From: Halichondria panicea
Taxonomy: Eukaryota > Porifera > Demospongiae > Suberitida > Halichondriidae
Direction: 5' to 3'
Assembly: GCF_963675165.1 (NCBI RefSeq)
Contig: NC_087385.1
Coordinates: 3,782,501-3,846,500, forward strand
DNA length: 64,000 nt
Shown here: positions 1 to 64,000 of the stretch, piece by piece
Position numbering within the stretch: the first letter of the stretch is position 1
How the letters are laid out: every line of letters starts with the position of its first letter
Notes under the pieces: model-generated
The model's input: the letters and a program-made list of their open reading frames with translations, nothing else
Databases searched by the model: none
What the model was told of the DNA's origin: nothing
Program-made: the position numbers and the translations under genes

Positions 1-876
1 GTCGCGAGTCCGCATAGTTTCGTAGCCACTTTTTGTGTCCAAAGCAAATTTTCTCATGTAGTGTGCATGATATATGTTTTATTGTAGACGATAGCCAATA
101 GTCTCCATAATAGAATGCAATTACCTCAGGTGTTGATAAATGTTGATGGCTTCAGTATAGCTGCTGTCATGGTTGTTCTTAGAGGGACGTACTGTTTGTT
201 TTCACTAATTCCCACTTCCTTCAAGTGGTAGGAAATGGTGCTTATCTAAGTTTGCATTGGTTGCTTATCTATCCAAATCCTCCTGAAGTTGTTTTAGTTT
301 TCCCATACAGAAATATTTCAGCTGATAGCAATAGGTTGTTGCCTACTTGTCCATAGTTTTGACTGTGCATGCGTGTGTGACCTATTCCTTTTATGGGGCT
401 AATTGTAAGACTGCAAAATTCATGAATAAATATAGCTCTTTAAAATTATGGCTTTATTTTTACCAACAAAATTCATGGAAACCGAACGGTATTCTTAAGC
501 AGTTGAGCCTAACACTGCAATTGGCTGAGGAAATGTGGGGAAAATAACTATGATAGTAGCTATGTCGTTTCCTTGTTTATATTCGTGTTTTAACTTCTTG
601 TTTATTCTGCAGAGACGTTGACCTTGGAGAGGAGTTATTGAAAGTGAAATATTCAGTGACAATTATTTAGAGAGATGAACTTATACATGTACCTATAGTA
701 TTTCAATTTGTATAATTACAAAAAATTAAGCAATCACGGAAATGGTTTACCGGAAATTGTCCTAAGGGTCATTATAGTAATTGTACATATACATGCAACC
801 AAAGGTTACTTTTATACGTTCATAGTGCAGTGATAGTTAAGTTTGAGCTGCTCCAAGCTAGGATTGCTGCCTGCAA
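1..876. other. 5' flank of the fusion gene, no gene seen
   Basis: AT-rich sequence with no convincing exon. A 66-codon open frame at 347-547 has no recognisable protein features and was not accepted. The stretch before 877 should hold the promoter and 5' UTR of the downstream gene, but no core promoter element stands out. Confidence 0.5.
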
Positions 877-3800
877 ATGTGGGCTGGACGAGCTAGCATC
901 ACAAGCAGCCTGTTTGCTGTGCTTCTGGGCGCTCAGCTGGTGTGTGTGACCCTAGGCCAAGTGGAGTCAACTATGAGATGGGTGAAAGCTGCAGATAACA
1001 CTGCTTTGTGCAATGACCGAACTAGAGCTGGCTTTTTCATCAGTAGGAACAGAAACAATACTGACCCACGTTCTGGAAAGTGGGTAATTTTCCTGGAGAG
1101 TGGAAGCCTGTGTTACTCTAATGATACCTGCAACAGGCGCTTCTTCAACAGTAAGGTAAATCTATTGAACGAAACATCCAGTCTATACATATAAAAGTGT
1201 TTTCTGTATTGATCAATCGCTACAGTTTGATCAGTAGCACATCAAGGTGTAGAAGGTCTAACTATGCATGTATGGGTAGCTGTATCTAAGTGGTAATAGA
1301 CCAACAATATTAACTGCATGCATGAGGTTAGTGATTTAAACGCTGCAAAGTGATGTGCATGCACTAAGATAACTACCGGCTTTTAGGCAGTATATTGATT
1401 ATATTGACACTGTATGCTTCTGGTTTTAATTAGTCTCATCCTAGCCACATGCACTTGAATTGGAATTTTGTATGAATTGACCATGGTGGCATGATTGTTG
1501 ATTCACTTATGCATTCACTCAGTGCACTGTGCACATAAGTGATAACATTGTGTATACATGGTAGCACTGCAGTATATTATTTTGAGCTAATTTTGTCGTT
1601 TCTACTGGTCGAATGACATAATTGTTATAAAAAGGTGACAGAATATTCACGTGCTGATTGACTCTTTATTTGCACATAGCTGGGTTCTAGTAGCTAGCTG
1701 ATTTCAAGGGTGCTATTGAGAAGCCACCGCACAACACTGTGTCGTCATTCCCTTTCAGATAATAACTATATCACTTTTAATTAAATGTTTTGTGTTGGTA
1801 CATAATTATAACATAGTCTAGCACTGTGCATAACATATAACCCCCCCCCCCCCACACACACACACACACACAGACACGTCGGACGTATGATGCCAGGACT
1901 CCATCAGATGCACCGAGATTTCCTCCTTTCGGTCGGTTCGACCCACAGCTGGCATGGGACAACACTGTCAACAATATCGACAGCCCAGAGGACCCGGAAA
2001 CAGTTATTAACCCCCTGATGAGCTCCATGAAATGCTTCAATACAAGCAGCCAATTTCCTGATGGCTTTGAGGTACGTCTTATGGCTTAAAAACGAGGCAG
2101 ATAATTAATTGGCACATTAATTTTAATAATTATGTGTGGTTAATGCTGAAGGCTTTTTCTAACAATTTGCCAATTCTATGTTCTCCATGCAACTTACAGT
2201 GTACATCGCAATGAATGTACATGTAGGCCTAGCAGTGTATTTACTGTACACAGTCGTGCTAACAGTTGTTGCTCATAAAAGTACTTGCGTATAACAGGTT
2301 TTCACTGCTCAACCCACACACAGATTAACGGCACTGACTTCTTTGATCGTAATGACCAATACAACAAGCTATTCCCTGCACACAACCACGTCATCATTCC
2401 CTACTGCTCCTCCGATCTGTGGCTGGGAGATGAGCAAGAAGGAACAGAATGCGACTGTTTCAATTTCACTTGCTTCGACTTTAATCCTTCTTCTGCAGGC
2501 CTTCAATTTACGTTCCGAGGGAAGAAAATATTTCAGTCGATTATCAATCAATTGGTGAATGGTCATGGTATGGGAATGGCCACAGAAATAGTGCTGTCCG
2601 GTTCGAGTGCTGGTGGTGTGGGTGTGGTCAACCACGCCCAGTGGTTGCAAAGACAGCTGCAACCAAACGCGGAACTGTTTGTCATTTTTGATTCTGCATG
2701 GTTTATCAACTTTCAAGGTAAGGTATTGTATTGTATTGAGTATTAAGTATGCAACATCTCAAGAGAGTATCCAACGTAGCATAGCCTTGCATCATACAGT
2801 AATGTGTTGATTCTGGCCTGAAATGCATGATCAATTAATGCTGTAAAGTTATTGCTGCCTCGAGGCAAGTAGCGGCTCTGGGCACTCCGATTGGTCAGTT
2901 ACCAAGCAAGAAGTCCGGTCATTTTCGATTACATCTGATGCAAGGCTATGCTACGCTCGATACTCTCTCTTTTTTGTCATGGACCTTGATAATATTGATG
3001 GTCTTCAACTCAAGCATGTGTATGGTCTATAAAGAATGTGCTTATTTTGTGGTCATTAGAAATTTGCAATGTGAGCTAGAGCACATTGTATACGCACTCT
3101 AAAGATTGTAGGATTACTGGGGCATACCTGTAGAATTGTGCAAATTACTTCCCAGCAAAGTTGTCTATAAGTAGTATGTGATGTGCTAATCAAATAAATA
3201 AACCTCCTCCAGCTATAGTTGCTTTGAAGTTGTATAATGATATTGCACACCAGGTAATCAATATTCTAGGAACTCATCATGCAAATGCTCATACGTACTC
3301 TCAGTGTGAGCTACATAGACAATCTACACAGTGTGAGCTACATAGACAATCTATACAGTGTGTGCACATCCAGTGTTCCCATATATTCACACACCACCAT
3401 TCCACACCTGCACATGCACTCTTAGACTCCATCTATCGGATATTCGATGGAACTGCCAGTCGGACAGAGTCTCGAGAGCAGAGGGAGAACAACCGTCGAC
3501 TACTCGGCATACTCAAGTCCAACGAGGCATGTAATGACACCTCTCTCGGGTTCCCCTGCTGTATCTCCGCCCACTGCATGTTCACCACGGTAAGACTCTG
3601 TGAGGTGTGTGTGGGGGGGGGGGGTTGGAGGTTAAGCATGTACGTATAGTGTTGTTCTTTAATGACCTTCCCATCATGAGACATGGTGTTTTATGCAACT
3701 GGTTACATGTTGGCTTCTCCTAAGCACGTCTGCATACCTTTGATTTGTAACTGTAGGTGCTCTGTTTGCGTATTCCTCAATCAAATTGTGAGTTATTACT

Positions 3801-6800
3801 CCCATTCAGCCTGTTAATTAGCTTCTCTGACTCCATTAGTGATGCAATCAATGCAGCCAGTAGAGGAGTTGAGCGCATGTCACTTTGTGTTCATGCAATC
3901 TGGAATCTGAGGATCCATGGAACTTTATATATACTGAGAGTTAGTTTAGCATTCCAAGCCCAATAGTTAGACACATTTTTCACAGAGCTCATCTACATGT
4001 ACATGTACATGTACATGTACATTGTACGGCTCATTAATGAGCAGATCAGGTGTTGCAAGGAAAGCTGAATATAATACCTGACTATGCCTTACTTGCTGAT
4101 ACACATACGTGTCTGCGTACAGTAGCAAAAGATGAATAGCTGAAGAACACTACATACAGTTGTTGTAGTAGTTATAGCTGGCTGTTGTGTAATTTGTGCA
4201 ATTTTGCAACACCTGTGTGGATATGTATTTAGGTGATGTATTTGACCGCACTACAAAGTAGTATCTAACCTGTTCCCTTTGCCCCAGGTGAACACCACCG
4301 GGTCCCTGCGTTACTTTCCCGAGGATGTTAGAGTGTTTGCTATCTCCAGCATCTACGACGTGTTCCTCCTCGTGCCAGCTGCTCAACAGGCGAGTGAAGA
4401 CTTGCATGTGTACTGCACTTGTGTTGAGTGCATGCGTTGCCATGGCTGCGACCAAGCTTGGATTAAAATGTATTTCTTTAAGCTGTAATACAATCAGAAA
4501 ACACTCAGGAACGGCCATATTTAACGTGTATTCCTGTGTGTATACATATACATGTAGTTTTAAGGAAATCAGATAATTCATCCAGTGTGTATTGTTTATG
4601 CGTGCAGTACTCTAACTGATTGATTATAACACTTTCACAGGTGTTCGATGAGAGCAATGAGTTGCGTCGAAACGCTTCTACTCAAAGTCTGGGCACCACA
4701 GCAGCTGACGTGGATGAAGAAGGAGTGAGTGCAGACTTTATCATCAACTTCCTGCGATTGCTCGGAGAATACGGGGGAGCCATGAACACCACCATCATCG
4801 ACTCTCTCAACCAGGTAATGGAATAACAGTAACAGTACAGCCAGCTGTATACAGCACCTTTGCAACACACACACACAAATGGGTAAACCACAATGTAAAC
4901 CCACAATGTAAACATGGACTACATGCAGGCTAGCCTTGAGTGGTTTCTTACCAAATAAAAATTGGCCAGTGTACTAACACAACGACTATAGATCTAGCTA
5001 TACAGGGTTGCAGTAATAAGGCCTACTCCACAGATGTGATATGGAGAATGATGTTATTCATGACTTGTATAGAGTAAAATCAAAATTATTGACAGCAGTG
5101 ACAGCAGTGGCGTAGAGAGCATGGAAAAAATTTAGAAGGGGAGCTGATACGCATGTGCACACATATTAAAGTGCCTGCAAGGGGGTCTTAGGGTAGTCCC
5201 CTAAAAAAATTGCATGCTCTGGTATTGATTGGTGTATTTGGTACAATTAAAAGCTTGATCTTTGATTCAATTGAGCTTGGGTAAAAAGCAAGCATGCAGT
5301 GTTAGGGGCCTGATTCCTACTTTTAGTACACCACTGGACTGGACAGTACTGCAGATGGTCTCCCATTTGAGTAACCACAATTTACTACAATAGTACATTG
5401 TGGTTTTATGCTTGCGTTCATGTGTTGCAAAGGTGCTTAAAACTGCTGTACAACTATTCTCTGAATGAATGTCGAGTGACCACCTCATTATATCAGGGTT
5501 TCAGGGAGGTAGTACATCACAACTTTTTGTGGTTTAGGTTTAGACCGCGTACGATTGTCTTTCTGCTGCTTCCTTCTTATTTACGTACGTGTGTAAAACC
5601 TTAAAGCCTGGCTAGTGCCTCGGTAACTGTATAATTATGCGTGCTATTGCAGAGCTAGCCCTTGTTGAATATTCCGTACCATGTCCGTAGTTCATTGTTA
5701 TGGCTTTAGATAGTAAGTGGTTAATCGACCATTCATACCATATACGTATCCTTGTTGCTTAGATACATGCATGTATGTCATATTGGACTCAAACTTTCGT
5801 GCAACACTTGACAATTTTGTTTACAGTGACGTGTTAGTATATGGATACGCATCGTCGATCACTCATACCCACCCTCTCTTCACAGTTTGACAATCTTGCG
5901 GTGTACCTGCCTCAGTGTATGCAGCACGTCTACCTGGCCACCTCCACTCTCAGAGGAGAACCAAATAGTGTCCTTGGCAACGATGGAATCAACATTGACC
6001 GAGATGTTCTTCAATTTCGGTAGGTGGCTGTGTTTGTTTTGGGGCATGTGATTACAGTATTAAGTTTCATGTGTACTATATAGTAGCTATAGAGCTGTAT
6101 GCTCAATCAAAACAAATAATTGTCTTTTCCCAAATTGTATGTTTTGTGAGTGTATACTCACTAGACGCCTGCTGTTACTGTTATCGATACTGCAACACTG
6201 TTTGTTTTTACTAATATTCATAGCCCTTGTGTGGCATTGTCACATGTGGGGGTGCTAGTTAACTGGCGTCTCTTAATAACATCACAAGGTGTAATGCGTA
6301 CAACGAGTCATGAATTTGTAATACGATACCCAGGCATAAAATTGGACAGCATGGAGGCTTATTTGTACACATAGTGGTCAATATAATTAGCTTGTACATG
6401 CATGTACTTTGTGCAAGGGTAATTGTTGCAGTTAATTGTTCTCAAACCTATAGTGTAAATTGTGCCACACTGCTCCACTTGTGTACACGTACATGTACAG
6501 CTCTGTTAAAACTGTATGTACCTAATGACTGTCGTCCTCACATGCAGGCACACCATTGAGCAAGGTCGCTGGAACTCATCTAACCTTGCAAACACTCCTA
6601 CTGAACGAAATCGTACCATCACCATCCAGGTCTGTGGTTTCATGACTTGTATTCATGTACACCCTATCTATTTGAACACTTGCCCTTGATCAACTTTCAC
6701 CCTGGCTAAGCGTATGAACCTGTAGTGGATATTGTACAAGTCAGTGTCTACATATGTGTGTATAATTTGCAGGCTGTTGTAGGATAATCGATATCATGTG

Positions 6801-9800
6801 TTCCCCAATTACATGCATGTACGTGTGTATACTCATGCAGGGTGCGCTGTTGGACTGGTACATGCGCATTGACAACAGCAACATCAATTCGTATCAGTAC
6901 CGTGCCACCTGTCAGGGCCCCTACTGCCACCCTGGTGTATGCCCCGATAGGCTCACCCTACTCAATGCTGGTCAAAATAACTGGCCACCTTGGTCCAAGG
7001 TCCTCATTGCCTGTCTCATTATGGGCCTCTCTGTCATCAGTCTGTTCATGAAGGTACAATACGACACTGCTTAGAGTCGGACAAACAGTAGACAAACAAA
7101 GTATAATTATGTTGCTAGCACTATTACAAATGTAATCGACATTCCTACATGATGTTGTTGCCACTGCAGATGTTGTTTGTGGTGTGGCTCTACCGTCTCG
7201 AGAGAAAGCAGGATGCATACTTGGATATTTTGGACCAGCGCCGCGGTGAGGCGGAAGAGGACGTCCTAGGAGTGAGTGGGAGGAGGCTGTTCAATATGTG
7301 TGCTGTGTACATTATGTACATACGTGTTGTTTCTAAAAGTTGTTTTATGCTGTAAGCCGATATGAGAGTTTACACTGTACAATCATAGTTAATGGTTGCA
7401 ATATCATTGCAAAATGTACAATTTTAATGCATTTTCATACACATATCCAACCCCCCTCCTACACACTCGCAGTTTCCTAGATGTGAAGAAGAAGACGCCA
7501 TCGCAGTATCCTGTCTGGACATTCACTACTCCGTGTCATTCCGAGCAAAAAAGGCAGTAAAAGACGAAAAAAAAGACCAGACAGCTCCAATTGTGCTCAA
7601 CAACATTGCCAATACATCCAGTGACTCGGATAGTGAGCCAGAAGGTACACAAAGTGGTTACATGTCATACAGTCAACACACAATACAGCGTAATAATGCA
7701 TGTATACAGTCGATTATTTGAACCCCGATCATCCGAATTCTCGGTTATCTGATGAAAGATTCGGCCAAAATTCATAGCAAACACCTACTCACACATGTAT
7801 GCGCATAAGTGTCCACGTGGTTAAAAGCTTTTTGCGTTGCTGATTAGCAGAAGCAGACTAACACTTCAGATTATCCTAACAGTATAGCTTGCTACCTTGT
7901 TCTGTCCACTGATGCATGTCCAAGACTAGTAAATTTGTAAAAGCTCTGGACATCGTCTGCTGATTTTACATGCAGAGGCTACTTGAATTATCGATGGGCG
8001 TGGCTCATTTAGAGTCATTCTGGTATCTAAATATTTTGGATGAGGTGGGGACACCAGGTGTTTGGATAATCAAGGCTCAACTGTAGTGACTATCCTAAAT
8101 CGGAATGACTGTTATTTTGTGTTAATTAATTTACTCTCTTAGTCTCTCTAGCCGGCTATAGTGCATACTAGCTATAGTCTTACAATTGCTGAAAACTCTT
8201 CCTGCATGACTTGTTCTTGTATTACGACATATTACCATGGTTACTTCCTCCCCACAGAGTCAAGTCGCTCATCACGCTTGTTTAGCCTCTCAGGGGCCAG
8301 CATCAGACGCAGTGGGCGTCATAAGACCACACGAAACCGTGCCTCTGCTCTGCTTCGACGCACATCTCACTTTGTGCTCCCTGAAACTTCTCGGAGGAAA
8401 AGATCCAATGCTGTGAGTACTGAACTATCACAGTAACACTATAGATCTTGGTGTTTGTGTATTGTTTTTGACCCTTGTCGTAGCAAACAGTGCATAAGCA
8501 CCGTCAGTCATGACTGCTCTTTTCTTTTAAAATTCTCCAGCTGCTTATTCTCCTCACGTTAATGTTTTGCTATACGTAAGAAATGTGTTTTAATGTGTCG
8601 TTCGTCTCCACTGCATGCACAGGACCTGAAGAGACATAAGTTCTCCAAGAAAGGATCAGTGCCTCCTCACCTTGCCGGGAAGAGTATCCCTCCAGTGTGC
8701 TCAGACTCTCAGGTAACTTAAGTGTGGCTGTACTGTAAGCATGCATACAATAAGCAGCTAGGCTCAGCACAGACTCTCAGGTAACCAAGTGTGGCTGTAC
8801 TGTAAGCATGCATACAATGCGCAGCTAGCTAGGCTCAGCACAGACTCTCAGGTAACTTAAGTGTGGCTGTACTGTAAGCATGCATACAATAAGCAGCTAG
8901 CTAGGCTCAGCACAGACTCTCAGGTAACCAACGTGTGGCTGTACTGTAAGCATGCATACAATAAGCAGCTAGGCTCAAAGGTTGAGCACAGACTCTCAGG
9001 TAACCAACGTGTGGCTGTACTGTAAGCTGCTAGTGTGCTCTAAGGTTGACGTTGTACACGTAAATGGCCACGTTTGGCCCCACCCATAAACAGCATTCAT
9101 AGTTTTTAAATTCCACTATGTGATGAATGTAACTGATACATGACACGTACGGTTAGGCTCAAAAGCGATTGAGTAAACCCAGTAAAGCCTCGATTTCTCC
9201 CCACCCAGACGCCTGAGGCTGCATGCATGCATGAGGTTGAGGTAGAGAAGGAAGTGTTCGGCTATCGAAAGAAGAAAATTTTGAAAGCCGTCTCAGTCTA
9301 TTTCAACCCCGGGGAAATGATTGGTGTGATGGGTCCTTCTGGATGTGGCAAGACCACTTTCCTCGACCTCATGACTGGCCGAAGGAAGACAGGAACTTTT
9401 CAGGTGTTGTACAAGTGTGATAGTAAAGGTTGATACGTACAATCAGGTGTACGTATTAAGTGTATTCATGCATGTATGTACAGATACATGTACGTGTATA
9501 CATGCATGTAGTACAGATACATTGTACGTGTATCAGCCATGTATCTGTAATCTATCTTCATTTGTGTCACGTACTGTCCAATGCACTACAAAGCACTGTA
9601 CGACACAATTAACCCACCCTCAGGGGGAGATCTACGTGAACGGCATTCCAATGGATGAGATTCGTGACTGGTATGTGGCTAATACTGGGTACGTCCTCCA
9701 GTTGGCCACACCTTATTACGAAGAGCTCACTGTGAGAGAAAACTTGACACTGGCCGCTCAGATGAAGCTACCCAAGACGTTCACACTCAAAGAGAAGTTT

Positions 9801-12800
9801 GAGAGGATAGAACAAGTAGTGGAAGTGGTGAGTGACATTCAGTTGTTACACGGAAAGTAGTAGCAAATTAATGTACGTACGTACATACGTACAGTGTTGA
9901 AAACCTATAAGTGTAGAACCTTCTGTTTGTATGTATATGTATATTGTAGTCGTGGCAATACTAATACTGTGCAACTACGAAGTTGCATACATTTTTACAT
10001 ACATGTACAATAAAGGTTACCATGTGTGTATGCTTGAGCACTAGTGACTTTTGTTTGTCGTTACTTCAGACTGGACTAACCAAGCTAGCTGAAACAGTGG
10101 TGGGTGGAGCTACCGGTCCCGGTCTCAGTGGTGGCCAGAAAAGACGACTTGCTGTTGCCCTACAGCTGTTGAAAATGCCCAGTATTATCTTTTTGGATGA
10201 ACCAACATCGGGTTAGTCCAGTATTTTTGACAGTACGATATCTAGATGTATAGCTTTGTACTGATGGCGTGATATAATATTGTTTGTGTTCCGACACAGG
10301 TCTCGATGCCACCGGTTCATTTGAACTCCTCTCTCACCTGAACAAGCTGGCTGACTCCAACCGCACAGTGGTCCTCACTATCCATCAGCCACGACTCGAG
10401 ATATTCCACATGTTCGACAGACTAGTACTGCTCTCAGACGGAAAGGTGAGTGTGCACAGCAGCTAGTATGGACAGTCAAAATAAGTTTCAAGCAAACGTT
10501 TGGTAAAGATCATTAATGTAATTATGCCTCGGTGCGCATGCGCAAGCGAGGTATACGGTAGTGTGTTTGTGTGTCTGTGTGTCTGTGTGTGTAGACTGCT
10601 ACAGCTGCTCAAGGATGAATCAAGTGCAAGTAAGAGTTTCTATAGGCTTCTAGTCATGTTTACTTGAATTTTAATTCGTGGATTTGCAAAATAATGCTTC
10701 GTTCTCGAGTTATGCCTAGTTTTGCTTACTTGGAATGCCATTGCAGCCTTTTCAGAAGAGCACGTAGCCAAACTTGTTTACCGAGTGTTGCTACTCTACT
10801 TAGTAGTTAGCTCTGCACTAGAACGCTAGCTATTGGTAGCTGCAAGAGTGAGAAGAGAGCTGCAAGGCTCTGCTATTATGCAGCCATTAATTTTAGACTT
10901 GAATTTTTGGCATCGATCATTTTTAACAACAATCATGGTCGATCATTACCCACTCTCAGAGTTTTTGCATGCAGCAAAATTAATTGTGTATAAAAGCTAT
11001 TAGTAGCTTTATGTTATGTAGCTTTGGCATCTCCACCGAGGCATCAGCACCTTTGGTGCTTTCATTCATTATAGATAGTTGATATGTCAGATTAGATCCT
11101 TGTGCTTCAGTTACTGAACTCGTGTGTGTTTAATGACTCACTAAGATTTGTGTGTGTGACAGAGTCACATGATAGTTCCCCTCCCCCCAGGTTGCCTACC
11201 ACGGAGCCCCTGAGAAGGCCTACGAAGTGTTCGTCAATGCCTTGACTGCACGCTACCTGGAACAAGGTCTGGTCATCCCTGAGCTGGAGGACCACAATCC
11301 TGCAGGTTAGCGACATGCAGCATAATATATGTAGTCTAACTTCTTCCTCGTTTTCATCTGTGTGTGTGTACTACTGTTCCAACTCAAATAATCAGGATAT
11401 TATAGTTGATACTTAGCGTAATTAGTTATAGTTAATGCTCTACTGTTTCTTTAATTTGCTGTTTATCCTTGCATGCACTATATACGTACGTACACCAGAT
11501 AAACATGTTTATAACCCTCAGCGCTGCTTATAGGATATCGATACTAGCTACACTTAATACAATACAGTGTGTGTGCTACACGGTACAGTTTCTAACTCTA
11601 ATCCGCCTCTTTTTTGGTACGATATCTAGATGTTATCATGGACATGTTGGGAAACCAGAAGATGAGACAGATAATCACCGATCACTACCAAATGTCAGAT
11701 GAGCCACGGCTTGTGAAGAGGGCTATCACTGCAGCAAGGTACACATGTAATTCAGAATCTTGCTTTGACATGTACATGTACATCAAAATTAATGAGTGCA
11801 TTTTCTACGCTTTATTCAAAATGTGTACAGTCTACAAAATGCTTTAGACATTGCTCCTTCTTCACATGCAGATGGAAGGAGTACAGCACTTCAATAAACT
11901 CTCTAGACACTATCTCGAATACTTTCTCCTACGCTCTGTTTGGTTCTAAGAAGGTTGCCAGGAGGCAGGCAGACCTGTTCACACGAATGGCCACTCTTGA
12001 GGCTCGAGGATCCAAGAGAGGCTTTGTTTTCTTCCTACCTTTTATGTTCTTTGCTTTTGGATTTGTACTCGGTGAGTTGCACCTTATATTGTTCTAACGT
12101 GCCTGGAATTCAATAAAACCATTGCTGAATGTATGAAAGTATTTAGTGAATCTTGACTATGGCTAGAGCTATAGTACAATGTATCGCAGCTGAGTCGATC
12201 ACTACAAGTATACAGTAGACAGTCTTTCATAATATAACACACAATGGGATTTTTATGACCTGGATTACTCTCTCTTAGGAACTGTATACCTTCAACAGTT
12301 GGAACCTCTGTATATCATCTCTGGAGTGTGTGTGTTCTCTGTGGCCAGTGGACTGTTCATGTTCCCAGCTATGTACCCCTATTACCAGAGAGCACTTCAG
12401 GTATGTGTTGTGTGTGCAGTGATGGGGTGGTATGTGTGTGTGTGCGCTGATGAGGTGGTGTGTGTGCGGTGATGGGGTGGTGTGTGTGTGCGGTGATGGG
12501 GTGGTGTGTGTGCGGTGATGAGGTGGTGTGTGTGTGTGGTGATGAGGTGGTGTGTGTGCGGTGATGGGGTGGTATGTGTGTGTGTGCGGTGATGAGGTGG
12601 TGTGTGTGCGGTGATGGGGTGGTGTGTGTGTGCGGTGATGAGGTGGTGTGTGTGCGGTGATGAGGTGGTGTGTGTGTGATGATGAGGTGATGTGTGTGTG
12701 CGGTGATGGGGTGGTGTGTGTGCGGTGATGAGGTGGTGTGTGTGCGGTGATGAGGTGGTGTGTGTGCGGTGATGAGGTGGTGTGTGTGCGGTGATGGGGT

Positions 12801-15800
12801 GGTATGTGTGTGTGTGCGGTGATGAGGTGGTGTGTGTGTGTGGTGATGGGGTGGTGTGTGTGCGGGGTGGTGTGTGTGTGCGATGATGAGGTGGTGTGTG
12901 TGTGGTGATGGGTGGTGTGTGTGCGGTGATGGGGTGGTGTGTGTGCGGTGGTGGTGTGTGTGTGCGGTGATGGGGTGGTGTGTGTGTGTGCGGTGATGGG
13001 GTGGTGTGTGTGTGGTGATGGGGTGGTGTGTGTGTGTGTGCGGTGATAGGGTGGTGTGTGCAGATGGTGTGGTGGTGTGTGAGCATGTCCTGGTTATATA
13101 CATTGGATGTGATAACCTAATAGTATGCATAGTACAGTACTGTCTCGATTAAGACACTCTTCATATCACTTTTCACGGTACCACGTCTCCTCTAGCCTCT
13201 ATATGGAAGTAACTGGTTCAAATACTCAGATGTTACACTCGTGAGCAGTTAAAAACCGTTTCCATTCTGCAGGTGTATTCGTATGAGAAAGCTGATGGCG
13301 TGGGTCGGTCTGTTGACCTGGTGCTGCAAGGGTTCATCCGGTTCTCCGCTCTTTCAGTGCTACCAGCCATTATCTCAGCGTCTATTCTCTACCTCATGGT
13401 CAGCACTTTATGATTGCGGCTAGCAGTAGCACTGCTGTCAAGTGTATATGCCTGTACTTACTTATACTTTGTCCCAGGTTATGTATGCAATTATGTACAT
13501 TGTCCCATTGCTAAAGCTGTCGAGAGATCAAACCATTGCTTAGGGAAAATGTGTGCACATGCCAGTATTTAGGTATAATTATGTAAGAAGGCATAGTAGC
13601 TTGATTGTGTATGATCGTATACAGTACTCAGTAGCAACACGGTGATACATACATTGTATACACACGCATCCACCTGTCAATACACAAACACACAGTTGAT
13701 CAATGCCCAAGCATACAACGCGCTGGCCTTCCTGCAAGTGGTCCTAGTGAACGTTGCCCTGAGCCAGTGTTGGATCTCCCTCCTCATTGCCCTCATCTGT
13801 GCCATCCCCAACACCGCCTTCAGAGTGTCCTCTGGCATCTCAGCAGTAGCAGGGTTCACCAGTGGCTTCTTCATACCAGTGGAGCAACTGGGCTGGTGGT
13901 AAGTTCAAAGGCCGTTTAGGGTATTCTGTATGTGGAGGTGCATGTGCGCTTACGTTACACTATTGGTTGCCCCCCCCCCTAGTATTCCTAACTTTGGATT
14001 CATGGCCTAAATGTTTTATGTAACTTTGTTGTGGTTGCATGCTTCTGTAGCACTCAATGACCTAGTGTGTGCCTCATGTTTACACTTCCCCCTCCTTAGG
14101 TGGCGATGGCTAGTGTACATCAACCCCAACTATTACGCTGTGTCCTCTGTAGCCGTGTTCGTGCTATCCGACTTTCAAGCCCCCTGTCCTGGTTCAGAGT
14201 TCGATTGCTTTTTACAATCAGGTACCCAGATCCTACAACAGTTCAACTTTGACCAAGTCAACCCCTACATTCATCTCACGGTCAGTTACACTTGCTTTGT
14301 ATAACTGTGTATTAGACTTGCAGTCGGCTAAAGCCAAACCCTGTCCCTAACGAGTCAGTGGGTGTGCTACTTCAATAATTGACTGCTTACAACTCACTTG
14401 GGCACCCGTTTATATTGGGCACATATATTTTAGTTCTCATTATGCCTCGAGGCGTAGCCGCACGAGAGATACGGTTAAGCTGACTGTGTGTGTGTCTGTC
14501 TCTGTCTGTGTGTCTATTCCAGCTATAACTGCTCAACGGTTGCAATGCGACGAAAACTAACAGCTTCTATAGGCTTCTAGCCACGTTCTCTTGGATTTTG
14601 ACTTGTAGATTTGCCAACTATAGCTTTGTTCTCGGGTTATGGCTAGTTTTACTTAGAGTGAAGGTTGTTCCATTCTGTTCAGAATATTTCGTTACATTAT
14701 CTGTTCGCACACACTTTCTATTCAACTTATGAGTTAGCCTTGCACTAAAGCGCTATTAGTACAAGAGCCAAAAAAGAAATGCAAAGCTAGCTGTACACTT
14801 GCACTGCCAGAAGCAGCAGCCCTTGTGAACTCTGACCTCTTTGTAAATCCACCCTTTTTTAATTTATTCATTATTGACAGGAAATGCAAAATTAATACTT
14901 GTGTACATGATTGCTGCTGAGAATTCTTGAAAGATCATCATCAAGTCTTTCCATTAATTAAGCTCCTCTTCTATAACACTGTAATTCAATTCGTTCATTG
15001 TCGACTTACAATTGCTAACATAACATGCAAATTACATGTACCTCTTCTATAACACTGTAATACCGTTTGAGCGAAAGCAAAACATGGCGAAAGGCATTAG
15101 CACAGCGCAGCTTGCACCACTTGTTTTATTAGCTGTCACTGCTTAAGTGGCTGTTCCATTCCTCCTCATCCTCAGGTTATTCTGTTTTTCACGATCTTCT
15201 ACCTTTTCCTGGCCATTTTTGCCAACTGGGTTCGCCATACCTCCATCAGCAGCAAACTCAAGAGGTTCAAGGCCATCCTCTTCAGGTACAGCACACTTGT
15301 ATACATGTAGTACTTGTGTACATTGTACATCGCAAGTATTGGGCCTGTAGTACAGCTTGTGTTGTTTTTGAAGGAGAAAGCGTTAGTGGTTGAGCTTGGC
15401 ACTTGTGTCATTCCCGTGTGACTGTAATACTCCCATATGTACAGTAATAGAGCATGTATTTACTACTACTTGCATGTAAATCTGCAATGTATGCACACGT
15501 GTCCTGTCAACTGCATGTGTTAGTCTGTACATGTGTTTATGTAAATATATATTGCAGGAAGTCGAGTGACATGTTATCCAAAGAGTTTGATAAGAACCCT
15601 GACGAGTTTGCCAGGAGCTTCAGTATGGACGTCTCCTTGGATGATCCCTCCCAGGGCCCGGAGAAAGACCCTGCCGTCATGCTGACCTCACCCCTCTCAC
15701 CCATCGGGGAGGCTGATGAAGACGATGCCAGTGAAGCCATGACACCACATACCAAGGTAGTACATTATTGGATGATTATGTGCTGTGACACCAACGCAAT

Positions 15801-17228
15801 AACCACTGATTTCATCTGTATTTTACATGTCACAATTTACATATGATCACAGTCGTATGTGTTTGCAATGTTCACACATCCTACTAACAGGCTGCAATTA
15901 ACTGGAGGTCAATGGCTGACCGAACGCTAACGAGACTCGAGGCGGAAGGTGGACTGCACCCTCAGGAGCACCCAGTGATCGAGGAGCAGGAGAAAGCAAC
16001 TGGCTGGGCCAAAGTGCAGAAGAAAGTACGTATCAATGACGACAGACCACAACGTCCAACAATGATTCCCCTTAAAAGTGAGGACAATGAGAAATCGGCT
16101 TACCTCCGTGAAGGTGACTCACATCGGGTGTGGAGGCCAAAGAAGGCTCCTCAGCTAGCTGATCTTGTGAGTGATTTGCTCAAGAAAGAGAAGACCAAAC
16201 AAAGCAGTGAGCCAAGCGTGTCTGCTACCACACCTGTGGGGCCGAGATTCCTAGCTCTTACTCCCACGGCAGCATCAAGATCTAACTTGAAAGCCAGGCA
16301 AAAAACTGTGTTCAATCGAGTCCTAGCCACGCAAGTGTTGCTTCGTGAAACAACTGATGAACTTTTGAAAGAAGACGAAGATCAACAGCTAAAACCACAC
16401 ATTTCATTACTGGAAGCTTCCAAGAAGATTACGGCCAATATCAAAAAGCAACGCTCGGCTGATGAAGATGCAAGAGGTGATGAATTCTCGTCTGTGGTCA
16501 GAAGTTGTCTTAATAAAATGAGATCGGGTGACGGGTCGATGGATGCGAGTACACCGAACGATAATTTAGGAGCTAAAGGATTTAGTAATGGCGTACGACG
16601 TCGTGGTTCCAAAAAAGGAGCTGTTCCACTGAAGAAATGGAAGCATCTTGCACGTAAAGAAACTCAGGCTCAAATCGGGAAAAACCCTGTGTACGACAGA
16701 ACAATTTCGGAATATCCTCTCAGGGCAATGCCAGAAACTACTGTTACAAGCCACAAAGCCCTAGGAAGAAGTACCTCTGCCGGTACAGTGCCAGCTGATG
16801 AGTCATCATTCGGAATAACACTTGTTGAACCTGGATCTTCATCAGCCCACCCAACAGCAGATTCAACAATAAACATCACTATTACAAATCCAGGTGACAC
16901 CACACCTCCTGCCCACCAGCTTCTAATGAAGAAGGATTCACACGGGGTGATAAAACCGAGTAAGATGGCGCAGTTGAAAGGTGCCGTGGGTCGCAGAGGA
17001 AGTGCTGGTCTCTCTCGGCAGACCCCCATCGATTTAGAAGCTTCTCTGACATCGTCTATCACTCCTCTGATCCAAAACAGAGATTCAGACAGCCCTGAGG
17101 GGGTAGAAATGGGCGTAGCATCTGGAACGGGGAAGAGACTGTTGTTGAATGACCCTCCACAGAAGATACTAGGTCGTAGCCCTTCGCCAGACTCACTGGG
17201 GAAGAATGTCACTAGCACCATGTTGTAA
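877..17228 (+). CDS. NOTUM/pectin-acetylesterase-like hydrolase fused to an ABCG-type half transporter
   Basis: Exons: 877-1155, 1874-2071, 2324-2717, 3426-3589, 4288-4389 (GC donor), 4641-4814, 5886-6019, 6548-6629, 6841-7053, 7170-7271, 7473-7644, 8258-8412, 8623-8712, 9209-9403, 9624-9827, 10070-10211, 10300-10445, 11191-11305, 11630-11738, 11872-12071, 12279-12400, 13273-13398, 13696-13898, 14100-14280, 15176-15285, 15558-15756, 15891-17228. They total 5,649 nt, an open frame of 1,882 residues. Residues 1-27 look like a signal peptide. Residues ~30-545 are NOTUM/PAE-like: YCSSDLW near 186, nucleophile Ser254 in GSSAGG, Asp369 in SSIYD, His451 in CMQH, many Cys and N-glycosylation sequons. 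A hydrophobic span lies at ~562-588. The ABCG half follows: Walker [10 protein letters not shown] (~796), signature LSGGQKRR (~905), Walker B IIFLDEP (~929), switch His962, about six helices (~1055-1370) with the ABCG-like [11 protein letters not shown]. The tail (~1371-1882) is polar and probably disordered. Expected topology: hydrolase outside, ATPase inside. Known family roles: NOTUM removes palmitoleate from Wnt; ABCG proteins move lipids. The coupled function is inferred. Alternative: two adjacent genes, but no stop or new start lies between the halves. Confidence 0.87.
1841..1872. repeat. Poly-C plus (CA)n microsatellite forming an acceptor tract
   Basis: A C-run followed by CA repeats runs directly into the AG acceptor of exon 2 at 1874, so repeat-length change would alter the polypyrimidine tract of this intron. 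Confidence 0.7.
7707..8083. mobile_element. Pogo/Tigger-like TA-flanked miniature element
   Basis: The left end reads CAGTCGATTATTTG and the right end is its imperfect inverse, CAGTTGAGCCTTGATTATCC on the other strand. TA dinucleotides flank both ends. It sits in an intron of the fusion gene and has no coding capacity. The family name rests on terminal sequence only. Confidence 0.55.
8713..9030 (+). repeat. Tandem duplication of a 5' splice-site region in the fusion gene
   Basis: About 70-bp units follow the exon ending at 8712. Each carries the motif gactctcag|gtaac, so potential donors occur at 8713, 8781, 8852, 8924 and 9000. The first is assigned as the real donor because it keeps the reading frame to the next exon at 9209. 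Use of a later donor would read into an in-frame TAA just after 8713. Confidence 0.85.
10523..11045. mobile_element. Miniature element with TGCCTCGGTG/CACCGAGGCA termini, copy 1
   Basis: Intronic insertion of about 520 bp with inverted ends ATGCCTCGGTG and CACCGAGGCAT, an internal GT-rich tract and no open frame. A second copy lies at 51841-52194 and a diverged relative at 14440-14830, with long near-identical internal stretches such as the block around gactgctacagctgctcaag. Confidence 0.7.
12409..13084. repeat. GT-rich minisatellite in a fusion-gene intron
   Basis: About 30 irregular units of the form gtgtgtgtgcggtgatgaggtg fill most of the intron between the exons ending at 12400 and starting at 13273. 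The antisense strand shows long His/Thr/Pro open frames, which come from the low-complexity repeat. Confidence 0.9.
14440..14830. mobile_element. Diverged relative of the TGCCTCGGTG element family
   Basis: The left end reads TATGCCTCGAGGCG, followed by the same GT tract and related internal sequence (cttctataggcttctag). The right end is not clear. It lies in an intron of the fusion gene. Confidence 0.5.
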
Positions 17229-18297
17229 ATTATCACCAGTTTAATATAATTATGTATTGACTTTTACTTTTATTGTTATCACACTTTAGTGCCAATATCA
17301 CAAAGCTGCCTTATATTTCAAAATTATGATAATGAATATGGTAGGAGGATCCTAGTCTCGCGGACCCCGACCCTAAAAGATAGCTGGTCCACGAGACTAG
17401 GAGGATCCATGGTTGGCTGGATCAATGCACATGCAGCAGACTGAGTGGAGGCGACCAATGTATATACCGTATTACCTGCGAATGAGCTAAATCAGCAGAA
17501 AAATTAACCGCCTAAATATGCGATCCAAGGATCGTGTGTTACTAATTTAGGTTTACGATTATATTTTTATGTATACTGCTCCTGTCTGCTTATTTTTCTT
17601 GGGACCTACTAATTATTTGCACATATATACTTGTTTCACCCACCCACCACACACACTTGCTCCACCCACCACACACACTTGCTCCACCCACCACACACAA
17701 GGATGAAACAATCCGCAACACACCCACTTCAAGGTTGTTGAAAACATAAGGATTCTCAGCACATTCCGACCCGCATTATTTAATTTCAGGGAGTATTGAT
17801 TGAGTGACTGTGGGTGGGTTAGGTTGAAAAAGGGAACAAAATTGAGGTAATTGCATAGTGAGAGCGTGTTGTAGTATATCAGTATACAAAAACCAAACAC
17901 TGATATGCGAAGTAGATCTAAATATTAAGCTCTAAGGTAAGGAAACAAGATTCTGGCCTATATAACCTGATCTGAAGAGGTAGATCTACACTGCTATAAA
18001 GAATAACAGTCAACTAATTAACAACTACATCACACAGGATATTGAAGGCTATCAGTATAAAAACCAAACACTGACATGCGAAGTAAGGAAACAATATTCC
18101 CTATATTTCTGACGGTACACTATTATTATACTTCAGCCAGACGTCATAATATGCATGCAGGTAATAGAATCAACTAACAACTATCTATACTTGACACAGG
18201 ATATTGAATGTATACTATTATTATATACATGCAGCACACATTTAATAATACGAAAATTGAGTGTAAATTAATGATAACGTAGAATAGAAACAACTAT
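17229..18297. other. Convergent intergenic region between the fusion gene and the CARD-like gene
   Basis: This holds the two 3' UTRs. It contains the 47-bp miniature element at 17353-17399, short repeats of a CACCCACCACACAC type near 17640-17700, and a partly duplicated segment (aaaaaccaaacactgatatgcgaagta near 17885 and 18058). No gene seen. Confidence 0.6.
17353..17399. mobile_element. 47-bp miniature transposon with perfect 9-bp target duplication
   Basis: The element runs from TAGTCTCGCGGACC to GGTCCACGAGACTA. It is flanked on both sides by GGAGGATCC (17344-17352 and 17400-17408). Termini and duplication length match the larger elements at 59966-60248 and 63100-63862, so this is probably a minimal deletion derivative of the same family. 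Confidence 0.8.
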
Positions 18298-20432
18298 TCA
18301 ATTGAAGGTAATCTTGGGGCAGTTATTCTTATAGTTGTCAGCAGTAAGTGTTGCATGCTGCTCTGTAAAATGAATATCAGATGTGGGTGTCTCACATACC
18401 ATACTAGATCTAGACGACTCATATCCTGATGAGTCCGATGATGAAGATGAGGTCTTTTTGAGTGGCAAATGCCCTGGCTTAGATGGAGGTGATAGATATA
18501 CAGTTCTTGATGAATCAATCTTGGGACAGTTATTCTTGTAGTTGTCAGCAGTAAGTGTTGCATGCTGCTCTGGAATTTCAAAATGAATATCAGATGTGGG
18601 TGACTCACATACCATACTAGATCTAGATGACTCATATCCTGATGAGTCCGATGATGAAGATGAGGTCTTTTTGAGTGACAAATGCCCTGGCTTAGATGGA
18701 GGTGATAGATGATGTACAGTTCTTGATGAATCAATTGGTACTGTTACATGGACTTGAGGAATCACAGCACCATAACAGTTAATCTGTGCATGCATGATAA
18801 CAGGGAAATGAACTAGATCTAGATATAGGTTAGGCATTACTGCAAACAACGTTACACCATGCATGCAGCTATGTATAATGAAATTTAGATTTACACATTA
18901 TTTTATTCAGTTTACCATATCCGGTAATTTGGATGCTGCGTTCTGGTTCTGTGTATCTGATGGTGAGTCTCTCTTGAAGGCTTGTTTGAGAGACAGCAGA
19001 TCTAATTGTTTCCTGTTCACAGGAGTCTAAATACAACAATCATTGTTGTTACACACTAGAAAAGTAAACTAACATTTACAATTCAGCTCATATATACATG
19101 CAGGCTTACATTTAATAAATTTTCTTTTTGTCTTATCACTTGGGTGGGTGATTGTGCAGCTTCAGCATTACACCTATGGTTTATATGCATAATTACATTA
19201 TAGTATGACTATCTATGATTAAAGTTTATGTGTGCTATTACTTTGGCCATGGAGTAAACTTACATACTGTGATCTTTCATGATTGTAACATAAATGTTGC
19301 TAAGGGCCCTGATCTGGAATTGAGACAGTGGAAACTTTTTTTCTGCCAGGCGTGCCGACACAAGAAATCTCAAACACACACAGCCTTTTTCAATTGAGGC
19401 TATATGCAAATCCCAGTCATTAACTCCTAGAATTGTAGCTATCTTTTGCTGGGAAGAAACTACATCTTTCAGAGAAGCCTCCCCCTTAGATGCGAGCTTA
19501 ACTGATACAACTCTCGTATTACTAGTGCCACCAAAATGCGGTACAATATTAAGAGGAATCTGGAAAGCACTTCGTTTGCAAAAGTCGATGAAAGCTGTAA
19601 TGTATGTTTGCATATCTTGCTGATTCTCTTCTGAGCCAAAACGATTCACAATTTTTTCAATTATGCGATAGTTTAGAAAGGACTTGAAAGGGCGAAGAGC
19701 AACAAACATTCCAGGAATGGTTTCTGCCTTTTCTAACTTTTCTAGGTGCTCCTCGTGACCAAACGACGAAACAAGATTGAGAACAAAATTTTTGAGGAGA
19801 GTAATGTTGCCTTTAAGATTCTGTGCTATATTCGTGTCAGTTTCAGCGAAAAGAGTTATCATTTTCTCTGTATCTGACTGGAGCCTGGTTTCAAGAATTC
19901 GTCTGTTTTGAACAGAAAGGCTTGGAGTATTAAGATATGGGAATAAAGTTTTTCCGGTAGCCTCAAGACAGCGTCTTCTCGATAGAAACTCTTCGAGTGT
20001 GCATTTTCTACAGTAGGGACACATGAAGGCAGTAGAGTTATGTGTGCTGATTGGCTTTAAGTTTTGCTTTTGCTGAATACAAGCGTCTCCAACTACTTGG
20101 TCATGATAAGTTTTATAGCATTCCTGCAATTTTTTCAGTAAATCGTTAGTAAATGGAGTCTTAAGAATATCCAAAAATCCATGGAAAGTAACAGGATCAT
20201 GTTTTATTCGATCGGATATACTATCGACAAGTCGATGTGCTTTTTGCTTGTCAGTGATTGCATCTACTCTGGCATAGTCTCGAACTTCAGATGATATATA
20301 CGATTTAGCAAACAAAGAATTGCAAAATGTGCCAGGTTCTTGAGTAATAGTGTCAACAAGGCTCTCATAGCAACTCTGGAAAGCTGTATACTCAGGAGTT
20401 CGCATGTTTTGTTCGAAGTCATTAGCTGCCAT
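18298..20432 (-). CDS. CARD-like adaptor protein with duplicated Ser-rich C-terminal repeats
   Basis: Exons (5' to 3'): 20432-19264, 19173-19110, 19026-18916, 18783-18298, totalling 1,830 nt and 609 residues. Residues ~1-110 look like a death-fold/CARD domain: alternating amphipathic helices with the pattern DRIKHDPVTFHGFLDILK near the last helices. A CPYC..C motif lies near 140. Residues ~190-390 form a helical then mixed module that I recall only loosely from invertebrate death-domain proteins and cannot name. Residues 466-537 and 538-606 are two near-identical repeats of 72 and 69 residues, each with SSSSSDSSGYESSRSS, a PPSKPGHL segment and a conserved NYKNNCPKI end. Such acidic/Ser/Tyr patches suggest phosphorylation-dependent binding, which is inference. 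Likely a cytosolic signalling adaptor. The CARD call is by eye and moderately sure; the gene structure is well supported by frame. Confidence 0.75.
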
Positions 20433-20884
20433 ACTTTTCTTTGTATATAATATTTATCACAGCTTCAAGAGATCGAGAATAGGTATCAATCAGAGCTAGC
20501 TCTCTTACCTTATACGCATGCCCATTACTATAGCCTAGACTTCAGCCCCTCAATAGGCCTTTCCCTGCGGCCTGGAATCGAGGCTAGCCCATTACACACA
20601 CTTAGATAGTGGGTGGGGTCATATAATTATACCCACCTACATGTATTGTTAATATAGTCCACCAGGTATTTCCACCCAGAGGAGGTACGACATCCGCATG
20701 TCTTTTAACACACACATTCCGAACTTTGACCTAAGAAATGTGTGTCTAAAACGTTTCCTTTGACACGCGGATATTGTACCTCCTTTGATTTCCACCACAT
20801 CAACATTGCAAACAAACCAACATATATAAAGCATGTCACATAAATCACGGCATTTCACACTCATATAAGACACACAACTATAGG
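20433..20884. other. Spacer between VPS39 3' end and the CARD-like gene start
   Basis: Both genes are on the minus strand, so this holds the VPS39 3' UTR and the CARD-like gene promoter. The only structure seen is an imperfect hairpin at 20681-20783. No gene seen. Confidence 0.5.
20681..20783. repeat. Imperfect ~100-bp foldback
   Basis: GGAGGTACGACATCCGCATG at the left pairs imperfectly with the right arm, which reads GGAGGTACAATATCCGCGTG on the opposite strand. It could be a small miniature element or the fold of a transcribed spacer. No target duplication was recognised. Confidence 0.5.
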
Positions 20885-23800
20885 TCAAAAAGGATTTGTG
20901 TCTAGATACAGATCCTTGCCAGAAGAAGGTAACAAAGAGGGTTCTTGTTCAATGACCTGTGGCTGTGGACTGGCTATCTGTTCTTTGGCAATGTTCTCTT
21001 TGGCACAGTAGTAATGCTCCACCTCTCCATCGGGATAACGGGCAAACGCACTGTTAAGTGTGCATGGTGTGATGGTGGTGCATGGTGGTGGTTGGTTGGG
21101 TGCATTTTATATAATTATGTGCGGCCTTGCTATACATACCAAGCAAAATGACATAATTTATGGTATAGGTATTCCAGTGCAAAAACCAACAATTGAGTAT
21201 GCTTTAAAAAACAGAGCATGGCTAATAATAAAGTTTTTACGGCGGCAAATAATGTGATCTACAGGCTCACCTAGTTCCAAGTCTCCTGTTGCAAGCTGCA
21301 CATACTGATTCCTCATTGACAACAAACATCGGAGCTTGCTCCTTTATTTTCTGTTGAGCAACCTAGAGGAAAATTATTTCACTACAACAGTGTCTCTATA
21401 CAATTATAGCAATCCCGTATATAACTAAACTATAGCTTTGGAATATCACCACGTGGTTAAAACAAAAAAGGGTTTAGCACGCTACAGCATACATACATGT
21501 AGATGCTCACCTGAAGGTACTCTGCTCCTAGCAGACTCTTCATTAGCTGAGTGTTTCTCCGGAGTAGGGTCTTTTCCTGCAGCACTGTGGCCAGAAAGTT
21601 CCTGATATTCGACAGAGGAGTATCAAAAGGAAGCAGATCTAATACCTGAGGGGGAGTGAGCAATGATTGGTTATAGTGAGATACCTCTGAAATACAAACT
21701 TTAACTTTACATCAATGGAAGCCAATTATTACCCACTAACGTCGATAACCCCTTATCTTGTACATATAACAGATATCAGCAATATAAGTAACAACAGATC
21801 AAACAGACTGCCTCAAAACACCTTCGCTGTGTCAATGAGCCCGTGGTGAGAGGCCAGAACTTTCAGAGCATCCTCCACATTTGCGTCAGGCTGCGAGCCA
21901 TCGGGGAGACGGATGCCGTAGTCTGCCAGATTGGGCGGAGACAAGTACATCTTGATGAGGCAGAGGTACACCTCACGGCTCTCCTCTCTCTCAGGGTCAT
22001 AGTTTCTCCTACAGTAACTGCCAGCGTACGAAAAGGTATTAAACAATTGCCATGTGGTACAATGAGATTTTAAGAAGAGGTTCCATCGGAGATTGAACCC
22101 GACCTTTTGCATATAAAGAAAATGTGATAAGCACTACACCAGGGAACCCACACACATTTTTTGGTCAATGTGATACATTAAGCAGTGATTTGAGGCTTCT
22201 AATTTCTCATACATGTGACAAAAGATGGACCCTCAGGGATTGAACCCAGGGACCTTCTGCGTGATAACCACTACAACAGGGAACCCGCATATCTATTCTT
22301 GGTCAATGTAATAGATTGAGGCTTAATTCTTCTTTACCTATACATGTGACAAAAATATGGTAAAGGTTTCCTCGGGGATCGAACCCGAGACCTTCTGCGT
22401 GTAAAGCAGATGTGATAACCACTACACCAGGGAACCTACACATCCTTTTCTTGGTCAATGTAATAGACTGAGGCTTCTGATTCCACATACATGTGACAAA
22501 AGATGGCAAAAAGTTCCCTCGGGGATCGAACCCGAGACCTTCTGCGTGTAAAGCAGATGTGATAACCACTACACCAGGGAACCTACACATCTTTTTCTTG
22601 ATCAATGTAATAGACTGAGGCTTCTAATTCCACATACATGTGACAAAAATATGGCAAAAGGTTCCCTTGGGGATCGAACCGAGACCTTTTGCGTGTAAAG
22701 CAGATGTGATAACCACTACACAAGAAAGCCAGTACGATGTTTTCTTGGTATGTACATGAAATAGATTGAGGCTTCTAATTTTACCTACATGAATGTGACA
22801 AAAATATGGAAAACGATTCCCTCGGGGTTAACGTTCGAATCCGACACCTTCTACGCATATGTATTCTTGGTCAGATTGAGGTTTCTAATTTTACCTACAT
22901 GTAGCAAAAAGATGGTACGTAGGTTCCCTCGGTCAAACCCGAGACCTTCTGCGTGTAAAGCAAACGTGATAACCACTACATATACACCAGGGAACCAGCA
23001 TATATTTCTTCAGTGTATTAGCTTCTAATTTTACATACATGTGACAAAAAGATGGTAAAAGGTTCCCTCGCCGATTGAACACAAGACTTTCTGCTTGTAA
23101 AGCGGACGTGATAACCACTACACCAGGAACCTGCACATTTTTCTTGATAAATGTATTAGATTGAGGTGTCTTACTGACAAAAAAAAAAGGCAAAAGATTC
23201 CCTCGGGGATTAAACCCGAGACCTTCTGCATGATACAAGGAACCTAAACATCTATTCTTGGTCAATGTTTATTTTAGATATCTCGACCCCCAAGATTCTT
23301 GGGGGCAATTGACGCATGCGCAGACAGTGTATACCAGGCCGTCTTTCTCAATTGAGAGCGACCTGGAATCGAGGCTAACCGTACATGTAACAAAAAAAGG
23401 CAACTCGGGGACCGAACCGAGACCTTCTGCGTGTGAAGCAGACGTGATAACCACTACACCAGGGAACCCACACATCTTTTCTTGGTAAATGTTAATAGAT
23501 TGAGGCTTCTATTTTACCTATACATGTCACAAAAAATGGCAAAAGGTTCCCTTCTGCGTGTAAAGCAGATGTGATACCACTACACCAGGGAACCTATACA
23601 CATATTTTCTTGGCCAATGTAATAGATTGAGGCTTCTATTTTACATTTTACCTATACATGTCACAAAAAATGGCAAAAGGTTCCCTCGGGGATCGAACCC
23701 GAGACCTTCTGCGTGTAAAGCAGATGTGATAACCACTACACCAGGGAACCTTACACACCTCTATAAATTGAGGCTTCTAGTTTTACATACACCGTACATG

Positions 23801-26800
23801 TAACGGCAAAAGGTTCCCTCGGGGATCAAACCCGAGCTTCTGCATGTGAAGCAGACATGATAACCACTACACCAGGGAACCCACATATTTTGTTGGTTAA
23901 TGTAATAGATTGAGGCTTCTAATTTCACAAACATGTCACAAAATAATGATGGTAAAAGGCTCCCTCGGGAATGGACCCGAGATCTTCTGCATGTAAATCA
24001 AATACAACATCACTTCACACAATAATTATGCGAACTACTTGACTACTTACTCTTCAGCCAGTTCTGGTTCCTTGAGTACATGAGCGTAGATGGCCAGTGC
24101 AACCTCGTGCTTCTCTAATCTGGACAGCAGAAGAGCTCGTTCCTCAAACAAGTCTGCATTGGCAAAAAAACAATCCCCATTCATTATCATTATATCTAAA
24201 CAAACTCATTTTCACTATGCAACAGGAATTGGGCAGTATAGATGATTCAAAACAGCAAACACTTAATAATCATGTGCCCGTTAAAGTAATTACACATGCA
24301 TGTGCATGTCTGATCTGATATTCACCGTCTTGTGGGAAAGAGGTGATGTGTTCAGCAGCAACGTAATGTCTGGAGGTTGCTAAGAAACGTAACAGCTTGG
24401 TCCTCAGCACTCCCAAGTCACCAGGCTCCTCCCCCGCCCTCGCTCGAGGCTTGCCTGCAGAGTAGAATAGACGACAAGTGTTTTTAACGCAGATGTATAC
24501 TGTATAGAACCAAATCATACAGTAAAGGATCTTTTGTTTGTTGTTTTCCTGTCGTCTACATTCTAAATTTGTACCCAGGAAATAGAAAACTGATACAGCG
24601 AGCTACACAAATTGAGGCACATTTTGAATTTTGACTTGGTGCTGACTAAATAAGCAGGATGAGCAATTTTATGGCCCATGACCCCACCTTTGATTCTCAT
24701 CTTGTACTCCTCCAGCAGTTTGATGACCCTGGTCTGGTAGAGCTGGATCAGTTTGTTGTGAAACCGCACCGTTGTGTCATCCCACCTGTCGATGATGTGC
24801 TCCTGTGTGTACAGAGCAAAATTAATATTGATTCTCTGCTAAAAAAAGTTCACATTCACAATAAATTCTTCTTGTGAGCACCTTACATAAAATCAAAACA
24901 ATCAAACTAAAGTACTTCCATATGCTCATTGCTCACACACATAAAATAGATACTAACCAGATATGTAATGGTAAGGTCAGGGGCATGTTGCGAGAGGTGG
25001 TCCAGGACATGTTGTCGTGGATATGCCCTCACCTCCTCCACATCATCGGTGAATATCCTGATTGCATCATGCGGTTCATTCTGGGCATAGGGGAGCGAGG
25101 AGTGTGATCACCATGCACAGCCAAGGTTTCACCATAGTTAACAAAAATGATCCAAAGCTTTTCACAAAACATATACTATGCCTGTGCTTCACCTATAGGT
25201 ATAGTGTGGTCCCCTATAAAAAAGGCACTACTGCAGACCACCACATATATACCACCGCAGAGCTACAATTTATATGCACAGTAAAGATGAATGATGACTG
25301 AAGGCTTTATAGTACTTGACTTGCCCACCTTCAAAGGCACGATCGAGTACTCCAACACGAGGTCAAAATATTTGGTGGACAGTCTGTTGAGGTACTCTAT
25401 GGTAGGCCACACACCTGACATCGGACTGTTGGGGCCCTGTGCAAACTTGGAGAGCAGCTGCAGAGCTAAATGGAGAAACACACAGGGAAAATCATATAAA
25501 AGCATTTCACTACATCCATCCACATTCTGCAAGTGGTTTGGTCTTAATTGTGGCTATTAGAAATACAGTAGGAGGGCAATGGCTATTTGGCATTGCAATG
25601 TACACAATTCAGACTAAAATGCTTCATCCCTACCTAGCTGCATAGGCCCGCCCTTAAGACTTATGACTGCACTACAGTCCATAAATACATTCTTGGGGAA
25701 TGTTCATATAGGCACCATGCAGTTAATAGGCGCACCTCTCTTGTGCAGCTTCTTTGAGTTGTAGAGGTCAATAAGCTCCTGAAACTTGTCCTCTGCCTTC
25801 AGCACTCTCTCACACTCGGTTATGTGGAGGTAGTTTTCAGGCAGGCGGACTAGGGATCCAATCAGGGTGTGATTGCCCGTCTGCGGTAGAAACGATAAAT
25901 ACTAAACTTGGTACCTAAAAACCAGCAAAGTAACTTATGGCTAGGAAAAACGAACAGGCATGGCCACATCAAAAGCTAGGGCTCTACCATTAGTGCCAGA
26001 TGTGCTTAATAATTTTCTGTGAAAGCAAATTAAGATGTGCGCATTATGAGAACAATGTATGCAGTATATCCTATACTTCATGCACTCCTGATCCTATACA
26101 TGTATGCTTATAAACTAACCTTTACGTAGCATTTTAGTAGAGTTGTGTCAATAAGCTGCAATCTCTCTGGAAACAAAAACATGTCAATATAACTATGTAC
26201 CTGTACAAGTCAAATGTAACAAAGGGTGCTTGAACTCAAGGGCACATCACTATTTTTGAATAAAAAACATTCCCACTCCGGGAATTGAACCCGGGCCACC
26301 TGGGTGAAAACCAGGAATCCTAACCACTAGACCAAATGGGACAAGCTGAAAGCATGCTTATTGATGTCTGGAAGCATACCTGTGAGCTTTTTGACAGCAT
26401 CATCACTAAGCCTGTTCTCAGCTTTAGTGGCTTCTGTGTCTCGATGCTTCTGTAGCTTTTGCGTCTCTTTGTAACGTGTCTGTGAGCAAAGGGATGAATA
26501 ATATAACAAATAGGAATGCAATAGCCCAGAACAGATGCTTCCAGGGACCAACAATTCTCAAATCACCATGCACCTTTGGTACAAAAATTAACACAATATG
26601 AAATGAGGTTCGCAACAGTAAGGTTCCAAAGAAAGAATCATAAGCCTGATGTACACTGTAATAATGAATATGGTTACAAAAAAGTGGGTGTTCCCATAAC
26701 AAACAAACAAAGACAGAACGGAAGAGCAAAGCATACTTACTAAAACAAACAGAAAATATTAGATCACCTTCCATGGCTACCCAGGAGAACAAAAAAGATT

Positions 26801-29800
26801 ACGATTACTACTACAGATGGACGTACTTAATACCAGTGTCTCTATTGGTGAGCATTGTGGCCTTTGGTCTGATCACTCCTTTCGTGATCTGGCTTAGTAC
26901 CAAGTGTGCTACGAGGTGTTGCCAACATAGGAAAAAGGACTACATTATTGTGTACTACTTAAGAAATGGTATTAGAGATGTTGTTATACGAGCAAATAAG
27001 TACTTTTTGTTGGAGTTTGATTACTCTATCGACTCGATCAAGGAAAATGAACCACACAAGATCAGCTACGCATACACAATGTTTGGAGCAACAGTGAAAT
27101 TCTGTGTTGCAATATTTTTTCATAATTTTTATATCTCTAGTTCTCGTGAGCTTCATTCTCTTTTGGAACACTTTCACCAGTAATGTATTTTTTGGATGCG
27201 ACCCCCACTTCGACTGCTTCCCTCTACACACAAACAACAAGACTCCAATCGACACCACCCCTCTTAAAAACTGCTCGGAATTTGCTGAAAATGAGAATGT
27301 CACAATACTCTGTTTCCAGCTAGTGTACAGATACTCAGAAGGTATAGGAGAAGCTGGTGGGTTCCTGTTCATAATGCAGGTCATAGCAAACTTACTCATC
27401 TATATCACAGTGCGCATTCGAACTACATTCTCGGACATGTACCTACAAACTCGAAAAATGAATCCAAAAAACACCCCGGTATGCAGTGCAAATTTATACG
27501 GGTGTGTACATTGGCCATAACCGTGATAATGATACCAACTTCATACGCACTGATAACAGTTGGAGTACCACTGGGTTTCTACCAAATAAGACCTGAGTTC
27601 TATGCAAGTTTACAAACACCACAGCGATTCTTACAGTTTCTAATCTACATGTTCATCAACTTTGTACTTTTGCTAATACCAATTTTTGTGGCCTTGGGAA
27701 CAGAAGATAATCTCCCTGAGGATAATCAAGTTTTAAATGACACGGAAAAAGTGACAAAACCCGACATGATTACGTAATTTAACTCTGAAAGTCATTCGAA
27801 AGCCTCAGGACATACATGTCAATGTAATAACGAACTTGAAAACTACCCTTATATGTTTGCATGCATGCTATTTTGATGAGTTTATTTATACTCTCTCCGA
27901 CGAGATCGAGCAATGAATTATAGGCAGGCATGCAATTTAGATGAATGCTTGCTAAAACTTAAGCAAACTAGAACCCAGACGTGAACACTCGGCGTGATGG
28001 TGTACAATATTATGGTTCTACAAAAAGTGCCTCGCAACTTCATGGTGGTAGTATAAAGTTAGTGTAGCTACGTTAATGTCTAAGTGACAGTGAGGATTTC
28101 ACCGGCCTACACAGCAAGGAATAACTACATAGTAACCTAGTAACTAGTTAAAATCTCATGACCAGCCACACCTTTCAGGCAAGCGTCAGAGTAGGTCTCT
28201 GGAATGTTGATTGTCTTAACGCGTCAGTGGGAGTGCCATAAACCAGAAGGAAGCAATTTTTGCTTGCTACAAACCAGAAACGTTTGTTGGCTTCGGTAAA
28301 GTAACAATTTTGCCCATACATAATACAAATCACTTTATCTTACTATGAAGCAATACTTACGCTAAGTATAGCTATAGAGATGCATCCCATAAATTTATTA
28401 CGCTTCGTTAATTTCAATCTATAGAGTCAGGATGGAATCCTTAATACTAAAGCTTATGTCAGTTTTGTTATGGCCTGTTACGCAATATTTACACATTAAA
28501 TGGGTGCTTACCCATGCACAAGCACGTAATTACTACACGTTCACGCATAATCATTTGACGTGGGCACAGTTTGGTGAAGCGGCTATACTGCCGTCTGATT
28601 AAAGTCGTCGATATATCTTTCTTATGCATTTACTAATTACATGTACTGACAGATACACTATGTATAAAGAGGTATGGGAATTAGAGGTCACACACACAAT
28701 GAAGTGCAGAGTATAAATTGTACAATGAGAGCTTTGTACACTTTTGACATGAGCCAAATAATGTTAAATTTTGGAGAATTTTATGCACTAGTGCTATGGA
28801 AACCTGTAGTCACAAGACTATGTTGAAAGAATGGGATATACTATATATGCATATGGCAGTACAATCGGTTGTCCTGAATGTTATTCAATTTAGTGTGTTG
28901 TGTACCCAAACTTCTTCACTATCTATGCCCCACATGCTTGCTTTAGCCTTTGAATTCAAGTAAAGCGATAATTGAATATCACCAGTTGGAATGAAGTAAT
29001 AACTTTCATTGCATGCTAAAGAATTACAATGGAGACATTTGGTCTGTGAAAATGATCACTTAAAGCCCCAAACTCAAGGAAACACTTCCTTTCTTGGCAT
29101 ACATGTAGTATAATTGTCTTGAACACAATGTATAATACAAAAATTACCCATGCACAAACTGGCAAATATGAAAGTTAGTTACTGGGTACTCTAGCATGCA
29201 TAGAGAGCCACCACAAACATGAACAGCATGAAGAAAACACGTGTGCATGATAATCTGACAATATAATCCCCTGTGGAAGACAGCACACTATAAAATACAA
29301 CACTTTACCATGCATGCATACAAAAGAGTCAGTTCAAGATGTCAGAAATGAGCATCAACACACACATTTCAAGAGACTATTCCTACTATCACAGATGGAC
29401 ATTTCTCTTCCCACTAGTAACACTTCTGGTAGTCCTCGGTCTTTCAGTGCTTGCAATTGTAATCTCTGCTCTATTCAGGAAAGCTCTCAGTAAATACACT
29501 GAAAAAACTTACGATGAACTACGTCCACAACATATCTGTTTGAAAATTGTTTTCAGTGGACTCCGAGATATGATGCTCCGCACGACAAAGTTCTTACTTT
29601 TTGAATTTGAGTATGAGAAAGTTGAAAAAAACTCTTACAGGAAATCAAAGGAAAAGAAGTTTGAGTACCGACTCTATGGGGTTCCAGTCCACCTGTTTGT
29701 ACTACAGTATCTGTTTATTGTGCTTCTATCGATACTCGCTGTTAGCATATTATCACTCTGGAACATCTTCATAGCTGAGTCTTCTCTGGATGAATGCAGC

Positions 29801-32800
29801 ACACTATATGACTGCTTTCCAATATTTAGAGAAAACTCAACACCCATTGAGACCGATCCGATAACAGACTGTGATGACTTCTCCATCACTGAAAACACTA
29901 CAGTGCTCTGCTACCGAGTGGTGTACAGGTACTCTGAAGGACTGGGAGAAGCTGGTGGGTTCCTGTTCTCCATGCAAGTGATAACAAACGTTCTTATTTA
30001 CTTTGTTGTGAGGATATTCAGAACAGTGCTCAAGGTTACTAAGATTGTGAGCCACAGAAACTTAGACGAAAGGCGAGAGCGAACATTGACTGACATTGGA
30101 AGAAAATGGCCCTTTCGAGTGTCACGATTTGCTAAAGTACTGGCTATGTCAATTACACTCATTTTACACCTCATCGTCCTCATTTTGTTACCAGTGTGGG
30201 TATTGCATCAGCGAGAAGACTTTCTAGTCACCATTAAAAGACCTCAACGAAAACTGCAGCTGGCTTTTTACGCGAACATCATATTTGTACTATTCCTAGT
30301 TCCTCTGATCGTGGGCACAGGTATATACGGCAAAAAGACGTACGAAAAAATACGAATAGAGTACAAGGTGAAAGAAACATTTCCGGAACCGAGGCAAAAC
30401 CAGATCGAAATCCAGATAGACGAAGAGCCAAATGCCGATGTTGAAACATGCTATCAAAATTTCAATGGAATAACTACTGAACGAGACATTATTGACTGAA
30501 ACAGACTAATACATGAAATTTAATGATTAATTTTGCTGCATCCTAAATCTGTACCGAGTATTTATAGATCACACATTATACACTTTCTGTAGAGCTGCAC
30601 TGTATACACACCATACACAAGCGTAGTATTGCATAAAAATTGTACGAAAATTGAAGTATACTGATACTGTATATGCATCACCAAAAAGATGATTGTCAAG
30701 CCCTTTTAGAACGTCCCATATCATGCATGCATAGTTGTCCTCATATGCATGCATTCCCTCACAGCAGGAAGACACTCCTAGAATTCCATTAGATAAGTAC
30801 ACATGCGCAAGGACAAAAACATGACCTCTAGCTGCATGATACAGCCTATACATTTAGAACAGCTACACGTATATACCAACAACAAACGGTACCAAAGTCA
30901 ACAGCCATTGAACACATACAAATTGACAGACACTATACAGAGAGACTATTCCTACTACAGAAGGTGGATGTATGAGTTTCCAATTGATATCCTAGCAGCA
31001 ATTCTCATTGTTGGATTGTATTGGTTCTATTTGCAGAAAATTGTTGCTAAAAATAATGGACAAAGAAGTTGTATGTCAACTATCCATGGCGTTCGTTTCT
31101 TTCTCGATGGTTACAAATGTTCCGTACCAACTTCCAAATACTATATACATAATTATGGCTTAAGGTACAATTATATATACACTTTTTGGCTTAGTCTTCG
31201 ATCAAATCGATAAAGCAATCAATTTAATGTGAATATCACCAGTTGGAATAAATACACAGCATGCTAAAGAATTAAGATATAGAGACATTTAGTCTACAAA
31301 CATGATCACTTAAAGCCCCCAAACTCAAGGAAACACTTTCTTGCTTGCATGGCATAGTTAACTGTCTTGCACCACAGTCCACAGTATCAAATTACCCACA
31401 ATCAGGCAAATATGAAAGCGGATTACTCCTACTATACTCTGGGCATGCAACCATAGAAAGCCAATCGTGCATAACAGCATCGAAGCATGTGCACTGGCTA
31501 TGTCGATTACACTCATTTTACACCTCATCGTCCTCATTTTGTTACCAGTGTGGGTATTGCATCAGTGAGAGAACTTTCTGATCACCATCAAAAGGCTTCA
31601 ACGAAAACTGCAGCTGGCTTTTTACGCGAACGTCATATTTGTACTATTCCTAGTTCCTCTGATCGTGGGCACAGGTATACACGGCAAAAAGACGTATGAA
31701 AAAAATTTGGAAACCGAGGCAAAATGGTACACCCCAGAGACAAACAAGATGAAGAGCCAACAGGCTATCAAAATTCTAAAGGAACTAGAGCACTAAAGTG
31801 CAAACCCTCGGCTGGTGACATGATTACAAAGAAACCAGGTAGTGACTGAGCTGTCTAGCCCAGCAACTCAGAACTAAACCAGAGCGAGACATACTGAAAC
31901 ATTTGAGAACAGAGTTTTAGTGGTACATAGATATATGCACTGTGGACTAGGATCACAGTAAAGAAGCCTGGTGTCTCAGAGAAGTATGGCTCCTGGAGTA
32001 GGATCCCAGAGTCTCAGTCAGCTATTAAACTATAACATTGACAACATCCAGTCACAATTCTATTGTAGTGACCCTTTTCCATTGTTCCTGGTACGGGATC
32101 ACTTCATCTACAAGTAATAAAGGCCACAGTGTAGCTAGCTCAACGTGCAAGTTCAAGCTTCTTAGCTTTTATTCGACAACGAAGCTTTAACATCAAAATC
32201 TGCCACTATTAAAACTAATAACTTGTTGTGTGAAGGCTATGATATCCAGGTGAGTAGATTCAGAATACACAAACAAACAAACAAACCAACAGACTACTAT
32301 ACCCGTGGCCGCCCACGCGCGCCTCGGGTAATAACTACTGAACCACCAGAGTTGCTGAAACAGACGAACAATATAAATTTTAATTAGTGTGTCTTATTCT
32401 AGGTCCTATCTGTACCGAGTATTTATAGATCGCACAATGTCACATTATCATTTGTATATAGAGCTGCACCGTATACACGTACATGTATACAAGCGTAGTA
32501 CTGCATAAAAAATTGTGAGAAATTTGTGGAACGAAAGTTTAAGTACTGATATAATACTGTATACATATCACCAAAAAGGCATTGCCAAGCCCTTTTAGAA
32601 CTGCGCCATCACATGCATGCATAACACTGAAACACTACTATTTTCTGATGACACCAGCAGCTGCTAACCAATGCCGCTTTAATCAACCACAAGCTTAATT
32701 AAGAGTAGGTGTACAGTTATGGTTGGTACTAGGGCTGTCCCAATTATTCAAAAAAATTTGCCTATTATTCTTAATAGAATTTCTCCATTTTTCTTCCTAT

Positions 32801-35800
32801 TATTCCCAGATAATTACCCATTATTCTCATTGAAAAGCCAACACGAACATGAACCATAAATAGATCTTAGTCTGGGGGCCAGACCTAATAGCTCGGGGGC
32901 AAAATCTAGAGAGCTAGGATTAGCTATTTAGATTGAGCTCTTCTCTCTTCCCCTTCCCCCCTCTGAGAAAAGGTCTGGCCCCCAGACTAAAATAGATCTA
33001 TACGACATTGTGCAGCCATATAAAACTAAATAACTGACATGTGTACTGCACTTTACATGATATTCTTGACCTCTGACCTTTTAAACCTCTGACTCTACCT
33101 AAATTTTTAGCCTCACCTATTATTCTCAAAAATAATTGGGACAGCCCTAGTTGGTACTTGATATAAGACTCACGAATATAGCTGAATCAGCAATAAACTA
33201 CAATATAATTATAGTAGTTCCTACAGTTCCATGGTTCCATAGTTCCATAGTTCCATGGTTCCATGGTTCCAAGCGTTCAATGGTTCCATAGTTCCAAGCG
33301 TTCCATAGTTCCATAGTTCCATGGTTCCATGGTTCCATAGTTCCATAGTTCCATGGTTCCATGGTTCCATAGTTCCATAGTTCCATGGTTCCATGGTTCC
33401 ATGGTTCCACAGTTCCATGGTTCCATAGTTCCATGGTTCCATGGTTCCATAGTTCCATAGTTCCATGGTTCCAAGCGTTCCATAGTTCCATGGTTCCATG
33501 GTTCCATGGTTCCACAGTTCCATGGTTCCATAGTTCCAAGCGTTTCATGGTTCCATGGTTCCATAGTTCCATGGTTCCATAGTTCCACAGTTCCATGGTT
33601 CCATAGTTCCAAGCGTTTCATGGTTCCATGGTTCCATAGTTCCATGGTTCCACAGTTCCATGGTTCCATAGTTCCAAGCGTTTCATGGTTCCATGGTTCC
33701 ATAGTTCCATGGTTCCATGGTTCCATGCGTTCCATGGTTCCAAGTGTTCCATAGTTCCATGGTTCCATAGTTCCATAGTTCCATGGTTCCATGGTTCCAA
33801 GCGTTCCATGGTTCCATAGTTCCAAGCATGGTTCCAAGTGTTCCATAGTTCCATGGACCCATGGTTTCACGGTTCCATGGTTCCAAGCGTTCCATGGTTC
33901 CATAGTTCCAAGTGTTCCATAGATCCATGGTTCCAAGCGTTTCATGGTTCCAAGCGTTCTATGGTTCCATAGTTCCAAGCGTTCCATGGTTCCAAGCGTT
34001 TCATGGTTCCAAGCGTTCCATGGTTCCATAGTTCCAAGTTTCCATAGTTCCAAGCGTTCCATGATTCCAAGCGTTTCATGGTTCCAAGCGTTCCATGGTT
34101 CCATAGTTCCATGGTTCCATGCCTTCCATTGTTCCTACTGTTCCATTGTTCCATGGTTCCAAGTGTTCTATGGTTTACTGTTCCATAGTGCACTGTAGAA
34201 CCAGTATAAAATCAGTGTGCCCTCAAGGCAAGGGAGTTTATGAGGAATGCGGGAGTTTATGGTAGTTAAACCCCAAAGTATGAATGTCTAGTATAGGAGG
34301 AAATATCCCATGACAACAATATTTCTTTATATCTAGGAAATTATGATTTCAATTAGACAAAACATATCACTTAGTCAACAATCAGCTAACCGAGTACCAC
34401 TAAAAGATAGACTACACAAAGTTAACTGGTGTCCAAAATGCATGGAGGAGTTCCAACCTACAATTACTACTGGCGATGGTCCCTGCTTGCTCCAGCAGTC
34501 TTCCTGGCTCTGATCCTTCTCTTTGCTATCATCTCAATTGTAGCAGTACTACCACTGAAACGTTTCTTTTTCATACATCAAAACAACATACTTATACTAG
34601 GATTTCGTGAGAAAAGAGCACTATCATTCTGAGTTTTATTCTGAACAAGAACCAACGACAACTCAAGGAGAAAGGTTTGAAAGCGGTGAAAGTGGACAAA
34701 CAAAAGCTGGTACTAAAATAGTGTCTACATACTATCTGTATGGTGTAAAAGTCCAAAAGTTTTTTATTGGAAATCTTTTTGCGATTATTTTAGTACTGAT
34801 TATGACAAGTATCGTCACTTTTATGAACACGTTTCTAACAGAGAGTTCCTTTAGCTGTGAGGAGAATTTCGACTGCTTCGCGATGACTGATGAAGGCGTC
34901 TTTAAAAACGAACGAATAACAGACTGTAAAACTTCACTCACATGGAGATAATTTGTTTTCGAATGGCCTACAAGTACTCGGAAGATTTAGGAGAAGCAGG
35001 CGGTTTTCTCTTTGTTATGCAAGTGATTGTAAACTTTCTAACATGGCTATCTGTTCGACTCGGAAGCAAGGGTGGACAGTACTGCAGGAAATGCACAGTA
35101 GTGGCCTTTTCAGTGGTACTGTCTCTATCATACGTCTTTGTGGTTGCTTTTTTGCCCTACTTGGCTACACTAGAGAGACCAGAACTGTACCAAACGCTAC
35201 AAACACCTCAACGTCAGCTACAGCTTTTTATGTACGCCTACTCCAACGTGTTTTTGGTAATTATACCAATTGTTGGTGCATACAACTCTTATCCAAACGA
35301 TAAGGCTAGCATAAAAGTACTGGAAGTAGAAAGCGAATACACTTATTCTGAAGAGAACATTCGTAGAGACAACCCATTATTCAGGGACGAAGAGGCACAA
35401 AGATCGACGTAGAACTTAATCCTACCAGATACGGATATGTGGAAAGGACATTAACACTTGTACCAAGAGTTCATGATGAACTCTTGCTTGTACTAAATGT
35501 AAATACGGTTTTAGATAGCTTGTGATTTGTCATAAATAGTGAACTGTCACTATTCTTGTTAGTTCTAGTGGTAGCTTTAGTTGCATGACCTTATTTAGTA
35601 AGTTCTGTATTAGTGTTCTAGAAACTTCTTCTGTTTATCCGTTTTGTATAAATAGCATGTGTGTCTCTGTGTGTTTTACTGATTCGGATTGTTGTTACCT
35701 GAACCTCTGTCTAGTCTGAACTAGCTAATCTAACAGAGGCATTAGATCCCCTGCATGCCAACAGGATATTGATATATACACATGCAAACCAACACCTGTA

Positions 35801-38800
35801 GCAATAGTACTAATGTACGTTTAACACACACACACACGTATATAACAAAGGCCATGGTCATAACGTTTTCTCCCTTACGCCAAGATATTTTGCACCACAT
35901 GAGTGATTTTAGATTAAATGTCTGGTATTATTGACATTTCCATTGTTACAGTAGATCTACACAGTCATGCTTCTATCCTCGGAAGATCATAGACTTCTGT
36001 TTCCACCATTCTATACGTATGCGTTCATTAATTGTCTCAACCAACAATAATAACACAAAGCAAACTAATTACCTCTTCTATTAAGCTACAGACACTAAAA
36101 ACTAGGCTAGAAGTATATAGTCTGCAAGAGAAGTTTGGAGAAATCAAATTAGTGACCTTAATTAGCTAAGGTCAAGTGGTCCCAGCTTCCTCTGAGTTGG
36201 ACCTTCATAATGTTGTCATAAATTTGACAGTCATACTATTTAACATTTTTATAAATGAAGCCATAATTGGCCAGAGAACTTCCGAGGCCAAACTCAACGG
36301 AAATAAACTTTAAGCTACACAGCATGTTTATGTTTGTCACAAGTAGACTGTACACATTTACCATACACGGTTCAATCATACACAAGGTTGTCTGGTTCCT
36401 CCAAATAGCAGTGCTTCACCAAAGTAGATCCTTTGAACGATAAAGATATAGCCATGCATACGTACATGAAAGTCTTAAAAAACAGTCGCAATAGTTGATA
36501 CAACAAACTACTGTGCTGCACGAGCTATGCCGAGTCCATAAAAGCCTACAAATTGTATAATATTCTATGAATAGAGTTACCTAAAAACAACACGACAATG
36601 TTAGGTATGAATGTCTAGTATAGGAGGAAATATCCCATGACAACAATAATGATTTTCTTTATCTAGGAAATTATGATTTCAATTAGACAAACATATAAAA
36701 AAAATTCACTTAGTCAACAATCAGTAACTAACCGAGTACCACTAAAAGATAGACTAAACAAAGCGAACTGGTGTCAAAGATGCATGGAGGAGTTCCAACC
36801 TACGATTACTATCAGCGATGGTCCCTGATTGCTCCAGCAGTGTTCCTGGCTCTGATCCTTCTCTTTGCTATCATCTCAATTGTAGCAGTACTACCACTGA
36901 AACATTTCTTTTCCGGACATCAAGACAACATACTTATACAAGGATTTCACGATACTCTTAGGAGATCACTATCATTCTTTTTGTTTGAGTTTGATTCTAA
37001 ACAAGAACAAACGACAACTCAAGAAGAAAGGTTAGATGGAGGTGAAAGTGGACAAACAAAAGCTGGTACTAAAATAGTGCCTACATACTATCTGTATGGT
37101 GTAAAAGTCAAAAAGTTTTTTATTGGAAATCTTTTTGCAGTTTTTTTAGTGCTAGTTATGACAAGTATTGTCACTTTTATGAACACGTTTCTAACAGAGA
37201 ATTCCTTTAGCTGTGAGGAGAATTTCGACTGCTTCGTGATGATTGATGAAGACGTCTTTAAGAACGAACGAATAACAGACTGTTCAAACTTTACTCACAT
37301 GGAGATAATTTGTTTTCGAATGGCCTACAAGTACTCGGAAGGTTTAGGAGAAGCAGGCGGTTTTCTGTTTGTCATGCAAGTGATTGTAAACTTTCTAACA
37401 TGGCTATCTGTTCGACTCGGAAGCAAGGGTGGACAGCACTGCAGGAAATGCACAGTAGTGGCCTTTTCAGTGGTAATGTCTCTATCATACGTCTTTGTGG
37501 TTGCTTTTTTGCCCTTCTTGGCTGCACTAGAGAGACCAAAAGTGTACGAAACGTTAAAAACACCTCAACGTCAGCTACAGCTTTTTATCTACGCCTACTC
37601 CAACCTGTTTTTGGCAATTATACCTATTTTAGGTGCATACAACTCTTATCCAAACAATAAGGCTAGCAAAAAAATACTGGAAGTAGAAAGCGAATACAGT
37701 TATTCTGAACAGAAAATTTGTAGAGATAACCCATTATTCAGGGATGAAATTTACTGATTCAGAAGAGGCACAAAGATCGATGTAGAACTTAACCCTACCA
37801 GATACGGATATTGATATATACACATACAAACCAACACCTGCAGCAGTAGTACTAATAATATTATGTTTAACACACACGTATATAAATAATTATATACAAA
37901 AGCCATGGTTATAACGTTTTTCCCTGATTATTCCTTGATTATTTTTGCAGCAGTGCACAATAAAATTGTTAATTGCATTGAATACTGTTCGAACACGAGA
38001 AAACCTACGCCAAGGTATTTTGCACCACAGGTGCTTGAGTGATTTTAGATTTACTGTCTGGTTTACACATGGGTATGATACGGCCCTTGGCCATAATTAC
38101 TATACGCGAGCCATCAGCCTCGGTGCAGGTTTATACAGTGCAACCACGTGCTTCTGGTGGACCTACCAGAAAAGGACATCTACACAGTCATGCTTCTATC
38201 CTTGGAAGATCAAGTCATCAGATAGACTTCTGTTTCCACCCTTCTATATAGTCTCAACCAACAATAATAAATATACAAAGCAAACTAATTACCTCTCCTA
38301 TTACTTTTGAGCAAAAGCCAAAACATGACGAGAGGCATCAGCACAGTGCAGCTTGCAACACTCGTACTGTATAGTTTTTGTGCAATATCAACATTGCTTA
38401 TTCATAAAGTTTGGCAATAAGCAATGTTGAAAGTATACATACGTATAACAATGTAACTGTCCAGATTGCGATCTTAAAGCATGCTCCCCCCAAAATGTTT
38501 TTGCGAGTTTCACAAGCCCCCCTTTCCCTAAATCCTAGATATGCCACTAAATAACTGATACCAACTTCATACGCGCTGGTAACCGTTTGGGTACTATAAG
38601 ACCTGAGTTCAATGCAAGTTTATGAACACCACAGCGATTCTTACAGTTTCTGATCTACCTATTCATCAACTTTGTACTCCTGCTAATACCAATTTGTGTG
38701 GCCTTAGGAACAGAAGATAATCTACCTGAGGAGATAATCCAGTTACGAAAAATGAGTAATTCATACTAACATGCAGAAGGGACAGAAACCGAAATAAATA

Positions 38801-41800
38801 TGTCATCAACTCCGAATCAGATCTCCTCTGGGGAAATACTATGCATGCATGCATATATGGCTTAAGGTACAATCACACACTTTTGGCTCTAATCTTCAAA
38901 TGTTCAAAATGTAAACTGACACAAGTTGAAATGATTTACTAACCTTCACAGCACGTAAATTTAGATGGAGACACTTGGTCTGTGAACATGCTCAATTAAA
39001 GCCCCTAACTCAAGGAAACACTTCCTTATATTGTTTGCACACAATGTATTACCCACAAACTGAAAGTTAATGACTTCTCCACTACTCTGCACATGCATGG
39101 GTACTCTATCATGCATGGGTACTCTATCATGCATAGAGGCATAGTTTATTGTCTTGCACAAAATGAATACACACAAACTGGGAAATATGAAAGCGAATTA
39201 CTCACAGCCAATCATGCATAACTGCCTCAAAGGATACACATGTGCATGATATTCTGATGGTACAATCCCTAGTGGCAGACAGCACACTACATCCTTTAAC
39301 AGTTTATCATGTTTTCAATTAGACAAAACACATAACATAATTATACGCTTATAGTCAATATCAGCATCTAACTAAGTACCACTAAAAGAACTAAACAAAG
39401 CGAACTGGTGTCAAAGATGCATGGAGGAGTTTCAACCTACAATTACTACCGGCGATGGTCTCTGATTGCTCCAGCAGCGTTCCTGGCTCTGATCCTTCTC
39501 TTTGCTATCATCTCAATTGTAGCAGTACTACCACTGAAAAAATTCTTTTCCCGACATCGAGACAACATACTTATACAAGGATTTCACGATATTCTTAGGA
39601 GAACACTAACCTTCCTTTTGTTTGAATTTACGGTAGAAGAAAATGGAGGTAAAAGTGGAAAAACAAATGATGGTACTCAAAATATAATAGTGCCTGCATA
39701 CTATCTATTTGATGTAAAAGTCAACAAGTTTTTTATTGGAAATCTTTTCGCAGTTTTTTTAGCACTGATTATGCCAAGTATCGTCACTTTTCTGAACACG
39801 TTTCTATTAGAGAATTCCTTCAGCTGTGAGGAGAATTTCGACTGCTTCGCGATGACTGATGAAGGCGTCTTTAAAAACGAACGAATAACAGACTGTTCAA
39901 ACTTTACTCACATGGAGATAATTTGTTTTCGAATGGCCTACAAGTACTCGGAAGGTTTAGGAGAAGCAGGTGGTTTTCTGTTTGTCATGCAAGTGATTGT
40001 AAACTTTCTAACATGGCTATCTGTTCGACTCGGAAGCAAGGGTGGACAGTACTGCAGGAAATGCACAGTGGCCTTTTCAGTGGTACTGTCTCTATCATAC
40101 ATCTTTGTGGTTGCTTTTTTGCCCTTCTTGGCTACACTAGAGATACCAGAACTGTACCAAATGCTACGAACACCTCAACGTCAGCTACAGCTTTTTATCT
40201 ACGCCTACTCCACCCTGTGTTTGGCAATTATACCAATTGTTGGTGCGTACAACTCTTATCCCGAAGACAAGCCAAAATGTACCGAAAGTATGAATATGGT
40301 AACTGAAGAGAACATTTATAGAGATAACAGCAGTACTGCGTAACTATATTATAATGTACGTTTCACACATGCACACATATTTTGCAACGTAGGTGCTTGA
40401 GTGATTTGTACGTTACTGTCTGGTCCATAATGTGTATGACACCGACACGGCTCTATAGCCACTTATCAGAGGAGGTTGGTCAATAGGGGTCAGGTCACTA
40501 TAATTATGAATTACAATAAAACTCCACCCATCAAACCCGCTGAGTCAGAACTTTTTATCTAACTCTTGAATTCTTGCGCGTTTATCTCACTTGTATTACA
40601 TCTCCCATTAGTTTATAAGTCTAAAACAAGAGTCATTATTCTCTGTAAGTTCTGTATATAAATATTATTTTTCTATGCACCAACATACCTCCCGTAAATA
40701 TGTACACTCAAATGACTGGAGCATATAGCAGGCAACATGACATACTTCTTATTTAGAGGAAGTATAATTATAAATTGGTATGCTTCATGCAGTCATTGTA
40801 TGATCAAAGGGTTCTAGGCCACTCTAGTTTAAACTATAGATACAAACAGTGAAAGGTGAACTACAATGAATGTACATTGTAGCATAGGAGAGAGGAATCG
40901 TATACAACCACAATGTGTACTAGGGAGGAGACATGGGACTGGCATTCTAGCCAGTGCCATAGTGGCACACCCAGACACCGGCCCACCTGTGTTAGGTAGG
41001 TAATGAGGCTCTTCATGCCGTTCTCCAGATCCACTCCAGAGAGGGTGGGTGGCTTGGTGGGGTGTTGAGAAGAAAGGGACTGGCGGAGGTCGGCTGGGAG
41101 GAGGTTCGGGTAGAGTCCAATCACATGTACCGGGTCTAGTGGGAGGTGTTGGATGAGTACAGATACAATGATAGTAAATAATCATTGGCGTAACAGCCTG
41201 ACAATGTTGTTGCCGTTAATGCTACTACATGGTTGGAAACTCAAGAGGCGGTCAGAATTAGCACAAACCGTGTTGCTGCTTTTGGCACTAAAGGTGCTGG
41301 TAGTGCCTGGGGGAAGTAATTAATCACTGGACATCACCTAGGATACGGAGTAAATAAATAGGAAGAAGACAAAGGGGGATTCAAAGGTTCAAAGTTCACA
41401 ATGACTGCTGCTCTTTTTGGTAGCGATGCTTTGCAGCTCCTTTCTAACATGGCTAGAAGCCTATAAATGCTCTTTCAGCAGCTTGGGCAGTAATAGACAC
41501 ACAGGTACACATGAAAGATAGAAATTGATTGGCTCACCTTCGTTGACTTCGAGATAGTTGGTTAGAGAATCAACAAACTTGTGCTGAGTGAACTGATGGA
41601 AGGCACATCGTCGCAGGATCTCGTGTCGACGAAAGGTCTTTTCAGTGGCCGGCTCGCTGATCAATTCCTGCAAACAGGAATAACGGACTACTCTTCTCTA
41701 TACTGGACACATTATAGCACAGTCAATTAAACATGTTCATAGTACGGGGAAACTATTTACAATGACGAAGGAAGAACATTAAGTCACAAGGTTTGTACTC

Positions 41801-44800
41801 TTGTTCCTCCCAACAGTATAAATATATCCGAGATATGGTCACAAGGTAGAGCAAATTGTGTAGAGTATACAGAGATGTACAGCCGTACATATAATACAGT
41901 ACGTCATTAAACAGCCCCAACCACTCACCGCTATCTTGAGAGCCAGATCAAAATGCTTCCGCTGCACTAGATGGGAGACCTGTATATCATAGGGCTTTGG
42001 CTCCAACAGGTACACCTGATTGGTACTGGCAATGACCGTGTTTCTAGGAGAGGAGTGGGTGTGGTTAATGAAAATAATAAGTGTGAGTGTACAAGCAAAA
42101 ACATAAATTAATGTCTTGAAATCAGGCAAAGAGTTTTGAAGCTACAGTAAAATATGTAAAACAGACAGACAGACATGTACAGAGAGCAAAGCTTACTGGG
42201 CACTTGCAATGAATTTCATGGCTTCAACATTCTTCATAACCTGAATCTGGATTTTCTCCTCAAGTGCACGTATCTCAATACCCCTGTGGAATGGAAACAG
42301 AATATCACATGAAAACAACGTCTATAAAGACATCACAGCTTTGAGGAAATTATGTTACAAATATTATGTTGATACAGAGTTCCCGCTTACCTTGGCATTA
42401 TTGCCACAACAAAAGGGTGCACATGCTCAATGCTGGAAGGCTGCTCAGACCAGACAAGTGGGTTGGGTTGAGTGGGTTTGGCTTGAGAGTCCAGGCTAAT
42501 CTGCATCTCATCCTTAAGCACCAAGATGTCCCCTGTGAGAAGGGGGAGGAGACACGGCTCCGAACGACTCGAACCAATCGAGAACAGCTCCCTACTATCT
42601 CCGTCCAGCTATTACAGGAATAAGAGCACCATAAAATTGTACTGCAAGGCTCATGTTATTTATCGCTTCAATTGCCGTACAATTATAGTAAGTTTTTCAC
42701 AGGCAGTTTATGTATGTACCAATGCAGTAGTTGGTGCCTCCACCAATCTTTTTTTTACTGTCTGATAAATTAGAACATATACGGTAGATACAGTAGTTGC
42801 ATATGGCACCCCTTAGTTCTTAATCTTTTGGCCCCTTGCTTACCTGAACATGATAGAGGTCTTTCTTAATACAGGCAATCAGACTGTCCCCCACCCAGGC
42901 AAACGCTCGAGGAGTGTCCGGGAAATTTAGGTCGGTCTATGAGTAACAATGAAGAAGTAGTAGGGGAGATGTAAGGCATGCACACTGTACATACATGTAC
43001 AATGAAGCAAGCAGTAGGGGAGATGTAAGGCATACACACTGTACACACAATGAAGCAAGCAGTAGGGGAGATGTAAGGCATGCACACTGTACATACAGGT
43101 ACAATGAAGCAAGCAGTAGAGGGGAGATGTAAGGTATGCACACTGTACATACAATGAAGCAAGTAGTAGGAGAGATGTAAGGCATGCACACTGTACATAC
43201 AGGTACAATGAAGCAAGTAGTAGGGGAGATGTAAGGCATGCATACTGTACATACATGTACAATGAAGCAAGTAGTAGGGGAGATGTAAGGCATGCACACT
43301 GTACATACAGGTACAATGAAGCAAGTAGTAGGGGAGATGTAAGGCATGCACACTGTACATACATGTACAATGAAGCAAGTAGTAGGGGAGATGTAAGGCA
43401 TATACACTGTACATACAGGTACAATGAAGCAAGTAGTAGGGGAGATGTAAGGCATGCACACTGTACATACAGGTACAATGAAGCAAGCAGTAGAGGGGAG
43501 ATGTAAGGCATGCACACTGTACATACAATGAAGCAAGCAGTAGGGGAGATGTAAGGCATACACACTGTACATACAGGTACAATGAAGCAAGCAGTAGGGG
43601 AGATGTAAGGCATACACACTGTACATACAGGTACAATGAAGCAAGTAGAAGGGGAGATGTAAGGCATACACAATGTACATACAATGAAGCAAGTAGTATA
43701 GGGGAGATGTAAGGCATACACAATGTACATACAATGAAGCAAGTGGTAGGGGAGATGTAAGGCATACACAACGTACATACAATGAAGCAAGTGGTAGGGG
43801 AGATGTAAGGCACATTGTTTGTTTTACAGGCTTGTGTAATTGTGTATGGTGCTGGTATGCTATAGACGTACCAGACACAATAATTATTACATGACACCTA
43901 CATGTATATACGAAAGTCAGCCAAAAATACCTGAAAGTTAAAACTGTATAATAATTGTAATTATGTGTTAGCACCTTGATGGGAACAAAAGCGTTCCTCT
44001 TGTACTCATAGAGCTGTAGCTTTCTCTTAGTAGACACGCACAACCTCAGCTCGCTCCCATAGCCAATAGTACCACGACCTGCATAGTTTAGATCGACTAC
44101 TAAACAGGGATGCTAGACTACTATGATCATACCAGAGTGGCTGGTCAGTTGCACTCATTATATGCATGTTGTCATTCAACATTTAAACACCATCGACTCT
44201 CCCCATATTATTATGCCTTGATTCTAAGAATGTCAAAATTCTAATTGCTCATTGGTTAAGTTTAACAAACACACTAAAGGCACCATACATACACGTAGTT
44301 GAGCAAATTACAGCTTATCGAGACAAAAAATCTAAAAAATACCTCTCAATTTCTGCCAGTCAACGGCAAAGTAATTAGCTCCTTTCGAGCGAGAAATCTG
44401 TCCTCGCATCTGGAACCCGTCCAGATCAGCAAAGAACACCTCACTGTCTGACAGACCAATGAAGATATTGCATTCAGGTATCACTGCAAGCTGGAAGTAG
44501 GGAGGGGGGGGGGAGGGGATAAAGTAACACTTTCATTACAACTCAATCAATTTCTTTCTTTCAGCATAACACCACATACTATACATACACAATAACAATG
44601 AAACAAAATTCTGTCAATTAGTAAACAAACACACAAAATGTACATAGTTGTTAACATTATGAAAGTAGTTTTCTTTCTAGCTAATAGAATTACAAAACGT
44701 CTTTAAAGACTATTGAATGGTTCCATAATTATCTGTACGTCTAGGTGAGACATCAACAACGACAGGCTCGTTAAAATCAATTGCTGCATACTTAAACAAT

Positions 44801-47800
44801 TGTCTATGTTCCTGCTCCTGTTGGAGTCTTCGATCAAAAATCTCTTCAACTTGGCTTTGTGAGAAACCCTCTTCACCACGAACTCTGTATTTATACTTAC
44901 AAGCTCTGTAGACGAAACTGGCAAGACCTACTGTAGATATGATTACCATTAACAGAAAGTAGCTAGAACTACAGCTCAGTAGAGTGCGGTACTTTCCTCA
45001 CTGGTGTATAGAAAATGGTACAACAAGGATTGCACTGATGAGCTGAGCAAGTCCCCTGATTGCAAACAGTATGCCCACCATCACACCCTTCATAGTGTGA
45101 GGGGTCTGTGCAGAAATGAACTCAAAGGACGTAGCCATTAGCAGCTTAGGTGCTATACCTATAAGAAGGTTCGGGGCAACAAGCACAGCCCAGTGCATGT
45201 TGAGAGTTTCGTTGTAGACGTCTATCATATGGTGATCATATGGAGAAATGTTGTCTAGAAGCATACACCGTGTGTGGTTGTTGTCAGTGTGAGAGAGTGC
45301 ATGACCTGTAGCGTCTACTATGAGCAAACTACTAACAGCCACAATATACAACACTGCAGAGAAAGTCATTCGAACAAATATCCTTGGGATTCGATTTCGA
45401 AGCACAGAGAACATCAGCCAGATGTAAAGCGGGAAAAATATCACTTGGCAAAAGGACGAAAAAAAGCCGCTTCCAAGTAAGACCCACTCAACAGTGCAAT
45501 TACTATCCCTANNNNNNNNNNNNNNNNNNNNNNNNNNNNNNNNNNNNNNNNNNNNNNNNNNNNNNNNNNNNNNNNNNNNNNNNNNNNNNNNNNNNNNNNN
45601 NNNNNNNNNNNNNNNNNNNNNNNNNNNNNNNNNNNNNNNNNNNNNNNNNNNNNNNNNNNNNNNNNNNNNNNNNNNNNNNNNNNNNNNNNNNNNNNNNNNN
45701 NNNNNNNNNNNGGTAAAGGGTCATTCATACTTTACTTCATCACACAAAAAATAAAACTATTACAGTGCAACAACCAAAGAGAGTAGAACTTTTGATTTTT
45801 TACGTTTTTGTGAATATCTTCTAAACTAAATGTGATTGGAACAATTTGAGTGCAGGTACTGAAAGTTCAACTCTTGGCGCTTCCATTGGACCACCACCTG
45901 TTACATCATATGACATCATCACTCCAAGATGGCTGCTACAATATGTGTACATTGAAAATATGTTAGGCATGAAACTATCTTATATGTTTGAGTTAAGATC
46001 TGAAATTTGTTATGCAAGTACTTCATTACCTTGCGCATCTTTTGAGCTCTTACGGAAGTGCAGGCTACTAGTAAGTTCTGAGATATACAAAGTTTTGTAA
46101 ATTTATAGTGCCAAATGTGTTAGGCATTGATTTTTCGAGTTCATGCTAGTTAAGGTCTGATTTTTGGAGAGCATGTACAGAGCATGTACTCCAATAGTAT
46201 ACTTTTCGTGTGTACTAACTCACAGTAGCTGAAAGAGTTCTGTCTTGGCTCGAGCGGCCCTTCTTGTCAAAAATGGTGATTTTGCTCCATTTTGCTGCTC
46301 TTTGCCCGTTTTTGCTGACGTAAGCAATGATATTCATTGATTTGTGACATCACAAATCATCTGCTACATCCAAGCTCATGTGATGTCTAACCTGCAACTA
46401 CACCCAGTTAATCAGTCATAATGTGTCACAGGGGCGTGGCAATTTACACTACTACGCAACAGAAACCAAGAAAATCAGCTAAAATCACCATTTTTGACAA
46501 GAAGGGCCGCTCTAGCAAAGAAGAGACTGGTCTAGCTCCTGTAAGTTAGTACAAATGAAAAGTATACTATTGGAGTACATGCTCTCCAAAAATCAGACCT
46601 TAACTAGCATGAACTCGAAAAATCAATGCCTAACACATTTGGCACTATAAATTTACAAAACTTTGTATATCTCAGAACTTACTAGTAGCCTGCACTTCCG
46701 TAAGAGCTCAAAAGATGCGCAAGGTAATGAAGTACTTGCATAACAAATTTCAGATCTTAACTCAAACATATAAGATAGTTTCATGCCTAACATATTTTCA
46801 ATGTACATATATTGTAGCAGCCATCTTGGAGTGATGATGTCATATGATGTAACAAGTGGTGGTCCAATGGAAGCGCCAAGAGTTGAACTTTCAGTACCTG
46901 CACTCAAATTGTTCCAATCACATTTAGTTTAGAAGATATTCACAAAAACGTAAAAAATCAAAAGTTCTACTCTCTTTGGTTGTTGCACTGTATCCCTATT
47001 GAAAGCTACAGTGCCTGAGTGTAGAGATAGCAAAGAGGACACCGATCCAGAAACTGGTACCTCAAGGATAAACAGTGGCAAAAGACATAAAAGGATGCAA
47101 AATATACGGAAGAAAGTTTTAACATCCTCCACATCAGAGTTGGGGAAAGGTCCACCGTATCTTTTCTTAGAAAAGTTAAGTCTGGAGGGCCCACTGTTGA
47201 CATCACAGTATACAAAAGCACTTGGAGGGCGAACAGGGCGCTTGTTTTTCCATGCAAAGCGGAGGACATTGAGGATGAGCTTGTATGGGTTGGACTTTAC
47301 TGGCTCTGTGTTGAACATACGACGTCTGAGTAGGATGCATAAACTCGTTATTACAATAATTAGACATATTATAGTCATTGATATAGTCGTGCTTCTCTTT
47401 AATGCAAGTGTACTAGACAAAATGACACATTGCAGACTTAGAGAATCAGCTAAAACAACCAGAAGACTACCGATAGAATCAGCCCATACATACCAGTGTA
47501 CAAACATTGACAGGTAACAAGTCGGCATTTCCAAAAGCTGATCAAATCCAAACTGAATAATGTTCGATTGATAACATGAAATCCCAATGATGCCTAGAAT
47601 AACGGCTACAGCATAAACGTAGCTTGCAATAACATCACGTTGAGTTAACTCTAATGCACCTGCGATCACTGAAACAAGACAGGCAAGGAAAAAGCCAACA
47701 AATCCAGCAACAATGATTCTATATCGACCCATGTAAATGTCAGCGATGAAACCAGCAGCGGGGTAAAACAGCCCAAATATGGCAAACACAAAATTTGTGA

Positions 47801-50286
47801 TGAGTAACGAATTGACGTGTAATTCTCTCTTGCCGAAATGTTGCTGCATATGACGTACAGTACTTAAAATGGAACTGTTTATTTTATAGAACACACCGCT
47901 TACAACAATAGCAGACAATAAGATCAAAAAGACAGATTTCGAGGGGATACAAACTTGCTTAGGAGATAAAATCTTGAGCCGCATACTGTAAATATGTTGT
48001 TATTGACAAAACTAGATATCAGTCCTACTATCACCCTCAGAGCTCGATCAAGACTGTTACTAGAATGCAAAAAAATCCATGTGATGAGTCTGGTTGTTTA
48101 TTCTGATTGTTTTTCTTTCTTTAATAAAATAAAATTAATGAAAACAGTAACCCAATTAAACGTATAGCTTTCATACTGATACCATGCGCTCATTTGAGGG
48201 GCTTTGTTCTATTCCCCCTTAAATCGACATTACTAACTACTTAATCATTTATTATTAGGATTAGACTTTTAGGAGTGAATTAGTTGGTCATAGTAGACTA
48301 GTGTGTGACGGACGATAGCTTATACTGTATACTGGTAAAGATCATCACTACAGAATATTCCACTTAACACACAACAAATTGTCTCCCACACCCATCTAAC
48401 GTTTTTCTTCCTACTGAGTTACCAAGAAACCACATAAATTATATGACTGATCATGCCAAAAGGTGTACGCACGTGTGAAAGCGATGGCACCCCACATCTA
48501 AAACACCATATATGGCCGTATTAAAACGTACACTAAAAGTTTGTAACCGTCAGAACTGATCAGTATACGAATGAGTGAGGTGGCCGCATTTCAGGGCGAG
48601 TTTCGTGCATAATCATCTAGCTAGCAATCTGTGCCAAACGAAACGACCGGTATATCGAGGTGACCATAATTCAGAGAGCCAGATTAGCGAGAGTTTACTG
48701 TACCCGCTATGCGCAGCAGTAGCTGAATGATACTAATACTTTTAATGTACACAAGGATGAACACCATGCAGTGTACTACATTGTAGTTAGATACACCATA
48801 GCCGTATAGTGATCATGTGATATGCAACAAAGTGATCAACATGAAAAGTGTGTACAACCATAAGCATTTAATTGCTACACGCCAAGTGTTACCTGTGTGA
48901 TTGGCTTTGTAGTGTATTTCTTGAGGGTTTTCACCAGTTTGGCCTCATACATTCGATCATAGTCTATAGTGAGAGTGGCGTAATAATTTATTGAAATACA
49001 TTCGATCATAGTCTAGATTGAAAGTGGCGTAACAATTTACTGAACTACATGACTGTATGAATGTAGATCTATACCTTGATAACACGGGAAATCCCTAATT
49101 AAAAATCATGATAACTAAAAGGGTGTGCAGAAGTTCAGACACGAAGCTTCGAAGAGTCTGACTACTTTCTCGTTACTACGATTTCATACCTGAGGACTCC
49201 TTGATACTGTAGACCAAGAGGTGAGCCTCGTTCTTGGAGCTGTACGTACCAACAATAAATGAATCCCCTGTGAAGGGAAGAAAAAAAGGAAGTTTTATTG
49301 AGCAGAGTTAATGGTAGTTTTAGACTTACTATAATGACTGGCAATGGCTAAGGCATGCTGTTGTAACATACCTAGCTTATACATGTACATGATATAATTA
49401 TGATATACGAAAAATGATTGGGGAAAATACAAAAGGTACGAAATATGTGCTGCTTGAATAGATGAATTTTGCTGAATCAGCAGAATTAGGCATCGTACTT
49501 TCTTAGATATACCGTATTCACCCGAATTACTGGGACACTCTATTCTAAGGGACACTTCGGACTTACGTAATTTTTTTCATTCTATATTAAGGAACAACAG
49601 GAAATGTAAATATTTTTAGACGTCCCGATCTAATTAGAACGAAAAGAGCATGTTAGCTCGATAGAGACTCAAAACTCTTAGAAACTCTCTGGATTCTACT
49701 CTCTGGCACCGTAATATGTCACTGACGGTTGAAGACACCTTTGTAGACATGGAACCCGCGTACACAGCTTCTAAACTGCACAAAAGACATTTTAGCTGCA
49801 GAGCTAGCCTCGGCCTGGAATCGAGGCCGTGTACATACTTAAATGGGGAAATATTCGTTCTAATTACTACGGGACACCCTAATACAAGGGACACTTCCAC
49901 TTTAACGTAATTTTTCTTGCTCTATTCCAAGGGACACTGCAAGCCGTAATTATTTTTTTGTGTCCCGGTAATTCGGGTGAATACGGTAGCTTTAATAATA
50001 ACACTTGCCCCTCCCCCAACATGTGCACCGAGAATATTGCTAGATATGCAGCTATGATCGACTGCTACTCTGGCACTAAACAAAATCATTGTCAAATGAA
50101 TCGGCCAACTTAATAGTTAGTACTTCTAAGTATAATGTCTAGTCTAGCCATGTGACTGAGCTGGATGTGCATAGACTATATGGCTGCTTTGTTCCTTAAG
50201 GGTAGCTTACCCCATGTTGCTAGAGAGCATATCTTCAGGGGCAACTTCTCTACAAGTCTGACCACTTCAAATGCTTCAAAGTTCAT
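20885..50286 (-). CDS. VPS39: VPS39 (HOPS/CORVET-type vacuolar tethering subunit), complete
   Basis: Exons (5' to 3'): 50286-50211, 49267-49190, 48963-48893, 44490-44343, 44078-43975, 42936-42844, 42532-42391, 42283-42197, 42043-41939, 41667-41538, 41135-40987, 26479-26380, 26166-26120, 25880-25736, 25465-25329, 25080-24958, 24802-24688, 24454-24326, 24153-24051, 22017-21822, 21645-21511, 21362-21272, 21050-20885. They total 2,670 nt, giving 889 residues against about 875-886 in vertebrates. The N-terminal third is the CNH beta-propeller (MNFEAFEVVRLVEKLPL start; LRLCVSTKRKLQLYEYKR; HPFVVAIMPR). The middle is clathrin-repeat-like helix (RLQLIDTTLLKCYVK; DVEEVRAYPRQHVLDHL). The C-terminus is the Vps39 zinc-binding region (CAACNRRLGT, then YPDGEVEHYYC). 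The HOPS subunit tethers late endosomes, lysosomes and autophagosomes. Introns are strongly uneven: one of 14.5 kb (26480-40986) and one of 4.4 kb (44491-48892) contain nested genes. The start is the first Met in the conserved N-terminal motif. Confidence 0.93.
22079..22148 (-). pseudogene. tRNA-Val-like pseudogene
   Basis: Acceptor arms are near intact, but the anticodon arm is damaged (loop region reads ttgcatataaagaaaa on the plus strand) and the T-arm carries substitutions. Confidence 0.75.
22227..22285 (-). pseudogene. tRNA-Val-like pseudogene lacking the anticodon arm
   Basis: D-arm and T-arm sequences remain, but about 12 nt covering the anticodon loop and one stem strand are missing. 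Confidence 0.75.
22365..22436 (-). tRNA. tRNA-Val (anticodon UAC)
   Basis: A 72-nt cloverleaf without discriminator base. It has A-box TGGTGTAGTGG, anticodon stem TCTGC/GCAGA with loop TTTACAC, and B-box GGTTCGATCCC. The acceptor stem has one mismatch. A T5 run shortly downstream on the minus strand can act as a Pol III terminator. It lies in the intron between VPS39 exons 24153-24051 and 22017-21822. Confidence 0.75.
22512..22583 (-). tRNA. tRNA-Val (anticodon UAC)
   Basis: The same sequence as its neighbours with an intact anticodon arm and T-arm. The first acceptor pair would be G-U because the 3' strand ends in ..GGGAACT. A downstream T-run is present. Confidence 0.75.
22660..22730 (-). 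pseudogene. tRNA-Val-like pseudogene, degraded acceptor end
   Basis: The anticodon arm is intact (UAC), but the 5' acceptor strand has drifted (reads GGCTTTCTTG) and one T-arm base is missing. Confidence 0.7.
22922..22996 (-). pseudogene. tRNA-Val-like pseudogene
   Basis: A short insertion in the D-arm (catatacacc) and a deletion in the T-arm (cggtcaaacc) break the fold. Confidence 0.7.
23061..23131 (-). pseudogene. tRNA-Val-like pseudogene
   Basis: The anticodon still reads UAC, but several substitutions affect the T-arm and one acceptor base is missing. Confidence 0.7.
23399..23468 (-). pseudogene. tRNA-Val-like pseudogene, anticodon CAC
   Basis: The anticodon loop reads TTCACAC (CAC, still Val). 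The 3' acceptor strand is degraded and the T-arm is one base short. Confidence 0.65.
23545..23594 (-). pseudogene. tRNA-Val-like pseudogene lacking the T-arm
   Basis: About 20 nt covering the T-arm and variable region are deleted, while both acceptor strands and the anticodon arm remain. Confidence 0.75.
23679..23750 (-). tRNA. tRNA-Val (anticodon UAC), best copy of the array
   Basis: A perfect 7-bp acceptor stem (GGTTCCC with GGGAACC), a perfect anticodon stem with loop TTTACAC, and consensus A- and B-boxes. A T6 run lies shortly downstream. The base at the discriminator position is U rather than the A usual for eukaryotic tRNA-Val. Confidence 0.85.
23812..23881 (-). pseudogene. tRNA-Val-like copy, anticodon CAC, 2-nt deletion
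   Basis: The acceptor stem is sound and the anticodon loop reads TTCACAT, but two bases next to the variable region are missing, so function is doubtful. Confidence 0.6.
26270..26341 (-). tRNA. tRNA-Glu (anticodon UUC)
   Basis: A 72-nt tRNA including discriminator A. The acceptor TCCCATT pairs with AGTGGGA, the anticodon loop reads TTTTCAC, and A- and B-boxes are good. A TTTTTT terminator follows on the minus strand. It is nearly identical to metazoan tRNA-Glu(UUC) and looks functional. It lies in a VPS39 intron, same strand. Confidence 0.93.
26773..27777 (+). pseudogene. Five-helix membrane protein family, copy A, two frameshifts
   Basis: The ATG at 26773 starts a protein with the same order of features as the intact copy at 29339: helix near the N-terminus, second helix, Cys-rich loop (DCFPL, ILCF), YSEGIGEAGGFLF, then two more helices. 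The frame shifts near 27103 (in a T-run) and returns near 27480 (near AAAAAA and CCCC runs), ending at 27777. Both shifts lie in or near homopolymers, so assembly error is possible; otherwise it is a recent pseudogene. It lies antisense in the large VPS39 intron. Function unknown. Confidence 0.75.
27778..29338. other. Spacer between family copies A and B
   Basis: No coding signal seen. The stretch ~28970-29240 is repeated before other copies (31220-31480 and 38925-39260; for example acttaaagccccaaactcaa and related text), so it belongs to the duplicated unit and may contain the promoter. Confidence 0.6.
29339..30499 (+). CDS. Unrecognised five-helix membrane protein, copy B, intact
   Basis: Single exon, 386 residues. 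Predicted helices by eye: ~24-45, ~118-146, ~203-225, ~262-285 and ~300-325. The loop between helices 2 and 3 (~147-200) has four cysteines in the order C-x5-DCF, DC and CYR, plus NST/NTT glycosylation sequons, so it is probably extracellular or lumenal. It ends in the hallmark YSEGLGEAGGFLF that enters helix 3. A charged 60-residue tail follows. I do not recognise the family. It is a paralogue of the genes at 36780 and 39417, all intronless, on the strand opposite to VPS39 and inside its intron. Confidence 0.85.
   Translation: MSEMSINTHISRDYSYYHRWTFLFPLVTLLVVLGLSVLAIVISALFRKALSKYTEKTYDELRPQHICLKIVFSGLRDMMLRTTKFLLFEFEYEKVEKNSYRKSKEKKFEYRLYGVPVHLFVLQYLFIVLLSILAVSILSLWNIFIAESSLDECSTLYDCFPIFRENSTPIETDPITDCDDFSITENTTVLCYRVVYRYSEGLGEAGGFLFSMQVITNVLIYFVVRIFRTVLKVTKIVSHRNLDERRERTLTDIGRKWPFRVSRFAKVLAMSITLILHLIVLILLPVWVLHQREDFLVTIKRPQRKLQLAFYANIIFVLFLVPLIVGTGIYGKKTYEKIRIEYKVKETFPEPRQNQIEIQIDEEPNADVETCYQNFNGITTERDIID
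30920..31800 (+). pseudogene. Five-helix family, copy C, remnant
   Basis: An N-terminal part (RDYSYYRRWMYEFP and first helix, ~30940-31045) is followed by unrelated or 5'-flank-like sequence. From 31495 to about 31720 a near-identical copy of the C-terminal part of copy B resumes. That part carries an in-frame stop (caTCAGTGA in place of caTCAGCGA). The middle of the gene is gone. It looks like a recombination product of tandem copies. Confidence 0.8.
31801..32729. other. Spacer, no gene seen
   Basis: It contains diverged copies of the flank found after copy B (for example ccgagtatttatagatc near 30556 and 32414). No coding signal recognised. Confidence 0.5.
32730..33149. mobile_element. hAT-like miniature element with 8-bp target duplication
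   Basis: Termini TAGGGCTGTCCCAATTATT and AATAATTGGGACAGCCCTA, flanked by GTTGGTAC at 32722-32729 and 33150-33157. Terminal sequence and 8-bp duplication fit the hAT superfamily. A second element (32868-32989) is inserted within it. Confidence 0.87.
32868..32989. mobile_element. 122-bp miniature element nested in the hAT-like element
   Basis: Termini TAGTCTGGGGGCCAGACC and GGTCTGGCCCCCAGACTA with a perfect 10-bp target duplication AAATAGATCT (32858-32867 and 32990-32999). It shares the TAGTCT start with the 9-bp-duplication family in this window. Confidence 0.85.
33224..34188. repeat. 8-bp minisatellite (GGTTCCAT / AGTTCCAT)
   Basis: Nearly 1 kb of 8-bp units, broken at intervals by ggttccaagcg variants. 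Because three units make 24 bp and no unit combination gives a stop, several frames stay open on both strands. The apparent proteins (MELWNHGT repeats and VPWFHGS repeats) are artefacts. Confidence 0.93.
34355..34437 (+). promoter_or_regulatory. Duplicated 5' flank of family copy D
   Basis: The block from caattagacaaaac to aactggtgtc recurs almost unchanged before copies E (36682-36779) and F (39318-39416). Conservation across duplicates suggests the promoter and 5' UTR were copied with the gene. No TATA motif could be assigned with confidence. Confidence 0.5.
34438..35412 (+). pseudogene. Five-helix family, copy D, frameshifted
   Basis: Very close to copy E but broken twice: a small deletion near 34610 (after GFR) shifts the frame and meets a stop at about 34630, and a second small deletion near 34928 shifts it back. 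The remaining parts keep the SCEENFDCF loop, the YSE.LGEAGGFLF hallmark (here YSEDLGEAGG) and helices 3-5. Confidence 0.85.
35413..36779. other. Spacer between copies D and E
   Basis: No coding signal. The last ~170 bp (from gtatgaatgtctagtatagg near 36605) repeat the flank before copy D at ~34276, marking the left edge of the duplicated unit. Confidence 0.55.
36780..37757 (+). CDS. Unrecognised five-helix membrane protein, copy E, intact
   Basis: Single exon, 325 residues from ATG 36780. An in-frame GTG nine bases upstream was rejected as a start. Helices: ~17-42 (SLIAPAVFLALILLFAIIS), ~113-137, ~191-213, ~225-250 and ~270-295. The loop carries SCEENFDCF, TDCSNFT and the CFRMAYKYSEGLGEAGG hallmark, with an N-glycosylation sequon. 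The C-terminal tail is acidic with several Tyr (EYSYSEQ). It belongs to the D/E/F subgroup, shorter than copy B. Function unknown. Confidence 0.85.
   Translation: MHGGVPTYDYYQRWSLIAPAVFLALILLFAIISIVAVLPLKHFFSGHQDNILIQGFHDTLRRSLSFFLFEFDSKQEQTTTQEERLDGGESGQTKAGTKIVPTYYLYGVKVKKFFIGNLFAVFLVLVMTSIVTFMNTFLTENSFSCEENFDCFVMIDEDVFKNERITDCSNFTHMEIICFRMAYKYSEGLGEAGGFLFVMQVIVNFLTWLSVRLGSKGGQHCRKCTVVAFSVVMSLSYVFVVAFLPFLAALERPKVYETLKTPQRQLQLFIYAYSNLFLAIIPILGAYNSYPNNKASKKILEVESEYSYSEQKICRDNPLFRDEIY
38555..38745 (+). pseudogene. Five-helix family, isolated C-terminal fragment
   Basis: About 190 bp closely match the C-terminal part of copy A (27530-27720; the stretch gattcttacagtttct is shared). A frame break and a stop lie within it. 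There is no N-terminal part nearby. Confidence 0.75.
39417..40343 (+). CDS. Unrecognised five-helix membrane protein, copy F, intact
   Basis: Single exon, 308 residues from ATG 39417. It is collinear with copy E with the same helices, SCEENFDCF loop and KYSEGLGEAGGFLF hallmark, but has a shorter segment between helices 1 and 2 (about ten residues lost) and a different C-terminus. It is the last copy before VPS39 exon 41135-40987. Confidence 0.85.
   Translation: MHGGVSTYNYYRRWSLIAPAAFLALILLFAIISIVAVLPLKKFFSRHRDNILIQGFHDILRRTLTFLLFEFTVEENGGKSGKTNDGTQNIIVPAYYLFDVKVNKFFIGNLFAVFLALIMPSIVTFLNTFLLENSFSCEENFDCFAMTDEGVFKNERITDCSNFTHMEIICFRMAYKYSEGLGEAGGFLFVMQVIVNFLTWLSVRLGSKGGQYCRKCTVAFSVVLSLSYIFVVAFLPFLATLEIPELYQMLRTPQRQLQLFIYAYSTLCLAIIPIVGAYNSYPEDKPKCTESMNMVTEENIYRDNSSTA
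42950..43815. repeat. Minisatellite of ~54-60 bp units in a VPS39 intron
   Basis: About 17 units of the type aggggagatgtaaggcatgc ... cactgtacatacaggtacaatgaagcaag, with and without the caggta insertion. It lies between VPS39 exons 44078-43975 and 42936-42844. The unit length permits long antisense open frames (CMYSVYALHLPYY repeats), which are not genes. Confidence 0.93.
45512..45711. other. Assembly gap (200 N)
   Basis: Exactly 200 N bases adjoin the left target duplication of the transposon. The round number suggests a placeholder of unknown true size, probably caused by the long palindrome. The 51 bp at 45712-45762 between gap and left arm match neither the gene nor the right arm. Confidence 0.95.
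45763..46990. mobile_element. Long inverted-repeat (foldback) hAT-like element
   Basis: Two ~525-bp arms (45763-~46290 and ~46460-46990) are near-perfect inverse copies with termini CAGTGCAACAACCAAAGAG. An ~170-bp loop lies between them. TATCCCTA occurs at 46991-46998 and again at 45504-45511, giving an 8-bp target duplication typical of hAT. No transposase. An 84-codon open frame occurs in both arms, probably by chance of the repeat. Confidence 0.88.
47985..48892. other. VPS39 intron segment, no feature seen
   Basis: AT-rich, no exon, tRNA or clear repeat. It would contain any promoter left from the SLC15-like pseudogene. Confidence 0.5.
49512..49986. mobile_element. Mariner-type TA-flanked miniature element
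   Basis: Termini CCGTATTCACCCGAATTAC and the inverse GTAATTCGGGTGAATACGG, flanked by TA on both sides. It lies in VPS39 intron 1 and has no transposase. The terminal CCGTAT is shared with the element at 60550. Confidence 0.8.
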
Positions 50287-50484
50287 CTTTCAGTGCAGCA
50301 GATATCATATAAAGAGACACGCAACTTGAGAGGTCAGAATAGAAGGGCGTGGCAAAGGATCACTATTGAAGACAATCTAGATCTAGATCTAATAGTAGCT
50401 AATAAAATTAACGGTATTTACCACAATGAAATCTGGGTTCCATGGCAACAAAGTTGACATTGTCAGACTAAACTTAACTTAACT
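50287..50484. promoter_or_regulatory. Shared divergent promoter of VPS39 and SPATA17
   Basis: Only 198 bp separate the two start codons, so both 5' UTRs and core promoters must lie here unless upstream non-coding exons exist. The sequence is not GC-rich and no named motif is evident. Confidence 0.6.
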
Positions 50485-53400
50485 ATGGCCAAGTTTGTGC
50501 GTTTTTGGACAGCAAGAGACGTAGTATTAAAGCAGCTGGTCAAATCAGCCGAGTAAGTGCTTTGTGTTGGAGTTTGTTTTTAAGAAGGTTGTGTTCAGTG
50601 TGTCTCACTGTACTGTATCATCGAATTGCCCCCAAGCTGCCTCGATTTAAGGCGACCCCTGAGCTTAAGTAATTTTCTGACCTCTAAAGTAGCGTGACAG
50701 CTACATTGACAATTTAATATCGCATCCTATACCATACTAATTAAGGCAACACCTTGATCTTAGGTATAAATTTTCTGACTTCTAAAGTTGATAATTGTCT
50801 TTATAAATAGATGTCAAACCATAGCCTGGATTCCAGACGTTAGGCCGCAAGAAGCAATAATTGAATCGGCCTGCAATTAGAGTAACCTCCATTCCAATTA
50901 GATGTGACACCAGGACTTCAACATAATTTTTCAACCTCCTCCAGACCTCTGGCTTCACTTAATCGAATAAGTACGATAAGCCTCAATTCCAGGCCACTGA
51001 AAAGTCATTGTTTTTAAGCGACAAGAAATCGAGGCTAGTACTAAATAGAGCTGCCTTCAATTAGATGCGACACCATAACATAATCATAAATTTTAAACCT
51101 CCAAAAGAACGATCTTAAAAGTGTCGCTATAAATCGAGTAAGACCTCGCATGCAACACAATAGACAGCTTGTATAAATCATGCTGCTTTTCTGTGCAGGG
51201 AAGCTGATGCTAACAGAGTGACAGAGTACAATGCTGCAGTGAGTATACAGAGCTGGTTCAGGGGAATACGACTGAGAGCATACATCAAGTAAGTGACATA
51301 CATAATTTTATATGAGTGCAGTCATAATCACACATGTTCCCGTACATGTGATGTAAATACGGCACTCACTATTGCGTTACAATTTCATCAGCCTATTTTA
51401 ATAGTCAGCTACCGTAATCGGTTGATTTAAATTGAGGTATTACAGTGTAAAACAGGGCATAGTTAGAAGTGAAGTTTTGTGTTCAGCCAATCGAGTAGTG
51501 TACATGGTCGGTCGTGCAGGTATCTCAATGATTGTGCTGTTGTCATCCAAAAGCACTACAGAGGATTTCTCGGCCGGAAAGCCTACATGAGAAGGCTAAG
51601 AGTATGTCCATAGAATTTAATTTACTATCAATTGAGGATGATTCTTTTGTAGGAATGTGTTCAGGAGATGTATGACAGACACTACAACAAAATGGCAACG
51701 AAAGTAAGCTATAACAACATTATTATCATGAAGCCATGACCAGCAGCACACACAGCGTATAAACATTGCTGTGTCACAACTTTGTAATACAATGTGTGTA
51801 TAGTTATTAGCCATTCAAAAGCATGTACTAGCTTAAGTTATTATGCCTCGGTGCGCATGCGCAAGTGAGGTATTAGGTAGTGTGTTTGTGTGTGTCTGTG
51901 TCTGTGTAGACTGCTACAGCTGCTCAAGGGTCAATGAAGTGCAAATAAAAGTTTCTATCTTGGATTTGCAAAATAATACTTCATTCTCGAGGTATGCCTA
52001 GTTTTGCTTACTTGGAATGCCATTGCAGCCTTTTCAGAAGGAGCACGTAGCCAAACTTGTTTACCGAGTGTTGCTACTCTACTTAGTAGTTAGCTCTGCA
52101 CTACAACGCTAGCTATTGGTAGCTGCAAGAGTGAGAAGAGTGAGAAGAGAGCTGCAAAGCTACTATGTAGCTTTGGCATCTCCACCGAGACATCAGCACC
52201 TGCGGTACTTTCATTGTACATAGATTTGTGAAAAGGTCCACGATAGTGTTCAATCTTGTCACTGTAAAACACATGCGTCATTTTCATATTGACTCTGTAC
52301 TCTGTGTAGATCCAGAGCACATGGAAAGGGTACAATGTTCGAAAGTATGTGTTCAACTACGGTGCCTACAAGCAGTACATGGTGGACCTGAGTAGGAAAA
52401 ACGAGGCGGTGCTGGCAAGACTCAAGCAGGAGAGGGAGGTGGCCATGGAGGAGAGACTCAACAGGGAAGAGAAAATGCAAGAGGTGAATTTTTTGTGACG
52501 ATACGTGATACATTAGTATACAGTCTAGTGGCTGGCCATTCCAATTACCTATGTATATAATTATGTTATATATGCAGTCAGAATTTTATATGCACTTTTT
52601 ACTGGTGTGGATGTGTGCGCTGTACAGATGTTGATGGAGGAAGAGGCCAAGAGACATCATCACATGCTGAGCACAGAATGTGTAAGTGAACACAATTCAC
52701 AACGTTAAAACTTTTATGGTAGCATGTTGTGTAAAATATGATGTTCTTCAGCAAAATGGAGTATTCAGGTCTCAACACAATGGATCATTTGAACAAACTA
52801 TGAGAAGCATGCGATTCTTCCAGCCATGTGAAACAAAACTCAAGAGAAAATCCCCTCAGCTAAAAACAGCTAAAGACACTAGTATTCTGCCACCTCTCGT
52901 CCAAAGACCTATGGTCCAAGGACCATTCCGAGCACCAGAAGAGGTTTGGAAACAAAGGGTTAAACCTCTTAGTCCAACGTTGAGGGTCAGCACTTCCTAC
53001 TACTCTAAAGAAATTGCTAGGCACGTGTAACAGTAGTAGTGTACAGGGTGTCATACAGAGGAAAGGCCTAAGCCTTGTGTTTGTAATGTTCACTAGAAGA
53101 ATGGGCACATGGCATGTTCTGCTCTCGTACTTGCAACCCACAATAGAGCCAACAGTTGGGGGGAGTAAACAGATTGGGCCTACATCCTTCAACCCCCAGA
53201 AATCATTTTGCAAATTGTTCCCAGAAAGAATGCCCCCCGGACCTCACCCCCTAATGTACGACACCCTGGTGGTGTATTATCTAAATTATGTGTACATTGC
53301 ATAATTACATATACATGTACCGTACGTGTACGCAAAAACTTGTATCGGTACATACGGGGCACAGTATAAAGAGCTCTACTATGTGTTGACTTGAATAGAA

Positions 53401-53953
53401 AAGATTGCCTGACATACCAATAAATTAATTTAAGCGGTTTCCAAGCATTATACATCGACGTAAAGCTACAATAATTATTATAGGAAGCAGTTTACTGTGA
53501 GGATTTGCTATACCAGTGCATCGAATTCACCACCCCTCTCCCCTTAGAGCTGAGCTTAGGGCTGAGGAGTGGAGAAACAGAGTGATTGATGAGAAATTCC
53601 TACCGTTTTCACAAAGAAGACGATCCTATCAGTCTCTGATGCATACACAAAGCTCTTTTGAGAGACCTGCCTATGGCTTAAGGGCGGAGAAACCAGTCAG
53701 CAAACAGGTAAGACAGTGCCTGAACTTTTACGCATTTTCAAGACTATACAATGTTACCTCACGTGCCCTTTGTCATTAGTGTGTAGTCAAACAGTTGGGA
53801 ACCCAGAGCGTTTATGTACATGTATAGTACATGTATAGTGTATCCCTGGCTCAGTTGTTTATGATATCCTTTGTCACACATGCAAACACACAGCCATTCC
53901 GAACTGTCGTTCCCCCCATCCCTATATTTGAGAAACTGAACAGTACATATTAA
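50485..53953 (+). CDS. SPATA17: SPATA17 (IQ-motif protein, ciliary/sperm associated)
   Basis: Exons: 50485-50552, 51199-51288, 51520-51601, 51653-51703, 52310-52483, 52628-52681, 52752-53020, 53548-53707, 53894-53953. They total 1,008 nt, 335 residues against 361 in human. Three IQ-type calmodulin-binding motifs are visible: AVSIQSWFRGIRLRAYIK, VVIQKHYRGFLGRKAY and IQSTWKGYNVRKYVFNY. A Glu/Arg-rich coiled segment follows, then the family's conserved LPPL...QGPFR and RAEEWRNRVIDEKFLPFS blocks and the short C-terminal PFRTVVPPIPIFEKL. The intron after 53020 uses a GC donor (AG|GCACGT), which keeps the conserved frame into exon 8; a GT alternative does not. Family members are linked to sperm and cilia. 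It is divergent from VPS39. Confidence 0.92.
51841..52194. mobile_element. Miniature element with TGCCTCGGTG termini, copy 2
   Basis: Ends ATGCCTCGGTG and CACCGAGACAT. Interior nearly identical to 10523-11045 with an internal deletion. It lies in a SPATA17 intron. Confidence 0.72.
53044..53268. mobile_element. hAT-like miniature element (CAGGGTGTC ends) in a SPATA17 intron
   Basis: Termini CAGGGTGTCATAC and GTACGACACCCTG. Flanks gtagtgta (53036-53043) and gtggtgta (53269-53276) form an 8-bp duplication with one mismatch. It begins 24 bp after the GC splice donor. A related element is at 56615-56756. Confidence 0.75.
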
Positions 53954-54055
53954 TGTGTTTGCATGACATTGCACTATTGAAAAAAAATGTGTGATCAAGT
54001 GTATCATTCAACGATGTCCTAAGTTATACACACAGTCTTGAATGATCTAGCACTC

Positions 54056-55227
54056 TTATCGTGCTGCTGCAGAAGCCAATATTCCTGATACACCTGCACA
54101 AACATGTACGTGTAACTCACTGTAGTGATTTAATTTACCTGACAAAGGCTAGTAGTTTAGTAACATAGACACGGTGCACTGACGATTAATTATGACTTAC
54201 TATCAAATTCAATCTTGGCGAGAATCTTCTTGGATTTGATGGTGGTCTCCTGGTTCTGTATCTGCACCTGCTCTCCCGTGACAATCCAGCCTTCTTTACT
54301 GACGGTCTCCAATAGAGCACCCCCCTCCAAGGCCAAGTATTCGGAGAGCAGCGTCAGATTAATGTTCTGGTAGCTCACCTTGATCACACTGCAAATATCT
54401 GTCAGGCATGGTGACAAGGATGGTAAGTATGTGCATATCTATATAAATTATTTTATGTTTTGTAGGTTGGGTGTCTGTGTGCGCACGCTATGCTGGGTAC
54501 CAAACTAACCTTTATTTTTTAGTAGCAAGAACACGTTGAATAAATGAGTGTGTTATAGCATTACTGTATAATAATAGTAACTCACAATCTCTGATTGCCC
54601 TTTCAAAGTCAGGCACACTCTCTGCCACCTCCTTGTTCTCGCTAAGGTCCTCCCAGAACTTCTTGAACTGGCAACACTCGAGCACAGAGTATAACTCAAG
54701 GATCTTGATTATCTTCTCTTCTGATTGCTTAGCTTTGTTAGGGAATACTGACATACACAGTTTTAGACCTAGTACAGTACCTTTTACCAGTATAAATGAA
54801 CTAGTTATTTAAATGAGAATGCATAGGATACCAATGGCTCGGACAGCACACATCGGAGTAGAACAAAGTCGGGCTTTGGAAGGACCACAATTGCCTTAAG
54901 CATAATCTTGACTGCAACGTCGACATTACTTTTAGCTGGTATGAATTGGTAGAGCTTCATCAGCACAAGATTGGGCTCAAAATTATACGTGCTTGTACCC
55001 ACTTGATACTGAACGTATTGCTCAAGCGTTTCGATGATTTCAGGATTGTACCTTGTTGTAAAACATAGAAATTAGCACATTTCTAGGCACGACACTCTCC
55101 TGGCTTTAAAGCTACATACAGAACAGATCTATCACGTCTTAACATTAAAAGCTTGATACCTATTGATCCCATTCAACATTGACTTGATTGTTTCCTGCCA
55201 TTCTTCTGGAGAGCTTTCCATATCCAT
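54056..55227 (-). CDS. EIF3K: eIF3 subunit K
   Basis: Exons (5' to 3'): 55227-55160, 55051-54832, 54727-54586, 54398-54201, 54093-54056. They total 666 nt, 221 residues against 218 in human. Motifs match the family: IKSMLNGINRYNPEIIETLE at the start, EPNLVLMKLYQF, a PCI-like helical region (LECCQFKKFWEDL), YICSVIKVSYQNINL, then IKSKKILAKIEFDS and a short ASAAAR end. It is a non-essential accessory subunit of the eIF3 translation initiation complex. The acceptor of exon 3 was placed at CTAAG because the upstream AG choices introduce stops. Stop codon lies about 100 bp from that of SPATA17 (convergent), and the start lies 279 bp downstream of the PPP4R4 stop. Confidence 0.93.
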
Positions 55228-55506
55228 TTTAGTCTAAATTGGTCTGGACCACGTGGTTGTGGTCGACAAGAAAGCTAGTGCGAATCCATGATGTACGTAT
55301 TTCCTAGCTATAGCTAACTGTTAATTTATGTTTTGACGTATACAACCTTGTGATAAACATGCATCGAGTCCAGCATAAATCTAGAACAATAATAATAATA
55401 AAAATGTGGATAATTAGTTAGTATAAAACATTATAAATGAAGTCCCAGCTTGAACAATTAATTACATCATCAGATTCACACACACAAAGACACAAATGTG
55501 TACACA

Positions 55507-58500
55507 CTAGCTTGCTCTTTTCTTCACCTTTGAATATTCTAGTGCATACTCCTGTGACTTTTTTTGTTGCTTGGTGCTGTATGTAGAATGTTGTAAGGTG
55601 ACAACAAATAATATACGTAGATCCACATGTTATTTACAGCTGAGGATTAATCACCAAGGCAGTCTTACCTTTTTGTTGCAACTAAATCTTTAGATTTGGC
55701 CACACATGCTTTTGACAATGTTGGTGTAATTGAAGTTTGACTGCCTTTTGCTGTTGATGGCCCTTTACTCTTGCGCATGCTAGACGGTGAACTCCGTGGA
55801 GAAGAACTTGAAAATGCTGTGCCTTTTCTTGAAACTAGCAGGTTAGTAGGAGGAGGTTGTTCACTGTTAGGAACTGATGGAGAAGGAACAGATAGACTCT
55901 TTGTCAAGGAGGATTTTGGTGAACCCGTTGATGAGTTCCGGGAATATTTATCTGCAAAATGATGCACATTGTGAGAATCAAGATACACGATTAGTGTACA
56001 TGTATACAAAATAAATTGTTAACATGCATAATAATTATTTGCACGCAAATAGTTACTAGTTACAAGACAAGTCATTTGAGCATACAGTGGACTCTTGTTA
56101 ATCCGACTCTCTGAATTGTATACAGAGTATGGTACAGGTAGTATAACTTCCCACTGTAGATAATACTATACAATGTCATGTGCAATTACGCAACCCAAGT
56201 GTTATTTAAAGTACGAGATGAGATTAGGTTGGGACAGTTTGTCGGCAACTGTATGTTCTATCGTACACATGCATCAAGTGCCACCTGCACTCACTGGAGC
56301 ACTTTGCTCCTGGAGAGGGTGAACTACCACCAGCAATGGTCACCATGGAGGAAGACGAACTCCTCCTATTCTCACTAGGACTCTTGCCAGTCTTCCCAAT
56401 GGCCTTTTTGGCCTGTCTCTCATATTCCTTGTTCTCCCACAGCAACAGGGCTCTTTCCTCCTCCTCACGCCGCTGGTCAGTCAGGTCAGCCTCAAAAAAC
56501 GTACGTCGAGTCAACTGTACATTGGAAAAAATACTTAATTGTGTAATGTAAAGGATTAGCCCAATATAATTATTGCTCTAACTAAATAGTGTAACTGTAT
56601 GGCATAGCGTTGTCCAGGTGTCATACAGGAGAAAAGGGGATATCCCCTAAAATGTGCATTCGGTTACAAGAAACAAAAGACCTAGTTAGCAAACATTTAA
56701 TCCACGTGCCCTACTTCCCGGAACCCCCTACTTTAAAATCCTGTAATGACACCCTGCTAGTCACCACTCATCAGGCCTATTTTCTCTACATTTTAACTTC
56801 TGTGAAACTGCCTCTAAAAACAATTCATTGCTGTATGTCAATGCACGTTGCATCTACCGTTAGCTATGTTTGTATTTCAAGCAGGACTGCTAAACCTCAA
56901 AAACAGCAAAAATGTTGGCTCTACGATACATAGCTAGGAATTAGAGATAAATAGTTATGACATGGAGCTATTTTGCGATTTCGGCAACTTTTAACGGAGT
57001 AAATACCCATGCGTACACGAATTCCAACTACGCCCAGATACATCTCTCCCGGGCTTACATTTATTATTATTTTTCGACCCCAGCATTCCATTAGAGAAAA
57101 ATCGACCTGATAACAAGGTTAGTACATGCACTGAATAAGTACACATTTTTCAAGGCATAAAGTGGAGCATCACAGATACTTTTCTAAAGATACAATTAGG
57201 AGGAACGAACAAACGAATGATATTGATACAAGTTTTGTATGTACATAAGTACACGTACAGTTTCCATTGCTACTTCGATCCTGTCCATTTCAGTGACAGC
57301 ATCTCTGATTGCTTGAGATGCGTCTGGGTCTCTTTCTTGAGAGATAAGCTTTCTCACAGTCTGCTCGAGCTTCTGTAAGAGTACTCTGTCTCCAGGGAGC
57401 TTCAGGACGGACTTGAGGGAGGGTAGAAGACGGCATAAGTGGAGACGAACGTTCACTATCGGGTCCTGCAACAATTAAAGCAATAAATGTACGTATGTTT
57501 TGTACAAGCTAGTAAACAAATTATACGACTACAGGAGAAATAGCATAAAACAACAGAGAGCACACTTTACTTCAATTTGTGCTCACATTGGCAAGTTCCA
57601 GTAACGGTTGAAAAAAGTATTCTTTAAAAAATCCTCGTGAGAATATGTCCAGTATGAACCCGCAAACTTCAATGTAGAGTAATCTTTGTTTGCAACTAGG
57701 GTTCTGAACACATTCTGTATGCGTGTGTGCATTGTGTTATCACGGTTGATTTATAATTGATTTATGTGTGTGTAAGTGTGTTAACTACACGTATCCGTAC
57801 GTACCTTCACACAGACGTATACAAAGCTCATGTCGAAGCTCTTGCTTTCTGATATGCCTGATAAATATACACAGGGTATTACAGGCAGCTAGCTTCACTG
57901 GGAGGACACACTGCATAAGAAAAAACATGATATGTACCATTTCACAACATACATAATTATATTCGAACAAGAAGGCAAGTTCATGTGAAAATTGCACTTA
58001 TTATAATTATAGTACTGTCAATTTACAAAAGAAACCAACACAAGTCAACTATTTACCAGACCGGTGATGTACTTGAAAAGAATTGGCACAAACTTATTGT
58101 AGAGTTGATCTGAAGTCATGCAGGCAACCAGACACTCCATGGAGAGAATAAGTTTCTGGTGAAGACGCCACTGGCGATGGGTGGAAGCGACCTGCTCACA
58201 ACTTTGGAGAGGAGAGATGAAATCTAAGAGACCGGGTTGCTGTGTGTGTGAGTGAGAGTCTATTACATACAGTGTGCTTGCGCATTGTAGTGACATCTAC
58301 ATGTATGCATATAGCTAGCTACAATGTGTGTATGGAATCCATATGTACAATAACATCAACCTACCCGTGTATCAGGTGATAGAGTTGAAGCTGCTGCAAA
58401 GGCATCCAATGAATCTTGAAGATGACTGACCAAAGCATGCAATACCTAATTCATAATGCATGCATGTGTACACGTACAGTTGTGATATAATTATGTGGGG

Positions 58501-61500
58501 GGGGGGGGCTCAATGAAGTACAGTCGTGTCAATGAGAAGCACAACCAACATGCACTTACCTCTCCGGATGCATCCTTTAGAAGATTCTGATAGATTGGTG
58601 CCAACTTTAATCGGTCACATTTACTCACCATCTTCACAACCTGATTATGACGTTTTATTGAGTACACTCAAACCAAAATACATTCTTGTACAGTCAATAC
58701 GTAAACCAACATTGAAATTCAACCAGCTGGCACTGCTCACCTCATGCAGTCCACAGGCCAGTGATCTCCGTACAGTGGCATAAGGGCTCTCTGCCAGACG
58801 CTTGAGAGGACAAAGCAGTTCTTTGTCAAATGAGCTCTTCCCACAGAACAACACCATTGCCTGCATAGAAGCAGATTTATAGTGAGTACCGTACATGCAT
58901 GTTCTAATTTACCGGACAGCAAAATACAATTATTTTGCGAAATCGGTATAATTATACAAAACTGTACATGTACATGTACCTACATGTAGCCTACACATAC
59001 ATGTAAGGGAAAGCTTTTCAAAGACAGCCTACATACACTACATGTAAATTGATTGTGAACACAATTTTATTGACTCAATCTGCTAACATGTAGTATCATG
59101 CCAACTTACAGGCAGGTTGTAGGCGCACCACCTCCGACACTCTGACTCCACCTCTTCATCAGTGTCAGTGAGTGTGAGTGTGAATGTCGAGGGTGTGTGT
59201 GTATGGGCAGCAGAGGTGAGCTTCTTCTCAGGACATGTGTAGTTGGTGAGCTTCCGATAAAGATCAAGAAACCATAGTCGCTGATCTGAGCCCAGATAGT
59301 CTGGAATGTGTATGGAATGTGTATGTAAGATACCGTAGAGCGGGTTATTTCGCATGGTGGAAATTTTCGTATTTTTTGTAACATTTCTGGCACAATAGGT
59401 TCAACGTCACTATTTTGAGCTGGGTAGTTTGTACAAAAATTTGTACCAACAAAAATTACGCGCAGATACACGTAGCTGTGTAGCAAGCATTTTTCATTCC
59501 CGTGAGTATAATTATAACACTTATTGTCCACTACATAATGGCAATGTAACCCTTCTGCCCCGAGTCCCTGCCCAAGGCCTCAGAGGTTTATAACTTATCT
59601 GTAACATGAATTACCTTTTAGCTCATGACATATTCTTCCGAGCATCTTAGCGAGAGAGAGTACAGTGTCTTGCTCGCCAGAGCCCAGAGCCCACTCACAG
59701 TACTTCTTTAGCATGGGCACTACCTCACTGGTCAGCGTTGTTTTGTCCAGGAAAGCTACAAGGTTGACGAGAGCTTCAATGGCCACAGATCGCACACAGG
59801 GCTCCTCATCGTTTGTCAGTTCTATCAGGTGGGGGAACAGGGTACTCTTGGCTATGTCCAGTCTGTGTGTATGAGGAAAAACTGGTAAATCGACTAAGTG
59901 TTCATGCAGTTCTAATCTGTTCTCTACCTACTACCAAGAGTTCTGAACTCCTGCTACTATCAGGATAGTCTCGCAAGCCATGCCCCTTCACACAAAGAAG
60001 AGTCTGGCAATTCAACATGCGTGCATGTGGAGTTGTCCCCTGCGCCAGGAGACGCCAGAAGATTGGTAGAATGTCATCATCAACCCACTTGTATCATAAA
60101 ACCACACCCACATGACGTCATTAATTAGCATGCTGATAGGCACCTAATCTTCCACACCCACTATAGAGTAGGCGTTGCAGAAACTCCACATGCATGCACA
60201 CTGTTGCCAGACCTTTCTTCGTGTGAAGGGGCGTGGCTTGCGAGACTACTACCAGGAGTGCATGAATTCCTGCTACTACTTGGTGGTGTTAAATTTAATG
60301 ACTAAAATTTAAAGAATCGGAAATTTTGACAACACAACTCACCCCAGAGCTCGTATTAGCTGGTTGAGTTGCTGACACATGATAGCTCTTACTCCAGAGT
60401 CCACGTCTAGACACAGGGACTTGGCCAGTGGACATAGCTCTTTCTTCACCCTGTATGATTGTCAAATACGTATGAACACACTACTCAAGTAGAGAATTAA
60501 TCTGTACATGCACAACAGAAAATATAGTTTCAACCGTCAAAAATGAATACCGTATAGCGCGAAATTTTCATGTACTTAAATTTCGTGAAATGGCCTCTAA
60601 AAGCATTTCGTTGAATAATTTTCGTGGGTTGACTACTTATACTGGAAGCCACGCCTTTAGTCTTTAGAACGTTATATCTGATACAGTAGAACCTCGCTAA
60701 TCCGAATAGAGTGGGACCAGACCCGAATACATGAAATTTCCGGACTATAACGGATAACGAAGACACTTGTGTACATGTAGTATTATTATTATTACTGTGG
60801 CTCACAAGACTCTGGAAAGAAAGTTGAGATAAAAGACTATTCTAACTACGGAAGCTGCTAGAATATTTTATCTCAACTCTAAATTATTTCGTGCAATAAA
60901 TTTTTGTGTAGGATTGCTAACCCACGAAAACAGCGAACTTAAGCCCTCGAAAATTTCGCGCTATACGGTACGTACATCTTAATTGTCACCACTAGAGGTT
61001 AATGTACTGTACAGGTACATGTAGCTCTAGTCTACAGGCTGCAGCATCAACACACCAGTAAGAGTCAAACTTGCTAGCCATGGCTCCCAGTAGTTTGCAG
61101 GTGCCTTGTCTGGACCCAACAGACATTGAGAGTTGGCCATTGGCTTCAGCAATCCTGAGTATCTGTCTTTTGACGACCTCTTTGGGAAGGAGTGGTATGA
61201 TCAGCAGCACTGTTTCCAGCCAGAGATTACTAGTAGCTAGAGGGGACAAGAGGATAGTTCAATTATGTGTACATGTACATACATTTTTGGACTGTATTGA
61301 ATGCACTGTATAATTATAATTCGGTTTTTATTATTAGCAGCAAAGTACTGAAGGGTTTGTGTCCCCAGCAATGCATATAGCGCAAAGCAATAATTGAACA
61401 CAGAGATTAAGCTTCTCTTACTTGTGTCCCTGCTCTCCAGTTGTTGGAGCACAGAGGGTAAACAGGAAGTGACGTAGATGTGTACTGAGACGAGTTCCTG

Positions 61501-62425
61501 TTGGACAATGACAGCAAACACTTTGCTTGCTAGCTTCTGGAACTCATGATTAGCGCCTGGTAATACAGTCTGTAGGAAAGAGGTATGCACAATGTACATC
61601 TTTCTTAAAAAGGACGTGAATAATCAATCACCTCTAATGAGGACCTGGGAAACCCTATGATTAGTTCCTCCAATACGAGTACATACATGCAGACATGTAT
61701 CTGGTACACATTAGTACAAATCTACACATGACATTGTACTTACACAAACTTTAGGGATCACTCTACATAGCGTGTCCATCTGATCGGTTTTGAGTAGTGC
61801 CGGAAGCTGGTCCAACACACACAGCCTTTGCACATCCTGACCGGTGGAGATCAACAGAGCTGCTCTATCCATAACTGAGAGACCTTCATCCACTGAAAGC
61901 TTCTGAATTTCCTCTGGAGACTACAGTGTAGGAACGCATTTATTGCTTTAGCATTAATCACTTTTAGTGAACTCTCAGTCTCACACTGAGTACATTACAC
62001 TGCCTGTACTACAAAAGCGCTATCAACAGGGACTTGTCACTATGAAATAATTGAAAATGAGGCGCTATATCTGCACCTATTCGAGTGCAACCAACAAGTT
62101 AAGTTAATACAGTCTGCAAAACATCTTCGAAGTGATCATATTTGGACCTTTTCGTATTAGCACCAATACAATCACACAAACTACGTTTATACTAAGAAAG
62201 CATTTTGCATGCAAATTAGTCATGCATTCAGCATATCAATTTATACATGAGCTAGCTGGTGGGTGCTCTTACATAGATATTAAGTAACAGTGCAGTCCAT
62301 ACATGTACATGTACCTTATCATTCTTGAGGATCTTCTCAGAGCGAAACTGCTCAAAGTCCTCATTAAGAACCATTTGCTGGTACTCTGGTGAGCTGCTCG
62401 TGAATCCACAATCCCATTCCACCAT
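55507..62425 (-). CDS. PPP4R4: PPP4R4 (protein phosphatase 4 regulatory subunit 4)
   Basis: Exons (5' to 3'): 62425-62315, 61920-61744, 61569-61422, 61236-61056, 60450-60343, 59862-59615, 59300-59110, 58860-58741, 58640-58560, 58445-58365, 58239-58057, 57910-57805, 57714-57587, 57465-57259, 56514-56295, 55951-55669, 55576-55507. They total 2,643 nt, 880 residues against 873 in human. The N-terminus has the family block PEEIQKLSVDEGLSVMDRA followed by STGQDVQRL. HEAT-type helical repeats fill residues ~60-680 (VRAIMCQQLNQLIRALG; DDP-like IVNVRLHLCRLLPSLKS). The C-terminus is Arg/Glu-rich (DQRREEEERALLLWENKEYE) then Ser/Pro-rich and basic. It is expected to bind the PP4/PP6-type catalytic subunit in the cytosol. 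It contains two intronic miniature elements. Start: first Met in frame, 36 codons before the conserved block. Confidence 0.92.
56615..56756. mobile_element. Shortened relative of the CAGGGTGTC element
   Basis: Ends CAGGTGTCATACAG and CTGTAATGACACCCTG. Interior shares the ccccct-rich right part with 53044-53268. No target duplication was recognised. Confidence 0.55.
59966..60248. mobile_element. 283-bp miniature element, TAGTCTCGCAAGCCA ends, 9-bp duplication
   Basis: About 60-bp imperfect inverted arms, ending TAGTCTCGCAAGCCATGCCC and the inverse GGGCGTGGCTTGCGAGACTA. Flanks ctatcagga and ctaccagga (59957-59965, 60249-60257) form a 9-bp duplication with one mismatch. In a PPP4R4 intron. Confidence 0.82.
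60550..60968. mobile_element. Mariner-type TA-flanked miniature element
   Basis: Termini CCGTATAGCGCGAAATTTTC and GAAAATTTCGCGCTATACGG, TA on each side. The interior contains a pogo-like stretch (cagtagaacctcgctaatcc near 60687), possibly an older insertion. In a PPP4R4 intron. Confidence 0.8.
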
Positions 62426-62657
62426 TTTCTGCCTTAAATTAGTACTCTAGCTCTAGCCAGGTGGTAATAGTTTCCAAGATGCATGAAATTTACTCCATTT
62501 AATGAGCATCAGTATCTAATGACAACCGATGGCTAACATGATGTCATGCAAATGATGTCATGCAATTCACGTGTGTCTGCCATGTCAGCAAAAAAAGTAA
62601 GACACAGTCAAATCATTAAAGCTTCAAAACCCTGTTATACCCTCTGCAATCGATCAG
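62426..62657. promoter_or_regulatory. Divergent promoter region of PPP4R4 and a candidate secreted-protein gene
   Basis: 231 bp between the PPP4R4 ATG and a plus-strand ATG at 62658. No named motif was seen. The divergent reading depends on the plus-strand gene being real. Confidence 0.35.
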
Positions 62658-62942
62658 ATGATGTTGCTATCGCTCCTGCTAATCGCCTGTTCAGCATCCA
62701 GTGTGATGGGAATTCCTAAAAGTGGGATAATGAAAGGGCCAGGGGAAATCAATTTCAACAACAAAGTATGCTCTATAAATTTATGGTTAATTAATTAAGT
62801 ACATCTCTAAGGTGTTCATTGTTGTTCGTCCCTCCCTTAGAATAACTATTTGGTACTGAACACTTCACCTTGGCTCTTTATACCCAGACTCCTATCAATG
62901 TGTTGGGACATAATTATGGGGGAATTTGACTTGAAATGTTGA
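62658..62942 (+). CDS. Candidate short secreted protein (two exons, hypothetical)
   Basis: The first exon, 62658-62765, encodes MMLLSLLLIACSASSVMG, a clear signal-peptide pattern, followed by a basic/Gly-rich stretch and a GTATGC donor. A CCCTCCCTTAG acceptor at 62840 allows a second exon to a stop at 62940-62942, giving 69 residues. The second exon is not typical and the true gene may continue elsewhere, or be broken by the transposon at 63100. I do not recognise it. Confidence 0.35.
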
Positions 62943-63099
62943 CCCTATATTGGGGATTTGACCTGGGCCTTGCGTAGTAAAGACTGCTTTTACAACCTGT
63001 TTTAATGTGTGCAACTTCTTGGGGCTCAACCCCCCCCTGTTTTGACTGGGGGGAATTGGGAGATTTGAACACAGAATCTTCCCCCACCAGGAATTTAGT

Positions 63100-63862
63100 T
63101 AGACTCGCAAGCCACTCCCTTTTCTCTGATTGGACGGGGGCGGGAGAAAAGGGACTGGTGACTCTGGGACACATTTTGTGTCTCTACCAGAATTTGGGTA
63201 GAGATTATTCATTGATTTTTCCACGTGATCCAAAAATTGCGTGAGGTTAAGTAGAATTGCGTAGCCTGCAAAAGTGATCGCGGGCTTCTTAGCTACAGTT
63301 TAAGAATGGATGCTAGTGCTAGAAAAGAGAAGATGATGGAGTAATAACATCATCAGGCATTCAGCTAGGATATAGTCATCTAAGACACCAGCAGAGATTA
63401 GCTTGTTTTAGTTTTACGTGATGAGAACTGGCAGCCGAAAGTCATTGGTTGCCTAAAGCTTTTAATAACCTGTACAATACAAGACAGATAATGGCAGAGG
63501 GCAGCAGTTGAATTGAGAGTAGTCAGACTTGTACAAGCTGTCTTAAATCGCTGCCACTCCTCGGTTCAAAGAAGGACTGCCAAGATTTCTACGTTCATCA
63601 GCTGTTCCATGCTAATCCACAAGTTATGGCACAACAGACACTGGTACAAGGATCTATAAAATCAAAAGGCTGGCTAAATAGATCTGTATACTTGTCTTCT
63701 GTGTGTCTTTAGCTTTTCACGCATCAGAATAAATTGGATAATTTGCACGTGACATTAATATTTACTAGCATTCCTGATTTACACAAGCTGTAGCCCAGAG
63801 TCACCAGTCCCTTTTCTCCCGCCCCCGTCCAATCAGAGAAAAGGGAGTGGCTTGCGAGTCTA
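63100..63862. mobile_element. 763-bp element, TAGACTCGCAAGCCACTCCC ends, perfect 9-bp duplication
   Basis: Inverted ends of 69 bp (63100-63168 and 63794-63862) are almost identical. GAATTTAGT flanks both sides (63091-63099 and 63863-63871). No transposase frame inside. The termini are shared with 59966-60248. Confidence 0.9.
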
Positions 63863-64000
63863 GAATTTAGTGGGGCAACACTAATACATGTAAGATAATA
63901 AATGGGGAGGGCGTGGCCAGGCTAGTGCCCTGACTAGACCCTGGCAAATTATGCTCCTTTTTCTGCCTATTATGCTTTTGAGCAGTGCCCCAAATTCAGC
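63863..64000. other. Right edge, nothing recognised
   Basis: Unique AT-rich sequence after the transposon, ending at the window limit. Confidence 0.4.

Follow-up and report, generated by a model that had tools for sequence, protein, structure and literature searches.

The sponge Halichondria panicea carries a gene that raises the question of whether an extracellular NOTUM-type esterase and an ABCG half transporter can be encoded as one polypeptide and, if so, what such a protein would do. This gene, here called W, occupies positions 877–17228 of the 64,000-nucleotide stretch of DNA that was analyzed (the window), and all of its features lie on the plus strand. A preliminary description had read W as a single frame, and analysis of the sequence confirms that one reading frame carries both enzyme and transporter. 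A splice-site search constrained to the vicinity of the earlier boundaries gave 27 exons with matching phases and 1,882 codons, from a start at 877 to a stop at 17226–17228; this count takes exon 11 to its GT donor at 7644, where the splice-site script chose 7632 instead. All introns are GT-AG except one, which has a GC donor after 4389. The sites at which the halves had been said to join (6629|6841, 7053|7170, 7271|7473, and 7644|8258) all combine a GT donor with an AG acceptor. A homology-free gene finder that took its codon and splice scoring from W itself was run at four settings and placed 24–25 of the 27 exons exactly, along with 1–5 extra exons; initial settings with a homology bonus called 41 exons on the window, which is too many. 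A leave-one-exon-out codon test, in which the absence of stops adds to the score and the intron model was retained throughout, gave every exon (27/27), including junction exons 9–13, a positive score in the claimed frame and lower scores in both other frames.

The order of parts also holds as described: signal peptide, NOTUM/PAE-type esterase, membrane span, complete ABCG nucleotide-binding domain (NBD), ABCG membrane domain, and long C-tail, with Pfam matches in the order PAE (PF03283, E 4.4e-29), ABC_tran (PF00005, 3.8e-26), and ABC2_membrane (PF01061, 1.3e-12). The predicted signal peptide, about residues 1–27 (877..957), contains a hydrophobic span at residues 8–26 just after the start, and its cleavage site was judged by eye. 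Exons 1–9 (877..7053) encode the predicted extracellular carboxylesterase domain, which also matches NOTUM chains in the PDB (best E 9.8e-15). The catalytic Ser codon (2606..2608) lies in GSSAGG and aligns clearly with the GSSAGG of NOTUM. The predicted catalytic Asp (SIYDVFLL, 4357..4359) was assigned by motif and position alone, guided by the triad motifs given in the available part of PMC5465549, and the predicted catalytic His (CMQHVYLA, 5925..5927) was placed by motif and aligns to the C..H of NOTUM only in negative-score stretches (−1.5 and −3.1 bits). Close to the membrane there is a Cys motif, C-x-G-P-x-C-(x)-C-P (6910..6945), with which the NOTUM-type domain probably ends; its alignment with the Drosophila NOTUM C-terminus is weak (5.2 bits) and not significant by itself. 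The catalytic set and this motif are invariant in W and in the two paralogues, A and B, that are discussed below. The extra membrane span that links enzyme to transporter (7012..7184, coding 7012–7053 and 7170–7184; residues 567–585) has a hydropathy peak of 2.35 and leads into a predicted cytosolic linker (exons 10–13, 7185..9208) that is basic (18% K+R) and poorly conserved (16% identical to that of A and 20% to that of B).

The remainder of W is a complete half transporter. Its NBD, encoded by exons 14–18 (9209..11305; PF00005 match at residues 778–933), contains in translation Walker A (9332..9358), the ABC signature LSGGQ (10124..10138), Walker B IIFLDE (10184..10201), and the H-loop His of TIHQP (10383..10385). 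The ABC2 membrane domain (exons 20–25, 11872..15285; PF01061 match at residues 1115–1292) has hydrophobic spans and a last extracellular loop with two Cys, and exons 26–27 (15558..17228) encode a long, predicted cytosolic C-tail and the stop; a Pfam search at E up to 0.01 gave no match in this tail. The order of one NBD before one membrane domain is confined to ABCG in the available part of the survey PMC4649718. In the PDB, the ABC half matches Pdr5, ABCG1, ABCG2, and ABCG5/8. Pdr5 heads this list because several of its domains match (59.5, 10.4, and 133.5 bits), and a full-size (PDR) ABCG protein is ruled out by the presence of only one NBD and one membrane domain in W. W shares domain order, ATPase motifs, and the ABC2_membrane domain with the half transporters ABCG1, ABCG2, and ABCG5/8, but these lack the extracellular enzyme and the extra N-terminal span, and their PDB chains have 651–715 residues compared with 1,882 in W. 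Yeast Adp1 and Arabidopsis ABCG24/28 follow the same plan, with a signal peptide, an extracellular domain, one span, and then NBD and membrane domain; their extracellular part, however, is described as EGF-like or Cys-rich, whereas that of the fusions is of esterase type.

The decisive evidence comes from outside the window, where two paralogues of the same design in the same genome support that the fusion is real. Paralogue A (C7:1.588 Mb) and paralogue B (C9:3.730 Mb, starting ~53 kb upstream of W) have a part order identical to that of W. Paralogue A needs only a single unspliced exon, with 645 codons and no stop, to encode the esterase, the membrane span, the linker, and Walker A; this exon covers PF03283 positions 14–331 and PF00005 positions 1–36, and therefore no assumption about splicing is needed at the junction. 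Paralogue A has its span in the same place as W (hydropathy peak 2.65), and its first exon is uncertain. In B, all three domains were found (within residues 1–1,344 of a model that was later refined) and the span was read by eye from the gene model. Pairwise identities among W, A, and B are 36.5–38.6% in the ectodomain and 53–72% in the NBD, and the three are mutually closest within the genome in both halves; with W as query, identity to other ABC loci does not exceed 51% and covers short stretches of the NBD. Eight intron positions in the ABC half are common to W and B, which indicates that the fusion is older than the W–B duplication. The linkers are dissimilar (9–20% identity). Walker A, signature, Walker B, and H-loop are intact in W and A and are present in B too, the model of which contains 10 additional residues between TSG and LDA, at the D-loop, that persisted under every splice choice tried; given this insert, B may be non-functional or mis-modelled. 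That two adjacent genes were falsely joined might be suspected from a gene structure read, for W, from genomic DNA alone and from the poor conservation of the linker. Yet phase-compatible exons with coding signal span the junction, the identical order occurs three times in the genome, and both parts share one unspliced frame in A, on which we reject this exceedingly improbable explanation.

The identity originally proposed, a NOTUM-like enzyme with a complete ABCG half transporter, is borne out by Pfam, by sequence matches in the PDB, and by a small tree. The genome contains two further PAE loci, C and D, both plant-type and with no ABC match within 17 kb around each, so named here for the pectin acetylesterases that they resemble. 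Several comparisons support that the esterase halves of W, A, and B are NOTUM-type rather than plant-PAE-type. All eight sequences matched in the PDB by the W head are NOTUM chains, and the fusion heads are 32–39% identical to NOTUM versus 23–29% to C and D. A tree of seven sequences and 177 columns, which samples few sequences and a partial domain and includes a model of C that is apparently mis-spliced just after its GCS motif, separates the fusions from the rest with support of 90; if rooted on C and D, as we assumed, it places the fusions as sister to NOTUM. The head of B is 39.4% identical to human NOTUM and 38.9% to A, so it is this split, together with the shared ABC half, that supports grouping the heads. 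Bit scores by themselves fail to separate the two types (104.6 for A, 101.3 for D), but motifs and tree do, and they rule out a plant-type identity. The fusions carry GSSAG, S-x-Y/F-D without the Gln, and QHV, in place of the plant-type (CE13) set GCSxG, NxayDxxQ, and HCQ (available part of PMC5465549); C and D, which belong to the same Pfam family and have a C-terminal Cys cluster in common with the fusions, carry GCSxG, NxxxDxxQ, and HCQ.

With NOTUM palmitoleoyl-protein carboxylesterase (PDB 4UYU, 4UZK; PF03283; CE13) the fusions share the family, the catalytic Ser motif GSSAGG, a PYCSSD-like motif, DSxWF, and probably, given the weak alignment, the C-terminal cysteine cluster. NOTUM is secreted and its chain stops after the enzyme, whereas in the fusions the head continues into a membrane span and then ABCG domains; we therefore file it as NOTUM-type and not as a NOTUM orthologue. 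Moreover, Trp128, which in NOTUM is located at both the oxyanion hole and the pocket for palmitoleate (available part of PMC8172013), is replaced by Ser in W and Gly in A and B, and Ser also takes the place of Gly126 in W and B. The oxyanion contact of Trp128 is made by its backbone amide, so its replacement is still compatible with catalysis. The oxyanion region of the fusions differs from that of plant PAE also. Structure prediction gave a mean pLDDT of 34 for the A exon alone and of 48, with only the core confident, for an alignment of eight rows (A4, which is A3 minus 4 of its 12 rows, one with its first codon shown as Met and three misaligned). A Foldseek search with the low-confidence model returned 161 matches at E up to 0.001; the 50 listed were all NOTUM, the best of them at E 8.7e-13, TM 0.39/0.53, and rmsd 9.1 Å, which is weak but supportive.

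Hydropathy and the distribution of sequons and cysteines support a predicted topology with the enzyme outside and the NBD inside. Per 100 residues, the ectodomains of W, A, and B have 1.5–2.7 sequons and 2.4–3.2 Cys, compared with 0.4–0.8 and 0.2–1.4 in the NBD and tail. The linker of A, with 1.9 sequons and 3.8 Cys, is near the levels of its own head and fits a plain cytosolic linker poorly. The W head has a further hydrophobic peak at residues 359–377, and W is the only fusion with an N-terminal hydrophobic peak above threshold.

We hypothesize a single membrane protein that comprises an extracellular serine carboxylesterase of NOTUM type, one membrane helix, and a complete ABCG half transporter whose ATPase and long tail would lie inside. 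ABCG half transporters must pair, so W is probably a homodimer, with two enzyme heads above one export path. The transporter would most likely deliver a lipid or other amphipathic ester either to the outer leaflet or to the outside of the cell, and the head would cut an ester (acyl or acetyl) on the exported cargo or on a nearby lipidated protein. We give this reading, in which one protein moves and cuts lipid or amphipathic ester cargo, about an even chance. That lipid export is coupled to the cleavage of esters outside the cell, as first suggested for this gene, is plausible from topology.

The further suggestion of a role in Wnt lipid handling fared less well, and a Wnt substrate for the fusion heads is possible but not favored. 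In its strongest form, the head would strip palmitoleate from Wnt as NOTUM does and the ABCG part would serve mainly as a surface anchor in place of glypican binding. This form agrees with a NOTUM-type head that keeps Ser, Asp, and His and with a genome that has Wnt and glypican loci and in which no stand-alone NOTUM-type gene was found. We nevertheless judge it unlikely: the pocket Trp128 is replaced in all three fusions, W and A retain ATPase motifs for which a simple anchor would have no use, and the glypican loci would make the usual tether available. The cargo may instead have nothing to do with Wnt, the head deacetylating or deacylating glycans, sterol esters, or defensive metabolites and the transporter exporting the product or precursor. 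ABCG proteins export sterols, lipids, and drugs, which counts for such a role, and the diverged heads of the three paralogues may mean several cargos. The PAE superfamily moreover includes acetylesterases (available part of PMC5465549). With a cargo identity that is purely conjectural and an oxyanion region unlike that of plant PAE too, we regard this as a minor possibility. Finally, the changes near the active site (Gly126 and Trp128) would suit a head that has lost catalysis and acts as a lipid-accepting lid on the transporter, but the retention of Ser, Asp, and His across 36.5–38.6% identity is unexpected after such a loss and makes a lid very unlikely.

No description of this fusion appears among the titles and abstract starts of the matches listed in a search of open-licence literature, and we know of no described animal protein that pairs a NOTUM-type esterase with ABCG. 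Relatives of the ectodomain were absent from viral contigs (45 pattern matches) and prokaryote genomes (51), as were relatives of plant-type D from prokaryote genomes (7), which is uninformative on spread among animals. Judged by gene content, the Wnt and glypican loci and a motif that we take to be silicatein-like mark the genome as that of an animal and probably of a demosponge.

W, A, and B are the sole NOTUM-type loci found in the genome, and all three are fused. We tentatively raise the rather doubtful proposal that NOTUM exists in this sponge lineage solely as the head of an ABCG pump powered by ATP, so that surface deacylation would be gated by lipid export, and that the fusion may be the older state from which secreted NOTUM split off later. 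If pump and enzyme share one cargo, the fusion would be a one-chain unit that exports and trims a lipid. If W, A, and B are the animal's only NOTUM-type enzymes, early control of Wnt lipids may have been unlike that exerted by the secreted NOTUM of flies and mammals.

Several lines of sequence evidence indicate that the fusion of a NOTUM-type hydrolase with an ABCG half transporter is real. A PF03283 (PAE) search of the 131-Mb genome gave matches in 10 of 12 candidates, which collapse to five loci. Three of these carry an ABCG half after the PAE domain in a shared arrangement, namely the window gene W (877-17228) and its paralogues A (C7:1.588 Mb) and B (C9:3.730 Mb, with its start approximately 53 kb upstream of W). 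One exon of A, 645 codons long without a stop (L001:2556-4491), runs from the esterase (PF03283 positions 14-331) through the membrane span and the linker that precedes the ABC nucleotide-binding domain (NBD) to Walker A (PF00005 positions 1-36). The main doubt about the preliminary description, that the join between the two halves might rest on guessed splicing, is thereby removed, as the junction in A is unspliced.

The 27-exon frame proposed for W also stands, as it closes with splice choices near the proposed boundaries, giving 1,882 residues when exon 11 ends at 7644; all introns are GT-AG apart from a single GC donor after 4389. In a leave-one-exon-out test, to whose score the absence of stops contributes in part, all 27 exons were coding-positive in this frame and scored higher than in both other frames. 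Run at four settings, a homology-free gene finder with codon and splice-site training on W's own sequence reproduced 24 or 25 of the 27 exons exactly and called one to five more. Pfam places PAE at residues 159-373 (best stretch), ABC_tran at 778-933 and ABC2_membrane at 1115-1292. By eye, a long GT-rich minisatellite (12400-13080) takes up much of the intron that separates exon 21 from exon 22.

The N-terminal head was described as NOTUM-like, and the comparisons agree. All eight PDB matches of the W ectodomain alone are NOTUM chains (best E 9.8e-15), a profile of the three heads finds NOTUM chains only (E 1.7e-29), and all 50 of the Foldseek matches listed are NOTUM, from structure models that are poor. 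Fusion heads are 32-39% identical to NOTUM versus 23-29% to C and D, the two other PAE loci, whose GCS, NSxYDTxQ and HCQ motifs are plant-type as defined in PMC5465549 and which have no ABC match within the 17 kb around each. In a tree of seven sequences W, A and B stand apart from NOTUM and C plus D (support 90), and with an assumed root on C plus D they are sister to NOTUM. The grouping is blurred by the B head, which is equidistant from human NOTUM (39.4%) and A (38.9%), and the separation of NOTUM-type from plant-type by the nearly equal bit scores of D (101.3) and A (104.6) against NOTUM. The predicted catalytic Ser, Asp and His, of which the Ser is the one placed by strong alignment, are invariant in the three fusions, as is a juxtamembrane Cys motif that weakly matches the NOTUM C-terminus in the three-paralogue profile (5.2 bits). 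A human NOTUM fragment found the same five loci in the whole genome and no other, best in A (seven of seven candidates matched, E up to 1). The putative NOTUM-type genes detected in this genome are the three fusions; a stand-alone NOTUM gene may have been missed because the assembly may have gaps.

By every sequence feature tested, the ABC half of W is the ABCG half transporter first proposed: the NBD precedes the membrane domain, Walker A, signature, Walker B and H-loop are canonical, and the best 60 of 565 PDB matches include Pdr5, ABCG1, ABCG2 and ABCG5/8. Hydrophobicity shows the ABCG membrane spans and one strong span that links the two halves (residues 567-585 in W, 432-450 in A). W starts with a hydrophobic stretch (8-26) and has an additional peak within its head (359-377); no N-terminal peak exceeds the threshold in A or B. 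Heads carry 1.5-2.7 sequons and 2.4-3.2 cysteines per 100 residues, whereas NBD and tail carry 0.4-0.8 and 0.2-1.4. From these spans and distributions the enzyme is predicted to lie outside and the ATPase inside, with a reservation for the A linker, an exception at 1.9 sequons and 3.8 cysteines per 100 residues. Elsewhere in the genome, two ABC loci 12 kb apart (C16:2327956-2328603 and C16:2340052-2340699) score identically and may have arisen by very recent duplication.

In both halves, the three fusions are mutual nearest relatives within the genome, so the simplest history is one fusion with later duplication. Final models comprise 1,882 residues in 27 exons for W, 1,596 in 13 for A (with an uncertain short first exon) and 1,910 in 19 for B (partly set by hand). 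W shares eight intron positions with B and three with A, all within the ABC half. The W head (877-6629) has eight introns, whereas that of A lies in one large exon (L001:2556-4491), apart from the uncertain first exon, and approximately 423 residues of that of B lie in another (L003:2236-3506), its C-terminal Cys motif being in the next; this contrast would reflect either gain in W or else loss, or retrocopying of the head, in A and B. The three linkers are poorly conserved (9-20%). In the model of B, the NBD carries 10 additional residues at the D-loop, with TSG on one side and LDA on the other (L003:6243 | 6448), which persist under every splice choice tried, and B could be a pseudogene, an assembly error or an odd variant.

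Elsewhere in the window, the forward strand at 26668-40343 has a group of five or more ORFs (26668, 29294, 34930, 36753, 39372) that on visual inspection seem related and multi-spanning; the two of them scanned against Pfam gave no match. Two adjoining reverse-strand ORFs (18298-20453) were likewise without a Pfam match, and one (18298-18897) contains two near-identical repeats of approximately 70 residues each (SPPSKPGHL...NNCPKI). Minisatellite-like arrays on the reverse strand at 42866-44112 and 33277-34134 (CLTSPLLLASLYLYVQCA-like and EPWNHGTM-like) are open in at least one frame and are not likely to be genes. In the genome, a silicatein-like active-site motif is complete at two loci (three pattern hits, one reading otherwise; none in the reversed control), pointing to a probable demosponge.

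In the ABCG proteins Adp1 of yeast and ABCG24 and ABCG28 of Arabidopsis the extracellular N-terminal domain is of another kind, and their plan of ectodomain, span and ABCG offers a precedent for the layout. We know of no precedent for an esterase, in particular one of NOTUM type, at this position, and among the titles and abstracts listed from open papers none describes a NOTUM-ABCG fusion; database entries for uncharacterized proteins of the same design may well exist for other sponges.

Each fusion would be a single chain, probably dimeric, combining an extracellular esterase with an ABCG exporter. A close rival is that it is a tethered Wnt deacylase. The genome has exon-level Wnt matches (10 of 10 candidates), glypican matches (three of three) and one weak Wntless-like match with internal stops (one of five), which together point to an animal source. 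Against this reading, NOTUM Trp128, for which PMC8172013 describes a backbone-amide contribution to the oxyanion hole and contacts with ligands in the pocket, is replaced in all three fusions, by Ser in W and Gly in A and B (Gly also in C and D). An equally close rival is that the head processes other esters. The most direct reading is that the fusion would export a lipid-like ester and cleave this ester at the outer surface of the cell.
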